Of a stretch of DNA of 64,000 nucleotides, positions 1-64,000 are shown piece by piece. Under the pieces are notes generated by a model. That model saw nothing but the letters and a program-made list of their open reading frames with translations, searched no databases and was not told the DNA's origin. How positions within the stretch are numbered: position 1 is the first letter of the stretch; each line of letters begins with the position of its first letter. The DNA is from Nitrospira sp. (lineage in GTDB: Bacteria > Nitrospirota > Nitrospiria > Nitrospirales > Nitrospiraceae). The stretch lies in NCBI GenBank assembly GCA_005116955.1, contig SWDI01000002.1, positions 733,316 through 797,315 of the forward strand, in the 5' to 3' direction. The position numbers and the translations under genes were made by a program.

Positions 1-123
1 GACTTCTCTAATGTGTCCGAACGCAAACTGATGGAGTGCCTGAATCGGCTCGGCTACGATATTGTAATCAAAGTTCGACCAGCCTCTGCTCGCATTGGAC
101 ATTTGATGCTGGCGCTGCCGTGA
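1..123 (+). CDS. HTH (XRE/HigA-type) antitoxin, C-terminal fragment
   Basis: The window opens inside this reading frame, and its last 40 residues run to a TGA at 121-123. The piece contains LMECLNRLGYDIVIKVRP, the helix and beta-strand found after the HTH in HigA2/XRE antitoxins of the type that partners RelE/HigB toxins. It resembles the C-terminal half of the complete antitoxin at 1867-2199, where LMAFLNKLDRKVTVQVS fills the same place. This suggests a second, separate toxin-antitoxin locus just outside the window. The start and the HTH itself cannot be seen. Confidence 0.7.
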   Translation, partial: DFSNVSERKLMECLNRLGYDIVIKVRPASARIGHLMLALP

Positions 124-276
124 TTATAGGGCGTTGTCTCACGAGGGTGATCCCACTCCCGTAAAAGAACCGGACGTTCCCTCTCATTCCTGAGACCAAA
201 AGCCCTCCCCTCCTCTCGTGTCTTCACGGAAACTGACGATTCAGCGCATCACAACCCCAGGCGTCAGGACGTCCTG

Positions 277-495
277 CTAATAGTATCCAGGCTGGTTGCG
301 TCTATACGGATCACGTTGTGAAGCCGGCGGAGGTTCGTCGTAACGATGCTGTTGGCCCGGCTGCAACGATCCCATATTCACGTTGTCATAGCCAGGCGCG
401 GGTCGTTGCCGACCCGACAAAGAATCATCGGCACAGCCAGCGATCATGGCACTCGCCAGAAGGGCACAGGGCAGCGCGCATAGAATACGAATCAT
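277..495 (-). CDS. Small lipoprotein, unknown function
   Basis: A 72-residue protein with a lipoprotein signal: a charged start (MIR), a hydrophobic stretch and a lipobox ending AGC around residue 21. The mature part is short and rich in Pro, Tyr, Gln and Arg, with no domain I recognise. The start is well supported, since GGAGGAGG lies 6 bases before the ATG. It should be anchored to the outer or inner membrane by lipidation. The function is unknown; proline/tyrosine-rich lipoproteins of this size are common in Nitrospira-like genomes, but that is a general impression, not a match. Confidence 0.65.
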   Translation of the reverse strand: MIRILCALPCALLASAMIAGCADDSLSGRQRPAPGYDNVNMGSLQPGQQHRYDEPPPASQRDPYRRNQPGYY

Positions 496-1447
496 ACGAA
501 ACCTCCTCCGTCATTCAGAATGATTTCCATGCATTTCTCATCCAGCCAGTCTGCTGTCCGTACCGCTACCGTACAAGCCTTCTTCAACCTGCAAAGAGTC
601 ACCTGATAATCTGAACTCAGCCAACTGGGGAAATAAACTGGTGCGCCCTCATTTGTTGCCACGCATCGTCTTCTCAATTGTGCCATGCATCCCCTCCACT
701 GCGCAAAGGTCGATGGGCCAACTCAATTTCGGAAAGGATAAAAGAGACGAGAATTGGCCATTCAGCACTTCCGACAAGGACGTTGCCGTCAGCATAGAGC
801 ACCACCCCTCTTTCTAACGTGGTACGGAGTTGCAGGACCACGCGACACTCGCCGTTCCTCGCCCCAGCGATGCTGCCGCGTCACTCTGCGCTACGATCAT
901 CATCGAAAAGCCGAGCCGACCATGAATGGCCTCAAACTGCGGCATATGCAAACCGACCTCTTCGTAACACACTGTTGCGCCCCTCACCTACATCGGGGCG
1001 CAACGGAATGTCCCCGTCTGGGGCAAAGCGCGGCTGCAAGCGTGACACCGTCCGCGGTGGCGCGGTTGCCACGGGCGTGCCACACCCGTTAATGGGCGAC
1101 GGCGGTTCTCTTGGCACGGTCGAGTCGCATTGCGCGACACGACGGTGCCGGACTCCACCTGGCACGGCGTCTCCTGACGCGGTGCCGCAGAGGCCTGCCT
1201 ACCCGAAGCCCCTCGCCGAGGGTAGCCTGCAGTGCAATCCCTATAGCTTGGATGGTCAAGCATGCAGAGCAGACCTCCTCGTTGGAAATCCCGTGCCGTT
1301 GAAACTCGACGAGGAAGAGGGCGGGTCGTGGGTCTATGGGAATAACACAGGATATACCTCTCGGTTGCAATCTGCCTTCGCCTACCGTACGTTTGGTGGC
1401 CTCCTTTTACACCGGCAGAGTGATCGCACCCCATCAGACGATGATTC
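496..1447. other. No recognisable gene
   Basis: Reading frames of 60-230 codons exist on both strands but overlap one another. They have Arg/Pro/His-rich composition typical of out-of-frame GC-rich DNA and lack convincing ribosome sites. I see no tRNA, no insertion-sequence ends and no clear repeats. The stretch may be decayed gene material at the island edge. Confidence 0.4.
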
Positions 1448-1476
1448 TTGCCATTATTACAATCTTGTCATATCAT
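1448..1476 (+). promoter_or_regulatory. Probable sigma-70 promoter of the HigBA-type operon
   Basis: TTGCCA (1448-1453) and TATCAT (1471-1476) are separated by exactly 17 bases and lie about 30 bases before the GTG start of the toxin gene. An AAGGAG ribosome site follows at 1491-1496. Confidence 0.55.
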
Positions 1477-1504
1477 TGGTAAGTACCGGTAAGGAGAAAT
1501 AGAC

Positions 1505-1870
1505 GTGTCGAAAGATAGTGTGCTCCGACCTGTGGTCTGGATGGGCGATAGCAAGAAGCAATTGAAGAAGATGCCGGAGGACGTGCAAAAGCAGATGGGC
1601 GGCGAGCTGTATCTCGCTCAGCGAGGCGAAGCTCCGCCACACAGCAAGATGTTAAAGGGACTCGGCGGTGGCGTTTTTGAAATCAGGGACGACTTTGACG
1701 GCAACACCTATCGGTTGGTGTATGCCGTCCAGATTGGCAAGCGGCTCTATGTGCTGCATGCGTTTCAGAAGAAAAGCAAAAAAGGCATCGCGACACCCCC
1801 GAGAGACGTAGAGTTGATTACGCGGCGGTATAAGGAAGCAGTCGTCATGGAAAAGGAGTGGCCGTCATGA
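1505..1870 (+). CDS. RelE/HigB-family toxin (Gp49-like, DUF891)
   Basis: A 121-residue toxin of the phage Gp49-like branch of the RelE/HigB superfamily. It carries the family's middle region, GGGVFEIRDDFDGNTYRLVY, followed by LYVLHAFQKKSKKG, the usual last beta-strand and basic patch. Members of this family cleave mRNA at the ribosome; that activity is inferred here. The start is a GTG 8 bases after AAGGAG. Its stop overlaps the antitoxin start (ATGA), so the pair is translationally coupled in the toxin-first order typical of HigBA. Confidence 0.88.
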   Translation: MSKDSVLRPVVWMGDSKKQLKKMPEDVQKQMGGELYLAQRGEAPPHSKMLKGLGGGVFEIRDDFDGNTYRLVYAVQIGKRLYVLHAFQKKSKKGIATPPRDVELITRRYKEAVVMEKEWPS

Positions 1871-2199
1871 AGAAAAGGAACACCATAGACCATGAAGTCA
1901 GTTCCGGGAATGTCTTTGCGGATTTAGGCTTGAAGGACTCCGAGAGCCTGCTCATGCGGGCTGAGCTAGGCCATCAAATCTTCAAAATCCTCAAAAGCCG
2001 AGGACTCAAGAAACAAAAAGAGGTGCAGGACGTGCTGGATATTGGACAGGCGGAAGTCTCCCACCTGATGAATGCCCGGTATCACCGGTTTTCCGAAGCC
2101 CGGTTGATGGCCTTCCTCAACAAGCTGGACCGTAAAGTGACGGTACAAGTCTCACGACGCAGGAAAAACGAACCGTTTCAGGAAGTGGTTCTGGCGTAA
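1867..2199 (+). CDS. XRE-family antitoxin of the HigA2 type
   Basis: A 110-residue HTH protein. Residues near 45-80 (KEVQDVLDIGQAEVSHLMNA) form the HTH, with the recognition helix at AEVSHLMN, followed by the RLMAFLNKL helix and a short beta-strand. It should neutralise the upstream toxin and repress the promoter at 1448. I place the start at ATG 1867 because AAGGAG lies 8 bases before it and ATG/TGA overlap the toxin stop. A GTG at 1858 in the same frame is less likely. Confidence 0.85.
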   Translation: MKKRNTIDHEVSSGNVFADLGLKDSESLLMRAELGHQIFKILKSRGLKKQKEVQDVLDIGQAEVSHLMNARYHRFSEARLMAFLNKLDRKVTVQVSRRRKNEPFQEVVLA

Positions 2200-2250
2200 G
2201 GCGGACTTCGCACTCGCCAAGAGCGTCCCTTCAAGACGAAGGCAGGAAGT

Positions 2251-2745
2251 TCAGGCGACAATCCTACGTGCGTCTTTCAGAAGCATGAAGAGATGCAACG
2301 GGTCGCTTGGCGAAGGAAGGAAATCCAAATGCGCGTAGAAGCTTCTTGCCGTGTCGTCTTTGGCATGGACCACCAGAGCCCGAATTCCGGCGATATCGGC
2401 CGCCTGGAGAGTTCGAAGCACCGCATCCTTCACCAGCGCAGCGCCAATTCCCTGATTCTGCCACTGACGGTCCACCGCCAGCCTTGCAAGCAGCATGATG
2501 GGAATGGAATGCTTGGCTAGTCCCTTCCTCACTCGCTCCGGAGCCTGTTCCTGTTCCACAGAGCCGACAGCCAGGGCGTAATAGCCGACGACGGCGTGAC
2601 CCACCAGCCCCACGTAGGTTTGCGCTCCCCCACTCTGCTGGCTCTGTAGTGCATATTGTGTTAGAAAGCGCTCGAGCTCGTCCCGACCACAATCGAACGG
2701 CTCAATGGCATGATGCTGCTGAAGTTTTTCGATCGTCCGGGTCAA
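2251..2745 (-). CDS. GNAT acetyltransferase toxin, TacT/AtaT type
   Basis: A 164-residue GNAT enzyme. It begins with the toxin-type N-terminus (FDCGRDELERFL) and has the acetyl-CoA loop QNQGIGAALVKDA, LARLAVDRQW on strand beta-4, and the C-terminal RSFYAHLDFLPSPSDPLHLFM. GNAT toxins of this group acetylate the amino group of charged tRNA and block translation; the target here is unknown. The first codons overlap the end of the antitoxin gene (ATGA), so the two are coupled. Confidence 0.9.
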   Translation of the reverse strand: MTRTIEKLQQHHAIEPFDCGRDELERFLTQYALQSQQSGGAQTYVGLVGHAVVGYYALAVGSVEQEQAPERVRKGLAKHSIPIMLLARLAVDRQWQNQGIGAALVKDAVLRTLQAADIAGIRALVVHAKDDTARSFYAHLDFLPSPSDPLHLFMLLKDARRIVA

Positions 2746-3050
2746 CGCTTCTCTGATGCTGGGGAAGAGGGATCAGCGTCAAAGAATCCCGGCTCGGTCA
2801 AGAGACGCTGCAGACGAGGGGTGCGGCGAGTTGGAGCATCCAGAGCGGCTTGAAACTCAGCCCACTTTGCCTTACTCAAGATAAAGGTGCGACGATCAGC
2901 CAGCATTTCATCAGCACGAGACAACGCACTGTCCCGGACAAAATCACTCAAGGAGCGGCCACAAGCAGATGCAGCGGCTTCCAGTGTCCGCTTATCTGCA
3001 GAGCTCAATCGAAGATCCAGCTTTTTACTACGAACCGACCTGGCCAGCAT
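2742..3050 (-). CDS. DUF1778 (TacA-type) ribbon-helix-helix antitoxin
   Basis: A 102-residue antitoxin. The N-terminal ribbon-helix-helix (KKLDLRLSSADKRTLEAAA) and the CGRSLSDFVRDSALSRADE helix are hallmarks of DUF1778. The C-terminal tail (WAEFQAALDAPTRRTPRL) is the part that usually covers the toxin active site. It probably represses its own promoter; the operator-like repeats at 3097-3117 lie just upstream. An AGGAGG ribosome site precedes the ATG. Confidence 0.9.
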   Translation of the reverse strand: MLARSVRSKKLDLRLSSADKRTLEAAASACGRSLSDFVRDSALSRADEMLADRRTFILSKAKWAEFQAALDAPTRRTPRLQRLLTEPGFFDADPSSPASEKR

Positions 3051-3073
3051 CTTCGTACCTCCTGATGGTAGTG

Positions 3074-3117
3074 AGACTAGCCCAGTGAATTGGACTTGTC
3101 AAGACATTGTCATGACA
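3074..3117 (-). promoter_or_regulatory. Promoter and operator of the TacAT-type operon
   Basis: Read on the minus strand, TTGACA (3102-3097) and TAGTCT (3079-3074) are 17 bases apart and lie just before the antitoxin gene. Two adjacent palindromic boxes, TGTCAAGACA (3097-3106) and TGTCATGACA (3108-3117), share the form TGTC-NN-GACA. One of them overlaps the -35 element. This is the layout expected for autorepression by a ribbon-helix-helix antitoxin binding two sites. Confidence 0.6.
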
Positions 3118-3148
3118 CGGTAGCCATTGAGAGAGAACTCGCAAAATG

Positions 3149-3170
3149 CAGGTGCCACCAGTGGCACCTG
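3149..3170. repeat. 22-bp perfect palindrome
   Basis: Two exact 10-base arms, CAGGTGCCAC and its complement, are separated by CA. It sits between the TacAT promoter and the tRNA fragment. No T-run follows on either side, so it is unlikely to be a terminator. A protein-binding site or an island-end feature is possible. Confidence 0.5.
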
Positions 3171-3282
3171 CTCCTGTAACTCATTGATTTTTCATGACAT
3201 GAAATGTCACTGTTTGCACTGCGTTTTTCTCTTATCTATTTGATCTTGTTCACTTTCTTCTTGTCCTGAAAAGGCTGGTGTC

Positions 3283-3310
3283 GACAGTTCAATTCTGTCC
3301 CTCGGCACCA
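3283..3310 (+). other. tRNA 3' end fragment (Leu-like), probable att site
   Basis: GACAG-TTCAATT-CTGTC forms a perfect five-pair T-arm with a canonical loop. It is followed by the 7-base acceptor strand CCTCGGC, discriminator A and CCA. The matching 5' acceptor GCCGAGG is absent upstream, so the gene is not complete. GCCGAGG is a common start of bacterial tRNA-Leu. Integrases often recombine in tRNA 3' ends and leave such a copy, so this is best read as one end of an integrated island, probably the toxin-antitoxin island to its left. Confidence 0.65.
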
Positions 3311-3462
3311 TCACAATACAGCCTCTACAGCTGCACCGATGATGTCAGCTATATCGGTGGTATTCACCTATTCACTGCTAAAAAGAAGTTGTTATGAGGG
3401 GCGAGCAGGCTATGACCGGGAGCCTGACACGTGGATCACGTAGTGGATTTGGCTGAATTTTT

Positions 3463-3819
3463 CTACTTCTTCAGCGTCCGGATATACGCCAGTACGGCTC
3501 GACTATCTGCTTCAGATAAACGAGTTTTCCATGACGGCATGTTCGGTTTTCCCTCGTGAATGGTCTGAAGCAGTATTGCGTCGGACTTTTTCTTGGTAGT
3601 CGGTCTCGTGAGGTTGGCCGGCTCTGGTCCCAGAAGTAAATAGCCATCCCCCTTCCCTTCCGAGCCATGACAACCGGCACAATGCCGAATAAATATTTTT
3701 TCCCCTTTTGCAACGTTGGCGATCTTTGATTCTGGCTCCTTCGGCGCGGCGATCGATACCTGTGCCCCCACAATCATGACAACAAGCCCCATGCATACAG
3801 TACCAGCGAGCGTAGGCAT
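3463..3819 (-). CDS. Monohaem c-type cytochrome, exported
   Basis: A small cytochrome c with an N-terminal signal or anchor (TVCMGLVVMIVGAQVSIA), one haem motif CAGCH, and a Met ligand candidate in KPNMPSW, typical of class I cytochromes. It is the last gene of the RND efflux operon. An earlier ATG at 3858 would overlap the pump stop (ATGA). I prefer ATG 3819, which has GAGG 5 bases upstream and puts the signal peptide at the very N-terminus. It should act in the periplasm. Why a metal pump operon carries an electron-transfer protein is not clear from the sequence. Confidence 0.82.
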   Translation of the reverse strand: MPTLAGTVCMGLVVMIVGAQVSIAAPKEPESKIANVAKGEKIFIRHCAGCHGSEGKGDGYLLLGPEPANLTRPTTKKKSDAILLQTIHEGKPNMPSWKTRLSEADSRAVLAYIRTLKK

Positions 3820-3854
3820 CCTCACCTCATCCTTTCTCTGGCCTAATTTCCCCA

Positions 3855-6800
3855 TCATGTCAACGGCATCTCGTCAGGCTGGCGAGCCGGCCTCGGCTCA
3901 CCATTGCCATGAGGCATGTCATCGACTAAACCCTGGACGGCAGACACTGATCCTCCTCGTAATTTGCTTGGAGCGATTCCCTCTGTCGAGCGGCCTTCGA
4001 GCCACTGATAGAGGACCGGCAGCATGATCAAGGTCAGCAGCGTCGAACTCACGAGGCCGCCGATGACGACGATCGCCAACGGACGCTGCACTTCCGAGCC
4101 GATCCCGTTGGAAAATGCTAGGGGAACCAACCCCAAGAGTGCGACCAACGCCGTCATCAAGACGGGACGCAGCCGAAGTAGGGCGCCTGAGGTCACCGCT
4201 TCTTCCAAACTGTGGCCGTCCTCTCGTAATTTATTCATATAGGAGACGAGCACAATCCCGTTCAACACCGCCACGCCGAAAAGATTGATGAAGCCGACTG
4301 ACGCCGGCACGCTGAGATATTCCTTGGTGAGCCACAGCGCCACGACCCCTCCGATCAACGCGAAGGGCAGATTCAAGATGATGAGGGTTGCCTGACGGAG
4401 TGAGTTGAAGGTTGAATACAGTAAGAAAAAAATCAGGCCGATTGTGATTGGAACGATGACCTGCAGCTTGGCCATGGCCCGTTCCATGTTCTCAAATGAC
4501 CCGCCCCAGGTCACCCGGTAACCGGGCGGAAGCATGACGTGTTCAGTGATTTTCTGCTGCGCCTCCGCAACCAACCCACCGATGTCTCGCCCCAGCGTAT
4601 TGAACCCGATCGATACGTACCGTTGCAGCTGATCGCGGCTGATCCGGCCAGGTCCCTCCTCCAACTGCACGGTGGCGAGATCCGCCAATGGAATCAGTGC
4701 GCCCGCATGATCACTGACCCGAATATTGCTGATGGTTTCGACACTGTCCCGGTACTGCTCCGGGAACCGCACCACCAACTCAAACCGTTGCTGGCCTTCG
4801 TAGACGCGCGTCGCGACGTCCCCACCAATGGCGGTGGTGATGATCTCCCGCACATCGGCCACATTGATCCCATGCCGCGCAATCTTGCTGCGATCGATAT
4901 CAATCGTGAGGTACGGCTGGCCGAATAATTGTTCAACTTTGATATCTCGGACCCCTCGCACGGTTTCGAGCACCTCGGCGATCTCCTGGGCTTTGTTCCG
5001 CAGTATCTCCAGATCGTCTCCGAACAGCTTCACCGTGGCTTCCGTGCGCACGCCTGAGATCAACTCATCAACCCGCTGCTGAATAGGCTGGCTGATCAGG
5101 AATGTCGCCCCGGAGACTCCCGCCAACCGCTCGCGAAACTTCTGCATCAACTCCGGCATGGTCTTGGCCGTAGTCCACTGATCCAGCGGCTTCAAGCGAA
5201 CCACCGGATCACTTTCATTCGGTTCCTGTGGATCGTTCCCCAATTCCGTACGGCCGATTTTTGAAACGACCATCTCCACTTCCGGAAACTCCATGATCGC
5301 CTGCTGCATCCGCTTTTCGATGTCGATTGACGCGGAAAGCGACACGCTCGGGAGCCGAATAGTTTGTGGAGCGACAGATCCCTCGTTCAGAATAGGGATA
5401 AATTCTGAGCCCAGTGTGGGCACCAATGCCAGCGCGCCGATGAGCGCGCCAACGGCCATCACCACCACGACGGTCCGGTGCCCGAGGGCCCATCGAAGGG
5501 TAGGCGCATAGAGCCGCTTAGCCAATCGGACGATCCAAGGATCTTCTTCACTGCCTTGCCTCAAGACCAGAGAACAGAGCACCGGTGACAGCGTCAGCGA
5601 CAAGACGAGGGACACCAACAGCGCGATCATGATGGTATAGGCAAGCGGTTTGAACATCTTCCCTTCCATCCCGTGAAGGGACAAGAGCGGGAGAAACACC
5701 AAGATAATGATCAGAATCCCGAATACGACCGGCTGTCCGACTTCCTTCACCGCTTGCGTCACCAGCTGAAGCCTCGGTATTGCGGCAGCAGAATGGTGCG
5801 ACAGATGGCGGTAGACGTTTTCAACGACGACGACCGACCCATCCACGATCATACCGATCGCGATCGCCAACCCTCCCAGCGACATCAGATTTGCGGTCAG
5901 CCCGATTTGCCCCATCACGATAAATGTGGCCAGCGGCGCCAAGACGAGCGTACCCACGACGATCAGCGCACTCCGAATATTCCCAAGAAACAGAAACAGC
6001 ACCACGACTACGAGCACCACACCCTCAGCCAACGATTTGTACACCGTATTCAATGCTTCGGTGATCAGTTCGATACGGTCGTAAAACGGCACAATGCGCA
6101 ATCCATCCGGCAACAGATGTTTTGCATGGATGTCCTCAATACGAGTCTTGATCCCCTCGACGACATCCCGGGCGTTGCCTCCACGCAACATCAGCACGAT
6201 GCCACTGACCACCTCGCGATCCCCGTTCAGCACCGTGGCGCCATGCCGCACCGCATGGTCGATCACCACTTGAGCCACGTCGGAGATATAGACCGGCGTG
6301 CCACCGGTTTCCTTCACCACGATCCGCTCGATATCCTGAAGCGAGCGGATCAGCCCAATTCCTCGCACGATGTATTTCTCATCATGTTTTTCAAGGATAT
6401 TCCCGCCGGCGTTGGCGTTGTTTCTCGCTACCGCATCGAACACCTCACGAAGCGTCAGACCGTATTTCCGCAGCAGACCTGGTTCGACTAACACCTGATA
6501 CTGTTTGACGTACCCGCCCATTGAATTGATATCGATGACCTCTGGCGTGCTCTTCAGAAGGGGGCGAATGATCCAGTCTTGAATCGTCCGCTGTACAATC
6601 AGACTTTGGTGTTCGGCTTCGCTATCAGCCGCAACTCCGTGAGGAGCCTCCAAGTAATACTGGAATACCTCTCCCAATCCTGTACTGTTCGGCACCAGCA
6701 TCGGCTTAGCCCCTGGAGGAAGCTGTTCCTCCACTTCAAGCAATCGCTCGAGCACCAGTTGGCGGGCCAGATTGATGTCCATGGAATCATCGAACACGAT

Positions 6801-7082
6801 GGTGATCAGCGAGAGACCGACTTTCGTGAGGGAACGCATTTCCGTGAGGGACGGCACACCCGTGAGCTGCAGCTCGATCGGATAGGTCACCAAGCGCTCG
6901 ACTTCGGCGGGAGAGAGCCCAGGCGCCTTCGTGACGACCTGGACCAGCACGCTGGTCACGTCCGGAAAGGCGTCGATCGGAATGGTCCGAAAGGCATAGA
7001 TCCCGCCGGCGCCGATCATGATCGAACAGATAATGATAAGGAGCCGCTGGCGGAGGGAGATGTCCAGAAGACGGGAAACCAT
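3855..7082 (-). CDS. Heavy-metal efflux RND transporter, CzcA/CusA family
   Basis: A 1075-residue inner-membrane pump of the HME subgroup of RND transporters. After the first membrane helix comes the family start AFRTIPIDAFPDVTSVLVQV. The helix-4 proton-relay motif reads AIAIGMIVDGSVVVVEN, so the first Asp of the CzcA-type DFG motif is Ala here while VDG and VEN are kept. Further motifs include RLPSVSLSASIDIEKRMQQA and GGVVALWLTKEYLSVPASVG. It should export metal cations with the adaptor and outer-membrane protein encoded upstream. The substrate cannot be decided. Its start shares one base with the adaptor stop (TGATG). Confidence 0.93.
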   Translation of the reverse strand: MVSRLLDISLRQRLLIIICSIMIGAGGIYAFRTIPIDAFPDVTSVLVQVVTKAPGLSPAEVERLVTYPIELQLTGVPSLTEMRSLTKVGLSLITIVFDDSMDINLARQLVLERLLEVEEQLPPGAKPMLVPNSTGLGEVFQYYLEAPHGVAADSEAEHQSLIVQRTIQDWIIRPLLKSTPEVIDINSMGGYVKQYQVLVEPGLLRKYGLTLREVFDAVARNNANAGGNILEKHDEKYIVRGIGLIRSLQDIERIVVKETGGTPVYISDVAQVVIDHAVRHGATVLNGDREVVSGIVLMLRGGNARDVVEGIKTRIEDIHAKHLLPDGLRIVPFYDRIELITEALNTVYKSLAEGVVLVVVVLFLFLGNIRSALIVVGTLVLAPLATFIVMGQIGLTANLMSLGGLAIAIGMIVDGSVVVVENVYRHLSHHSAAAIPRLQLVTQAVKEVGQPVVFGILIIILVFLPLLSLHGMEGKMFKPLAYTIMIALLVSLVLSLTLSPVLCSLVLRQGSEEDPWIVRLAKRLYAPTLRWALGHRTVVVVMAVGALIGALALVPTLGSEFIPILNEGSVAPQTIRLPSVSLSASIDIEKRMQQAIMEFPEVEMVVSKIGRTELGNDPQEPNESDPVVRLKPLDQWTTAKTMPELMQKFRERLAGVSGATFLISQPIQQRVDELISGVRTEATVKLFGDDLEILRNKAQEIAEVLETVRGVRDIKVEQLFGQPYLTIDIDRSKIARHGINVADVREIITTAIGGDVATRVYEGQQRFELVVRFPEQYRDSVETISNIRVSDHAGALIPLADLATVQLEEGPGRISRDQLQRYVSIGFNTLGRDIGGLVAEAQQKITEHVMLPPGYRVTWGGSFENMERAMAKLQVIVPITIGLIFFLLYSTFNSLRQATLIILNLPFALIGGVVALWLTKEYLSVPASVGFINLFGVAVLNGIVLVSYMNKLREDGHSLEEAVTSGALLRLRPVLMTALVALLGLVPLAFSNGIGSEVQRPLAIVVIGGLVSSTLLTLIMLPVLYQWLEGRSTEGIAPSKLRGGSVSAVQGLVDDMPHGNGEPRPARQPDEMPLT

Positions 7083-8296
7083 CAGACGGGTTTCTTCAAT
7101 AACTCGGACTTCAAAACAAAGGCACCATGTGTCACGACCGGTTCGCCTTCGTTCAGGCCGCCGAGAATAGCAGTAACGGTCCCATTGGATTCGCCGACGT
7201 GCACTTCCCGCAACTCATACTCGTTCGGGCTGCGTTGCACGAAGACGAACGTGCGCCCTTGATCGCGTTGCAACGCGGCCTCCGGCACGGCCAGTTGCTC
7301 AGGCTGGGCTTCAGAAAAGAGTCGAATCGTCGCGAACATTTCCGGCTTGAGCCGCCCATCCTGGTTCGGCAACTCAATCCTGAGTTGCATGGTGCGTGTC
7401 ACGGGATCGAGCACATCCGCAACATAGGTGATCGTCCCTCGAAAGACCTCCTTGGGATAGGCGTTGATCCGCACCTCAACTTGCCTGTCTCCGGATGCAT
7501 GGATGGAATGTGCGAAGGGAATGTCCTTCTCGGGAATATTCGCTTGCACCCAGACTTCCGAAAGATCAGCGATCACGAATAGATTTTCGGTCGTCTCGAC
7601 GACCTCGCCTCGTGTCAACTTACGCACAATGATCCGGCCGGCAAAGGGAGCCACGATCGGCACGACCGAACGGATCTTCCGGCTACTCTCGAGACGCCTG
7701 AACTCTTCGTCATTCATGCCAAGCAGCTTGAGCCGGTCGTGCGATTCATTGGCCTCGGCCTGGTTACTCAGCAACTCTGCCTGGCGACGCTGTAATTCCG
7801 CCTCGCCAATCACCTGCTCTTGAAGGAGGAATTGCGCACGCTCGAAGGCCTGCTCCGCAACGTGAAGCTTGGCCTTCGCCTTGAGATAGGACGATTGAGC
7901 AAGCCCCAGCTCGCTGCTATACAGGATCGCCAGCGGAGCATTTGCTTTGACCTCCTGGCCTAGCTCGCCGTACACCTCGACCACTCGCCCTCGAACCAAC
8001 GCCGTGATCTCCGCCATGTTCCGTTGATTGGGTTGCACGATTGCGGGGAAGTCCCGGTGCGTTCGAAAATCGCTGCGCGCGACCGGCTGGACAACCAAGC
8101 CCACCCTCGACGACTCCTCCGCCGACAGCGTGATGCGGCCAGGAGCCGACACTGCGACGGGCGACTTACTCGCCACCACATCGCTCGGCGTTCCATCACA
8201 GCCTGATTCCAGAACCATCAAACCGAACAGAAGACCGGACATACCTCGGCTGAGACACCTCGATGCAGCTCGTCGTGAACCGAATAGGGCCTTCAC
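7082..8296 (-). CDS. RND efflux adaptor (membrane fusion) lipoprotein, CzcB/CusB type
   Basis: A 404-residue periplasmic adaptor. The N-terminus has a lipobox (LESGC), followed by the biotinyl-lipoyl-like barrel around ALVRGRVVEVYGELGQEVKA, an alpha-hairpin rich in Ala, Gln and Glu (KLHVAEQAFERAQFLLQEQ), and the second lipoyl half VVPIVAPFAGRIIVRKLTRG. It bridges the pump and the TolC-like channel. The start is a GTG overlapping the upstream gene stop (GTGA). No metal-binding His or Met cluster is obvious at the N-terminus. Confidence 0.92.
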   Translation of the reverse strand: MKALFGSRRAASRCLSRGMSGLLFGLMVLESGCDGTPSDVVASKSPVAVSAPGRITLSAEESSRVGLVVQPVARSDFRTHRDFPAIVQPNQRNMAEITALVRGRVVEVYGELGQEVKANAPLAILYSSELGLAQSSYLKAKAKLHVAEQAFERAQFLLQEQVIGEAELQRRQAELLSNQAEANESHDRLKLLGMNDEEFRRLESSRKIRSVVPIVAPFAGRIIVRKLTRGEVVETTENLFVIADLSEVWVQANIPEKDIPFAHSIHASGDRQVEVRINAYPKEVFRGTITYVADVLDPVTRTMQLRIELPNQDGRLKPEMFATIRLFSEAQPEQLAVPEAALQRDQGRTFVFVQRSPNEYELREVHVGESNGTVTAILGGLNEGEPVVTHGAFVLKSELLKKPV

Positions 8297-9582
8297 AGCG
8301 CCACCCCTACGGCTTGCTCCAGCCGGGCCAGCGAGACAGAGAGGTCACGACGCGCCTGCGCATAGTCCAGTAAGATCTGTCGCTGCACGCGCTGCGCATC
8401 GAGCACTTCCAGCAGACTTGACGCCCCCTGTTGAAAGCTGAACTGCGCCAGCCTCAGTGCCTCCTGAGCCTGCTTCAGCAATCCTTTCTCAAACACCTCG
8501 AGCAGCTCCGCAGTCGTGCGCACATCCTGAAAATGTTGGTACACGGCTCGTCCGAGTTCATTGCGTGTCCGAAGCAGCTCCGCTTCTTCTCGGCGTTTCA
8601 CCCCTAACGAGGAGGCGATTTCTCCCTGACGCCGATACCAGAGCGGTACAGGGACAGAGAGACCTCCTTGAAATGCCTCTCGCCCAAGATCACGCCAGTA
8701 TCCACCGTTGACGGTAAGCGTCGGCACTCTCGCCTGCCGTTCAAATTCAATCTTCCAATCCGATTGTTCGACGGACTTGAGCAGGCGCTGGATGGTTGGA
8801 TGCTGCTCCATCATGCGAGTCATGAGTCCTTCGATCTGCAGGTCACGAGGCAGGATCCTGAATTCGCCATGGACCAGATAGGACGGCCCCAGCGCACCAC
8901 CGGTCAAGGTATCCACGACAACACGGTTGATCCGAACCAGATTATCCGCCCGCGCAAGTTGCTGCCGAGCCTTCAGAACTTCCACCTCAGCCTTGATGGA
9001 CTCAAATTGAGGCGCTTCGCCCGACTTGACTCGTGCCCTCACGATCCTGGCCACACCTTCGACGGTATCCAGATTCTGGCGCGCCAAATCAGCATCATGT
9101 TGAGCCAACAGCAGATCGTAGAATGCCACCTTGACCTGTGACGCCAAGTTCAATCGCGTCTCCAACATGCCTACATTGGCCGTCGCCAATCCAAGATCCG
9201 CCACTCGTTGCCGCGCAGCCCGTAACGACGGCCATTCGACCGGTTGTCCAACCGTCACGTTGTATTCCGTGACCCCCTGTCGATCAAGGACTGGTCCAAT
9301 GGTCACGCGACCAATATCCCGTAAATTTCCGTGCCCCCCGAAACCAGCAATAGTGGGGTTCGGGTAAGCGCCGGCCGCCGTCTGCTGTCCCTTCTGCTGT
9401 TCGATCACTCCTTCCGCGAAGGATACTAAGGGGTTTTTTGCCAAGGCCAGATTGACGATCATGTCGAGGCTATACAGCTGCCCATCAGATTGAGCAGAAG
9501 CCGTGGCTACGCCACATCCGAGACTGATTGCACACACCAACACGAACCTGACCCCCATTCTCATCTCCAACCTGAATCGCAT
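8293..9582 (-). CDS. TolC-family outer-membrane efflux protein, CzcC/CusC type
   Basis: First gene of the efflux operon. It has a signal peptide (VRFVLVCAISLGCGVATASAQ) and the paired outer-membrane efflux repeats: LDMIVNLALAKNPLVSFAEG in the first half and LRLAQFSFQQGASSLLEVLD in the second. Roughly 430 residues is normal for this family. It forms the trimeric exit duct for the RND pump. I place the start at ATG 9582, with GAGG 8 bases upstream; a GTG three codons earlier is possible. Confidence 0.9.
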   Translation of the reverse strand: MRFRLEMRMGVRFVLVCAISLGCGVATASAQSDGQLYSLDMIVNLALAKNPLVSFAEGVIEQQKGQQTAAGAYPNPTIAGFGGHGNLRDIGRVTIGPVLDRQGVTEYNVTVGQPVEWPSLRAARQRVADLGLATANVGMLETRLNLASQVKVAFYDLLLAQHDADLARQNLDTVEGVARIVRARVKSGEAPQFESIKAEVEVLKARQQLARADNLVRINRVVVDTLTGGALGPSYLVHGEFRILPRDLQIEGLMTRMMEQHPTIQRLLKSVEQSDWKIEFERQARVPTLTVNGGYWRDLGREAFQGGLSVPVPLWYRRQGEIASSLGVKRREEAELLRTRNELGRAVYQHFQDVRTTAELLEVFEKGLLKQAQEALRLAQFSFQQGASSLLEVLDAQRVQRQILLDYAQARRDLSVSLARLEQAVGVAL

Positions 9583-9627
9583 GAACTGCACCTCATAGTA
9601 GGCCGAACGTAGTTTAATTTCAAACGT

Positions 9628-10473
9628 CTACGCTGAATGGCCTGATCCCCTAGATCCGGCATCGGAGTCGAGCCGCAATCCACTGAAGTAGAATGCCGAA
9701 ATCGCCGCTGTCGCCGCGACATTCAACGACTCCACCCCCTCGGCCAGTGGAATGGAAAACCTCACGCGAGACGCCTTCACGATGTCCGGGGCCAACCCTG
9801 CTCCCTCGTTTCCGACCGCAATCATGAGGCGGCTAGGTCTTGTTCGAATCTTCCTGATGGGGACTCGATCAGTCGAAGCCAGGACAGTCGAATAGATGTC
9901 ACAGCCATACGAGGAGAATGCCCGCCAATCCCACGCGTGAAAAACTGGGAGGCTCAGGATGGTGCCGGCCGTGGCACGAACGACCTTGGGACCAAAATGA
10001 TCGGCAGAATCGGCGCTTAACCACACTCCGGACAAATTCAGCGCCGCAGCTGTCCGAATGATCGCGCCCACGTTCGCTGGATCCTGCAGTCGATCCCCAT
10101 ACAGGCCAAGTACGCGCGACTGTTTGAGCACATGGGCTTCATCCCACCGAGGTTGTCGGACGACGGCTAATATCCCTTGAGGCATCTCAACATCAGTCAG
10201 CTTGACAAAGTCGGCGTCCGGACACAGGAACTGGGACACAGGCAGTCTCGTGCGCGCGCTTCGATCTACCTCGGTCTCCACAGAGAGAAAGCGCGGCGAG
10301 ACGATCAGACTGAGAATGGCCTGAGGAGACTGGTGAATGAGATCACGACAGGACTTGCTTCCTTCAAGGACGAAGGCAGCTTCTCTCGATCTGGCCTTCG
10401 TATCGCGAAGCAGTTGCCGGATCCGCGAGGCCCCTGCACGAGTGAGAACCGGTGGCTGGAGCACGATAGCCAC
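9628..10473 (-). CDS. SpoU/TrmH-family RNA 2'-O-methyltransferase
   Basis: A 281-residue SPOUT methyltransferase with an N-terminal substrate-binding domain (FVLEGSKSCRDLI). The catalytic knot follows: motif 1 DRLQDPANVGAIIRTAAA, motif 2 MIAVGNEGAGLAPDI and motif 3 IPLAEGVESLNVAATAAI. It methylates a ribose 2'-OH in rRNA or tRNA using S-adenosylmethionine; the target site is unknown, and an rRNA role like RlmB is a reasonable guess. It starts at GTG with a weak ribosome site. It is separate from the efflux operon, which begins just downstream. Confidence 0.92.
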   Translation of the reverse strand: MAIVLQPPVLTRAGASRIRQLLRDTKARSREAAFVLEGSKSCRDLIHQSPQAILSLIVSPRFLSVETEVDRSARTRLPVSQFLCPDADFVKLTDVEMPQGILAVVRQPRWDEAHVLKQSRVLGLYGDRLQDPANVGAIIRTAAALNLSGVWLSADSADHFGPKVVRATAGTILSLPVFHAWDWRAFSSYGCDIYSTVLASTDRVPIRKIRTRPSRLMIAVGNEGAGLAPDIVKASRVRFSIPLAEGVESLNVAATAAISAFYFSGLRLDSDAGSRGSGHSA

Positions 10474-10529
10474 CTAGAGACCGTTCATCGCACTGAAATA
10501 CATACGGGCAAGACGGCTGGAGTGGGTAA

Positions 10530-10871
10530 TCAACGACGCCTTCGTTCAGAGGCCGCTTCAGCAGCGCGGATACGTTGCGCCCTCGCCTTGGCACGTTTCA
10601 AGGCTGTCAGCTTCCCCCGAGTCCGAGTCTGCTCAAACTGTAACTGTTCAAGCTGAGACTGCAGGTGAGCCTTTTCCTGCTTATGCAAACTCGCACATTC
10701 AGCCTTGGACAACTGTGTCCAATCCCCGCTGCTCCTGGCACGCTTGATTCGATCATCCAAAGACTCTCGAAGCTGTTTGGACCGCATCGTCATGAGCGAC
10801 TTGAGCGCTTCTTGTCGGCGCTGGACCTCTTCTTCCTCAGCCATGATGCCACGAATATCGGTTCCTAACAT
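10530..10871 (-). CDS. Small charged coiled-coil protein, unknown
   Basis: A 113-residue protein made almost entirely of Glu/Arg/Lys/Gln-rich helix with heptad spacing, for example KEKAH, LQSQLEQLQFEQT and GKLTALKRAKARAQ. It ends in a run of four arginines. A strong AAGGAGGTG lies 7 bases before the ATG, which supports real translation. I do not recognise the family. It precedes the RNA methyltransferase gene on the same strand, and the basic tail could bind RNA, but that is speculation. Confidence 0.6.
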   Translation of the reverse strand: MLGTDIRGIMAEEEEVQRRQEALKSLMTMRSKQLRESLDDRIKRARSSGDWTQLSKAECASLHKQEKAHLQSQLEQLQFEQTRTRGKLTALKRAKARAQRIRAAEAASERRRR

Positions 10872-11031
10872 ACGCCCCCACCTCCTTCAACACGATGAAA
10901 CTTGTGTCGGTATTATACCGATTTCACACCCGCACTGTGAATAGATCATAACACATTGATTTTAATAAATAAATGTCAATTTATCGCATGATTCAATTGA
11001 AGCTCAACCTTTCATTGTGTATCATGGCCTT

Positions 11032-11493
11032 ATGTCGATAGGGCTATTTATCCAGGGCTGGAGACTCTCCAGAAACCAATCGATCGAGTCGTTATCAGAC
11101 GCGGCAGGAATTTCGGCGACGCTCCTTGAACAAATCGAAGCGGATCAGGCCGATCCCACAACTAGTACACTTGAAGCGCTTGCCTCCGCGTTTTGCATTC
11201 CGCCTTCTTGGCTGTTCGACAACCCCGCATCCTTCAAATGGCTCTTCACTGATTCAGCAGAGGATAAGGAGCCGGATACCGCTCAGATTGATCCGGTAAC
11301 CGATCGGATCTTGGGTGGATCTCACGCCGATCGATCACTCTATGTCCTCTTGACCACACTCATGCAAGCCGGTGACCCCAAACTTCTGCGGGCCGCTGAA
11401 ATGAGCCTGCGGAGCCTAGTCAAACAATCGCGCCAAGCGACAGTGCCCTGGCAACAGCGCCCCTCTGGACATTTCGAGCCGCCGAGCGACTAG
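11032..11493 (+). CDS. XRE-family transcriptional regulator
   Basis: A protein of about 153 residues with an N-terminal HTH_3 domain. IQGWRLSRNQSIESLSDAAG and ISATLLEQIEADQADPTTST form the HTH, followed by ALASAFCIPPSWLFDNP, which is standard for XRE/Cro regulators. The C-terminal part is acidic with no known domain. I chose ATG 11032, which gives the usual MSIGLFIQGWR start; a GTG at 11017 is in frame, and neither has a clear ribosome site. Its targets are unknown. It converges on the RTX gene. Confidence 0.82.
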   Translation: MSIGLFIQGWRLSRNQSIESLSDAAGISATLLEQIEADQADPTTSTLEALASAFCIPPSWLFDNPASFKWLFTDSAEDKEPDTAQIDPVTDRILGGSHADRSLYVLLTTLMQAGDPKLLRAAEMSLRSLVKQSRQATVPWQQRPSGHFEPPSD

Positions 11494-11531
11494 CGCGGCC
11501 GTCTGAGCCCTGAGCCTGTCCTCCTCACCAT

Positions 11532-14500
11532 CTACTGCCAACTCGCGGCGAGTACCGTCTGCACATCCTGCGGCCGCTGATCGATCGCTTGCTCCCACGT
11601 AAGACCGGATTGCTGGGAGAACGCTGCCATGGCCTGGATCAGTTGATTGACCTGTGTGCTGAGCAGGATCTCTCCATTGCCTGCTTGAATCGTCTCAATG
11701 TGATTCGTCCTTCCGAGATACCAATCTTTTACCGTGACCTGATCTGCCGAGCCGTGTATGGCAAGCCGTAGGTCATTCGCCTGGCGGCTAAGGACGAGAT
11801 CAAGAGGATTGATAGTCGTCTCCAATAGAACACGGTCTTGGTTGCCTGCGAACACATCGACATCCTGAATGGTGTCCTGACCATCCCCTCGTGCGAACTG
11901 GTAGGTATCGTTCCCTGAATTGCCAACTAACGTGTCATTGCCGAACCCACCGATGAGTTGATCGGCCCCGCTGCCGCCTATGAGCTGATCGTTGCCGGCA
12001 CCGCCCAACAATCGATCGTCACCCGACCCACCGTCGAGCCGATCATGACCAGTTCCGCCATTCAGGAAATCGTTTCCACTCCCTGCGTTGAGGTTGTCGT
12101 CTCCCAACCCACCAAAGAGCCTGTCGTGACCACTCCCTCCAAAGAGGGCGTCATGCCCCATCCCACCGTCCAGCGTATCATCGCCGGAACCGGCGTCTAA
12201 AATATTGTTGCCACTGTTGCCCAACAACACGTTATGGGCTGAGTTCCCCATACCGTTGAGATCGGCCGAGCCGGTGAGGATCAGATGTTCCAGGTTCGGT
12301 CCGAGCGTGTAGGTGATGCTGCTTTCCACTGTATCGCTCCCTTGCGCAGCTAGCTCAGTCACCACATCGCCCGCTCGATCCACGATATAGGTATCATCGC
12401 CTCCCCCACCGATCATCACATCGCTCCCGAGACCGCCATCGAGTCGATCATGACCGGCTCCGCCCTTCAATGTATTGCTCGCGCTGTTGCCCAGGAGCAC
12501 GTTGTTCAAGGCATTTCCGGTCCCGTTGATCGCTGCCGTGCTGGTCAAGGTGAGATGCTCGAGATTGGCGCCAAGGGTATAGGTCATGCTGCTGTGCACG
12601 GTGTCGATCCCTTCATTGACGAGTTCGATGACGACGTCGCCAGGCATATCAACCATATAGGTGTCATTGCCCGTTCCGCCCTGCATCGTATCAACTCCCG
12701 TCCCTCCATCGAGCACGTCGTTCCCTTCCCCACCATGTAAGAGATCGTTTCCAGCCAACCCGCTCAACGTATCGTCGCCTCGGCCACCGGTCAACACATC
12801 GTTCCCCGGGGTGCCGACGAGTGTGTGTGGCAGGGGGCCAGAGATGGAAAGCATGAAGAGGTCGGTTGCACTGAGATGACCCTGGTCGGTGGCTGTGAGG
12901 GTAATCTGCAGCACCCCGGCATCGCCGGCGCCTGGCGTACCGCTGAACGTCCGGGTGGTCGGATCAAAGCTCAGCCACACCGGCAGTGGGCTGCCGTCAG
13001 CGAGAGATGCGCCATATGCGAGAGCATCTCCATGACTCACATCGGCATCGGTGAACGTCGTAGCGGGAACCGTAAAGGTAAAGAATGAATCTTCGGCGGC
13101 GGTCTGATCCAACACTGGAACAGCAACCATCGGTGCTTGGTTCGGAGGATACGAGTCAATCAGGTGCACCACGTTCCCATCGGTGAACTCCAGCGCTGAT
13201 ACAACCAGGGAACCGTTCGCACGACGGGGGTCAAAATTGGCAAGCACCAGTCGATCGGTCCCGCTGCTACCGACTTGGATGGTCAAGGTTCGCGCAGTCT
13301 CATCCTGCACAAAGCTCAAGTCGCTCTGACTGATTCCTGCCCCGAATTGAATTCGATTCCCTCCGCCGAGCAGCATCGTATCGTCGATGGTGTCAACGCC
13401 GTCGCCAACATTGAAGAGATAGGTATCGTGGCCCACACCACCCTGAAGGTGATCGGCACCACGCCCGCCGACCAACATATCGTCCCCCGCGAAAGCCGTG
13501 ATCCGATCCACCACGTTCGTGCCGGTAATGGAATCGCTGCCGTCAGTCCCGCTCAGATCAAACCCACGTCGAACAAGCTGGTCATACGATAAGACGGTCC
13601 CATCAGCAAATTGGAAGGTTTCGATCGTGCGCGACCCCAGCACATTATCTGGATCAAAATTAGAGAGATGCAGCGCGCCGCCGGTCGTGCCGACTCGGAT
13701 CAGAAAAGATCCCACATCCAAGGTCAAATCGTTCGGACTGATCCCCGGCCCAAATTGAATGGTATTCCCTTCTCCAGGCAGACTTGTATCATTGACCGTG
13801 TCGATGCCGTCACCGAGGTTATAGAGATAGGTGTCGTCGCCAGGGCCGCCGGTGAGCGTATCATTCCCGATTCCACCGGAGATGATGTCGTTGCCGGCCC
13901 CGGCATCCACGATGTCGTCGCCGCCGAGCGCGTTGATGACGTCGTTCCCCGCCCCGGTCGTGATCGTGTCATTCCCTTCTGTGATGGTCGGCCCGAAGAA
14001 ACCGGCAAGACTGGTCGTGATGCCATCCGCAAACGCCAGAGTCTCAACGACGAGCGTGCCGTTCGCCCCGGTAGGATCGAAGCTGGTCAATACCAGTTTG
14101 TCCGTCCCGCTGCTTCCCACTTGTATCGCTAGTGTCCGTGCGATGTCATCACGGGTGAAGGTCAGATCGTTCTTGCCGATGCCTGCACCGAACTGAATGC
14201 GATTTCCCTCGCCTACTGCTTCAAAATCTTCGATCGTGTCGATACCGTCCCCAAGATTGAATACATAGACATCATGGCCGCTGCCTCCAAAGAGTAGATC
14301 GTCTCCCGTTTCACCGAGCAGGACATCGTCACCCTGATCACCATAAACTTCATCGTCATCGGTTCCACCGTACACGGTGTCATTGCCTCCTCGTCCTGCC
14401 AGCCAGTCGCCACCGTCCAGCCCGCGAATCACATTATCAAGATCATTGGCAAGGATGGGATCGTAGAAGCTCGTCCCAGTAAAATTGTTGATCCGGCTCT

Positions 14501-17500
14501 CCAAGGTCACGGTATCCCAGATGGTTCCATCGGCAAAAGTCACTTGATCGATCTTATAGGGAGTCGGATGAGTTCGAAGAGAGGGGGTGAACCGGTTATT
14601 CCCACTCACGACACTGAAATAAGATGCCATGGTCAGTACGTCAGGCGCGTCCACCAGCGACAGGTTTAGGTCAAGTCCGATCTTTTCAAGCACCACATCA
14701 TTGGCGATAATTCCAGCTCCCAGTTGCACCGTATCAAGCGCCCCATTCAGATGATCAAACTCCACAATGGTCAATTGCCCGCTGCCCAGCCCGAACTGAT
14801 ACGTATCGGTATCCGCCGATCCTGTGAGGACTCCACCGAATTGACCAGGCCCCCAGGTTGTCCCATCAGCAAATCGCACCAGTTCAACGGCACCGGGCGC
14901 ATAGTAATAGGGATTCGAAGAGCCTTGCCGGGTGATACCCCCGGATGGACTCAGTAGTCCGCTAAAAAAACGCCAGCTCCCAGTACTAAAGGCCAGCGTG
15001 TAGTACCCCTGAATCATCAGTTGGTCATTTGCCCCCTGTCGTTGCAACACCAAATCGTCCCCGTTTCGAAACCAGGAGACGTCTTCCGGTCTCACGCCGG
15101 CTCCCATCTCAATCACATCCGACTGACTCGAGGAAATGAATGGATCGGTGCTCGTTTCAATGATCGTGTCACGCCCATCGCCGGCCGAGAAACCATAGGT
15201 ATTGCTGGCCTCTCGCCCATTCAACACATCATTCCCCGTGCCCCCGTCCATCCGTGCCCAACCCGTCAAGATATCATCGCCTCCCATTCCATGGAGATCG
15301 ACACCGAAGGTCCCGGACATAGTATTTTCCCACGCATTCCCAATGCCGACGCTTCCCCCCAACATGGTCAGATCTTCGAAATGGTCAAGAAGCGTATAGC
15401 TCACAAAACTCTCCACGAGATCGATCCCCTCATTTGCCCCTTCAATGACGTCATCATCTGCTACAGAAATAACGTAGGTATCGTTGCCTGCTCCCCCCAT
15501 GAGGGTATCCAGCCCAGCGCCACCATTGAGCACATCATCCCCTACCCCACTCATGAGAACATCATTCCCCTCACCACCAACGAGTTGGTCGTCCCCCTCT
15601 CTCGCCTCAAGGAGGTCATCGCCGGCACCGCCCTCTAACCGATCGTTCCCAATCCCACCATCTAGATTATCGTTCCCATCTTCCCCGAACAGAACATCAG
15701 TCCCGCTCCCGCCTATCAAATCATCATCACCCGCTCCGCCATAGAGCCCATCATTCCCCACGCCCCCTTCAATCCAGTCGCTCCCATCTGCGGCCATCAC
15801 CGCCGCAGCAGACACGTCCCCGCCAGAGAACAGATTGCGGTTATACCCTCCATATAACTGATCATCCCCGGCTCCCCCGATCAGAATATCTTCCCCTTCT
15901 CCACCGAAAATCGTATCGCCGCCTACGCCCCCATCCAACACATCATTCCCACCGGCCCCACGATGTTCTGTGGTATCGTAGGCACCAGTCTGCGCACTGA
16001 TCCGTAAATCCCCCGAGAGCGTGTCGTTGCCTTCTCCCCCATAGAGCGCGTCATGGTCGTCCTGACCGTAGAGTTGGTCATTGCCGGTTCCGCCTACCAG
16101 CACATCGTCGCCAACACCTCCATAGAGCAGATCATTGCCCTCACCGCCATCAAGCGAGTCGGCCCCGCCGTCCGCTGGATCGCCACCGACTGCAGCGGGC
16201 GTGTCCCCAATCAGCGTGTCGCTGCCCTTCCCTCCGATGAGCACGTCGCCGCCGGCCCCGCCGCGAAGCTCATCCGCATCATCCCCACCATCCAAATAGT
16301 CATTGGCACTAAATCCATGCCCCTCATCGTCGCCATTGTCGCCCTGAAGATAATCTCGGCCCGCCCCGCCGAGGAGCACATCCTCGCCGAGGTTGCCGAT
16401 TAAGGTGTCATCTCCCTCGCCAGCATCCAAGAAATCATCGTACGACCCGGTCCATACCTGTCCGACCTGCAATTGCACATCATCTCCCTCGAGATAGTCG
16501 TGACCAGCCCCACCGAACAAGTGGTCGGCCCCTCCTTGGCCGAACAGAACATCGTTGCCCTCCCCGCCATCCAATACGTCATCACCACCTTGCGCATCGG
16601 CAAACTCGCCGGACCCGTAGAGCCTATCCCCTTCGATCCCGCCAAACAGTCGGTCGTTTCCATCCCCTCCACTCAGGTCGTCACTGCCTTCCTCTCCGTA
16701 GATTTCGTCGTTGCCCTGATGGCCGATCACCTCGTCGTGGCCCGCCAGCGCATGGATCACATCGTTCGACAACCCGTCACTGCGATACACATCCCTCAGG
16801 GCAGTAAAGATGGGGCTGGTGCTCTGATCTGGATTGATCCGGAAAAACTGCGTCCTGGTGGGAAGCCCATTGTCATACGTAATGGTGTCAACTTCAAAGA
16901 GGCGAATGCCGAATCGCCCGCTTTGATAGTCCGTGATCGTCAGTGGCCCCGAGCCGGTCACGACCAGATTGTTGCCTTGCTTGGTCAGCGTGATGGTTCC
17001 GTCGGCACTCTGGAAAACATCGTTTGGATCGTCGGCCAGCCGCAGCCCGCCGACCAGCACCTTCCCATCGAACTCCACAGCCCCTCGTCCATCCGAATCT
17101 TCGATCGTGTCCGCGCCGTCGCCCGCGCGGATAATATACGTATCAAGCCCGTCTCCACCTCTCAGGATGTCATTGTCGAGCCCGCCATCAAGGATGTCGG
17201 CCTCCGCCCCACCTTCGAGTACATCGCTTCCTCGACCTCCGACCAGCGTATCCACTCCTGCCCCTCCGTCGAGCTGATCCCCACCAGCATCGCCTTGCAG
17301 ATAGTCGTTACCGGCGTTGCCGATGAGGAGATCGACGCCATCGCCGCCATACAAATGGTCCGCCTTGCTTCCCGACTCGAAACGATCTTCATCAACGGAA
17401 CCAAACAGGAATTGCTGCGTGTTCGCAGGATCGTCCGCCGTGGCAATTTCATAGGTCTGCGTGGCGTCGAAAAAATAGATCGATCCGGATGACGTGGCTA

Positions 17501-18485
17501 AGTCCGCCTGGTTCAGCGCGATTTTCTCCTTCAGAAAGGCGGCACGATCATCGAGATAAGAAGCGGTGAGTGTTCCCACACCTGTGGACGCATCATAGAG
17601 ATCCAGATCGCCATTGGTGTTGAACTGGGAGTAGAGCGCGTTTGTTCCGGACTCGGAATTGGTCGTCAGAACAAAAGGATTCAGTTCTGTTAAGGCATAC
17701 CGATAGGCCAGACCTTCAGACGTATCAGCCTCTGCACGAGCAAGAAGTGTGGCACGATCAAGCTCTGGATCGGTGAGATCCGTGATTGTCAATACAAGGC
17801 CTTGGGCCTGCATGGTTGCCACACGGCCCGTGATTTCTTGGATAGCGGCGTACATTATGTTCCGATTGGCCAGATCCCCAAAGCCACCCACACGGGAATT
17901 GATGGGCAGTGGGTCCGTAATGGTCAATGCAGGGTCGCGAAAGAGCTTGCGGAAGGCATCAACCGTCTTTTCGAGCGAATCTCCTTCCGCGACGCCCGGG
18001 GTGTTTAGTGGCGCGACGATATCCGCCTTTGAGTTGGATGAGGCTTTGATGATCAGTTCAGCACCTGCCGGCCCGTATCGGAAATCGATCGTCTGGATTA
18101 GCTCCTGAACCGCGAGCGAATCCACGATGAGCGCAATTGAATGCGTATTAGCGCTTTCAGTAACGCTCGGGAACGGCAGACCGGCGATTAGGGGTTGTCC
18201 CTCGATAAAGACTGGAATGGCCGGTGCATGCACACCTGAGTTGGCAACAAACTGCAGATCATCGGTCGTCGCCTGCCCATAGAGCTGGCTAATCTTCGCA
18301 AACGGCCCTTGATCCTGCACTTCTCCGGGCGATTGAAGAAACGTGAGACCACGTTGGACTAAAAATCGACTGGGTAGCAGCTTTTGCCCACTGATACCGC
18401 ACATCATTGTAGAGACTCGTCGTTCCTTGGTCGAACGGATGCCAGCTTGTGCCTTGCGCATCATAGAGGGCTTTGGCTTGATCAT
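11532..18485 (-). CDS. Giant RTX calcium-binding secreted protein (C-terminal part of a frameshifted lipase-RTX protein)
   Basis: More than 2,200 residues dominated by hemolysin-type nonapeptide repeats (GGxGxDxLx, e.g. [20 protein letters not shown]). Several blocks of the hemolysin-related module lie between arrays ([26 protein letters not shown]), with one cadherin/Ig-like domain near 12830-13140 ([20 protein letters not shown]). The C-terminus lacks Cys and ends in a helical tail, as in type I secretion substrates. RTX repeats fold on binding Ca2+ outside the cell. The first 20-40 residues from the ATG at 18485 are probably not native: the real N-terminus is the lipase frame at 18289-19185, joined by a one-base shift at 18361-18365. 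No type I secretion genes are in the window. Confidence 0.88.
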
Positions 18486-19185
18486 AGACGCTCGTGCGTG
18501 GGAAGGAGGCGAGGGCGTTATCTGGATTGTCTAAAACGGATCGGAAATATGTCAGCATGTCCTGAATTCGACTCTCTTCTGCAGAGAGCCCCGGCACAGC
18601 TCCTGGCACGTGGCCTCGACCCGCACCATTGAAAATGTAGGTGTGATTCACTTCGCTGGCATGGAGCTCGGTAAATATCGTGGCCAGGTGTCCGCCTAGC
18701 GAGAAGCCGGTCACATTGAGCACAGCCCCAGTTGGCAGTTTCTCCTCTGCCTTAAGAGACTGGTAATACTGTTCCATCGCGGCCAGCTGCCCAAAAGCAA
18801 ATCCAGACACCCCAACCTCGGCATCAGCCCCGAACAGATCTCGCTCTCGATCACCGCCTTCTGACGCAGGAGCCGATTCCGTGCTACGGAACGACAGGGT
18901 GTAACTGTTCGTCTGCGTATCGAACATTAAGGTCGCCGAGAACCCCGTGGCATCGTTGGCATGGTGGTCGAGGATTTGATAACGCTGAGTGAAGGCTTGG
19001 GCCTGGAGATCAGTGAATTGGGTCTTGCCTGTGAACTGGTCAAGTTGAATTACACGGCGATCATTGCTTCCGTCTATAAGGACTTGTTGTAGGGAAACAC
19101 CCTGCACCACAAATTGATCAAGGTAAGACTCCGCGGCCATTTGCTGAAGGGCAAAATCAAGCCAGGCCTTAATATTAGTTGACAT
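18289..19185 (-). CDS. N-terminal lipase (alpha/beta-hydrolase) domain of the RTX protein, cut off by a frameshift
   Basis: The first ~275 residues form a class-3-lipase-like hydrolase domain. The nucleophile elbow is [11 protein letters not shown] (Ser in GFSLG), and a catalytic Asp/His would lie further on (Asp in [11 protein letters not shown] or LDNPDN; His in SWHPFDQG). After [11 protein letters not shown] the frame runs on to a stop, while the other frame continues into the RTX repeats. Removing one base from A5 at 18361-18365 on the plus strand joins them into about 2,550 residues. The start overlaps the lipoprotein stop by 11 bases. It is probably an extracellular esterase/lipase displayed or released with its RTX stalk. 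Confidence 0.82.
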
Positions 19186-20137
19186 CTTTCTTCTCCTTCA
19201 CTTCGGACGAAAGAGGCTTCAGAACTTCTTGTACAAACTTGAAGGTAGACTTGTCCCCTCGATTTGGACAACTCGGTCCAGTCATCCACCAAACGCCAGT
19301 GAAGTTATTACGAACAAAACCTGTTCGCATGTACCCACGCCGGATGGCCAGGATTTCGTTCGTTTTCACATCAAGGACTATGAGCTCACCGCCAACAATT
19401 CCTAGCTCTCTATCGTGCGGGCGATTGATTCCCCGCCAGGTGTAGCCATAGCGGCTCTTGATATTAGACACCGTGGATTCCGCGACAACATAAGGAACAA
19501 ACACTCCTTGCCCATTAATTGCTGTTTGATATTTCCTTCTGGGGTGTGCATTCTCGTCTCGGTAATACCGTCGATATCGTTCATCCTCACTAGCTGCTTT
19601 TGAGAAGGGCATCTCCAAGAACTGATACCTGCCAGTAGCTGGTTGAACGTATGTGTCCTGCACGAGATAGGATTCATCGGTTGTGTGCCCATAGGGATCT
19701 TCAAGAAAATACAGGTGCTGCAGTTCATCATCTGTTGCGCGCTTTCTCGGCCTCATCATGTACAGCCCATCCACATTCTCCACAGTCTTGTAGATAAACT
19801 CCCCCGCTTCCGTCTTACAGAGATGGTCAAAGTATTGGTCTGGTGTCATCCCCGGCTTGTAGCCACTGTCGGCTGGTACAGGATTGGGAATCTTAATCGA
19901 GTGGGCGAATCGCCCTTCCTCCGTCGTGAGTGGATCGGCAGGCTTGAGCTTCAAAATATCGCAAGCAGTGTCGTTTGGTTTGAGCTTCACTTTGGCGCAG
20001 TTTTCAGAAAATTCCTTCATCGACCGGTTGAACCGCTGCCCTGGTGTCTCCTCATTATTGAAAGCCCCAGCTGCACACCCCGTCACCATTGCCAATACGA
20101 GACCAACGACAGCTATTCCACTCCGGCTCGATTTCAT
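19175..20137 (-). CDS. Lipoprotein of unknown function in the lipase-RTX operon
   Basis: About 320 residues beginning MKSSRSGIAVVGLVLAMVTGC, a clear lipoprotein signal with Cys after VTG. The mature part is hydrophilic with many Tyr, Arg and Asp, and has no domain I recognise. GGGAGG lies 10 bases before ATG 20137. An upstream ATG at 20185 overlaps the previous gene stop (ATGA) and would add 16 residues, so it remains possible. Its place between the DUF3467-like gene and the RTX gene suggests a job in export, anchoring or folding of the RTX protein, but the sequence does not prove it. Confidence 0.72.
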   Translation of the reverse strand: MKSSRSGIAVVGLVLAMVTGCAAGAFNNEETPGQRFNRSMKEFSENCAKVKLKPNDTACDILKLKPADPLTTEEGRFAHSIKIPNPVPADSGYKPGMTPDQYFDHLCKTEAGEFIYKTVENVDGLYMMRPRKRATDDELQHLYFLEDPYGHTTDESYLVQDTYVQPATGRYQFLEMPFSKAASEDERYRRYYRDENAHPRRKYQTAINGQGVFVPYVVAESTVSNIKSRYGYTWRGINRPHDRELGIVGGELIVLDVKTNEILAIRRGYMRTGFVRNNFTGVWWMTGPSCPNRGDKSTFKFVQEVLKPLSSEVKEKKDVN

Positions 20138-20181
20138 CGTTGACATGCCTCCCAAATGAGTTCGCAAATTCTTTCCCGTCG

Positions 20182-20505
20182 TCATATTTTCGGCTTCGGT
20201 TTCTGTGCTGCTTGCAACCCCACCAAGATCTGCTGAATCTGCTGCTGCAATCGCGCCAGGGCGCTCACATCCATCGCCACGCGGGTGACGAGGTGACCAT
20301 CCAAGCCTTTGGGTGCAGCCTGGCCGTCCTTGGCCGTCTCCGCAATAGCAGCAAGGAGCGCCGGTTCGATGAAGCCAAAATCCAGATAGGCCATCCCCTG
20401 TGCGACGCCGACGTTCGTATAGTTCGCCGCGCGGGGATGGGCGGAAGACTCGGAGAGTTTTAACCGGACATTCAACGCAATGGTGGCGTCTTTGGATTCG
20501 CTCAT
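20182..20505 (-). CDS. DUF3467-like small protein
   Basis: A 107-residue protein. Its layout fits DUF3467: a polar start, the ANYTNVGVAQGMAYLDFGF segment, then VTRVAMDVSALARLQQQIQ, where the family has a beta-strand followed by a helix. The likeness is from memory of the pattern, so it is moderate. It has no signal peptide and is probably cytoplasmic. It is the first gene of the operon with the lipoprotein and lipase-RTX genes and is coupled to the next frame by ATGA. Its function is unknown. Confidence 0.6.
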   Translation of the reverse strand: MSESKDATIALNVRLKLSESSAHPRAANYTNVGVAQGMAYLDFGFIEPALLAAIAETAKDGQAAPKGLDGHLVTRVAMDVSALARLQQQIQQILVGLQAAQKPKPKI

Positions 20506-21343
20506 ACACTCACACTCCTTGGCTGTGGATGAAGGACAGAGCGGATGACAACCGCATGGGAGAATCCTCTATGCGTGTGGGTTCCTAATGAGTTAGTGCG
20601 TGAGTCTAAGAATCCGTCGATTTGCTGTCAAGGACCCCTTCACCCCGATGCGTCATCCAGAGCCGGCCGGATGGACTCTGCACGAAAGTGCCTAAGGGTT
20701 GTAACTAGACAAAAGAGGGGGAATAAGGCCCGAGGCTAAACGGCCGACAAGATTACCGCCCAGTCCATACACCGTGCGAGAGACTCGTCTCCCAGCCGAC
20801 GTCTATTTCCTCGGCTGGACACAACCGTGATGAATCGATGATGAGTCCTACTGACTGGGAAACCTCAGGACAGGACATCTTGCGTCATCAACCAGAAGGT
20901 GCGACAGGCATTGATGAGGTGAGAGGAACGAGGAGGTGAGAGAACACAGACTCCCAGTATCGCTCCTTTGTATCAGACGTGACCAAGGGGCTCGGTCGCT
21001 CAAAGCACCAGGGATAGAGGCAGCACCAGCCGTAGCGAGAGCGAGAGGCCGACATGGCCCTCACTTCCATCCCACCAGTGGGTGGAGCCCATGGCGGCAA
21101 GTGGCAAGATTGTGCGTACTCATTCACTATGCATGATTCAAGATCTGAACCTATTTTCACGAAAGCCGGGGGGCCTTCACGAATCCAGATCATTTTCGTA
21201 TTGATTTCGTTGTTAGACCGTCAGTATGTTATCGACATGTGGCCAGGAGACCCAACGTGCCTGCGACCTTGAGCCTGACGCTGTTTCTACCCTGTCGCAG
21301 ATAAGACAACCTCACCCCAACCCGTTCCAGTTGAAAGGAGACC
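20506..21343. other. Intergenic region without a recognised gene
   Basis: About 840 bases between the RTX operon and a thioredoxin-like gene. Frames of 60-100 codons exist but none has a signal, a motif or a ribosome site. The far end holds GAAAGGAGACC at 21333-21343, the ribosome site of the next gene. Short purine-rich direct repeats (GAGGTGAGAG-like) occur near 20918-20945. Confidence 0.4.
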
Positions 21344-21583
21344 ATGATGAAAAGCAAAGCGATTTTCTATCACGCAGGATGCCCGGTGTGCGTTGCAGCC
21401 GAGCAGAGCGTGGCCAACGCTCTGGATCCGTCGAAATATGACGTGGAACACGTCCATCTCGGCACGAACAAGGCGCGGGTGAATGAGGCGGAAGCAGCCG
21501 GGGTCAAGTCAGTACCGGCCCTGGTGATGAATGGCGCAGCGTTTCACATTAACTTCGGTGCCGGTATTGATGCACTAAAGTAA
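21344..21583 (+). CDS. Small thioredoxin/glutaredoxin-like protein with a CPVC motif
   Basis: A 79-residue single-domain redox protein. The active site CPVC lies in FYHAGCPVCVAAEQSV, directly after the first beta-strand, and SVPALVMNG supplies the cis-proline loop of the thioredoxin fold. The length fits NrdH/glutaredoxin-like proteins. It should exchange dithiols in the cytoplasm, since no signal peptide is present. A strong ribosome site (AAAGGAG) precedes the ATG and a clear terminator follows at 21615, so it is a one-gene unit. Confidence 0.82.
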   Translation: MMKSKAIFYHAGCPVCVAAEQSVANALDPSKYDVEHVHLGTNKARVNEAEAAGVKSVPALVMNGAAFHINFGAGIDALK

Positions 21584-21614
21584 CCGATTCAGTCTACTGA
21601 CTGCATCAGGATCA

Positions 21615-21650
21615 GGGGGGCCTGCCGTTCGGCACGCCCCCCCTTTTTTT
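21615..21650 (+). terminator. Rho-independent terminator
   Basis: The G-rich arm GGGGGGCCTGCC and the C-rich arm GGCACGCCCCCC close on a GTTC loop, followed directly by seven T residues. It ends the thioredoxin-like gene. Confidence 0.85.
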
Positions 21651-21720
21651 AGAAGCCCACGGGGTAGTGCATGTTGGTGAAGCGCGAGAGCAGCGGGAAC
21701 CCGGGGGTCGCGCTGCTCTC

Positions 21721-21984
21721 CTAGTGGACTGTAACACCTATTTATAGACTATACTCGTGTTCATGAACAACACGATGGTTCTCACGAAACGGGAACGGAT
21801 GGAACTCACCAGACGCACGAGGAGCCGGACCGGGCGTGCCGAAACCGCTCGGCGTGCCCGCGTGATTCTGCTCCTGGCTGAGGGGGCGACATGGGATGTC
21901 GTGTGTCACACCTTGGCGTGTAGCCGCAGCTTTGTGGCAACCTGGAGCCAGCGGTTTACCGCGGAACGGGAGGGCTATCGATGA
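21721..21984 (+). mobile_element. IS630-family left end with truncated transposase
   Basis: The end sequence CTAGTGGACTGTAACAC starts at 21721. CTAG is the known insertion target of IS630 elements, which duplicate TA. A transposase start follows about 40 bases in. The same 17 bases occur inverted at 36297-36313. Only about 260 bases of the element remain; the sequence breaks off 6 bases before the first CRISPR repeat. Confidence 0.8.
21763..21984 (+). pseudogene. IS630 transposase, N-terminal fragment
   Basis: About 73 residues. TGRAETARRARVILLLAEG and [16 protein letters not shown] form the N-terminal helix-turn-helix that IS630 transposases use to bind their ends. The DDE catalytic domain (more than 200 residues) is missing. 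The frame ends at a TGA at the junction with the CRISPR array, so it cannot be active. The start may be ATG 21763 or ATG 21775 (MVLTKRERMEL). Confidence 0.8.
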
Positions 21985-21990
21985 CCAACA

Positions 21991-22168
21991 GTTTCAATCC
22001 TCGCCCGCCCCGAAGGACGGGCGCTACCCCCGACGGGAGACGGCACGACCGCGCAGTGCTCGTTTCAATCCTCGCCCGCCCCGAAGGACGGGCGCTACAT
22101 TGTCAGCGGACACCTTCAGCAACGGCGGTGGGTTTCAATCCTCGCCCGCCCCGAAGGACGGGCGCTAC
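21991..22168 (-). CRISPR. CRISPR array, 3 repeats and 2 spacers, type I-C
   Basis: Three identical 37-base repeats lie at 21991-22027, 22062-22098 and 22132-22168. On the plus strand they begin GTTTCAATCC and end GGGCGCTAC. The spacers are 34 bases (22028-22061) and 33 bases (22099-22131). On the minus strand, the direction of the cas genes, the repeat ends GGATTGAAAC and contains an 8-pair stem closed by a cUUCGg tetraloop, as expected for Cas5c processing. The leader should lie toward cas2, so the 22132 repeat is the newest and the 21991 repeat the oldest. I-C repeats are usually about 32 bases, so 37 is long. Confidence 0.95.
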
Positions 22169-22348
22169 TCCACTACCTCACCAAGGCCTGAAAACAACTG
22201 TTTCAGCCTCAGTTTTCGCGAACCTATTGGCAATTCATTCCGACTGATCCACAACAACATGATTCGATTCATCCAAGTCATTGAAAAATAACCACGGCTC
22301 GACCGGCGCGATCCTCCCGTGAATGAAGCACTGCCCCAGGTTCGCGCA
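22169..22348 (-). promoter_or_regulatory. CRISPR leader region
   Basis: 180 bases between the cas2 stop and the first repeat in the transcribed direction. It is more A/T-rich than its surroundings, with runs such as TATTTTTCAATG and CAGTTGTTTTCAG on the minus strand. No frame fits a gene. It is assigned as leader from position only; a precise promoter was not identified. Confidence 0.6.
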
Positions 22349-22639
22349 TCACAAAACCAGTGGCTCCTCGAAATCCACCTTCCCATCTAATCCATACACC
22401 TGCACATGTTTGTCCCTCGGCTCAGTCAATCGATAGACCCGAAGACTGTCTTCGGTCTTCTCGATAATGTCCAGCAGCCTTCTGATCACCTCCTCGAATT
22501 GAGACTCGTTGACCGAACACTCAAACACCGATTTCTGCACCCGTTGTCCAAAATTCTGACAAGCTTGGGCGACTTTCCTCAGCCGTCTCCGCCCAGCGAC
22601 AGTTTCAGTCGAGACGTCATAACTGATCAACACATTCAC
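22349..22639 (-). CDS. cas2: CRISPR-associated endonuclease Cas2
   Basis: A 96-residue Cas2 of normal length. It begins MNVLISYDVSTET, with the conserved Asp at the end of the first beta-strand (YDVS), then the RRRLRKVAQACQNFGQRVQ helix and SVFECSVNESQFEEV. It pairs with Cas1 to capture and insert spacers. It lies 9 bases after cas1 and is the last cas gene before the leader. Confidence 0.96.
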   Translation of the reverse strand: MNVLISYDVSTETVAGRRRLRKVAQACQNFGQRVQKSVFECSVNESQFEEVIRRLLDIIEKTEDSLRVYRLTEPRDKHVQVYGLDGKVDFEEPLVL

Positions 22640-22648
22640 GTTGCCATC

Positions 22649-23680
22649 CTATCGATACAGAAAGGGTGGATAACTCTCCAGATCGCCGCGCAGCACCCGC
22701 GCGAGCAACCGCGCCTGCACATGCGGCACCAAACCCAACGGCATCTTCTGATCCAGCACAGGATGCGTAATCTCCTCCTGCTTGCGCTTTTGATAGGCGA
22801 CGATCACTTCCTTGCGCGCGGCATCCTCCATCTGCACCGCGCCGCCAGACCGTTTCGTGAAATCCTTTGCGCTCACTTGTCGCCGGTTGATCAGCGTGAG
22901 CACCAGCCGATCGGCCAGCACGCTCCGCAACTCTTCCATGAGATCCAGCGCCAATGCCGCCCGCCCCGGTCGCAACGCATGGAGAAATCCCATTTGCGGA
23001 TCGAGCCCGACCCCTTCTGCAGCGGCCACACAATCGTTTATCACCAGCGCATAGAGAAACGACATGAGCGCGTTCACAGGGTCGGTCGGTGGGCGACGGT
23101 TGCGGCCATCCATCTTGAAGGTCTGGCGATCTTCTTTAACCATACGGTCGAAAGTAGAGAAATAGTTTCGAGCCGACTCACCTTCGATGCCGCGCACCGT
23201 GTCTAGGTCTTCGCATTGGGGAAGCCTGGTCACGGCATTACCAAGCGCGTCAGCTGTTTTTCTCAACGCGTCTGCATCCGCTGGATCGTCAGCCTCTCGC
23301 GCTCCTCGCAGGACGATCTGGCGGGAGTTTTGAATTTTCCCACCGACAATATTCCGCGCGATAGCCAAAGTCTGTATCGGATCACCCATCGCCTTATGCT
23401 GTGCGCACCGGAGCAACACATTGCCACTGACCGGCCCTTCCACTCGGGCTTTGAAACGGCCATTGCGATCCAGTAACACAACGAACCTTCCATCTTCCGC
23501 GCAGCGTTGCATAGCAGCCGGACTCAGCATGATGTCACCGAAACAAACCACCCCGCCGAGGTGGTGGAACGGCACCTGTAATTTCGTCTCTTTGTTTACT
23601 TCCACCCTCAGCGTGTCATGATCGGCCCGCAAGTAGGCGCCTTCTGTCGTGACATAAAGCGTATTCAGCAATTGATGCAT
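22649..23680 (-). CDS. cas1: CRISPR-associated integrase Cas1 (type I-C)
   Basis: 343 residues when started at ATG 23680 (MHQLLNTLYVTTEGAYL), the usual I-C Cas1 start and length; GAGGGG lies just upstream. An in-frame ATG at 23746 would overlap cas4 and is unlikely. Conserved features include LHALRPGRAALALDLMEE with its catalytic His and Asp, SFLYALVINDCVAAAEGVGLD with the Glu region, and GGVVCFGDIMLSPAA near the N-terminus. It catalyses spacer integration with Cas2 and Cas4. Confidence 0.96.
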   Translation of the reverse strand: MHQLLNTLYVTTEGAYLRADHDTLRVEVNKETKLQVPFHHLGGVVCFGDIMLSPAAMQRCAEDGRFVVLLDRNGRFKARVEGPVSGNVLLRCAQHKAMGDPIQTLAIARNIVGGKIQNSRQIVLRGAREADDPADADALRKTADALGNAVTRLPQCEDLDTVRGIEGESARNYFSTFDRMVKEDRQTFKMDGRNRRPPTDPVNALMSFLYALVINDCVAAAEGVGLDPQMGFLHALRPGRAALALDLMEELRSVLADRLVLTLINRRQVSAKDFTKRSGGAVQMEDAARKEVIVAYQKRKQEEITHPVLDQKMPLGLVPHVQARLLARVLRGDLESYPPFLYR

Positions 23681-23687
23681 GAACCCC

Positions 23688-24311
23688 TCACGGGTGAATG
23701 GTAAAGAGGTCACGCACAACCGCCGAAGCCCGCCGGCCTTCATCAATGACGGACGGCATGCACGACTCCTGAAGGGAGCACTTGGTACAACGCCGATCGT
23801 TCACCGGCGGAGGGAGCTGCTTATCCGCCAGCATACGGCGAATCGCCTGGATTGATTGAACAACCTGCGCTCTCAACTCTGGTGTGCACTCCACCTCACG
23901 GCGTTTGCGCGAACTGTGGTGATAGATCGCGCCGCGCGGCACAGCGTGGCCCGTCATCTCTTCGAGGCACAGGGCCTGGGCACACAGCTGTAGATCATCA
24001 TGCTCCTGCTCGCGATGCGGCCCATGCTTGTACTCCACGGGATAAACCGTCTCACCGTGAAACTCCACCACATCGGCTTTCCCGATTAGCCCCAGAGCCT
24101 TAGACCACAATGGAAGCGCTCGCTCAATGCGTACCCCCGCCTGCTCCTCCACGACAGGCTCATCCACCCGCTTATGCACCGCCTGCCCACGCAGCGTGTA
24201 GAGATTCTCGTCGAACGTCTGCTCGACATGAATGAGCGCACACTGGCGTGGACAGTAACTCCAGTGCTCCAGCGCCGAGATCATGATGGGGTCGTCCTGA
24301 TCGGATGCCAT
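23688..24311 (-). CDS. cas4: CRISPR-associated exonuclease Cas4 (Dna2-like)
   Basis: About 207 residues. The N-terminal Cys is in ALEHWSYCPRQCALIH and three more Cys are in RRCTKCSLQESC, together the [4Fe-4S] ligands. The RecB-type nuclease core shows in VVEFHGETVYPVEYKHG (Glu and Lys of motifs II/III). Cas4 trims prespacers and selects PAM-containing ends in I-C systems. The start is ATG 24311; a TTG three codons earlier is in frame. Confidence 0.95.
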   Translation of the reverse strand: MASDQDDPIMISALEHWSYCPRQCALIHVEQTFDENLYTLRGQAVHKRVDEPVVEEQAGVRIERALPLWSKALGLIGKADVVEFHGETVYPVEYKHGPHREQEHDDLQLCAQALCLEEMTGHAVPRGAIYHHSSRKRREVECTPELRAQVVQSIQAIRRMLADKQLPPPVNDRRCTKCSLQESCMPSVIDEGRRASAVVRDLFTIHP

Positions 24312-24324
24312 TACTATCAAACCT

Positions 24325-25248
24325 TCAAACCTTTTTCGTAAAGGTCACGCCCGGGAATCCCTCAATCGGTCCTTCACCAGGAAAGTTGACTGAATAGTCC
24401 ATGAATCCACGAGGGGGACCGCTATCTCCATTCGACCGATGGACTTGGATGAGGTCGAACAACTTATGAGCTGGAGCATTCCCTAGTTCCGAATCATGTT
24501 TGAACACATATAAGCCACGCGTCGCCATTTCGCTGCGAGCCGCAGAACGATCATGCTCGAACATCGTTGAGAGTGCATCCCAGAGCACGCCAAGGTCGTC
24601 ATCAGAGAAACCAGTTTGCTTGGCCAGAAAAGACGAGACAAATCCATGTGCCCTGTAAAGCCCATACGGAACAGTAAACTTGCGCCCCATGGTCCGATTA
24701 TCCCCCTGTTGCTTTTCCGCCTCCGCATCGGTGGTAACTGCCATACGAGTGATCGAGTGTTCCGAAGCAACGATAGGGTCAAGAGACCGCGCAAATGTCA
24801 GCTGAATGGGGCCACGCACTTGACCGCAATTAACACCTGTGGACATCACAGCTCCGAATGTTCGTACGTCGAAAAAGTTGGCACACATCCACTCTCTAGC
24901 ATCATTAACGCCATCACCACCTTTGCGCTTCTTGTCGTCGCCTTCGAGGATGTCCTTACGACCGATAGCCACATATGCACGCTCATGCTGCTTATTGAGG
25001 ACCGCTTTTTCTTTGACGTAAATCTCGTACCGCTTCTTTCCACCCTGAAGATTTTCCGTGGACTCAGCCTGGTCCTTGGTAAGAGCAACAAAGTTCCGAA
25101 TTTTCCGCTTTAGGCACACGTCCGTCACGAGTCCTTGTCCAGTTTCAGCATCCTGCCGTGGCAAGTTGCCTGCATCTGGATCGCCGTTAGGGTTGCCGTC
25201 CTTCACATCAAATAGCAGCACAAAGTCGTAGCGGTTCTGGATGGCCAT
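24325..25248 (-). CDS. cas7c: Cascade backbone protein Cas7 (Csd2, type I-C)
   Basis: 307 residues. It opens [20 protein letters not shown], the highly conserved Csd2 start, and carries RRKIRN-like and [11 protein letters not shown] motifs of the Cas7/Csd2 RRM fold. Several copies polymerise along the crRNA to form the Cascade filament. It sits 2 bases after cas8c and 4 bases before the earliest cas4 start codon, as one transcript. Confidence 0.96.
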
Positions 25249-25250
25249 GT

Positions 25251-27038
25251 TTAGTCTCCCTGTTTCGCTTCGGTGGATTTTGAGAACAACGCTTGCCGCT
25301 GGTGATAGTAGCCAATCGCGAAGCGACCCTGGTCCGCAAGTCTTAGGTGAGGCGGGAAATCACTGATGCCATCCACAATTTCGCTGATGAGACGTTCCAG
25401 ATTCACCCTCCGACCAGGATTCTCCAATTTGGCGAGATGATGATTCTTCAGTTTCATGAGATTAGAAAACACCGTTACCGGCGTGCTCGAAGCCGCACCG
25501 TAGAAGCGCTCACGAATTGTGGTATTGATGCCAGGGTTTGCTTCTTCCTGGACTTTCTCCAGCACAGCAAAGAGACGACCCAAGCGGTAACCAGAATTGG
25601 TATTGGCATAATCGAGTGACACAGTGACCTCCTTTTCAGTTGTCCCCACTAGACGCTGCTGCCTATTGAGACAGGCCTTGATCAGTGCGGAGCGGGCATA
25701 TGTAACGTTCTGAACCAGTTTGCCAGTGCGCGTATCTCGTTTTGCCTGCTCCGCGCGTATCCGACGAACTGCTCCTTGTAGAAGTGTCGATGGATAAGGC
25801 AGTCCTGCAACAATAGCCTGCATCACTTCGCCTCCGAGGTTCGGAGGGATATTCTCGCTCTTCCCCTGTGTGGCAATGGCAACAAGAAGCCTGAACACGG
25901 AGAGGAACGGCGTCTCAACCGCTGGCCGGACAATCTCCAGGTCGTCGAAGTGCTGCTGAATAGTCTTTGCTAGACCTGCCACAGTTCCTACATGCCAGAA
26001 GCGGATGGCAATTCGCGCAGCGTTCGGGCTAAGCCCGAGTACAAAGAAGCGTGTGTGCTCATCCTTAACTGGCGCAACTCCCTGGTGAGGAGCTTCGAAG
26101 AGCGCTTTCAACGCTCGGGCATTGCGGTCTGGGTCGTCTTTCGGCGGGTCTGCAAAAATATCGGAGAAGTGGTCTTCTAGAGGGCTCGGCTTATCGGCCC
26201 AGAACACAGTCGAAGCGTCACCGATCTGAATACGGTTCCGGCTGTCTCTTGCAAGAAGATGGTTCAGTGCCGTGGTGTATGCGAAGGCGGTACGTGTGCC
26301 AACCGGAGCGTTGGCGCCTTGTTCCTTGCCCCACGAATTAAAGGCGGGCAAATTGAACGACACGATATTGGCTCCGGATGTTTGAGCGCCCCATACACCT
26401 TTAATGGCAGGATGTAGGCGTTCGACTTCCGTCGCTTTCCCTGTGACAAGGCAGATGCCACCACTATTCTGCACACTCGCGGCTTCGGTCAACGCCTCAA
26501 TTACCGCTGGACGCTGACAGACCAATTCGAGGTCGCACTGTAACCGAAACGTCATATTCGGGTTAGCAGTTTTTATCTCCTTCCACGCTTCAGAGAACCG
26601 TTCCAAATCAGCAGGTCTTGTACGGTCGAAGAACTTCAGGACTGCTCGCACACCTTCATCGGCTTGAACGCTCTCCGGCAAGGCCCTGATGGCATCAACG
26701 AATGCGGCATGCATTTCATTCAGTCGGTCTCCGTAACCCTCTTCCTTCCTTTTGTTTTTCTTGTCGGCCAGCTTCTTCTCGTCCGGCAATCCGAGGACAT
26801 ACTCAGCATTACCCCAGAGTATATTGGCAGCTACATTGACAGACTTCTTTGCTGCTTGGGGAATGAGATAGTTCTTTGCGCGCTTCTTTTTCCCATCGGG
26901 CGTGCGAGTGTCCTCAATCTGAACTGCTGAACCGTTTTTGTTCAGCTCGATCACGAATGGAATTTCCTTGTTCTCGAACCCCTCGTGCGGCAGGTCCGGT
27001 TTTCGCTGGTAGTAGTCGTACAGTGCCTGGAGGATCAT
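25251..27038 (-). CDS. cas8c: Cascade large subunit Cas8c (Csd1, type I-C)
   Basis: 595 residues when started at ATG 27038 ([17 protein letters not shown]), the standard Csd1 start, overlapping the cas5c stop by ATGA. It has the [18 protein letters not shown] segment and [20 protein letters not shown], well-known Csd1 features, and the C-terminal helical region [13 protein letters not shown]. It recognises the PAM and holds target DNA; in I-C an internal start usually also yields Cas11c from the 3' end. An in-frame start upstream at 27062 is less likely. Confidence 0.95.
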
Positions 27039-27772
27039 CCCCGCACCTCCTTGCTCTCCCATGCCGGAATGTTGATAACGCCACTATTCAAACGGGCTTG
27101 GAAGAAACGAGGCTTGGGGTCTGCCGGGTTGCTGTAGTCCAAGTCGTACAGCATCCAGCCCAGATCCTTCGTTTCTCCAATCGGTTTCGGTTCTGCCTTC
27201 ACGTCCTCTACCAATCGAAATGCACAGGCGAACTCGCGGCAACCGAGGTACGGCTGATTGACACACTGCCCACGGGAAGCGCGCCGCTCGAACATACTCA
27301 TGAACTTGGCTGGATTATTGTCGGGTAATGCCAGCAGATCATCTTCGCCGCGATTGAGGGGGGATTTTGAGAGATGCGAAAAATTAGACTTGTGAACGCT
27401 CGGGTCGCGGAGGTCAAAGGTGGCGTGGATGCGGTAGGCCACATCCCGAAGGAATAGCCCAGCGCGTTGTTGGCGCTCGGCTTCGACGTATAGTCCTAAG
27501 TCGCCGGAACCAGCACTCATCGCAGTCTGTACATTTCTGCTGGAGGCCACGGCTCCGACTTCATTCCGCCTGAGACTGATCCACTTAATGGGTTTCAGCA
27601 CTTCGATCTTCGTCACTCGCCAGCGGATGGCTGGTTTCCAAACAATAGCTTCAAACACCGCCCGTGCAGCCGATGGGGTCATCACATCGTAGGAGACACG
27701 CTCGACCTTCATCTCTGGGCGCGTAAAGCAGGCAAAGTCTCCCGACACTTCGAGACAATACGATTTGGCCAT
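27035..27772 (-). CDS. cas5c: Cas5c, pre-crRNA processing subunit (type I-C)
   Basis: About 245 residues starting MAKSYCLEVSGDFACFTRPE. It carries KVERVSYDVMTPSAARAVFE and AIRWRVTKIEVLKPIKW, all hallmark Cas5c sequence. Type I-C lacks Cas6, and Cas5c cuts the repeat hairpin itself. The start ATG 27772 follows GTGAGG. An in-frame start at 27787 lies inside the end of cas3. Confidence 0.95.
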   Translation of the reverse strand: MAKSYCLEVSGDFACFTRPEMKVERVSYDVMTPSAARAVFEAIVWKPAIRWRVTKIEVLKPIKWISLRRNEVGAVASSRNVQTAMSAGSGDLGLYVEAERQQRAGLFLRDVAYRIHATFDLRDPSVHKSNFSHLSKSPLNRGEDDLLALPDNNPAKFMSMFERRASRGQCVNQPYLGCREFACAFRLVEDVKAEPKPIGETKDLGWMLYDLDYSNPADPKPRFFQARLNSGVINIPAWESKEVRG

Positions 27773-27779
27773 ACAATCC

Positions 27780-29996
27780 TCACCCAATCAGTTGTTCAGC
27801 ATTCAGTTCATTGCCCAGGGTCACTCCGACTTTGTCGTCATATAACGTGCTGACTGCCTGCGCGAAGATACCTGGCCAAATTTCATCGACTTCGCCAGAT
27901 TGGATCAACTTGTCCACAACGCGGCGAGGCAGGTTCACGCTGTATCGTTGCAACTTGCGCATGAGCCACCGTTCCGGCCCATCCTTCTTGAGCTTTCTAA
28001 TCAATTTTTGACTTTCGCCATACCACACAAGGATGGCTTGGCTTTCTATGTCGTCGATCAGTTGGAACTTCTCGGCGGCGGTACGGAACTGGATCTTCAG
28101 CTCTCGTGCATCTGTCGTCAGCAAGTCGTTGATGCCCTGCTTATCGAGCGAGTCCGCCTTCAAATAGAAATGCTCAAAGTAGCGGGTGAAGAGTTTTCTT
28201 GCCATGGGATCGCTCGTGCTGCCACTCAGCAAACTAACGGTCGTTTGTTCGGCACGACGCAGTGTCCCCGGCGGCGAATCTTTGGGCGGAACAAACACAA
28301 CGACTTTGCCAAGAGCTAAAACCCCTTCCCTATTACAGCGACCAGCTGCCTGGGCGATGGAATCCAGCCCTGAAAGGGCGCGATATACGACAGGGAAGTC
28401 GATATCTACCCCAGCTTCAACCAATTGAGTGCTGACGACCTGCGTAGGGAATTTCTTTTCCAACCGCTCCCGAATATCTGCAATAACTTGAGAGCGGTGT
28501 TCTCCACACATGGCAGCCGACAAGTGAATCGTCCCTTCTGGCATCAGTCGGTGCAGTTCGCGGCAGTCTCGACGGGTATTCACGACGGTAAGCACCGACT
28601 CCTGCAGTATGAGCTCTGCTGCAATTTCTTCCCATACTCGTCGAGCATGGAAGTCCAGAGGCATTTCGACCTTCACCCGAGTAAGGTCACGATACAACAC
28701 ATCTGGGTCGGCCATGATCTCGCGCACACCATCCAGACCCCTGAATGTCCAACCAAAGCCTTCGCGTGAGTTCAGCGCCGGCTGAGTCGCTGTGGAGAGC
28801 ACAAAGGTGACCCCATAGTGCCGGACTAACAGATTGATAGTGTCCAGGATTGGTTGCAGGAACTCAGGATTGAGCAGTTGCGCTTCGTCCAATACCACAA
28901 CGCTATTCACGATGTTGTGAAGCTTGCGACAACTTGCAGTCCGTGCGGCAAACAGCGATTCAAAAAACTGGACGTTGGTTGTGACAATTATGGATGCATC
29001 CCAGTTTTCCGTTGCGAGGCGGCTTTTCGCAGACTCCTTCTCGGGATCGAGATTACTGTGGTGTTCAACGACGTTTTCACCAAAGATGTCTCGAAAGATC
29101 CCTGCCGTTTGCTCGATGATACTGGTGTAAGGAATGACGTAAATGATACGCCGCTTCTGATGGTGAACTGCGTGCATAAGCGCGAACGCCAGGCCGGAAA
29201 GTGTCTTGCCACCACCGGTCGGAACCGTGAGCGAAAAGAGCCCCGGCTTGTCGAACGCTCGTTCGCGGCACTGGCGCAGAACTTCAGCACGCACGCGATT
29301 CACAGGCGTTGGCTTAGCCTCGGCAGTGAACTTTCTCATCCGCTCGTCAAATCTCTCCAGAAGCTGTTCGATGGAGGAAAATGACCCGCGAGGCTGCGCT
29401 TTATTGCCATCCATAAACTTCTCTGTATCAAGAAAGTCTCCATCAACGAGGCAAGAGAACAGCATTCGCAGCCAGAGCGCGAAGCCTTCTTCGCCCCCAA
29501 GTGGTTTCGTGGCCGGAGTGATGGCAGAATGAAGCACGTCTACGGGAATAGTCACGCTTGAAATGGCCTGAAGGTGTTGCATATCCTCCAGCCGTTGAGA
29601 TAGCGATGAGATGGCGTGCTCGTCAGAGTGCCAGTCCGGCAAGCCAGCGTGATGTCCTGCGATGAGATAGGCCAAGAGTCGCCCCTTACCACCGAGTTTC
29701 TCGACAGCATGGAGAGCTCCCGCAGAAGAGTGATTGACCCGACCCTTGCCACCCTCGATGTGTGCCTCAGGATCTAAGCCGCTTCCATGGGCGATATAAT
29801 TTTGGAATGCCGAGGAGTATTTCCCGAGGTCATGCCAGAGCCCTGCGAGTTGCCCCCATTCAGCATGCCCAAAGGACGAAGCAAACTCACCGGCAAGATC
29901 ACCCACCGCGCGCAAATGGTCTTCAAGATCGTGAATCGCAAATGACCCGTCGTCGTTCCGCCGCACATGGGCAAGGTATCTCTTCGAGTTCGTCAT
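27780..29996 (-). CDS. cas3: CRISPR effector nuclease-helicase Cas3 (HD + DEAD-like)
   Basis: 738 residues. The N-terminal HD nuclease shows WHDLGKYSSAFQNY and AGHHAG. The SF2 helicase has Walker A VPTGGGKTLSGLAFA, DEAQ box VVLDEAQLLN, motif III VLSTATQPAL and motif VI AAGRCNREG. It is recruited by Cascade and degrades target DNA. It is the first gene of the seven-gene operon. The start ATG 29996 has only a weak ribosome site (GGAG 11 bases away). Confidence 0.96.
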   Translation of the reverse strand: MTNSKRYLAHVRRNDDGSFAIHDLEDHLRAVGDLAGEFASSFGHAEWGQLAGLWHDLGKYSSAFQNYIAHGSGLDPEAHIEGGKGRVNHSSAGALHAVEKLGGKGRLLAYLIAGHHAGLPDWHSDEHAISSLSQRLEDMQHLQAISSVTIPVDVLHSAITPATKPLGGEEGFALWLRMLFSCLVDGDFLDTEKFMDGNKAQPRGSFSSIEQLLERFDERMRKFTAEAKPTPVNRVRAEVLRQCRERAFDKPGLFSLTVPTGGGKTLSGLAFALMHAVHHQKRRIIYVIPYTSIIEQTAGIFRDIFGENVVEHHSNLDPEKESAKSRLATENWDASIIVTTNVQFFESLFAARTASCRKLHNIVNSVVVLDEAQLLNPEFLQPILDTINLLVRHYGVTFVLSTATQPALNSREGFGWTFRGLDGVREIMADPDVLYRDLTRVKVEMPLDFHARRVWEEIAAELILQESVLTVVNTRRDCRELHRLMPEGTIHLSAAMCGEHRSQVIADIRERLEKKFPTQVVSTQLVEAGVDIDFPVVYRALSGLDSIAQAAGRCNREGVLALGKVVVFVPPKDSPPGTLRRAEQTTVSLLSGSTSDPMARKLFTRYFEHFYLKADSLDKQGINDLLTTDARELKIQFRTAAEKFQLIDDIESQAILVWYGESQKLIRKLKKDGPERWLMRKLQRYSVNLPRRVVDKLIQSGEVDEIWPGIFAQAVSTLYDDKVGVTLGNELNAEQLIG

Positions 29997-30027
29997 TTGC
30001 CGTTTTGCTCCAGGCCAAAGCTACCTC

Positions 30028-30123
30028 TCACTTGCCCATTCTCCTGTTCCTCCCATCCAACGGCTCGAACGGTACAGTGAAGTTGTACTGATTGGCAGGG
30101 TCCAGTGGATTGTCCGGATGGCA
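30028..30123 (-). pseudogene. 3' remnant of the NP-repeat secreted protein gene
   Basis: The last 31 codons read CHPDNPLDPANQYNFTVPFE followed by PLDGRNRRMGK. They match the end of the intact gene at 31005-31370 (YHPDNPLNPANTYNSDVPFG, then PLDKRGSRGAKTW). At DNA level 30055-30120 and 31038-31103 agree at about three quarters of positions. No start or signal peptide is left. It marks a partial duplication on either side of the nucleotidyltransferase pair. Confidence 0.7.
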
Positions 30124-30172
30124 GCCCCCCTGTCGGCTTTGCCTTTCGCTGCGCTTCCTGTACAATCCGTGC

Positions 30173-30397
30173 ATGCCTTTCGATCCCGCCAATCCGCCGA
30201 TTTGGCTCCGCAAGCTTCACGTGAGCGCGGCGCAGATCAACCCCAAGGACTATCCTGCTTCCGCAGTCGAGGGTCTCCTTGCCGTCTGTCGCCTGTCGAA
30301 TGCCCAACACCGCTGGATATCAGCTCTCCGTGTCGCCGTAGAGCAGGAATCCAATGGCACGCGTACGACTGTTCCGCACTCCTCGTTCGTGTCATGA
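30173..30397 (+). CDS. Small protein coupled to a nucleotidyltransferase
   Basis: A 74-residue protein beginning MPFDPANPPIWLRKLHVSAA. Its stop overlaps the start of the next gene (ATGA). A possible -10 (TACAAT) lies at 30160-30165. It has no domain I recognise; SNAQHRWISALRVAVEQE may be a helix. The tight coupling to a nucleotidyltransferase suggests a partner, such as an antitoxin or chaperone of a two-gene module, but this is inferred from position only. Confidence 0.6.
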   Translation: MPFDPANPPIWLRKLHVSAAQINPKDYPASAVEGLLAVCRLSNAQHRWISALRVAVEQESNGTRTTVPHSSFVS

Positions 30398-30975
30398 CCC
30401 AACCGGACGTGTTTCAAAACGACTACCTCGAGGTAGTGGAGTTGGCCCATCGCGCCCTGTCCTCGACGGAAGCTCCCTACTGTGTGATCGGAGCGTTAGC
30501 CCTCGGTGTCTGGGGAACTCCACGTGCCACCTACGATGTGGACTTGCTTATTCTCGCTCAATGCGACGATCCTCAGCCGTTCCTCGGTCTGTTGCGCACA
30601 GCGGGATTTGCGATCAACGAGATATGGCACGATGCCAATCCGATGGCGCGTGAGGTCGTCCTCCGACTCGCGCATCCCACCGCCCCCCATTTTCCTGTAG
30701 ACCTCGTCTTTTCTCCCGGGCCGTTCGATCTCGCCGTGCTCGATCGGCGCAGGGCCGTCGATCTTCATGGTTTGATGATCTGGATGAGCTCACCCGAAGA
30801 CCTCGTTCTGATGAAATTACGAGCGAGCCGACCACGAGACTTTGACGATGTGATCAGCATCGTCAAGAACCCGCGTTTGCAGCTTGACCTTGACTATCTT
30901 TGGAGTTGGGCGGACCAGCTTGGCCTTCAAGGCGAACTGTCCTACGTGCTCCACGCAGCCGACACCGGAAGGTAG
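30394..30975 (+). CDS. Nucleotidyltransferase-fold protein (AbiEii/MNT-like)
   Basis: 193 residues. YCVIGALALGVWGTPRATYDVDLLI contains the polymerase-beta-type pattern: a G-[AG] turn, then DVDLLI with two Asp for metals. FPVDLVFSPGPFD provides the third acidic residue. SPEDLVLMKLRASRPRDFDD is the typical helix of AbiEii-like and DUF6036-type proteins. Such enzymes transfer nucleotides to tRNA or proteins, often as toxins. Together with the 74-residue partner it may be a small defence or toxin-antitoxin module. The start at ATG 30394 gives the overlap with the upstream gene. Confidence 0.8.
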   Translation: MTQPDVFQNDYLEVVELAHRALSSTEAPYCVIGALALGVWGTPRATYDVDLLILAQCDDPQPFLGLLRTAGFAINEIWHDANPMAREVVLRLAHPTAPHFPVDLVFSPGPFDLAVLDRRRAVDLHGLMIWMSSPEDLVLMKLRASRPRDFDDVISIVKNPRLQLDLDYLWSWADQLGLQGELSYVLHAADTGR

Positions 30976-31004
30976 AACGACGCTCGCCTGCCTCGTTTTG
31001 ACCA

Positions 31005-31370
31005 TTACCATGTTTTTGCCCCCCGGCTACCCCTTTTATCCAACGGTCCAAACGGCACATCGGAGTTGTATGTGTTCGCCGGATTCAGCGGGTTGTCCGG
31101 GTGATACTGATTCACTGGATTGAACGGGTTGCTCGGACTGTATTGGTTGATGGGGTTGACCGGATTGCCGGGATCGTACCGATTGATGGGGTTAAACGGG
31201 TTCGTTGGATCATAGGCGTTGACCGGATTGAGCGGGTTATCCGACGCGTACCGGTTTGTCGGTGCGAAGATGTTGTAGTCCCGCTCGTATCGCTCATCGA
31301 AACCCGATGCCGCCCAGCTCGCCGTGGTCCCTGACAGGATACCCATCACAATCAGCGTGATAATTCGCAT
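31005..31370 (-). CDS. Secreted protein with 12-residue NP-repeats
   Basis: 121 residues with a signal peptide (MRIITLIVMGILSGTTASWA). Five successive repeats follow, of the form Y-x-P-x-N-P-x-N-P-x-N-x: YDPTNPFNPINR, YDPGNPVNPINQ, YSPSNPFNPVNQ, YHPDNPLNPANT and a partial. AGAGG precedes the ATG. The repeats should form an extended Asn/Pro-rich chain outside the cytoplasm. The function is unknown. A 3' fragment of a paralogue lies at 30028-30123. Confidence 0.75.
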   Translation of the reverse strand: MRIITLIVMGILSGTTASWAASGFDERYERDYNIFAPTNRYASDNPLNPVNAYDPTNPFNPINRYDPGNPVNPINQYSPSNPFNPVNQYHPDNPLNPANTYNSDVPFGPLDKRGSRGAKTW

Positions 31371-31531
31371 GGCCGCCTCTCAGAAAGGTTGTCCTACAAC
31401 CAGTGTCTCACGAAGTCGTGACATCCGAGGTCCCTCCCACGCGCGTTATTCAAACGCCTCGTTCTATTGGCCTATCGAACGGTTGTGACTTCTCTCGACG
31501 AACTCATGGGAGCTGACTGTGACAGGTGAGG

Positions 31532-32518
31532 TCACCGTATCGCACAAATCTTTTCGGCTTCTTGTTTGACCACCGTGCGCAACGAGTCCGGCCGCACAAC
31601 CCGGACACCACTCCCAAAGCTGAGAATCCAGCCGACGAGTTCCCGGCTGTCGGCGATGGTGATGGTCATCCGCAACTTGCCGCCAGGCACCCGTATAAGT
31701 TGTTGACTCGGATGCCAGACACGATCTTTCGCCCAGGCCGCCGTCCCTTTCTCAAAGATCAGCTCCACCTCGATGCGTGGTCCCCTCATGACGGTCAGCG
31801 AGTCTTCGACGAAAGCCTCGAAGTCGAAATGCAGCGGGATTTGATACGGACGATCGGTGGGCGTCACAGATTTGATCCGCTCGACGGCGAACATGCACGG
31901 TTCTTTCCGGAGGTGACAATAGCCAATGAGATACAGGCCGCCGGAAGCATACCAGAGCCGGTAGGGATCGACCTCCCGCCGGGTCACGCGCCCGCGTGCG
32001 GCAGAATCGTAGCGCATCTGGATCCGTTTCTTCTCGGCAATGGCTTGAGTGACACGCTCGACGACCTCACGGTGCCGTTTGTATCGCTTATGCGGACCAA
32101 GCCCGACTGAAAATGTACCTTCAAGCTGCTGGACCAGCACAAGTCCTTCAGGCGGCAATGCCGCCGAGGCTTTTGTCAGGGCCGATTGCAACGAGGCATG
32201 GAGGGCCGTCCCTTCAAGGGGAGCGATGAGCCGGCGGCTCAGCGTGAGGGCCATCAGCTCGGTGGGCGAGAGGCGCAACGCAGGCGCTTGCCGCACTCCG
32301 TCGAGAAGTTTCCACCGTGTCCGCCCATCGACTCGCTCGGTCAGCAGCGGATACCCAGCCGATTCAATCGCGTCCAGATCTCGGCGCAGTGTTCGTGGAT
32401 GGCGAGTTGCGGAAGAATCCAGTCCATCGGCGAGTTGTTCCAGCGTGAGTCCGTGCCGCGACGATTCCAGCTTCTTGAGCACGATGAGTTGCCGAATGGC
32501 TTGGTCATTGCGCGGCAT
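31532..32518 (-). CDS. WYL-domain transcriptional regulator
   Basis: 328 residues. The N-terminal winged HTH is LTLEQLADGLDSSATRHPRT, followed by LRRDLDAIESAG. The WYL domain spans about residues 140-230 with REVDPYRLWYASGGLYLIGY (WYA instead of WYL). The WCX extension follows (LSFGSGVRVVRP). WYL proteins often regulate CRISPR-Cas and other defence loci by sensing nucleic acid or nucleotides. It lies 1.5 kb from cas3 on the same strand, so a role in cas control is possible but not shown. Confidence 0.9.
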   Translation of the reverse strand: MPRNDQAIRQLIVLKKLESSRHGLTLEQLADGLDSSATRHPRTLRRDLDAIESAGYPLLTERVDGRTRWKLLDGVRQAPALRLSPTELMALTLSRRLIAPLEGTALHASLQSALTKASAALPPEGLVLVQQLEGTFSVGLGPHKRYKRHREVVERVTQAIAEKKRIQMRYDSAARGRVTRREVDPYRLWYASGGLYLIGYCHLRKEPCMFAVERIKSVTPTDRPYQIPLHFDFEAFVEDSLTVMRGPRIEVELIFEKGTAAWAKDRVWHPSQQLIRVPGGKLRMTITIADSRELVGWILSFGSGVRVVRPDSLRTVVKQEAEKICAIR

Positions 32519-33008
32519 GGCTTATCCTGAAAACCGGCGAGAGAAAGCCAGAACGGGGGAAAAACCGTTGTATGAATCCGACAAGAAGGACACTGTCGAG
32601 AGGGATCCCTGCAACGACGTGTGGCATCTATGGAATAGCGCCATGGCGAGTCCTGGTCGTTCGCTGCGGGCTCACAACTCTGGGGGAGGCTTGTACGCTG
32701 ATTTGCCGCCTGAGGCAACCCCCTCCTTCGCATCCGTTACAGGGTGCGCCTATCGGCGCGTGGACCTAGAGTACGCCCAGTCGGGCACCAAAGGCCTATG
32801 AACTTTTGATGCGTTACGTCAAAGGGACTGTCCCGCGACTGAGAATACGTTCCGCTAGGTAGGAACAGTCGTCATGAAAGGAGGCCGCGTCAATTCTGCT
32901 GGAAAACACGTGGAAGGGGGTTGTTTTTTCTATTTCACGCGTACAAAATATCCCCCCGTTGTCAGTGCGGACCTAATCATCAACCACCATAGAGAGAGGG
33001 GCATAACC
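32519..33008. other. Intergenic region upstream of a secreted protein
   Basis: About 490 bases with no gene I can support. An in-frame extension of the next gene to 32874 lacks a signal peptide at its start and is unlikely. GAGAGGGGC at 32994-33002 is the likely ribosome site for the GTG at 33009. Confidence 0.4.
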
Positions 33009-33425
33009 GTGAGTCTGCGAAATCTTCTACGGCTTGTTCTTGCAGTCGGGGTCTGCGGTACCATCGGCCCAGTCTGGGCGTATGATCCAAGTCCGAATAT
33101 CGGTGGCGACCTGAGCGCGTGTGACCAGGTCATCTTTTCTACATTCACACCGCCTCCCTTCTCCGCAGAGAAGAATAATGTCACCGTGGCACCGAATTCG
33201 GAGTTTTCATTCCTTGCATCCAAGACCACGACTTCCGCAAGCATCACGGTGAAGATCAAGGAAGAAAAAGTTCCGGTCACCGTCACTTCAGTCGGTTACG
33301 GATACCAGGTCAAGGGGAAACTGCCACCCAGCATCAAGGGCAGCTACATCCGACTCGATATTTTCGCCAAAGGGCCCAGTGACTGTGACAAAACCGATGG
33401 GTGGCTGCTCAAAGTAGGGAACTGA
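33009..33425 (+). CDS. Secreted protein of unknown function
   Basis: About 138 residues starting at GTG. The signal peptide is SLRNLLRLVLAVGVCGTIGP, continuing VWA, with a cleavage site after VWA. The mature part is beta-rich (ITVKIKEEKVPVTVTSVGYG) with two Cys (SACDQV and PSDCDK) that could form a disulphide. I do not recognise the family. The GTG start places the signal peptide first; an upstream ATG at 32874 would add 45 unrelated residues. Confidence 0.62.
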   Translation: MSLRNLLRLVLAVGVCGTIGPVWAYDPSPNIGGDLSACDQVIFSTFTPPPFSAEKNNVTVAPNSEFSFLASKTTTSASITVKIKEEKVPVTVTSVGYGYQVKGKLPPSIKGSYIRLDIFAKGPSDCDKTDGWLLKVGN

Positions 33426-33498
33426 CCGTTGCCACAACGATGTGGGCGGGACTCCCCTGCCCATGTCGTTGTCCCGACACTCACCGACATCCTCCTTA

Positions 33499-33645
33499 CT
33501 ACTCTGCTTCTTCCACAGACTCGATCGACTCTTGCAACGCCGCCACAAAGGCCTCCGGCTGAGCGAGAGCACGCTCCGTCAATTGGAATTCACTTACCAA
33601 TACGCCATCTCTATCGACCAAGAGTAACCGATAGCCCATTTTCAC
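33499..33645 (-). CDS. Small acidic protein (48 residues)
   Basis: Starts at GTG 33645 with GGAGG 7 bases upstream and reads VKMGYRLLLVDRDGVLVSEF, then QLTERALAQPEAFVAALQES and an acidic end. The pattern is two beta-strands, then an amphipathic helix. Codon positions look coding rather than random. I do not recognise it. ATG 33639 is an alternative start but is too far from the ribosome site. Confidence 0.45.
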   Translation of the reverse strand: MKMGYRLLLVDRDGVLVSEFQLTERALAQPEAFVAALQESIESVEEAE

Positions 33646-33717
33646 AGTAGGTCCTCCGTTCTGCCTGTAGATGATGAGCCCTGACGTGTCGCACAGACCA
33701 AGCAGGATCGTAGATAG

Positions 33718-34170
33718 TTAGAAGGGAAAACGGATGCCCAGCTGGACCTCGTTTGGAATGAGGTGTTGTCCAAACAGGCTCCTCGGTCCGGCACTGGTGG
33801 AGCCGGAAGAAGACGAGAAGGATGGCGAAGCATGCTGGAAACGATCAAAATCCGTGAGATAGCCGCCCCCAAACCCTGCACCGATATAGGGCATCAGCTT
33901 CGTTCCTCCCACCACAATCTGTTTCGACAGGCTCGGAACAGCTCTCAGGAATCCCATGCTCTCCACGGTCAGAGATGCTGACGGCCCCTGCCCCGTTGCC
34001 ACCTCCGTGACCATGGCAGCACTCGAAAATGCCGTGAGGCGAGAGGTGGCTGGTCCGATCGCTGAACGTCCATCTTCAGTTGGGCTCGCATAAGAAAGCG
34101 ACCAGCACAAACCGAGGCCGATCGTGGCGCTGATGCCAAAGACCCATCTCATTCTTAGAATGTGCAGCAT
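33718..34170 (-). CDS. Secreted, possibly outer-membrane beta-barrel protein
   Basis: About 150 residues from ATG 34170. The signal region is MRWVFGISATIGLGLCWSLS, continuing YA. The mature part is Ser/Gly-rich with amphipathic strands (KLMPYIGAGFGGGYLTDF) and ends EVQLGIRFPF, the aromatic-ended last strand typical of outer-membrane proteins. It is short for a barrel, so it may be one repeat of an oligomer or a remnant. GAAGGGG precedes the chosen start. Unknown function. Confidence 0.55.
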   Translation of the reverse strand: MLHILRMRWVFGISATIGLGLCWSLSYASPTEDGRSAIGPATSRLTAFSSAAMVTEVATGQGPSASLTVESMGFLRAVPSLSKQIVVGGTKLMPYIGAGFGGGYLTDFDRFQHASPSFSSSSGSTSAGPRSLFGQHLIPNEVQLGIRFPF

Positions 34171-34347
34171 AGGCCCCTTCACCATACAACCCGTCCAGCA
34201 CCAGGTCAAGAAACCACACACCCAAAACCCACCACGTGCGACCGTCGAATTTGACGACTGGGGCGGGCACTCTCACAACACCGGCGCCATCAGCGGGTAT
34301 GGGTTAGCGCTGATCTGTTCACAACACGGAAACTAGCCCCCAGTCGG

Positions 34348-34914
34348 TTACCCCATGACGCGTGTCAGCGTATTCTCATCCGTATGGTGAAACAGATCCG
34401 GCCGCCCCGGCATGCGGAGTTGCGTGTCCTCCTTGTAGTGAAAGCGGTCCTGGTCGAGGACCGTCACCGTCAATTCGTAGCGTACCGTCTTGAACTCCTT
34501 GTCGAGGAACCGATTTGAGCAGATCCCATAGGTGTCCGATCCAGCCTCTGCCACCAGCGTAAACGTGGTGGCGGCTGGCGCTGCCGTGCCACCGGCAATC
34601 AGCGCCACCCCACGCGGTACGATGAAACAGCGCAATACCTGCCCCTCGCCAGGATCCCAGAGCCAGTAGCCCACCTCCTCGTGGAACGGATCAGCTTCTC
34701 CGATACGCCGGGCCACCGTGGCATACCGCAAGCCATACAACACCTGCTCGTGATTGTGCACTGGTCCCATCGGCTCAAAGGTCATCCGCTCGCGAAACTG
34801 ATTCTGCTCCGTACCTCGATCGTCCGACGGCGCCACATCCGCGCCTTTGTCTCCCTCCCACACACCCGCCAGCACAGCCAGCGGCCCGAGCTGCTTGATC
34901 AGATCAGAATCCAT
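34348..34914 (-). CDS. Haem-binding beta-barrel (nitrobindin/THAP4-like) protein
   Basis: 188 residues from ATG 34914, with AGGAGG five bases upstream. The N-terminal LGPLAVLAGVWEGDKGADVA is the GxWxG entry strand of the nitrobindin/FABP-like lipocalin fold, and HEEVGYWLWDPGEGQVLRCF is its middle strand pair. Related proteins bind haem and react with NO or peroxynitrite. The haem His ligand is not clear to me, so function is inferred from family only. It is divergent to the transhydrogenase gene. Confidence 0.78.
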   Translation of the reverse strand: MDSDLIKQLGPLAVLAGVWEGDKGADVAPSDDRGTEQNQFRERMTFEPMGPVHNHEQVLYGLRYATVARRIGEADPFHEEVGYWLWDPGEGQVLRCFIVPRGVALIAGGTAAPAATTFTLVAEAGSDTYGICSNRFLDKEFKTVRYELTVTVLDQDRFHYKEDTQLRMPGRPDLFHHTDENTLTRVMG

Positions 34915-35122
34915 GAGGCCTCCTGAATAAGACGAGACGGAAGCATGGACTGTGCTCCCACCCCCCGACACAAATAGGCACAACGAATCAGGGGAGCATT
35001 GTAGGAGGTTCACACGAACCGGCGCAATCAGGTGGGCGTCCACGCTTCCGACATCCTCTATTTCCTTGGCGAGTCAGGCTCACCACGATATCGTAGGCGC
35101 TGCGCACTGATGAGAAGGACAG

Positions 35123-36313
35123 GTGAAATCCTCTATGCGATTCTATGACATGGTGGTCGTCGGCAGTGGACCAGCCGGCCAGAAAGCCGCAGTTCAAGCG
35201 GCGAAACTGTCCAAACGCGTGACCATCATCGAGAAAGCACGACAACTCGGCGGAACCTCGCTCAATACGGGCACCTTACCCAGTAAGACCCTCAAGGACA
35301 CGATCGAGTATATTCATGGCTTGGGACGGCGAGGATTACACCAGCTGGGCGCAGCGCTCACTAAGCAGCTCACGCTCCCCGATCTCATGACGCGCAAAGA
35401 CCAGGTCATCGAGACCGAAGTCGCTGTGATCACCAACCAGCTGCAGCGTAACGGCATCGAGATCATCCAGGGTACAGCCAGTTTTGTGGATCCCCATACC
35501 GTGAGCGTGGTGAGATCGGATGGGTCTGTCGATCACGTGCAGGCCTCTGTCATCGTCTTGGCCACGGGGTCACGACCACGCCGCCCCACGGAGATCCCCT
35601 TCGACGACGTCACCGTGTGCGATTCCGACTCATTTCTCCGCACGACCAAGAACCCTACCAGTATCATCGTCCTCGGAGGCGGTGTCATCGGAACAGAGTA
35701 TGCGTCGATGTTGGCCGCCTTTGGGATCAAGGTCACCCTCATCGACCGGCGAACTCAGCTGCTGCGGTTCCTGGACCAGGAAATCGCGCAGGCGTTAGAC
35801 TCGCAAATGCTGCAGAATGGGGTCGCGATCCGACTCGGACAAGAGCATCGTGGCATCGTCGTGAATGAAGCTGGGCGCCCGGCGATTCAACTCCAAGATG
35901 GCGAGACGGTGGCCGCCGATATGCTGCTCTACACCATGGGACGGATCGGGAACACGGACGCGTTGAACCTCCCCGCCATCGGCCTCTCGACTGACCAGCA
36001 GGAGCAGCTCTCCGTCAACAGCCAGTACCAAACGGCCATTCCCCATATCTATGCGACGGGTGACGTCATCGGATTTCCCGCGCTCGCCGCGACGGCCATG
36101 GAGCAAGGCCGCCTCGCCGCCGAGTTATTGTCAAGTCTGGTGTCCAGCAGTCTGAATCAAGCGGCGACCTGGTCCGACTGTGTTGCCTCGATTCCATCCG
36201 TGAATTTCACGCCCGTGGTGCCGTTGCAGTTCCATGCGTTCGCGGTTAGTCAGTTTCATCGCGCCCTCCATAGGCGCAATTATACTAACTATTTAAGTGT
36301 TACAGTCCACTAG
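35123..36313 (+). pseudogene. Soluble pyridine nucleotide transhydrogenase-like flavoprotein, 3' truncated
   Basis: The first ~330 residues match the SthA/dihydrolipoamide-dehydrogenase family. The FAD site is MVVVGSGPAGQKAAVQAAKL, the former active-site loop is GGTSLNTGTLPSKTL (no redox Cys pair, as in SthA), the NAD site is IIVLGGGVIGTEYASMLAAF, and the second FAD motif is HIYATGDVIGFPALAATAME. After EQGRLAA near 36120 the normal C-terminal dimerisation domain of about 110 residues is missing. The frame instead runs through unrelated DNA and an IS630 end to a stop at 36313. It is probably inactive. GTG 35123 or ATG 35135 may be the start. Confidence 0.8.
36215..36313 (-). mobile_element. 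IS630-family left end, second truncated copy
   Basis: Read on the minus strand from 36313, CTAGTGGACTGTAACAC is identical to the end at 21721. A transposase start follows, MKLTNRERMEL, close to MVLTKRERMEL of the first copy. Homology fades after about 100 bases. It is a different, diverged copy of the same element type, facing the first one, and it has removed the 3' end of the sthA-like gene. Confidence 0.75.
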
Positions 36314-36430
36314 GGAATAAAAGCCGCCTCATTTTATCCAGTCTCGCACACCACAAACCTTCTTAGTAGTGTGTCGCTGCACGCTACAGGAAGCAGTGTG
36401 AAGCACAGACCAACAAAAGGAGGCATGATC

Positions 36431-36622
36431 ATGGATGAACTCGTTTCGGCAGTCGTTCTGGAACAGCGGGGGATCTTGCGGAAGGGAACGGCATTTCGGA
36501 TGGCAAAAGCTGGCCTCATACCGAGCTACTTTTGTGGCACATCGAAACGCGGCGTTCGCTTCAACGTCGAAGAGGTTTTGGTGGCCTTACGGCGACCGGC
36601 AGCCTCAGAAGGCTCAAAGTGA
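36431..36622 (+). CDS. AlpA/excisionase-like small DNA-binding protein
   Basis: 63 residues from ATG 36431, with AAAGGAGG 7 bases upstream. GILRKGTAFRMAKAGLIPSY and RGVRFNVEEVLVALRR fit the winged-HTH (HTH_17) of AlpA and excisionase proteins: a helix pair, a short turn, then RF..EEV. In small integrated elements this protein switches on or directs excision. Its stop overlaps the primase start (GTGA). Confidence 0.65.
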   Translation: MDELVSAVVLEQRGILRKGTAFRMAKAGLIPSYFCGTSKRGVRFNVEEVLVALRRPAASEGSK

Positions 36623-38652
36623 AGGTGGAGTTGTTGTTAGAGCGTCTCGATGGTGTCTGTTCACGAGGACCTGGAAAATGGGAAGCGAGATGCCCAGCGC
36701 ATAACGACCAATGCCCAAGTCTGTCAATTAAAGAAGCCAATGACAAGATCCTGCTCCATTGTTTTGCAGGCTGCAAAGTCAGTTCGATAACCGCAGCCGT
36801 GGGGGTTGAAATGAATGATCTCTTCACAGCCACCAGCCACGATCAGACATCTCGGAAGACTGTACGAGAGTTCAACTACACCGATGAAGGTGGGACGTTG
36901 TTGTATCAGGTCGTGCGGGAAGACCTTCCCAATGGGAAGAAGAACTTTCAGCAACGGCGTCCTGACCAGAACGGCGGCTGGATTTGGAACCTCAGGAACA
37001 CGCGGCGAGTACTCTACCGCCTGCCCAACATACTCCAAGAACAAAAAGCCCCCATCATCCTCCATGAGGGCGAAAAAGCCGTTGAAGCGGCTGTTCTAGC
37101 AGGCTTGCCTGGTTTGCATTCCACGACAGCTGGCGGGTCGAACGCACCACGACACACCGACTTCGGCCCGGTGAAGGGGCGTGACGTGATTATCTGCCCG
37201 GATAATGATGATCCGGGAGAAAACTACCTGCAGGAAGTCACGAAACTGGTGACAGCGGCAGGCGCTACATCAGTCAAAGTCCTACGCCTCCCAGGTCTTC
37301 CCTCGAAGGGTGACTTGGTGGAGTGGCTGCAGGCTGGTGGGACAGCGGAGACATTTGCCGCACTTATCGAACAAGGCGAACATGTTACGTCGGCAATCGT
37401 TAAAGCTGCACCGATAGTGAGAGAACGGGCGATCTTTCGCCGAGTGAGTGACATCCAGGCTAAACCAATCAACTGGCTCTGGAATGGACGGATTGCACGC
37501 GGGAAGGTCTCGATGATTGCGGGAAATCCCGGTCTTGGGAAAAGCCAAGTCACGGCGAGTATGGCCGCGATTGTTTCAATGAGTGGGGCGTGGCCTGACA
37601 ATAGGACAGCGTGTGAGGTCAGCAACGTTGTCATTCTCAGCGCTGAAGACGATCCGGCAGACACGATCCGGCCACGCCTGGAAGCCGCTAAGGCGGATCT
37701 CTCACGGGTGTTCATTCTAGATGCCGTGACAGACGGAACCCTCGTCAATGGAAGCGAGAGTCGACGGGGATTCAATCTCAGATCAGATCTCTCTCGGCTA
37801 GGGACGATGCTGGAAGAAATCGGAGGTGCGGCTCTTATCGTCATTGACCCAATTACGGCCTACCTCGGCACCACTGATAGCCATAAGAACGCCGAGATCC
37901 GGGCTCTCTTAAGCCCACTGGCTGAACTCGCGGCAAAACATGAAGCCGCTGTCGTGCGTGTGAGCCATTTCAACAAGAACTCCACTGGCGAAGCCCTTAT
38001 GCGCGTGACGGGGTCTTTGGCATTCGTGGCAGCAGCACGGGCAGCCTTTGTCGTAGCCCGCGATCACGAACACGAAGCTCGACGCCTCTTTTTGCCTCTC
38101 AAGAATAACCTGGGGAACGACCAAACCGGTCTTGCGTTCACCATGGAACCTATCCAAGTAGAAAGTGCCACAGGCCAGATCGAGACATCTCGTGTCCTCT
38201 GGGAAGCGGGGACGGTCACCACGACCGCTCAGGAAGCGATGGCTCCACACGAAGCCAATGAAGCACAAAGCGACTTGGATGATGCAAAAGATTTCCTTCG
38301 AGAGCTTCTGATTGAAGGGGCTCAGCCAGCCAAACTGATCCGAACTGATGCTGAAGACGCAGGCCATGCCTGGCGAACTATACAACGAGCACAGCGAGAG
38401 CTTGGTGTGATCGCCTTCAAAAAGGGGATGAAGGAGGGATGGTTCTGGAGGCTTGATAGCCCTCCCCGCCCCGAAGAGCGCCAAAATACCACGAAGAACG
38501 CCACTCCAAGGGACTGGCAGCCTTCGCATTCTTCAGGACGTGTTGGCGGTCTTCGTAGTGGTGACAGAAAGCCGATAATGGAACTATCCGAAACATTCCG
38601 CTCTGAATCGCCGCTCGTGACGGACGAGATTGAGGAGGTGATTGACCTATGA
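36619..38652 (+). CDS. Primase-helicase (CHC2 zinc finger, TOPRIM, RepA-like ATPase)
   Basis: About 678 residues. Residues 15-50 hold a DnaG-type zinc finger (CPAHNDQCPSL and LLHCFAGC). Residues 150-250 hold a TOPRIM-like domain (PIILHEGEKAVEAAVLAGLP, DVIICPDNDDPG). Residues 290-500 hold an AAA ATPase of the RepA/AAA_25 type with Walker A AGNPGLGKSQV and Walker B ALIVIDPITAYLG. This is the replication protein of phages, plasmids and satellites. It starts at GTG 36619, overlapping the upstream stop. A longer frame from 36532 lacks support. Confidence 0.85.
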   Translation: MKVELLLERLDGVCSRGPGKWEARCPAHNDQCPSLSIKEANDKILLHCFAGCKVSSITAAVGVEMNDLFTATSHDQTSRKTVREFNYTDEGGTLLYQVVREDLPNGKKNFQQRRPDQNGGWIWNLRNTRRVLYRLPNILQEQKAPIILHEGEKAVEAAVLAGLPGLHSTTAGGSNAPRHTDFGPVKGRDVIICPDNDDPGENYLQEVTKLVTAAGATSVKVLRLPGLPSKGDLVEWLQAGGTAETFAALIEQGEHVTSAIVKAAPIVRERAIFRRVSDIQAKPINWLWNGRIARGKVSMIAGNPGLGKSQVTASMAAIVSMSGAWPDNRTACEVSNVVILSAEDDPADTIRPRLEAAKADLSRVFILDAVTDGTLVNGSESRRGFNLRSDLSRLGTMLEEIGGAALIVIDPITAYLGTTDSHKNAEIRALLSPLAELAAKHEAAVVRVSHFNKNSTGEALMRVTGSLAFVAAARAAFVVARDHEHEARRLFLPLKNNLGNDQTGLAFTMEPIQVESATGQIETSRVLWEAGTVTTTAQEAMAPHEANEAQSDLDDAKDFLRELLIEGAQPAKLIRTDAEDAGHAWRTIQRAQRELGVIAFKKGMKEGWFWRLDSPPRPEERQNTTKNATPRDWQPSHSSGRVGGLRSGDRKPIMELSETFRSESPLVTDEIEEVIDL

Positions 38653-38981
38653 CGGTTGAGGCATTGCGTCCGCTCCATATCCGCAGGGCTGCTGGTGATC
38701 TTCATTTGAGGCCTGGGCATCCCGTTGAGCTTCCCGATGATGACGCCGTTCGGCTTCTGGCGAAGACTGACAAGATTTACCCCGTGCTTCATCCCGGCGA
38801 CTCAGTTGAGTGGATGTCTCCAGCCCTGCCGAAACAGCAGGGCGAGGTGTTGGTCGTACACCAAGACAGAACCTTTGAGGTATTCCACCCGCTCACGGTG
38901 GCAGTCTGCCGCTTGCCAGTAGCATGGGTGCTCCGGGTCGTGAGAGGCCCTATGAATACAGCAGGACGGCCCAATGAGTAA
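38649..38981 (+). CDS. Hypothetical protein of the integrative element
   Basis: 110 residues, start overlapping the primase stop (ATGA). HPVELPDDDAVRLLAKTDKI and HPGDSVEWMSP suggest a compact beta fold, and GEVLVVHQDRTFEVFHPL a strand pair. I do not recognise a family. Its place between primase and terminase-like genes fits a phage-derived accessory protein. Confidence 0.65.
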   Translation: MTVEALRPLHIRRAAGDLHLRPGHPVELPDDDAVRLLAKTDKIYPVLHPGDSVEWMSPALPKQQGEVLVVHQDRTFEVFHPLTVAVCRLPVAWVLRVVRGPMNTAGRPNE

Positions 38982-39696
38982 GCTCACCGCAAAACGAGAA
39001 CGCTTCTGCCAAGAGATGATGAAGCCAAAGGCCAACCAGTCAGATGCCTACCGAGCGGCCTTTGATACGAGAGGCATGAAGGCGGCGACGGTGCACAGCG
39101 AGGCCTCCAGGCTGATGAGAGACCCCCAGATTACCGCAAGGATTGCCGAGCTGAGGGCGCCAGCGGTCAAACGGCTCCAGCTCTCCCGCGAGCAATGGCT
39201 GAAGAAAATGGGTCGCATGGCCATGGCAGATGTGCGGAAGATCTTCAAGCCGCAAGGTGACGTGAAAGAAATCCACGAGATCGGTGATGCTGAAGCCGAT
39301 CTGATCGAAAGTATCGAAGTGACCGAGAACTTCGCGCGGGTCGCTGGCAAAGCGGAGCATATCGGGTATGTAAAGAAGCTTAGGTTGACTTCCAAGCGGA
39401 GCGTATTGAAAGATATTGGCGAAGCGCAAGGATGGCTAGATCGCAAACAGAGCGATCAACCCATGCGACAGAACAATTCTGTCACGGTTAACTGTTTCAC
39501 GTTATCCGAAGAAGAGGTGGATCATGTGGAAGCGTACGGCAGTCTTAACGGGTTTGTGCCTGATGACGGCAGCGGCGATGGCGGAGGAGTACGACCCGAT
39601 GCGAGCGATGCAGCAGGGCATGAATATGTGGAACAAGATGCAGCAGTCGCACGACCGGGAGAAGTATGGCCCGCAGTACGGCCAGACGAGTCGTGA
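38974..39696 (+). CDS. Terminase small-subunit-like DNA packaging protein
   Basis: The N-terminal LTAKRERFCQEMMKPKANQSDAYRAAF has the classic Terminase_2/TerS start (L-T-x-K-x-x-x-F-x-x-x), then TVHSEASRLMRDPQITARIAEL as the helix-turn-helix. TerS binds the packaging site on phage DNA. No large terminase, portal or capsid gene follows, which fits a satellite. The last ~60 residues (Gly/Asp-rich, after DHVEAYGSLNGF) overlap a secreted-protein gene in another frame and may not be native. Confidence 0.78.
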   Translation: MSKLTAKRERFCQEMMKPKANQSDAYRAAFDTRGMKAATVHSEASRLMRDPQITARIAELRAPAVKRLQLSREQWLKKMGRMAMADVRKIFKPQGDVKEIHEIGDAEADLIESIEVTENFARVAGKAEHIGYVKKLRLTSKRSVLKDIGEAQGWLDRKQSDQPMRQNNSVTVNCFTLSEEEVDHVEAYGSLNGFVPDDGSGDGGGVRPDASDAAGHEYVEQDAAVARPGEVWPAVRPDES

Positions 39697-39868
39697 CCTA
39701 GAGCTGGAGCAACGCTTAGAGCGGTTGGAGTATGAGGCGTATCTCCGGAGACAACAACACCAGCAGCAGCAATTTCAGCAACTCCAACAGCAGAACCAGA
39801 CGCAGTATTACTATTTACCCAATGGGAAGACCTGTTCGGTGTTGCATGGCTATGTGAACTGCTACTGA
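39524..39868 (+). CDS. Secreted Gln-rich protein
   Basis: 114 residues. Signal peptide MWKRTAVLTGLCLMTAAAMA, cleaved before EEYDP. Next come a Met/Gln segment and a charged helix (LELEQRLERLEYEAYLRRQQ) leading to a run rich in Gln, then YYYLPNGKTCSVLHGYVNCY with two Cys. GAGGTGG lies before the ATG. It overlaps the end of the terminase-like frame by 173 bases; the signal peptide and ribosome site make this the better-supported frame in the overlap. Unknown function. Confidence 0.68.
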   Translation: MWKRTAVLTGLCLMTAAAMAEEYDPMRAMQQGMNMWNKMQQSHDREKYGPQYGQTSRDLELEQRLERLEYEAYLRRQQHQQQQFQQLQQQNQTQYYYLPNGKTCSVLHGYVNCY

Positions 39869-40111
39869 TGCCGATTACGATTCCCTAAGTAGGCTGGGCG
39901 CCGCGTCCGTGTCATGAGGGGAACCGACTCCTAGAGGATGCCGGTTACCTGATGATTTCGAGAACAGAAGGTCGGATGTTGCGAGGGCTTGGGATACTCG
40001 ATGACACAATGATTTTCCGTTAAATCGTGCCAAGGTTGTACCAAGGTTCCAGTGGGGTGAAAAGCGGCAAGCGCCAGGTTGTTCGTAGCTGGTGCCGAAT
40101 CATTGAACTGA

Positions 40112-40145
40112 TGAAAGGACGCTCGTTGCGGTCCTTCACTCTTTT
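40112..40145 (+). terminator. Probable terminator after the Gln-rich protein gene
   Basis: TGAAAGGAC (40112-40120) pairs with GTCCTTCA (40131-40138) with one bulged A, and a short inner GC/GC pair. CTTTT follows at 40141-40145. It may serve both converging genes. Confidence 0.5.
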
Positions 40146-40525
40146 ACCCTCGGGCGCGGATCAACCGTTTCAGGGAGACATAAAGCAATATGTATAAATC
40201 TATTTCCATCATCGAGATGATCAATGAATAATCTCGTGAGCCCTCCGAACTCGTCCTTGCTTAACTGAACATCTTTGACATTCTTCAAGCGGTGCTCGAA
40301 CCCTGAAATGTGGTTTGCCGCAGCTTTCATGCACTCTTGTTTATCTTTGAATGCGTTTAGGACTTCCCACGTTGGGTAACGCTCATTAGCTATGATGTCA
40401 CCTGGATCTCTCTTCGTAGTTATGCTCTTTTCTTTATCCCAAAGCACCCAGGCAGACTCTGCCGATGCAATCGACGCTAGGCTCATGACCTGTATTGCCG
40501 CTAAAAACAGTAGGAATATCATCAC
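40136..40525 (-). CDS. Exported protein of unknown function
   Basis: 129 residues with a signal peptide (MIFLLFLAAIQVMSLASIAS, then A before ESAW). The mature part has two Cys (KQECMKAAAN and IALCLPET) and Trp-rich start AWVLWDKE. This layout, an exported domain with W-x-L-W near the N-terminus and a Cys pair, recurs in small exported proteins of Nitrospira-like genomes, from general familiarity only. It appears to be cargo of the integrative element. Unknown function. Confidence 0.6.
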   Translation of the reverse strand: MMIFLLFLAAIQVMSLASIASAESAWVLWDKEKSITTKRDPGDIIANERYPTWEVLNAFKDKQECMKAAANHISGFEHRLKNVKDVQLSKDEFGGLTRLFIDHLDDGNRFIHIALCLPETVDPRPRVKE

Positions 40526-40630
40526 AGAACTTCTTTTGTCCTATCGTCGGCAGACCAGCTATTTCTGCCTTTGGCATTTTCTCGGCAATTCAGGAATCGC
40601 TTCAGCTACTGAGTCGTTAACCAATCAGCG

Positions 40631-41257
40631 CTACTTGTCTCTATTGCAACCTGGTCTCTCTGAGACCGTTCCTACTTCGGTCCACTTATACCCTCGTTCT
40701 ATCGGGCAAGTGGCACGAGACATTGCCACTTTTGTAAGCAGAGGAATGCTTTCTTCAGGGTCGATAATAGGCTGATCAAAATGCGCGGTACCACTCCATT
40801 GAATCTCAGCAGTCTCGACATCGATACAGCGAACATTGACGCTGACGCGATAGACCATAATTCTGCTGTATCCGTCGCCGGTCCATTGGTCGCTCTTCAC
40901 TACCTCTACAAACACCACCCTTTCTGCCCCTGCTAGCCGACCTACCCGGAGAACTTTAGCTTCATCCTCGGAGGAGTGACTTAGCTGTACCCGTTGTTCC
41001 CCAAAGATCTCCTGAAGGCGTGCTCGCTCAACGACTATATTGTGGGTCTTTTGTAGAAATTGTATCGCTGCCTGGGTTGCTCCAGAATGATTGCTCCAAA
41101 CAACAAAGCGGAATTTCTGCGGTTGGTCCGTCCGAATCTCTTCCGCAGTGTAGGGGATATGGGACCCAGTACTGATTGTTCTAACTGGCTGACCTGAGCA
41201 GCTATAGACACTCAGAAATAATAGTGCCGCAGAGAGCATCCACGATAATCGATTCAT
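40631..41257 (-). CDS. CsgG-like lipoprotein
   Basis: 208 residues. The N-terminal signal has a Cys at VYSC. IVVERARLQEIFGEQRVQLS followed by LRVGRLAGAERVVFVEVVKS matches the CsgG/FlgO pattern: VVERSRL, then a helix, then LLGAdyVV strand. CsgG proteins assemble in the outer membrane or bind nearby as secretion partners. The usual 260-270 residues are not reached, so it is a short or diverged member. It lies on the minus strand inside the element. Confidence 0.68.
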   Translation of the reverse strand: MNRLSWMLSAALLFLSVYSCSGQPVRTISTGSHIPYTAEEIRTDQPQKFRFVVWSNHSGATQAAIQFLQKTHNIVVERARLQEIFGEQRVQLSHSSEDEAKVLRVGRLAGAERVVFVEVVKSDQWTGDGYSRIMVYRVSVNVRCIDVETAEIQWSGTAHFDQPIIDPEESIPLLTKVAMSRATCPIERGYKWTEVGTVSERPGCNRDK

Positions 41258-41287
41258 TTTAGGCTCCCATGAAATCTCACCAGCCCT

Positions 41288-41473
41288 CTATTTGCTTTTC
41301 GGTAGTATCCCCTTCCGCTCTAGTTCTTGCAGTCTCGCTTCTGCCAGTTCAATCAAGAAATCCTTCACCGTCTTTCCTTCATGCGCTGCGGCCATTTTCA
41401 CCTTACGCATGAGGTCACGGGGAATGTCCCGAAAGTTCCAGGCTCCTGTGCCCTCTGGTATTTCTCGTGCCAT
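41288..41473 (-). CDS. Small ribbon-helix-helix-like (Arc/HicB type) protein
   Basis: 61 residues. NFRDIPRDLMRKVKMAAAHE followed by GKTVKDFLIELAEARLQELE fits a beta-strand and two helices of the MetJ/Arc fold. It is divergent to a second such gene and the integrase. No strong ribosome site precedes the ATG. It may regulate the divergent promoter region at 41474-41581. Confidence 0.6.
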   Translation of the reverse strand: MAREIPEGTGAWNFRDIPRDLMRKVKMAAAHEGKTVKDFLIELAEARLQELERKGILPKSK

Positions 41474-41519
41474 ATCGGGAGAAGCCTAGCACTTCGCTGT
41501 CTATAGCGTCAAACATCAC

Positions 41520-41549
41520 TTGACATACTTCACTATCAGATGATAGTAA
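41520..41549 (+). promoter_or_regulatory. Promoter with an operator palindrome before the integrase operon
   Basis: TTGACA at 41520-41525 is followed, about 17-18 bases on, by a weak -10 (ATAGTA/TAGTAA). The spacer and -10 are covered by a perfect palindrome, ACTATCA-GA-TGATAGT (41532-41547). This is where a ribbon-helix-helix repressor would block transcription of the small regulator and integrase. Confidence 0.6.
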
Positions 41550-41581
41550 GCTTATCATTCGAGGAAAAGGAGGTGATGAGA

Positions 41582-41737
41582 ATGAAGATGGTACGGTTGT
41601 TGATTCAGGTTCCGGAACCGATCAAGGCGCAATTGGATGCCTTGCGGCAGGAAGGCACGACGGCCAGCGGGTTTATTCGGCATTTGCTGGAGGACCATTT
41701 CAAACAGGCTCCGACAGAGAGCCAGAAAGGACGGTGA
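41582..41737 (+). CDS. Small ribbon-helix-helix-like protein before the integrase
   Basis: 51 residues from ATG 41582, 8 bases after AGGAGG. RLLIQVPEPIKAQLDALRQE followed by GTTASGFIRHLLEDHF is a beta-strand plus two helices of the Arc/CopG type. It lies 3 bases before the integrase gene, so the two share a transcript. It is a likely repressor of the palindromic promoter just upstream. Confidence 0.65.
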   Translation: MKMVRLLIQVPEPIKAQLDALRQEGTTASGFIRHLLEDHFKQAPTESQKGR

Positions 41738-41740
41738 GCG

Positions 41741-43007
<1,267 letters not shown>

Positions 43008-43134
43008 ACAAGCTCTTCGCTTTCACAAATCTTAGAGCAACGGCACCACGAGCTGCAGGTCCTTATATACAGGAATGTTCCGATTGGTGTCCAGGCAACA
43101 CCTACAATTGGACCATGTGCCAGCACCACGCGAC

Positions 43135-43761
43135 TCAGAGCCTTTCAGCGGCTAACGGTCGAAGCATGTCGGCCATGGCTCGAAATGCCTTAGCCCGATG
43201 GCTGATACGGTTCTTTTCTTCAGCCGTCAATTCAGCCAACGTACGACCGAGCTCCGGAACGAAGAACACGGGGTCGTACCCAAACCCTTGTATACCAACT
43301 GGCGCTTCAGCGATGACACCAACAAGCGTGCCAGTAGCTACTCGAGTCTCTCCTCCCGGCATCGCCAAGGCGGCGACGGTTACAAACCGGGCAGTCCGCC
43401 TGGCCTGCGGCACGCCATCCAGTTCCTTGATCAACTTCCTACAGTTGTCTTCGTAGGTCGCGCCTTCTCCTGCATATCGGGCCGCAAAGACGCCCGGTCT
43501 TCCACCCAACGCGTCAACTTCGAGTCCTGTATCATCCGCGACCGACAAGAGGCCTGTCACAGCAGCGATCTCTCTTGCCTTTTTTCGTGCGTTCGCTTCA
43601 CAGGTTTCACCGTCTTCTTCGACTTCCGGTGCGGTCGGGAAATCGGCCAGGGTACGGATGCGAATGCCAAGATCTCCAAGAAGAGCCGCGAGCTCCCTGA
43701 CTTTGTCAGAATTTCTGGTCGCGAGGAGGATCTCTTTGATCGGGCTCTCAGTCGAGTGCAC
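43135..43761 (-). CDS. rdgB: XTP/dITP diphosphatase (RdgB/HAM1)
   Basis: 208 residues. The start [20 protein letters not shown] is the family's substrate loop. FEANARKKA appears as [13 protein letters not shown], then [20 protein letters not shown] (catalytic DDTGLEV) and [20 protein letters not shown]. It removes non-canonical purine triphosphates such as ITP and XTP to protect nucleic acids. It starts at GTG, overlapping the rph stop by 14 bases, in the common rph-rdgB pair. Confidence 0.96.
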
Positions 43762-44491
43762 CGATCAGCTCTTTCTGAATGGCGGTTAATCGTTGAATGG
43801 CCTGCCAGCCGAAATTGAGAAACTCATCCATATCTTGCTTTGCGAATGGCGTACGTTCCGCCGTACCCTGTACCTCTACATATCGACCACGACCAGTCAT
43901 CACGAGGTTCATATCCACTTCTGCCATAGAATCTTCGGTATAGGCCAGATCCACCATCACTTCTCCGCCAACTTTTCCGACGCTGATGGCCGCCAAGTAA
44001 TCGGTCAGGGGAATCTTCTTCAGAAGATCCCTTTTTTTCAGCACGGCGCAGGCATCCGCCAAAGCGATAAAGGCACCGGTGATGGATGCAGTTCTGGTCC
44101 CCCCATCCGCTTGGATCACATCGCAGTCGATCCAAATGGACCGCTCACCCAGTTGCGACATATCTGTCACCGACCGCAGCGCACGTCCGACGAGGCGTTG
44201 AATCTCCAGAGTCCGACCGCCTTGCTTTCCCTTGACCGCCTCTCGTGGCGATCGCTCATGAGTGGCACGCGGCAACATGGCATATTCGGCTGTCACCCAT
44301 CCAGTCCCCTTGCCTTTGAGAAAAGGTGGCACCTTTTCTTCAACAGACGCCGTGCAAATAACCTTCGTGTCTCCCATTTCGATCAGAACAGCCCCTTCGG
44401 CATGTTTCGTAAAGTTGCGGGTCACTTTCACCGGACGAACCTGATCTCGGCGACGCCCATCGAAACGGACCAACCCTGAAATTGCGCTCAT
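43748..44491 (-). CDS. rph: Ribonuclease PH
   Basis: 247 residues. [40 protein letters not shown] (phosphate-binding Arg cluster) and [20 protein letters not shown] (active-site Asp) are all characteristic. RNase PH trims tRNA 3' ends using phosphate. GGAAGGGG precedes the ATG. First gene of the rph-rdgB unit. Confidence 0.97.
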
Positions 44492-44538
44492 TCGTAGGCC
44501 CCTTCCTCAAAAGTAAGGTTGGAATTATAGTGAAGGCC

Positions 44539-44859
44539 CTAAGAAATCGCAAACCGATCGGCCGTCACAGCAACGCCAGCGGTAGTACGAGGTTCGATTC
44601 TCTCTACGTCTCCAAGTTTGTACAAATCCCACCCCCCGCGTTTGGCAAATTCCGTACATCCCACAGGCATATAGCCCATCAACTCTAGCACTGATATCTG
44701 ATCCTGATCGCTGTAGCTAACGCTGAAGACCGCTCCAGGTAAGAGGATTCCAACTTTCGCTCCCGCAAAACCACGATGTAAAGACAAACTGATAGTCCAA
44801 GACACGGGGGGAATACGATGGCACACAAAGTGCAGAACTCTGTGAGATTCCTGCATCAC
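44539..44859 (-). CDS. Hypothetical protein, uncertain
   Basis: A 106-codon frame upstream of rph. Parts look coding (YSDQDQISVLELMGYMPVGC and DLYKLGDVERIEPR), but no family is recognised and the ribosome site is weak (GGAG 10 bases away). It may be a small real gene or the remnant of one. Confidence 0.35.
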   Translation of the reverse strand: MMQESHRVLHFVCHRIPPVSWTISLSLHRGFAGAKVGILLPGAVFSVSYSDQDQISVLELMGYMPVGCTEFAKRGGWDLYKLGDVERIEPRTTAGVAVTADRFAIS

Positions 44860-44937
44860 TCAGGTTATACTCCAATGAGCCGATAAAGAGGAAACGACAT
44901 CGCCCTCGACCCAGACGATCCAAAGAATACCCGACTC

Positions 44938-46080
44938 ATGGCAACCCTCCTAGACCAGACCACTCATCAAGCCCTGCTCGATAATCGTAATATTCTGGTG
45001 GTTGACGATGAAGAGTCGATTAGGCGCCTCCTCGCCTATTTGCTCCAATCCCATGGGTATACGGTCGACTGCGCCGCTGATGCCCGAGAGGCCCGGCAAA
45101 AGCTGAGCGACCAGCCTTTCGCCTTGATGCTGTGCGATGTCAATATGCCGGGAGAATCGGGCATGGACCTGGTGCGCAGCCTTCTCTCAGACCAGAACCA
45201 TACAGCAGCCATCATGGTCACAGGTCTCGACAGCTCCGTCCTGGCCAACGCCGCACTCGACGGCGGCGCGTTCGGATATATCGTCAAGCCGTTCGAATCC
45301 AATGAAGTGCTCATCGACGTCGCCAATGCCCTCCGTCGCCGCCGGCTCGAGATGGAAAACCGCCTCCATCGTGAGAATCTTGAGGATGTTGTCCGCACAA
45401 GAACGCTCGCATTACAGCAAGCGTTGGACTGGCTCGAACGTAGCGAAAAAGAGCTCCGACTGTCTCGCGAGGAAACCATTCAGCGGCTCGCCATTGCCGC
45501 GGAGTTCCGGGACCATGCCACCGCTCAACATATTCAACGTATGAGCCATTATTGTGAGATGCTCGCACGCAAAGCCGGTCTGTCGCCTGAACGATGCGAC
45601 TTAATTCGGACAGCGAGCCCCATGCACGACATCGGAAAAATCGGCACCCCGGATCATGTGTTGCTGAAACCCGGGAAGTTCACACCAGAGGAATTCGGGG
45701 TGATCGCGCAGCACGCCGAGATTGGGTATAAAATCCTCAGCGGGTCGGAGGCAGAGCTGCTAAAAGTCGCGGCCGTCATCGCCTACACCCACCATGAGCG
45801 CTTCGACGGCACAGGATATCCTCGCAAGTTACAAGGCGAGGCCATTCCAATCGAAGGCCGCATTGCCGCGATTGCTGACGCGTTTGATGCCCTGACCACG
45901 CAGCGGGTCTACAAGCCGGCCTTTGAAGTCAGCCATGCGATTGAGCTCATGCTCAAGCACCGAAGTGAACATTTCGACCCAGAGCTGCTCGATGTCTTTG
46001 TCGCATCTACGGAGGAACTAGTGCGCATCCACGATCAATACGCAGACCGAGTACACTCCAATACGTTCCGCCAACAATAA
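44938..46080 (+). CDS. Response regulator with HD-GYP (c-di-GMP phosphodiesterase) output
   Basis: 380 residues. Receiver domain about 15-135: NILVVDDEESIRRLLAYLLQ, phospho-Asp in LMLCDVNMPGESG, Lys in GYIVKPF. A coiled-coil linker (residues 140-190) leads to the HD-GYP domain: SPMHDIGKIGTPDHVLLKPG, then HHERFDGTGYPRKLQGE, ending with ADAFDALTTQRVYKPAF. The GYP signature is complete, so it should hydrolyse c-di-GMP when phosphorylated. No histidine kinase is adjacent. Confidence 0.94.
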   Translation: MATLLDQTTHQALLDNRNILVVDDEESIRRLLAYLLQSHGYTVDCAADAREARQKLSDQPFALMLCDVNMPGESGMDLVRSLLSDQNHTAAIMVTGLDSSVLANAALDGGAFGYIVKPFESNEVLIDVANALRRRRLEMENRLHRENLEDVVRTRTLALQQALDWLERSEKELRLSREETIQRLAIAAEFRDHATAQHIQRMSHYCEMLARKAGLSPERCDLIRTASPMHDIGKIGTPDHVLLKPGKFTPEEFGVIAQHAEIGYKILSGSEAELLKVAAVIAYTHHERFDGTGYPRKLQGEAIPIEGRIAAIADAFDALTTQRVYKPAFEVSHAIELMLKHRSEHFDPELLDVFVASTEELVRIHDQYADRVHSNTFRQQ

Positions 46081-46236
46081 CGCCTCTCCGCAGCTGCCCC
46101 GACACATTGCTCGATTGTCAGCAATTCGTTGACCGACTGTGGCGCCACCGCTATACTTTTTAAACCTAATTAAACCTACCGAATAACCTAGTGTGCTCCC
46201 AACCAGAGAGACCAGAGGCAGAAGGGATTGCCGAGT

Positions 46237-46743
46237 ATGGCGAAAAAGTTGACGGCCATTCGTAAACGTCCCCGGAACCGAAACTGGATCGCCTACCTCT
46301 GTGAATCCCTTGTGGCTTCAGGCACCATGCTGACCTGGGAAGCAGCCACCTATCTCACAGAGAACTTGTTCGGAGAAAAGCCCAACCCTCGCCTCTTGAC
46401 TCCCACCAATCCACACGAGGTCACTGCGCAATTACTGCATCGCCTCTATCAACCGCTCGTCGAGGCCGCCTCTCGGGAAATCGTGCTCCCCTCCGCCTCC
46501 CTGCTGCATATCTTCACCGATATCAGCCTCACCGGGAACTCCGCCGTACTCATCGTCTTGTTCCCCGGACACAACAAGCCGCAGCAGCTCTTGATGCTGG
46601 AAGCAGCCAAGGCCTGGGACCTCGTCTTCCCGGACGCCGAGTCCTTCAATGCTTGGGCCGAAGAGCGGTACCTGCAGCTTGTGCATGCGCTAGGCAGCAA
46701 GATGACAGAATTCGAGGACGATTTACTGAAATCAGCCATGTAG
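46237..46743 (+). CDS. Hypothetical protein
   Basis: 168 residues from ATG 46237, 9 bases after GAAGGGA. The basic start (MAKKLTAIRKRPRNRNW) leads to a mixed alpha/beta body with LLHIFTDISLTGNSAVLIVL. No signal peptide and no family I recognise. A TTG three codons earlier is in frame. Probably cytoplasmic. Confidence 0.6.
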   Translation: MAKKLTAIRKRPRNRNWIAYLCESLVASGTMLTWEAATYLTENLFGEKPNPRLLTPTNPHEVTAQLLHRLYQPLVEAASREIVLPSASLLHIFTDISLTGNSAVLIVLFPGHNKPQQLLMLEAAKAWDLVFPDAESFNAWAEERYLQLVHALGSKMTEFEDDLLKSAM

Positions 46744-47151
46744 GCTATACAGTTGTCGTGCGAGTGAGGTGTTGATGTAGCCCTCTCCACCGTTGAATCC
46801 TGTACGCCCAATCAATGGCCGTGTGGCAGATGTATTCGGAGGAGAAGCAGGTGTAGAAGTGTTAATGACCTCCTGGTTGCCTGGATTTGCCAACCATTCG
46901 TATCAGGAAGTTGGCCAATCTTTCACTGGATTCAATCGTCGAGGTTTCCCGCACTATAAGATCAATGCCGGTCTCCGTGCGACATGGCATCCATTCAAAT
47001 GACAACCATCGTGAACATCCACTCGGGGATTTGCTCGGCACGCGAGTAATGGGATGGTTGACGGTGAAACTCTAATGAAGAATCGTCCTACGAGTTACGC
47101 CTGGTATCTGTCCGACTGAACAATCTACGTAGATCCAGAACTTCCCACTCT
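46744..47151. other. Intergenic region, possible gene remnant
   Basis: About 400 bases. A 69-codon frame (46793-47002) ends KINAGLRATWHPF, which looks a little like the last strand of an outer-membrane barrel, but it has no start, signal or ribosome site. Otherwise nothing is recognised. Confidence 0.35.
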
Positions 47152-50100
47152 TCATTCAGGCTCGTAATTCAAATTCGGCGAGAGCCAGCGCTCGGCGGTG
47201 CGCAAATCCATGCCCTTGCGGCGGGCATAGTCTTCGACCTGATCTTTCCCGATTTTCCCCACCGCGAAATATTTCGCCTCCGGATGAGCGAAATAGAACC
47301 CGCTCACTGACGCAGTGGGCAACATGGCATAGCTTTCGGTCAGGGTGATGCCGCTGTTCTGTTCTGCCGATAAGAGGTCAAACAGCAACCCCTTTTCCGT
47401 ATGGTCCGGACAAGCCGGATATCCAGGTGCGGGCCGGATGCCGCGGTATTTCTCACGGATCAGATCGTCACTCGTCAGTTGTTCATGCTTCCCGTATCCC
47501 CACTCTTCTCTAACTCGCTTGTGGAGACATTCGGCAAAAGCTTCGGCCAGTCGATCCGCAAGAGCCTTTACCATGATCGAATTATAGTCATCATGGTCGT
47601 TATCAAACCTCCGACAGAGCTCATCTAGCTCGATGCCGGTCGTTACAGCAAACGCTCCGATGTAATCCTGCCGACCGCATTCCTTCGGTGCAACATAATC
47701 AGCCAGTGCGAGATTGGGCTGGCCGGCAGGCTTCTCCGATTGCTGTCGCAGATGATGGATCGTAGTGAGCACCGTCTTCCGAGACGTATCCTGATAGAGC
47801 TCAATATCATCCCCAACACTCGATGCGGGGAAGAACCCATAGACCCCTCTGGCTTTGAGTTGTTTCTTATGAATAATCTCATCCAGGAGGCGTCTCGCAT
47901 CCTCATACAATTCCTTCGCCCTAGGGCCGACAGTTGGTTCGTCAAAGATCGTCGGATACCGACCTCTTAATTCCCACGTATGGAAGAAGGGCGACCAGTC
48001 GATGTAGGGAATCAACTCGACCAACGGTTGATCGGCAATCGTCTGGACACCCAACGCCCTGGGCACGGGAATATCGACGTTCGCCCAGTCGGACATGAAC
48101 CGATTGGCGCGCACCTGGGCGATCGAAAGAAGCGGCTTGGCTCCTCGATCCTGATGCGCTTGTCTCATCCGCGCATAGTCGTCCTGTACTTCCCGAACGA
48201 AACCTTCCTTCTTGGTTTGGCTCACCAAACTCCCCACGACACCCACCGCACGAGAGGCATCCAGCACATGGACCACGCCCGGCGCGTAGGAAGGAGCAAT
48301 CTTGACCGCCGTGTGGGCCTTGCTAGTTGTGGCGCCGCCGATTAAGAGGGGCACATCGAACCCCTCGCGCGTCATTTCCTTCGCCACATGGACCATCTCG
48401 TCGAGGGACGGTGTGATGAGCCCGCTCAGGCCGATGATGTCGGCTTTGTGCTCACGAGCTGCAGCAAGAATTTTCTCGCAGGACACCATCACACCAAGAT
48501 CGATAACCTCATAGTTGTTACAGCCAAGGACGACGCCGACAATATTTTTTCCAATGTCGTGCACGTCTCCCTTCACGGTCGCAAGCAAGACTTTCCCCTG
48601 CGCCCGAAAATTACCGGACCGCTTCTTCTCTTCTTCCATATACGGCATGAGATAGGCCACGGCCTTCTTCATGACCCGCGCGCTCTTGACGACCTGCGGC
48701 AAGAACATCTTGCCTGATCCGAATAGGTCGCCGACGATATTCATCCCGGCCATCAGCGGGCCTTCGATCACTTCCAGAGGCTTTGGGTATTTCTGACGTG
48801 CCTCTTCCGTATCCTGATCGATGTAGTCGGTGATGCCCTTGACCAGCGCATGGGAGAGCCGCTCCTCAACCGTCCCCTGACGCCACTCATCGTCCTTGAC
48901 AGCCGCTTTTCCCTTCACCTTCACCGTCTCGGCAAAATTCACTAGTCGTTCGGTCGCATCGGATCGTCGATTCAACAACACGTCCTCGACCAGTTCGAGC
49001 AAGTCCTTGGGAATCTCCTCATACACCGCCAACTGGCCAGCGTTGACGATGCCCATATCCAACCCAGCCTTGATCGCATGATAGAGAAAGGCGGCGTGCA
49101 TCGCTTCCCGCACCACATTGTTGCCACGGAAGGAAAAGGAGATGTTGCTGATCCCCCCGCTGACCTTCGCACCCGGTAGATGCTGTTTGATCCAGCGCGT
49201 GGCCTCGAGGAAATTGATCGCGTAATTGTTGTGCTCGTCAATCCCCGTTGCGACAGTCAAGATGTTCGGATCGAAGATAATGTCTTGCGGAGGAAAGCCG
49301 ACTTGCTCCGTGAGGATCTTGTACGAGCGCGCGCAGATCTCCTGCTTCCGTTCCAACGTATCGGCCTGGCCCTTTTCATCGAACGCCATGACGACAACGG
49401 CCGCACCATAGCGATGGATGAGGGTCGCCTGGTCAATGAATTTCTGTTCGCCTTCTTTCAAACTGACACTGTTCACAACCGCTTTGCCTTGGATATTTTT
49501 CAGGCCGGTCTCCAACACCTCCCACTTGGAGCTGTCGACCATAATCGGCACTTTGCAGATGTCCGGCTCCGACGCGACCAGACGAAGAAACTTCTCCATG
49601 GCAGCCTTGGAATCAAGCATGCCCTCGTCCATATTGATGTCAACAATCTGGGCTCCGCCCTCCACTTGCTGACGCGCCACCGACAGCGCTGCCTCATAAT
49701 CACCGGCCAGAATCAGCTTCGCAAAGGCCGGCGAACCGGTCACATTCGTTCGTTCACCGATATTCACGAAGTTCGAATCGGGCCTGATCGTGACGGCTTC
49801 AAGGCCGCTCAATCTCGTATAGGGCTCGACCGTAGAGAGCGCATGCGGCTTCACCCCACGCACGGCTTCGGCAATGCGCTTGATATGAGATGGCGTGGTG
49901 CCGCAACAGCCACCGACGATATTCAGCCACCCATTTACAGCCCACTCGCGCAGTTGCGGCGCTAAGGTCTCTGGCGTTTCGGGAAAGCCTGTCGGCAACA
50001 ACGGATTCGGCAGACCGGCGTTGGGATGGGCGCTGATATAGATCGGCGCGATCTGTGATAATTCTTCGATCAACGGACGCATCTCTTTTGGGCCGAGTGC

Positions 50101-50853
50101 ACAATTCATCCCGACGCTCAACAATGGCACATGGGAGATCGAATTCCAGAAGGCTTCGACGGTCTGCCCAGTCACTCCACGATTGCTGCCGGCCTGGATG
50201 AACGTCACCGATGCCATAATTGGAACCCGGCGCGCGCCGGATGCAAACGCCTGTTGGATCGCAAAAAATGCGGCCTTCGCATTCAGCGTGTCAAAGATCG
50301 TCTCCACGAGCAGAAGATCCGCACCGCCCTCCAGCAAGCCCCTAACTTGTTGGCCATAGGCACCCACCAACTCTTCATAGATGGCCCCTCGAGCTGCCGG
50401 ATTGTTGACATCGGTGGAAATCGAGGAGGTCTTGGTCGTCGGTCCGATGGCTCCAGCGACGAAACACCGCCGTCCAGGTTGCGCTCGCTGCACCGCCTCG
50501 ACGGCTCGCTTGGCACACTCTGCGCCAGCTTTGGACAGTTCATAGCCAAGGGCGTCCATCCCATAATCCGCCAAGGAGATCGTCTGGGAATTAAATGTAT
50601 TGGTTTCAACAATATCCGCACCAGCTTCTAAGTACTGTCGATGAATCTCTTCGATGATGGTGGGCTGCGTAAGGTTCAACAGATCGTTGTGTCCCTTCAG
50701 ATCTTTTTTCCAATCCTTGAAGCGCTCGCCACGAAAGGCGGCCTCGTCCAGCTTACGTTGCTGGATCATGGTCCCCATCGCTCCATCGAGGATAAGAATG
50801 CGCTCCTGCAAGAGCGCTGCAATAGAACTCTCGTGCGATATCGACATAGTCAC
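47152..50853 (-). CDS. metH: Cobalamin-dependent methionine synthase
   Basis: 1233 residues, full length for MetH. Homocysteine domain: [20 protein letters not shown] and the zinc ligands in [14 protein letters not shown]. Pterin domain: [19 protein letters not shown]12 domain: [20 protein letters not shown] (His ligand to cobalt). The activation domain is C-terminal (EEWGYG and [17 protein letters not shown]). It makes methionine from homocysteine and methyl-tetrahydrofolate. The start is GTG 50853 or ATG 50847. I saw no cobalamin riboswitch in the short upstream gap. Confidence 0.97.
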
Positions 50854-50943
50854 CCTATTGAAATCACCAGGCTATTTCCCTATCTACTGTGCGCGATCAT
50901 ACTGGAACCTCTTCGGAACGAGCAAGCACACCGGTTCCTTGAC

Positions 50944-51762
50944 ATGAATTCAACGGCCTGGCTACGATGCCACCTCATGTGTGTGCACACCATCCTCCGT
51001 GCCGTAGCCTTGCCCTTTCTTTTCAGCGTTGTCTTCCTTACGATCCTCCCCTCGTCAGCCACTGCCGCCCCCTATTTTGAGGACGGCTTCTTAGGGCTTT
51101 CTCAGAAAGAACTGCACGACAAACTTGGCATACCGCAGGCCGTGCGGGACCGAAAATCCGCCCTGCGCGTTTTCACATATTATCCGATTACCGACTGGTC
51201 AACGTACTTCAGCAAACTCGTGTCGCCTGAAAACGGCGAAGATGTGTACACCTTCTCGCGTGAGGGTATCGATGTCCGTTATTCCTTCAACTATGCGGTT
51301 GACCCAAATGATCACGGTGAGAACCGACTGCTGACCGTACGGCTAGTAGACATCGAATTTTCACCGGCCGTGCTGATCAGTCGACTCCCAGGTTTGATTC
51401 CGGAGTTTCATCCTTCGACCGATCCGACCAATCCCGCTTTTCGATCCAACATTTGGGTGCTGTTGTTCAAAGGCCCCCCTTCGTCTGATGCCCGTTTCAT
51501 CGTGAGAGAGCCAGGGAAGGAGCAGCTCGATTGGACGCTCTGCTATCAACTATTCTCGATGCAAGGGCTTCCCGATCGCTTACCAACCGAGGCGTTGATT
51601 GACCGTGTGGAGATCAGCACTCAGAGCCTGCAGTTGGTAACCCGCCAACAGCGGCACACCCATGAACGGATTCCGAATCCATACTCCCACCAATTCGATA
51701 AGCAATTTCCTCCCCTCAAACCATCAGCCACATCAATCCCAGTTCCTAAGTATGCGGAGTAG
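50944..51762 (+). CDS. Exported protein of unknown function
   Basis: About 272 residues from ATG 50944. A hydrophobic signal (TILRAVALPFLFSVVFLTIL, then PSSATAA) leads to a mature part with FLGLSQKELHDKLGIPQAVR, similar to the G-x-(S/T)-x-x-x-(L/V)-x-x-x-x-G-x-P helix-turn of SmpA/OmlA-type proteins. The remainder is mixed beta with no family known to me. The start is uncertain; ATG 50977 is an alternative closer to the signal. Confidence 0.6.
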   Translation: MNSTAWLRCHLMCVHTILRAVALPFLFSVVFLTILPSSATAAPYFEDGFLGLSQKELHDKLGIPQAVRDRKSALRVFTYYPITDWSTYFSKLVSPENGEDVYTFSREGIDVRYSFNYAVDPNDHGENRLLTVRLVDIEFSPAVLISRLPGLIPEFHPSTDPTNPAFRSNIWVLLFKGPPSSDARFIVREPGKEQLDWTLCYQLFSMQGLPDRLPTEALIDRVEISTQSLQLVTRQQRHTHERIPNPYSHQFDKQFPPLKPSATSIPVPKYAE

Positions 51763-51792
51763 TATTCGAAAGAGATGCCGGAAGAGAGGGGC

Positions 51793-52362
51793 TTACCGCG
51801 AGACTTGTTGAAGTCGATCTTGCTGCACCTGTCCAGACGACACGGCTTTCTTTTTCATGACATCCATCGGACCACTCTCACTCACATAGATCAGCACCGG
51901 GGCTCCAATTCCAATCACCATGAGGAGGCACAATCCTAACATCCGCATGAGCTGGCTCTTGCTGAGATACATCATCAGCAACAAGACCACCGCGGCGGCG
52001 CCGGCATAGGTCACAATCTTGGATTGAGCCGGAGTCAGACCGTCCATCGCGACGTGAAACGACGGCATATTCCATCCATAATTCTTGGCTTGCTCTCTGA
52101 CCTTCTGTTGCATCGACTGCATCATGGAAGGAGTCTTTGAAACAGAATCAGGCTGCTCATGCGTCTTCACTTTCGCGCGGTACTTTTCAGGAATTGTTTC
52201 CGAGGAATCGGTGTAGACAAGATTCCCGCGATCATCAATATAAGAATAAATAGTCGTAGCCCACGCCTCAGCGCAGACTCCCTGTCCGAGCATGATGCAC
52301 AGACACATCATTAGGATCAGATCTTGAAGCTTTGCGACCATCTGGCTGTTGCGTATAACCAT
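51793..52362 (-). CDS. DUF4124 membrane protein
   Basis: 189 residues. After a signal (LILMMCLCIMLGQGVCAEAW, then A) comes the DUF4124 pattern IYSYIDDRGNLVYTDSSETI followed by PEKYRAKV. Two membrane helices follow, IVTYAGAAAVVLLLMMYL and LGLCLLMVIGIGAPVLIYV. The DUF4124 part should lie in the periplasm. Function is unknown. The start is near 52362; no clear ribosome site. Confidence 0.75.
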   Translation of the reverse strand: MVIRNSQMVAKLQDLILMMCLCIMLGQGVCAEAWATTIYSYIDDRGNLVYTDSSETIPEKYRAKVKTHEQPDSVSKTPSMMQSMQQKVREQAKNYGWNMPSFHVAMDGLTPAQSKIVTYAGAAAVVLLLMMYLSKSQLMRMLGLCLLMVIGIGAPVLIYVSESGPMDVMKKKAVSSGQVQQDRLQQVSR

Positions 52363-52500
52363 AAAAATATTGCAGGAGCGCTCAGCAATCTCTTGGTTAA
52401 GTATAGCGCATCACCTACCACAATGATTTCATTGAAGATTACTGGCCGTTCCTTGACTCGTGAGGAACCACGCTGTTAGCATTCGATTTTTATTCTCCCC

Positions 52501-52941
52501 ATGACTACTGAATCTCAACCCCTCACCCTTGATCCCAACACTGAGGAACCGTCGTTCATTCGCCGCCGCCCGGTCCGAATCATCATCTATGTTGGGCTTG
52601 TGCTATTTGTCCTCATGGTCGTGGTCTGGCCACTGGTCGTTCAACTGAGTGATCCGGACTTCCAGAAGCACATCGAACAACACCGCGTGCTGGTTGGCAT
52701 GACCAAAGAACAGGTACTGAAATCCTGGGGGGGACCACAGACCATCAATACGACGTTCACCAAGGATGGAATACGGCAAGAAGAATGGATTTTTGAAGAT
52801 TGGGAAAGCTCGGCGATTGTCCGTCACCGCTATCTCTACTTCGAGGAAGGGACTCTGATGGGAGGATGGTACGAAGGTTCGCGCGAACGCCGCTCCCGCG
52901 ATTTCCCCGCAGAAAAACCGCACCCAAAAATTCAGCCGTAG
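52501..52941 (+). CDS. Membrane-anchored SmpA/OmlA-like protein
   Basis: 146 residues. One membrane helix (RIIIYVGLVLFVLMVVVWPL) is followed by a small domain VLVGMTKEQVLKSWGGPQTI, the G-M-x-x-x-x-V-x-x-x-x-G-x-P motif of SmpA/OmlA (BamE-like) folds, and strands EEWIFEDW and HRYLYFEEG. It is anchored by a transmembrane helix rather than a lipid. Its function is likely structural or envelope-related but is not certain. Confidence 0.7.
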   Translation: MTTESQPLTLDPNTEEPSFIRRRPVRIIIYVGLVLFVLMVVVWPLVVQLSDPDFQKHIEQHRVLVGMTKEQVLKSWGGPQTINTTFTKDGIRQEEWIFEDWESSAIVRHRYLYFEEGTLMGGWYEGSRERRSRDFPAEKPHPKIQP

Positions 52942-53110
52942 CCCTCTAACTGGGAGGCTACTTTGTATGTCGGCGTTCCTCTCTCGCCGTCATGAGCCCA
53001 TCTGCCGCATGTGTGCTTGCGATCGCTCGCCTCGCGGCGAAGCCGAGGGCCTCGCTGGACGTGGGCGAAGCGGGCTTCAAGAACGACAACTGTGCCTGAT
53101 TCAGCTGCAG

Positions 53111-53341
53111 TTAGGCTGACGTCTCCCGGATAGACAATCGGAGCCTGCTCAGAAGGACTTCGGCACGTGCCTGGTCAGATGCATCGACCATGACCCGGCT
53201 GACAAAGAACGGCACACCAGGATAGAGGCTACTGACATGTTCACCGTGGACGACGTAGGCGATGCGGTTGCCGTCGAGCAAGCTCTTGATCATCGCCAGC
53301 TCGCCGACGTCTTGCGCATTGGTGAGATGAATCATCCGCAT
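53111..53341 (-). CDS. DUF2007-type signal-transducing small protein
   Basis: About 77 residues from ATG 53341. Motif: VGELAMIKSLLDGNRIAYVV followed by VSSLYPGVPFFVSRVMVDAS and ARAEVLLSRL. This is the DUF2007/'putative prokaryotic signal transducing' domain: a helix-strand pair, a conserved Gly, a beta-strand, then a C-terminal helix. The role is unknown. A longer in-frame start at 53473 has no support. Confidence 0.7.
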   Translation of the reverse strand: MRMIHLTNAQDVGELAMIKSLLDGNRIAYVVHGEHVSSLYPGVPFFVSRVMVDASDQARAEVLLSRLRLSIRETSA

Positions 53342-53426
53342 GAGCCGCCCGCCGATCGGTCGTTCATGCGTGAAACGTGCCCATTGGTTGCACTTTGCCG
53401 TCTCTCGCTTTACACTCGAACACGAG

Positions 53427-53711
53427 TTACGGAGTTTCTGTAATTCGCGCGCGCCGTTCCTGCCCCGGACCACCCGAGACAGTCAGCACGCGCTTCCACT
53501 CACGGATCTGGTAAATGGCCCAGGCATTCGGTTGGCCCTTGAAGAACGCGGTAGGATCCACCCCACTGGCATTGAGGAAGATTGGTTCGGTAAATCCCTC
53601 TTCTAACACGTAGTCGAGTAGCGATTCGGTCGTAAAGCCCGTCCCACGAAGGGTCACGTCGGCCAACACCGTGAGGATTTCGTCAGGATTCTGAATCGTT
53701 ATTGGATTCAT
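53427..53711 (-). CDS. Hypothetical protein
   Basis: About 95 residues from ATG 53711 (MNPITIQNPDEILTVLADVT). Mixed alpha/beta, with GVDPTAFFKGQPNAWAIYQI. I do not recognise the family. It diverges from the haem-oxygenase-fold gene, with overlapping 5' regions. Confidence 0.55.
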   Translation of the reverse strand: MNPITIQNPDEILTVLADVTLRGTGFTTESLLDYVLEEGFTEPIFLNASGVDPTAFFKGQPNAWAIYQIREWKRVLTVSGGPGQERRARITETP

Positions 53712-53770
53712 CGGCGGATTACTCTGTAATCCGAATTGTAACGACGCTCTACCCAAGAAGGCAAGACATC

Positions 53771-54520
53771 GTGCCCATTCACATGAAGAAATCTGCGTTT
53801 CTTGAAGCGCTCCTGCGGATCATGGATGACAAGCATCACTGGGCTTGGGAATACTTTTCTTCCGGCCGACTCAGCACAGCCCAGCTCAAAATTCACTTTC
53901 AGCATGAGTACACCGTCTATGTTCGAGACTTTCCCGTCTTTTTATCACGAATCCTTGGAACAAATCCCCCGCTTTCAGTCCGCCATATGTTGGCGGAGAA
54001 CATCTACGAGGAAGAAACCGGAGGGCTCTCGCTGGGACACTCTCATCCTGAGCTTTTCCTGACGATGATGGAAGGATTGGGCTTCCGCCGACGGGATTTT
54101 GAACACGCCCGCCTGCTGCACGAAGCCCGAACCTATCGTACCTGGCTAGAGCACATGTCGAGCCATCGCCAGTGGGTGGTTGCCGCTGCGGTCTTGACCA
54201 TCTTCGTTGAAGGCAGCGTGAAGGATCGCAAGGAGATTCTCTCGCCTCCTGAGAACAAACATCCGGAAGACATCGAATCTATCATCAGCCTTCATCCCTT
54301 GGTCCGGTATCATGGAGTTTCGCCAAGCCGAATGGACCTCATTCGAGCCCACCAGATGGTTGAAGCAGGCCATCGACACGATGCCTACGACATGGTCCTC
54401 AATCACACACCACCCGCGCTTCGGGAATCAGTGCTGAGATGCGTCAAAAAGAGCTTGTCTCTGTGGTTGAACTATCGCGATGCGGTCGCTCGGGCTTGTG
54501 GCATCAAGCAACTCTCATGA
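53771..54520 (+). CDS. Haem-oxygenase-fold (TenA/PqqC-like) iron-containing redox enzyme
   Basis: About 250 residues. LRIMDDKHHWAWEYFSSGRL and IYEEETGGLSLGHSHPELFL give a Glu pair and the HPELF motif of the HOLE/CADD group, where a diiron centre is bound by Glu, His and Asp. TIFVEGSVKDR and LIRAHQMVEAGHRHDAYDMV supply later ligands. Members carry out oxidative chemistry on metabolites or peptides; the substrate is unknown. GTG 53771 follows GAAGG; ATG 53783 is possible. Its stop overlaps the SUMF1 gene start. Confidence 0.8.
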   Translation: MPIHMKKSAFLEALLRIMDDKHHWAWEYFSSGRLSTAQLKIHFQHEYTVYVRDFPVFLSRILGTNPPLSVRHMLAENIYEEETGGLSLGHSHPELFLTMMEGLGFRRRDFEHARLLHEARTYRTWLEHMSSHRQWVVAAAVLTIFVEGSVKDRKEILSPPENKHPEDIESIISLHPLVRYHGVSPSRMDLIRAHQMVEAGHRHDAYDMVLNHTPPALRESVLRCVKKSLSLWLNYRDAVARACGIKQLS

Positions 54521-55401
54521 TCCGAGCCTTCCTCTCCTGGTGTGTATTCTTCCTTGCCAGCAGCCATCACCCATTGGTTACAGGCGCTGAAATTCTCACA
54601 GACATGGCACTGATTCCCTCAGGAGAGTTTACGATGGGGAGCCCCGAGGGAAGCGATGGCTTTCCTGATGAACGTCCGGAACGGCGGGTTTTCCTCAGTG
54701 GATACTTCCTTGACCGTTTTGAGGTAACCAACGAAGCCTATGCCGCCTTCGTGCAAGCAACGGGACATCGTGCGCCAGCGAACGCCACCCAAGCCGCAAC
54801 GCTCTGGACAAACAATCGCCCCATCCCGGGCATCGAGCACCATCCCATCGTCAATGTGAGCTGGGAGGATGCCGACGCCTACTGCCGCTGGGCCGGGAAA
54901 CGCCTCCCTACCGAAGCCGAATGGGAGAAGGCTGCACGAGGGATCGACAGCCGACGCTACCCCTGGGGAAACGACTGGGACTTTTCCAGAGCCAACAGTG
55001 CTAGCTACTGGGCGCAACGGACGATCGCGTTCCAGAGCGGAGCGGATTGGGATGCCTTCTGGGGCAGCGGCGAGGGAGCTCGTCTGGCCAAGGAAAAAGG
55101 AATACAGGGAGAAGTACTAACCATGCCAGTCGACAGTTTTCCGCATGCAGTAAGCCCGTATGGCCTGTTCGGCATGGCCGGTAATGCCTCGGAATGGGTG
55201 CAGGACTGGTACGACCCAAATTACTATAAAAACGCCCCGCTCACGGACCCCACTGGTCCGGTTCAAGGGGCGATCAAATCCATGCGTGGTGGGTCATGGC
55301 TCAAACCGTCTGCCAGCCTCCGTACCAGCGATCGCGATTGGGGCACGATGGACAGCCGTCCCAGCGGCACTGGCTTTCGTTGCGCAAAAGACGCGTATTG
55401 A
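54517..55401 (+). CDS. SUMF1/FGE-like formylglycine-type protein, exported
   Basis: 295 residues. Signal (FLSWCVFFLASSHHPLVTGA) then MALIPSGEFTMGSPEGSDGF, DERPERRVFLSGYFLDRFEV and VSWEDADAYCRWAGKRLPTE, followed by AEWEKAARG. The end FGMAGNASEWVQDWYDPNYY and SMRGGSWLKPSASLRTSDRD leads to FRCAK. All are hallmarks of the SUMF1/FGE fold. True FGE has a Cys pair at the active site; here a single Cys lies in that region (GFRCAKDAY), so activity is uncertain. It overlaps the upstream gene (ATGA), so the pair is one unit. Confidence 0.88.
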   Translation: MIRAFLSWCVFFLASSHHPLVTGAEILTDMALIPSGEFTMGSPEGSDGFPDERPERRVFLSGYFLDRFEVTNEAYAAFVQATGHRAPANATQAATLWTNNRPIPGIEHHPIVNVSWEDADAYCRWAGKRLPTEAEWEKAARGIDSRRYPWGNDWDFSRANSASYWAQRTIAFQSGADWDAFWGSGEGARLAKEKGIQGEVLTMPVDSFPHAVSPYGLFGMAGNASEWVQDWYDPNYYKNAPLTDPTGPVQGAIKSMRGGSWLKPSASLRTSDRDWGTMDSRPSGTGFRCAKDAY

Positions 55402-55475
55402 CAGACGATTCCTTCTTCCATCCGTCAATTCATATCGCTCACACCTCTGCACGGCGAACTCACCGTTCAGTGAAA

Positions 55476-56168
55476 TCAGCGAGAGTGTGGCTTGAGGACA
55501 ACCTCCACCTGTTCAACCCTCACCACAGGCATGATAAGGCCAACCCCTTCCTCCTCGTGCGAGAAATCATAGATGATCGACTCGGTGGGAATCAGCCCAC
55601 CAACCATCACAACCACTACTTCCGCTTTTTCACGTTTGGCGAGACTTCGACTGATCAAACCGGCAAGTTTCTTGTTCGGCCTCACGCGCAGATTACTTGG
55701 GAACTCCTCAGGCTTGAATCGGACCATACCCCAACCTGTTGCATTGAATGCTGGCCCGATCGCCACCGTATAGCTCTTGGTGTCGGGATCGAATTGCGAC
55801 AATTCTCCAGGCCAGATAAATGCCATATGCCAATTCAGAACAGGATTCCCCTCGCGTGCGACATCCCGCTCGCGGTTCAGGTTGAAGAGCCGCTCATCAT
55901 GTCCCGAATCATGGTGACCCTGGCCATAGACCGTAGCCCTATCGGGAGGCGCTCCTTCCAGCGCCGCAAGAAACGCTTCAATGGTGCTCCGCTCAATCAG
56001 AACACGTGTCCCAGAAGGAAGAAAAGAATCGAGTTTTGTGAGTGGAATGGTTCTCAGCTGGCGAAGTCCGGTTGCATCTTCCGATCGGATTGGAGATGGC
56101 ACAAGAAGCAGACCTGAGAGGAGGACACAAGCCAGCAGACGGGCTACAGGGCTACTCACTACCAGCAT
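55476..56168 (-). CDS. Exported protein of unknown function
   Basis: 230 residues with a signal (ARLLACVLLSGLLLVPSPIRS). The mature part has SGTRVLIERSTIEAFLAALE, then HHDSGHDERLFNLNRERDVA, then strands around SYTVAIGPAFNATGWGMVRF. A His/Asp-rich segment (GQGHHDSGHDERL) could bind metal. No family recognised. It overlaps the previous gene by 17 bases and ends the operon with the FmdB protein. Confidence 0.62.
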   Translation of the reverse strand: MLVVSSPVARLLACVLLSGLLLVPSPIRSEDATGLRQLRTIPLTKLDSFLPSGTRVLIERSTIEAFLAALEGAPPDRATVYGQGHHDSGHDERLFNLNRERDVAREGNPVLNWHMAFIWPGELSQFDPDTKSYTVAIGPAFNATGWGMVRFKPEEFPSNLRVRPNKKLAGLISRSLAKREKAEVVVVMVGGLIPTESIIYDFSHEEEGVGLIMPVVRVEQVEVVLKPHSR

Positions 56169-56478
56169 GACTGAGCAGTCGATTGAACGAGTCTTTCAAA
56201 GATGTTACGCCCTGATGATCGTCGGTGAGTACTCCAGCATCGATCAGGACCGCCATCCGAGGAGTTGGGTTGAGCCGGCGCAGATCGGAATGAGTTAGAC
56301 CATCCGTGGCCAACGCTTTTTCATAGGTACCAAGCCAAGATTCCGTCACGGCGCGCAAGCCCGCATCCGTTGGCTTCATGCGGCCTAATCGCACTTGCTG
56401 CAGCAGCTTGATCAGCGGATCGGATTGAGCGATGCTCGAAATCGCGCGTTGCACCGCCTGTTCATCCGGCGTGGCCAT
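56152..56478 (-). CDS. Hypothetical helical protein
   Basis: 108 residues, all-helical by composition (QAVQRAISSIAQSDPLIKLL, GLRAVTESWLGTYEKALATD). No signal peptide. It sits 7 bases after the FmdB gene and overlaps the next gene. Unknown; probably cytoplasmic. Confidence 0.6.
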   Translation of the reverse strand: MATPDEQAVQRAISSIAQSDPLIKLLQQVRLGRMKPTDAGLRAVTESWLGTYEKALATDGLTHSDLRRLNPTPRMAVLIDAGVLTDDHQGVTSLKDSFNRLLSHAGSE

Positions 56479-56485
56479 CGGCTCT

Positions 56486-56710
56486 TCAATTCATCGAACA
56501 GGCGCCAGGCCCGCGGGGATCGCCGCAGCTGCCGCACTCGCCGGGGCCAGCTAAGGACGGCCAGCTGGTCGTGGCCCCGACTCCAAAGGCGGAAAACTGT
56601 TTATCGATCTTGCTCGTCTTGCATTGGGGACAAGCGGCCTCTGCCGATCCCTGGATCAGCAACTCAAAACGGTGATTGCATTCGCGGCACACATATTCGA
56701 AGATAGGCAT
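56486..56710 (-). CDS. FmdB-family zinc-ribbon protein
   Basis: 74 residues. MPIFEYVCRECNHRFELLIQ and ACPQCKTSKIDKQFSAFG give the C-x-x-C ... C-x-x-C zinc ribbon of the FmdB/CxxC_CxxC_SSSS family. A further C-x-x-C (GECGSCGDP) follows near the C-terminus. FmdB proteins are putative regulators, e.g. of formamidase in methylotrophs; the exact role is unknown. Confidence 0.88.
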   Translation of the reverse strand: MPIFEYVCRECNHRFELLIQGSAEAACPQCKTSKIDKQFSAFGVGATTSWPSLAGPGECGSCGDPRGPGACSMN

Positions 56711-56782
56711 AGTTGAGGACTCCTTCGTTTACTGAGACCATTATAAAATCACCCAAGACGGAATCGCAACGACAGGGAACAT

Positions 56783-57055
56783 ATGTACCAGGAAGACAAA
56801 ACGTTTGCGCTTCGCTTCACGCTGGAAGCCTCGTTTCCTGAGGACTATACCGGAGACGAAGATGAACGCAATTGGCTACAGGAATGGGAAGCCCGGATCA
56901 AACCGCAACTACTTAAATCCATTTTTGAGTCGCTCCGCAGGCACGACGGCTGGACATCGCACATCCGCAACCGAGGCGTATCACCAGCGGATGAAATCGA
57001 AATCGTATTGGCCAAGGATTTCTCACGACCGCTTCCCGTCTCGCTGAAACGATGA
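56783..57055 (+). CDS. Hypothetical protein before hemW
   Basis: 90 residues. FALRFTLEASFPEDYTGDED followed by ERNWLQEWEARIKPQLLKSI. Acidic, no signal, no known domain to me. Its stop overlaps the hemW start (ATGA), so the two are coupled. Confidence 0.62.
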   Translation: MYQEDKTFALRFTLEASFPEDYTGDEDERNWLQEWEARIKPQLLKSIFESLRRHDGWTSHIRNRGVSPADEIEIVLAKDFSRPLPVSLKR

Positions 57056-58182
57056 GCCCTTCGGACAACAATCTCGGTCTGTATGTTCATATCCCCTTTT
57101 GCCACCGCCGTTGCCACTTTTGCGCCTTCTACCTCGAAATTGCTCGACCCGATCCGATGGCACGGTTTCACTCCGCCCTCATCCAAGAAATTGCACTCCA
57201 CCGCCGGCAAGACTCCCTGAATGGCCGCGCCCTGCAGAGCATCTACTTCGGCGGCGGAACACCGACGTCCCTCCCCGTCAATCAGCTGGCCGCGCTTCTG
57301 ACGCTGATTCGAGCGACCTGGCCGACCAGCCCCACGACAGAGATCACGGTGGAAGCACACCCCACTTCCGTCACGGAAAGAGATCTCACTGTCTTGGCTG
57401 ATGCCGGCTTCAATCGGATCAGCTTTGGAGCGGAATCCATGACGGACAAGGATTTCGCCTCCATTGGCCGGTTTGGACAAGTGCAGGATACGGCGGCCGC
57501 GGTTCAGGCTGCGCACCGCGCAGGATTCGAAAATATCAACCTCGATCTGATGTATGGGCTCCCAGGCCAATTACTACAAGATTGGATACACACCTTGGAA
57601 TCGCTCATGACGCTGACTCCGTCACATATTTCCTGTTATGCCCTCACCATTGAGGAGGGAACTAGGCTCGCCCAGGACATCACTCGGAATCTTGTCCTAC
57701 CACCTGACGACATGCTTCAGCTCGACATGGAATCCGCAGCAGAGCATTTCCTTGCCGAAGCAGGATTTTCCCGCTACGAAATTTCCAACTATGCCAAACC
57801 CGACTATGCCTGTCGCCATAATCTCCTCTACTGGACCGATGGCGAGTATCTTGGACTCGGCCCAAGCGCACAGTCCTATCTCCATGGAATCCGGTTTGGA
57901 AATATTGCGGATCTCGAAGCCTATACGGCATCCTTGAACGATAACCATCTGCCGATGACCGACCGAACAATCCTCTCGGCATCCGAGCGCCAGCGAGATG
58001 CCCTCGTGTTCGGCCTGCGCCTTCTTCGTGGGGTCCCTCGAAAAACCATCAAGGCTGCGGAACGAGACCATCAGATCGACGAACTTGTCGCGAAAGGCCT
58101 GCTCGATACCGATCGCGATCGAGTACGACTGACTTCCTTAGGACGGCGCTACGCTGATACGGTAGCCGAGCAGCTGTTCTAA
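57052..58182 (+). CDS. hemW: HemW-like radical SAM haem chaperone
   Basis: 376 residues. LYVHIPFCHRRCHFCAFYLE holds the CxxxCxFC cluster site. SIYFGGGTPTSLPVNQLAAL, EAHPTSVTERDLTVLADAGF, RISFGAESMTD and NINLDLMYGLPGQ continue the radical SAM barrel, with the HemN_C domain after YEISNYAKPDYACRHNLLYW. These match HemW, which inserts haem, rather than coproporphyrinogen dehydrogenase, which needs an extra Cys. Normal length. Confidence 0.92.
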   Translation: MSPSDNNLGLYVHIPFCHRRCHFCAFYLEIARPDPMARFHSALIQEIALHRRQDSLNGRALQSIYFGGGTPTSLPVNQLAALLTLIRATWPTSPTTEITVEAHPTSVTERDLTVLADAGFNRISFGAESMTDKDFASIGRFGQVQDTAAAVQAAHRAGFENINLDLMYGLPGQLLQDWIHTLESLMTLTPSHISCYALTIEEGTRLAQDITRNLVLPPDDMLQLDMESAAEHFLAEAGFSRYEISNYAKPDYACRHNLLYWTDGEYLGLGPSAQSYLHGIRFGNIADLEAYTASLNDNHLPMTDRTILSASERQRDALVFGLRLLRGVPRKTIKAAERDHQIDELVAKGLLDTDRDRVRLTSLGRRYADTVAEQLF

Positions 58183-58320
58183 GTGGGCCATGAAAACCGG
58201 CACATCGAACATGCTGCATGACAGTAATGCTCATCCTCTTTCCTGCTCTTGAGTCTCTACCCCTGATTGACAAGACGGTCGCAATTAGAGAAGACTACTG
58301 GAGCTATTCGGAGGAATCTC

Positions 58321-58533
58321 ATGCCGGTGAATATGGATCCGTCGAAAAAACGGCGTCGCCCCCAGACAACCACCGCCTCGGTGGCTGAGGACAGGCTCAC
58401 GGGCGCCACAGCGACACCCCCGCGAAAAAGTTTTGGAGAAGAAACAGAAGTGGATCGGGAAAAGGATTTGGCTGATGCTGAGCTGAAAAACTTATGGGAT
58501 GCCACTGAAGTGATTGATATGGATAAAGCCTAA
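58321..58533 (+). CDS. Small hypothetical protein
   Basis: 70 residues from ATG 58321, with GGAGG 6 bases upstream. Basic start (MPVNMDPSKKRRRP) then an acidic middle and end. No known family. The good ribosome site supports it. Confidence 0.6.
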   Translation: MPVNMDPSKKRRRPQTTTASVAEDRLTGATATPPRKSFGEETEVDREKDLADAELKNLWDATEVIDMDKA

Positions 58534-58603
58534 GCCCCCTGGCATGAGGCCCAACGACCCAGAGTTGAACTGTATCCACCAGCCCTGCTAGAAACTCCGC
58601 TCC

Positions 58604-58900
58604 ATGCCGACACCTGCCATGCCACAGACGATTCCCGACATCACCGAAGACGTACAAGTCGGTTCGGGAACCGGATTTGAGTCTCGTGTCGTCGCCTACA
58701 ACTGCGACTGTCACACCTACCAACAAGTGATCGAGTTATTTTGCCGGTTTATTCCCGCAATGACCTCGACCAAAGCGTTTGAATTGGCCTATCGGATCGA
58801 TCATGAAGGAGAAGCCATCGTCTTCACCGGATCGACGGAACAGGCCGATGATATTGCAGCAAAACTTGCAGGGGGTGGGCTCAGAGTGGCCGTGCAGTAA
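58604..58900 (+). CDS. ClpS-like adaptor with altered binding motif
   Basis: 98 residues. The fold matches ClpS: VVAYNCDCHTYQQVIELFCR, then AFELAYRIDHEGEAIVFTGS and AEDIAAKL-type end (QADDIAAKLAGGGLRVAV). In ClpS the N-end-rule pocket uses N-D-D (Glu/Asp) and a His; here YNCDCH keeps Asn and one Asp but has Cys in place of the other Asp, and His is present as HEGEA. It may still bind substrates and ClpA, or have a changed specificity. Confidence 0.75.
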   Translation: MPTPAMPQTIPDITEDVQVGSGTGFESRVVAYNCDCHTYQQVIELFCRFIPAMTSTKAFELAYRIDHEGEAIVFTGSTEQADDIAAKLAGGGLRVAVQ

Positions 58901-58912
58901 ACCAGGCTCCGA

Positions 58913-59266
58913 TTACTTTTTTTTAGACGTGCTCTTGGCTGGTTTTTTGCTTGAGCTTGTCAGAGCCTTCGTGGCAACCGGCTTAGAAGCCTCGCCCGAT
59001 TTCTTCACAGCCTTTGACGCGCTTGATTTATCCTTTTTCTCCGACGCCTTGGACTTGCTGCTCTGCGAATGCTTCACGGGAGTCATGTACGCGGAGGTGC
59101 GGTTGACCTTCACCAATTGGTCTCCGCTGAGCACGCGGACTTGATACAGCTCAAACAGCTTGCTGACGGCTTTCGTATCGCCTCGTCTCGCCGCATTCAA
59201 GAGCTTGCGGCGTTGATTCATCTCTTCTTCTTCGGTATGCGAAGCAGCTCGTCGTTCCATGCCCAT
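58913..59266 (-). CDS. Lysine/serine-rich histone-H1-like tail protein
   Basis: 117 residues. A short acidic/helical head (EEEEMNQRRKLLNAARRGDT) is followed by a domain of about 40 residues (KAVSKLFELYQVRVLSGDQL). The last ~55 residues are repeats of Ser, Lys and Ala (SSKSKASEKKDKSSAS, SKKPAKSTSKKK), typical of H1-like bacterial chromatin proteins and other nucleic-acid binders. I cannot name a function. It converges on the ClpS-like gene. Confidence 0.6.
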   Translation of the reverse strand: MGMERRAASHTEEEEMNQRRKLLNAARRGDTKAVSKLFELYQVRVLSGDQLVKVNRTSAYMTPVKHSQSSKSKASEKKDKSSASKAVKKSGEASKPVATKALTSSSKKPAKSTSKKK

Positions 59267-59524
59267 CCTTCCTCAACACAGGCTGACCAACTGATCGGGG
59301 CTGCTGTGGTCTAATACCTACCCCAGCCAGCCTGAAAAATTTGCCGAAGTATATCAGAATTATGGCGTTTTGGGGAATACCGAATATTGTGCCACCCTGG
59401 GAGGCAACACCCCATAGCTCTCATATCAGAAAGAGGCCGCAGGCTCGTGCATTTCACTCTTGAGTGGCATGACAAAGCACCGGTATAAGTATGGACATCT
59501 CATATTTTTCCTAAGAGGAGATCC

Positions 59525-60199
59525 ATGATGGAACAGACAACAGAATCTTCGACTGTCGCCGATGACCCTCAAGCGCGCGACCTCCTACGCAAAGCGTTCG
59601 AAAGGACCGCTCGATGGCCAAAAGACTTTACGGGGTTTACGGCTGACCTCACCGTGAATGTGAACGGAAAAGAAACCAGCGGCCCCGTCATCGTCAAGGG
59701 CCCCCGCGAAGTATCCGTTCAACTAGGCGATGGCGACATCCAAAAATGGGTGCAAGAGCAACTGGGCATGATCGCAGTCCATCGTGGACCACGGAGCTTT
59801 GAGGAATCTGATGGGAAATACTCGCTCACGATGGAGGAAGACGGTCACCCGTTCGGCATCAAGCTGAACATCCATGGCTCCAATTCCTTCTACCGAGTCA
59901 AGGACAACCGCATCACCCAGATCAATCGGAAGATGGCCCATCCCGGCATGAATCCCTTTGCCTTTACGATCAATGTGGAAGAAAGTTCGATCACGCAGGA
60001 CCAGAAAAATCTCACGACCAAGTACACGGTCTATTACTATTCACCGACCGACAGCAAGCTCACCAATGTCGAAAGCTTCACCGACACCCACCTCCGCGTC
60101 GGCTCCTCAGACCTTCCAGCAACCAGACGGATCATCACCTACGAAGATGGCCAGGTCATCGTGAAGAACCTGACTTTCACCAACCACAAGTTGCTCTAG
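59525..60199 (+). CDS. DUF3386-family protein
   Basis: 224 residues. ARDLLRKAFERTARWPKDFT followed by GFTADLTVNVNGKETSGPVI is the DUF3386 entry region, best known in cyanobacteria. GAGGAG lies just before the ATG. The remainder is beta-rich without signal. It is followed directly by a DUF5069 gene, 2 bases on. Role unknown. Confidence 0.78.
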   Translation: MMEQTTESSTVADDPQARDLLRKAFERTARWPKDFTGFTADLTVNVNGKETSGPVIVKGPREVSVQLGDGDIQKWVQEQLGMIAVHRGPRSFEESDGKYSLTMEEDGHPFGIKLNIHGSNSFYRVKDNRITQINRKMAHPGMNPFAFTINVEESSITQDQKNLTTKYTVYYYSPTDSKLTNVESFTDTHLRVGSSDLPATRRIITYEDGQVIVKNLTFTNHKLL

Positions 60200-60201
60200 C
60201 G

Positions 60202-60582
60202 ATGGACTTACGCAAAGACTTTCCGCGCAGCATGAAATTCAAGCTGGCAGGCTATGCCCACCTCGCGCGCATGATCGACAAATGTCGGGCGGTGCTTGCC
60301 GGAACAGAGGGGGAATATATCTATCCTTGTCCCATGGACGAACGGCTCATGGAGTTCGCGGGAATTACCAGCGAGCAGTTCACGGCTGCCGTGAAGGCCA
60401 ATTCGACCGATGAGGGAGTGGTGAAGTGGCTTGGGCAAACAGCACAACCACACCAGCCAGTTGAATTGGAAGAATGGAATCAGCAACTGTTGGCACGCGG
60501 GCCCAGTTCCCCCGAAAGCGCGGTCCGGTTCAACAAATACCTGGCCGCCATCGATCCCTCACGCACCGACATCACCGTCTAG
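60202..60582 (+). CDS. DUF5069-family protein
   Basis: 126 residues. MDLRKDFPRSMKFKLAGYAH followed by LARMIDKCRAVLAGT is the family start; YPCPMDERLMEFAGITSEQF is the middle segment. DUF5069 proteins occur in Nitrospirota and other phyla without a known function. It shares a transcript with the DUF3386 gene. Confidence 0.82.
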   Translation: MDLRKDFPRSMKFKLAGYAHLARMIDKCRAVLAGTEGEYIYPCPMDERLMEFAGITSEQFTAAVKANSTDEGVVKWLGQTAQPHQPVELEEWNQQLLARGPSSPESAVRFNKYLAAIDPSRTDITV

Positions 60583-60644
60583 TCGGATCTGCAAGACTTG
60601 GAAGAAAAGAGAGTCGTTCCGAGAAGAGAGCCGGCACATCAATC

Positions 60645-61271
60645 TCAGTAAGTAAGCGCCGGGTACTTGCCGAGATACGTGGGGTGCTCCGCCTGCGCGA
60701 CCATGAAGTGCGCCACATCAGCGCGGGAGATAGCCCCCACTCTCATGCCTTCCTTAAGGTTGTCCAATACGCGATAGTGGCCAGTCATTGCGCCATTCGT
60801 TAAGCGGCCCGGGCGCACGATTGCCCACCGGGGATATCCGCTGGCGATCAGCCGCTCCTGCTCACTCTTGTCCACATAGGCTCTCTTGAGAAACAACGTG
60901 AAGAGGACCTTCATAGGGATCGAGTTGTAGCCCCAGCTATCGCCGGCGCCGAAACCAGTGAGCACGATGAGTGTTGGAGAGGAGTCCATCGCTCGAATCG
61001 TTTGCAATAGGATGCGCGCAGAGTCGGAGAACAGCGTCGTGGCGAAGGGGCTCTTCACGCCAAGGGTCACAAGGACAGCATCGGCCCCCTCCACTACAGC
61101 TTTTACATCGTTTGGGTTTGTCGCACTGCCCTGCACCCTTCGCAGTCTTTGGTGATCTGGAAGCGGAACAACCCGGCGCGACAAGCTAGCGACCTCATGC
61201 CCCTTCTCAAGAGCGAGACCTGTCGTCTGAAGACCGATACCGGCTGAAGCTCCAATGATGGCGATTTTCAT
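60645..61271 (-). CDS. NAD(P)-binding, SDR-like protein
   Basis: 208 residues. The Rossmann start IAIIGASAGIGLQTTGLALE (GxSxGxG) and LVTLGVKSPFATTLF lead to LIVLTGFGAGDSWG; the end RADVAHFMVAQAEHPTYLGK is typical of atypical SDRs of the NmrA/BVR-B type, which lack the classical YxxxK. It binds NAD(P)(H), but the substrate is unknown. Confidence 0.8.
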   Translation of the reverse strand: MKIAIIGASAGIGLQTTGLALEKGHEVASLSRRVVPLPDHQRLRRVQGSATNPNDVKAVVEGADAVLVTLGVKSPFATTLFSDSARILLQTIRAMDSSPTLIVLTGFGAGDSWGYNSIPMKVLFTLFLKRAYVDKSEQERLIASGYPRWAIVRPGRLTNGAMTGHYRVLDNLKEGMRVGAISRADVAHFMVAQAEHPTYLGKYPALTY

Positions 61272-61411
61272 ATTCTTGTGTTTGTTGTCGGTGGCTAAGA
61301 ATGTCTAGATCCACCCACTATGCCGCGGATCTTCGACGTGATGCCCATTCTCAACCTGTCCGTAGGCTCTGGTCAAGCGCTGCTAGATCCCCACTCCTCA
61401 GTCGTTCCAGA

Positions 61412-62143
61412 TCATAACTGTGGACTGAGCACCTCCCGCCATACAGCGGCGAGGTCGTGGAGCGCTTGGCTTCCGTCGCCGACGTAGACCGAGCCGTGCA
61501 TGGTGGCCAGCCTCTTGGGTTGCAACATCGCCAACCGGTGCAGCGTCGCATCCGTCAATGAGCAGTACGGCACGTAATTCGCCAACGGACCTTGCTGATA
61601 GTCCACCAGCGTCTTCCGACAGCGCTCAATGACGTCCGATTCCGCCATCGGCTCGACATCTCCGTCTTGGTGAAAGAGATCCGAGCACAGGAGCGTCCGT
61701 TCTGTCTCCTCGAATAGCAGTCCCGCTTCCCAGCAATGGGGCACATGCGGCGTTGCCAGAAAGCGGAAGCGGTATCTCCCCGTCTCCAGCACCTCGCCGT
61801 CGACCATCCCCTTGGCGGGACGAAGCGCCAGACAATCATCGACGCTCACCATCTTACCCACCAGACTGCACAGCACTTCCGAGTACGGAGCCAGTTGCTG
61901 CCACTCAGGTACCGTGGCACATTCATCAGACTCGAAATGGCTGAACCCGATCCAGCGCAAGGTCTGCGGATCGATGAGCGACGCCACGGCGGCTTTGACC
62001 TCCGGAAACAGGGCGCGCGGGCCAGTATGGAATAGCAGTGGCTGATCGTCACGCATCAAGAACTGACTGAACTGAATATTGAACGGCGCAACGAAGGTCG
62101 TGATGCGGAACAGATCCGGAGCGATCTCGGTAATTTTCGCCAC
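61412..62143 (-). CDS. Metallo-beta-lactamase-fold hydrolase/oxygen-binding (FprA-like)
   Basis: 243 residues. The metal motif is [17 protein letters not shown] (H-x-E-x-D-E form, as in the diiron FprA/ODP group rather than the zinc H-x-H-x-D-H). [20 protein letters not shown] and [20 protein letters not shown] supply later ligands, with a final MHGS. FprA-type proteins reduce O2 or NO when fused to or paired with flavodoxin; that domain is absent here. It starts at GTG with GAGGATG upstream. Confidence 0.85.
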
Positions 62144-62380
62144 AGCACATCCTCACGAATGGACCGTGCGATCATACTCACCACCAGACTGAGGTGCAAT
62201 ATGGCTAGGGCAGATTAAGATGGTGACGCAATGGCGGCAAGTTACTGATTCGCCACGGTCTTTCTAGGGACGGCCTGGAACATCAAGAGAAGTTGGGCCA
62301 AGCAGTAGGGGACGTTTCAAAAAGAATCCCGCACCTTTATTTTCAGCTACGTGTCGGTCCATCTGCCGCTTTGTTAGATT

Positions 62381-63100
62381 TCATGTATTTCCGTGCGAAC
62401 CCGGCCGCACCTCAACTTCAAGACCGTATTTCTTGGTTAGCGACTTAACAGCATCTAGGAACCAGAAGGAACTATCAGGATGAACCAGTACGCCTTCGAT
62501 TAACTTTTTGAGTGCGGCTGGCAGTTCATAGCCATTGGGCGTGTTTTTTGTTGGGCTACGAGTGGAATATGTATCGAGAGATAGCCTGACTTCCTCCTCA
62601 AATTTGAAATGTGGCCGCTTAAGGAAGAAGCATCTCTCATACTCTAGGATGCCTTTTACTTGGTCAGAGCGCATGTACGTTACATTGTCAAGAATCAAGG
62701 AGTGGCCAGTCAGTCTGGAGTAGCTAATATTGTCTCTTAATGCGGCGACCGACGTTTGTACTGCTACTGCTTCATCGTTGCGTCCATATATCTCCCACAT
62801 GATCATGTTTTCATCCAGATTCTTATGCCAACAACTCAGGAACGTATTCTTAACAAGGTAGTCTTGGAAATCAGCAGCGTCCTTAACGGGGGAGGGATCA
62901 TCGGCAGGAAATGCCTCGTAGGCCTTTTCAGTGGCTTTCCGCATTTCATCTGGAAACCTACCTTCGTGTTTATCGCGAACAGTGTCAGCCCTTGCCAGCC
63001 AAAGGCTTTGCTTATCGAGCAAGCTGATGAATTTTGCAAGGTTCATGTAACGCCAGAGCTTTTCCCTGGCGTCGAGATCTTTACCGATCTTTAGCTGCAC
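62381..63100 (-). CDS. DUF2971-family protein
   Basis: 239 residues. LWRYMNLAKFISLLDKQSLW followed by LARADTVRDKHEGRFPD, then FLSCWHKNLDENMIMWEIYG, are the signature segments of DUF2971. The family is often found near mobile and defence genes, with no settled function. It is alone between a metallo-hydrolase gene and a DsbA-like gene. Start GTG. Confidence 0.85.
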   Translation of the reverse strand: MQLKIGKDLDAREKLWRYMNLAKFISLLDKQSLWLARADTVRDKHEGRFPDEMRKATEKAYEAFPADDPSPVKDAADFQDYLVKNTFLSCWHKNLDENMIMWEIYGRNDEAVAVQTSVAALRDNISYSRLTGHSLILDNVTYMRSDQVKGILEYERCFFLKRPHFKFEEEVRLSLDTYSTRSPTKNTPNGYELPAALKKLIEGVLVHPDSSFWFLDAVKSLTKKYGLEVEVRPGSHGNT

Positions 63101-63211
63101 GATTGAGCTCTCTCGGAGTCTAACGACGTCTAGATGGCACCACGTAAGCTGCGATTCTCAGCTTCTGCTTACATTCCAACAAATTATGGCCGGTGCATTT
63201 CCAACGATCCA

Positions 63212-63985
63212 TCACTTCCCATGTCCCCCTCGCGCAATTAACTCCTTCAGCCCATTCAAATCCAACCACCCAGGCACCAGTTCGTTGCCCACGATGAAGC
63301 CGGGGGTTCCTGAGATACCCAGCTCGTGGGCGAGGGCTCGATTCTTATCGATGACAGTCTGCCACTTGGGATTGGCCATGTCGGCTTCCAGTCGCTTCGC
63401 ATCAAGGCCCACTTTCACGGCAATCTTTAGGATTGCATCCTTACTCATATCGGCATTGGAGGCGAGCAGCGCCTCGTGGAACGCCTGGTGCTTCCCTTGC
63501 ACCTGAGACGCGAGCGCCGCCTTAGCCGCAAGTTCAGAGGGTTCGCCCAGAATGGGCAAGTCCTTGTAGACCACTCGAACTCGCCGATCTTCTTTCTGGA
63601 GTTCCGTAACGGCAGAAGCCGCCTTCTTACAGAAGCCGCAGCGATAGTCATAGAACTCCACCAGGGTGATCTCCCCTTTCGGGTTGCCGCTGACCGGTGA
63701 CGCAGGATCGTGCACCAGTTCCTGCTGCTTCGTCGCAAGGGCCGCTTTATGATGGTCTCGCAGTTCTGTTTGGCGTTTGGCGAGCAATCCCTGCAGCGAT
63801 TGTTCGATCACTTCCGGATGGGCACGAATATATCGCTCAATTGCAGCATCGCTGGGTTCGGGTAGGGGAACTGACACGCTCTTGGTTTCCTTGCCGGTGG
63901 TTGCACAACCAGATGCGAACAAGATAAGAACTCCAAGAACACTCAGCGCCAACGAGAAGCGGCTCCAACCGTAGGTGTGGTTCAT
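63212..63985 (-). CDS. DsbA-like thiol-disulphide lipoprotein
   Basis: 257 residues. Lipobox in LILFASGCATT; then an N-terminal helical part (IERYIRAHPEVIEQSLQGLL), followed by the thioredoxin domain with active site FYDYRCGFCKKAASAVTELQ (CGFC) and cis-Pro GISGTPGFIVGNEL. This is the DsbA/Com1 class. It should catalyse disulphide exchange at the periplasmic face. A GCAGGAG ribosome site precedes the ATG close to the window end. Confidence 0.9.
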   Translation of the reverse strand: MNHTYGWSRFSLALSVLGVLILFASGCATTGKETKSVSVPLPEPSDAAIERYIRAHPEVIEQSLQGLLAKRQTELRDHHKAALATKQQELVHDPASPVSGNPKGEITLVEFYDYRCGFCKKAASAVTELQKEDRRVRVVYKDLPILGEPSELAAKAALASQVQGKHQAFHEALLASNADMSKDAILKIAVKVGLDAKRLEADMANPKWQTVIDKNRALAHELGISGTPGFIVGNELVPGWLDLNGLKELIARGGHGK

Positions 63986-64000
63986 CTATGAGTCTCCTGC

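Follow-up and report, generated by a model that had tools for sequence, protein, structure and literature searches.

A type I-C CRISPR locus of Nitrospira with an unusually short array, its distal end probably fused to an internal part of an IS630 element

How does a complete cas operon come to be accompanied by just two spacers, and what has the insertion sequence (IS) fragment beside its array to do with it? The stretch of DNA that was analysed (the window, 64,000 nucleotides) carries on the minus strand, in the order of transcription, cas3, cas5c, cas8c, cas7c, cas4, cas1c, cas2, the leader and the array (Table 1). The Cas proteins scored far above the cut-offs of the I-C models, with 620 bits for the Cas8c/Csd1 signature against a curated cut-off of 218.65; Cas5c, Cas7/Csd2, Cas1c, Cas4, Cas2 and Cas3 of the I-C gene set were present, and within the operon (22349-29996) all genes were assigned to Cas proteins other than Cas6. 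The two spacers beside a complete operon that the earlier note had described were thus confirmed, with three exact 37-nt repeats and the full I-C gene set on the minus strand. Its placing of the trailer end at 21984 was also right, since the minus-strand end of the repeat is ATTGAAAC and cas2 and the leader occupy 22169-22639. When the whole 3.65-Mb genome was searched for the repeat with up to three mismatches, the window array was the sole site. The nearest named loci (Cas1 76-93% identical) were nearly all from Nitrospira or Nitrospirota MAGs, and cas1 and the array are 480-490 nt apart in nearly all relatives. With every cas gene open, a conserved leader and undamaged repeats, spacer acquisition and interference would both be possible; judged from its sequence, the locus is an ordinary, apparently intact I-C CRISPR system with an unusually short array. 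A DUF6036/AbiEii-like nucleotidyltransferase gene, possibly part of a toxin-antitoxin system, lies on the opposite strand between cas3 and the WYL regulator (30118-30975).

Table 1. Features of the island and its flanks (window coordinates)
Feature	Position	Strand	Basis or remark
Trailer-side chromosomal flank, conserved	14377..20722		Present in G068 (without CRISPR of this kind) and G067
Segment common only to window and G058	20723..21162		In G058 contiguous with 20188-20722
Dispersed cassette, about 530-560 bp, Thioredoxin_3 gene (21347-21583) and terminator	21157..21718	+	Blocks in relatives
IS630-family element, 5' end; end sequence TAGTGGACTGTAACACC, transposase HTH part	21719..21976	+	Homology
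14 nt between IS break and oldest repeat, TGTTGGTCATCGAT	21977..21990	-	Sequence comparison
CRISPR array	21991..22168	-	Three exact repeat copies, repeat search, Rfam match
Repeats, 37 nt each	21991-22027, 22062-22098, 22132-22168	-	Exact copies of GTAGCGCCCGTCCTTCGGGGCGGGCGAGGATTGAAAC
Spacer, older, 34 nt	22028-22061	-	
Spacer, newest, 33 nt	22099-22131	-	
Leader	22169..22348	-	87% identity to G067 leader
cas2	22349..22639	-	Profile match
cas1c	22649..23746	-	Profile match
cas4	23688..24320	-	Profile match
cas7c (Csd2)	24325..25248	-	Profile match
cas8c (Csd1), effector class A	25251..27062	-	Profile match, class comparison
cas5c, presumed repeat-processing nuclease	27035..27787	-	Profile match
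cas3	27780..29996	-	Profile match
WYL-domain regulator, CRISPR-associated type, upstream of cas3	31532..32518	-	Domain match
cas3-side flank, conserved	32916..36120		Synteny with G130

The repeat had been considered unusual for I-C in its length and in its UUCG loop, and neither view held up. A repeat length of 32 nt is often quoted for I-C. The window repeat matched the Rfam family RF01322 (CRISPR-DR9), itself a 37-nt model, with 55.5 bits (gathering cut-off 45), and a de novo array scan returned 37-nt repeats in nearly every I-C locus whose Cas1 is 52-93% identical, from hosts that span Nitrospirota, Bacillota, Thermodesulfobacteriota, cyanobacteria and others; 33-nt repeats were found at two loci only. 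A length of 37 nt is thus the norm in related-Cas1 loci across phyla. In an alignment of 36 distinct repeats, 96% of the cells of the 9-bp stem were paired and eight of its nine pairs varied on both sides, a level of pairing and covariation reached in 0 of 500 shuffles, while the 3' handle was nearly invariant and the loop sequence varied freely among relatives. The repeat has, with its covarying stem and unpaired 3' handle, the hairpin structure of I-C. In I-C it is the base of the stem and the 3' end that are important, not the upper stem and loop (CRISPRmap, PMC3783184), so that no special role need be assigned to the UUCG loop. The repeat lineage is standard for its Cas1 clade. Transcription of the array would run toward 21984, each repeat folding into the 9-bp hairpin, and the Cas5c cut would, by analogy with the family, leave the 11-nt handle AGGATTGAAAC.

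The spacers, which the earlier note had proposed to compare with phage and plasmid databases, led to no target. Neither had a protospacer with up to three mismatches in 175 Nitrospiraceae genomes besides the array itself, and exact 20-22-nt spacer cores were absent from IMG/VR. Phage matches were weak (E 0.3-0.4), and similarity in the plasmid search was confined to cas1/cas2 and repeat-like sequence. As no protospacer was found, no target and no PAM can be assigned.

The chromosomal site was then defined by its flanks. In G130, a genome that lacks this CRISPR locus, the flanks 20188-20722 and 32916-36120 are only about 900 bp apart, which makes 20723-32915 an island in a conserved chromosomal location. 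On the trailer-side flank, 11532-18485 encodes a protein of 2317 aa in which Pfam recognizes 27 stretches of RTX calcium-binding repeats. The closest orthologous island is that of G067, with cas4, cas1 and cas2 95%, 94% and 96% identical, a similar leader (Table 1) and an identical repeat. The end of its array and the shared flank (window 20722) are 22-36 nt apart, with neither IS nor thioredoxin-like cassette there; the 1.27 kb that separate array and flank in the window are missing in G067.

Next to the array, the IS630-family fragment that had been noticed earlier was recovered with its 5' end and HTH part. Like other members of the family, it starts after a TA (about 21719) and has an HTH transposase start; the window keeps about its first 258 bp, and the transposase ORF from 21763 retains about 69 of 352 residues. 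Full-length 352-aa homologues exist in relatives, and the DDE part is missing from the fragment through truncation. IS homology ends at 21969-21976, which leaves a gap of 14-21 nt before the repeat, not the 6 bases first given. The 14 nt TGTTGGTCATCGAT would be a leftover either from a third spacer or from the trailer. On its other side the IS adjoins the thioredoxin-like cassette, of which 92-93% identical blocks occur in G130, G062 and G126 in other surroundings. The cassette has nearly the same left boundary, CACGAAAGCCGGGAGGCC, in several Nitrospira genomes and may be mobile.

This other flank tells where the IS had landed. G130 has a copy with neither array nor IS, in which the match to the window stops just a few bases short of the IS end; the other flank of the IS being the cassette, the element landed beside the cassette and not in the array. 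As it lay originally outside the array, the junction between IS and array is a later breakpoint. A scenario close to that of the earlier note, in which the IS630 landed directly in the array and later lost its distal half along with the older spacers, has a precedent in the family, where transposase-like DNA of about 1.3 kb separates 25 repeats from 8 further ones in G040, but is very improbable here, the intact IS end being flanked by cassette DNA that G130 has without array or IS. Insertion into a spacer or a repeat was rejected on the same flank. We likewise give little credence to an assembly or binning chimera at the junction: IS630-family copies occur repeatedly in this genome and repeats promote misassembly, but the contig measures 976 kb in an assembly of 8 contigs (99.84% complete), the junction lies within a short IS fragment, and both flanks are in syntenic order with G067, G068 and G130. 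By sequence comparison, there is good support for a rearrangement junction that lies within the IS630 and beside the array.

Whether older spacers went with this rearrangement depends on the array itself. Array ends were compared in 19 relatives with arrays traceable to the end, as the earlier note had suggested for array lengths; the window has three repeats and the relatives 5-79 (two spacers versus 4-78, a few counts being approximate because of gaps and diverged repeats), and its array is the shortest of the 20 followed to the end. The terminal repeat was intact in eight of the 19 (G067, G037, G038, G044, G072, G056, G106 and G066), degenerate in nine, and ambiguous or cut in two (G101 and G113). 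The oldest repeat, whose identity with the others had been taken as a sign of truncation, is indeed exact, but with eight such relatives a perfect last repeat is no proof of it. A short stub followed by the flank is not unique to the window either, because in G072 and G106 the same trailer-side flank starts 24-26 nt past an intact last repeat. No spacer was common to the window and the related loci, and the 14-nt remnant was absent from all compared relatives, so that spacer loss was not seen directly. The proposed deletion of older spacers and most of the IS therefore stands as regards the junction inside the IS; the loss of older spacers, deduced from the shortness of the array, is likely but unproven. 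Two other arrays, both from G040, are also irregular: in L043 (G040:C6), an I-C array, some 1.3 kb that begin like a transposase gene stand between 10892 and 12181 of the array strand, with repeats on both sides, and in L165 the first nine repeats have one sequence and the remainder another (3 differences), with a sharp switch within the array.

The main rival to the loss of older spacers with the junction is a collapse of the array by recombination between identical repeats, followed by refilling, both independent of the IS, with a later IS-side rearrangement that took the trailer only. All three window repeats are identical, and a review (PMC8047081) describes how recombination between the leader-adjacent and an unpolymorphic terminal repeat collapses arrays, which are refilled later; moreover, G067 and G066 have arrays of five repeats with a perfect terminal repeat, and an IS search of both genomes found no copy of the window's IS630. 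Such a history is nevertheless rather unlikely, as it needs a second event beyond the IS junction, itself required anyway, and as the 14-21 nt from repeat to junction are shorter than a spacer, which is expected for a break within a spacer. We therefore consider it probable that this I-C island locus, complete in sequence, underwent a rearrangement that joined the distal end of its array to the inside of an IS630 beside the thioredoxin-like cassette. The event, most simply a deletion, removed the 3' part of the IS and the original trailer, as the comparison shows, and probably older spacers too.

Taken by itself, a short array that is cut at its distal end and belongs to a common type is ordinary, and the comparison with relatives is the more useful result. 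G067 combines near-identical adaptation genes and the same leader, repeat and site with a different I-C effector cassette, and this Cas1 clade is accompanied by at least four I-C effector lineages, A (that of the window), B, C and D. Cas8 proteins of different classes share 24-26% identity or can barely be aligned, and their Cas5 proteins share 24-37%. PADLOC and NCBIfam models place class C in I-C, which disposed of it as another subtype, and class D was rejected as an unfamiliar variant, the PADLOC Cas8c model PDLC01562 scoring 486 bits. On the Cas1 tree of 32 loci, in which many forks are weak and the starred branches alone force several changes per large class, effector class changed 18 times, versus 17.8 with shuffled labels. 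For the 25 rows whose repeat is known, effector class required 13 changes (13.6 shuffled) and repeat type 11 (15.2 shuffled, 0 of 200 as low). Effector class is thus without phylogenetic signal on the Cas1 tree and repeat type has one.

The junctions of these cassettes were located on both sides. Among 16 non-class-A loci, 10-11 retain the beginning of a class-A cas3 about 60 nt or less upstream of the incoming cassette; these stubs run from about codon 7 to codon 26-68 with 70-88% nucleotide identity, L039 and L040 being the weakest cases. Stubs stand directly before the first effector gene in L044, L052, L058, L059, L060, L067, L157, L159 and L161. On the other side, window homology to G067, G066, G087 and G110, which have other cassettes, stops at the cas4 start (24287-24299). 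The stubs seem to mark past cassette exchange, and the joints of the exchanges appear to fall within the beginning of cas3 and at cas4. We tentatively suggest, as a possibility short of an even chance, that the first 25-70 codons of class-A cas3 serve as a favoured junction when whole I-C cassettes are exchanged: promoter and cas3 start would be retained, a class B, C or D cassette would attach within about 60 nt, with the other junction at the cas4 start, and the same adaptation genes and repeat would then be served by divergent effectors. If so, the short array of the window is a further sign of an island rearranged at both ends. In G067, two cas3 5'-end fragments enclose a DUF1016/YhcG nuclease gene (L153:3537-5242), and similar fragment pairs surround other small genes in L173 and L063. 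The Nitrospira I-C islands offer a natural experiment, one repeat and adaptation module with several very different effector sets. It opens to testing the questions of whether one identical repeat is processed by distant Cas5c enzymes and of how cassettes are exchanged, among them the question of whether cas3 stubs supply promoter and translation start.

Compared with known systems, the window has the Cas3c, Cas5c, Cas8c, Cas7c, Cas4, Cas1c and Cas2 of type I-C (Dvulg) in the usual order and its hairpin repeat with an 11-nt 3' handle, and differs in the repeat of 37 nt, the norm of its clade, rather than 32, and in having just two spacers. From CRISPR-DR9 it shows no notable difference, all 37 positions of the model being matched. 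It is established that effectors are exchanged in situ while adaptation module and array stay fixed (PMC6452270, PMC12669027), and the changing cassettes of the Nitrospira loci follow the same pattern, so that they are a striking case of a known process. The open-access literature yielded no description of cas3 stubs, nor did the parts consulted of these two papers. What distinguishes the Nitrospira loci from the exchange described there is that four main I-C lineages are exchanged without phylogenetic signal and that class-A cas3 stubs lie at most of the swapped junctions.
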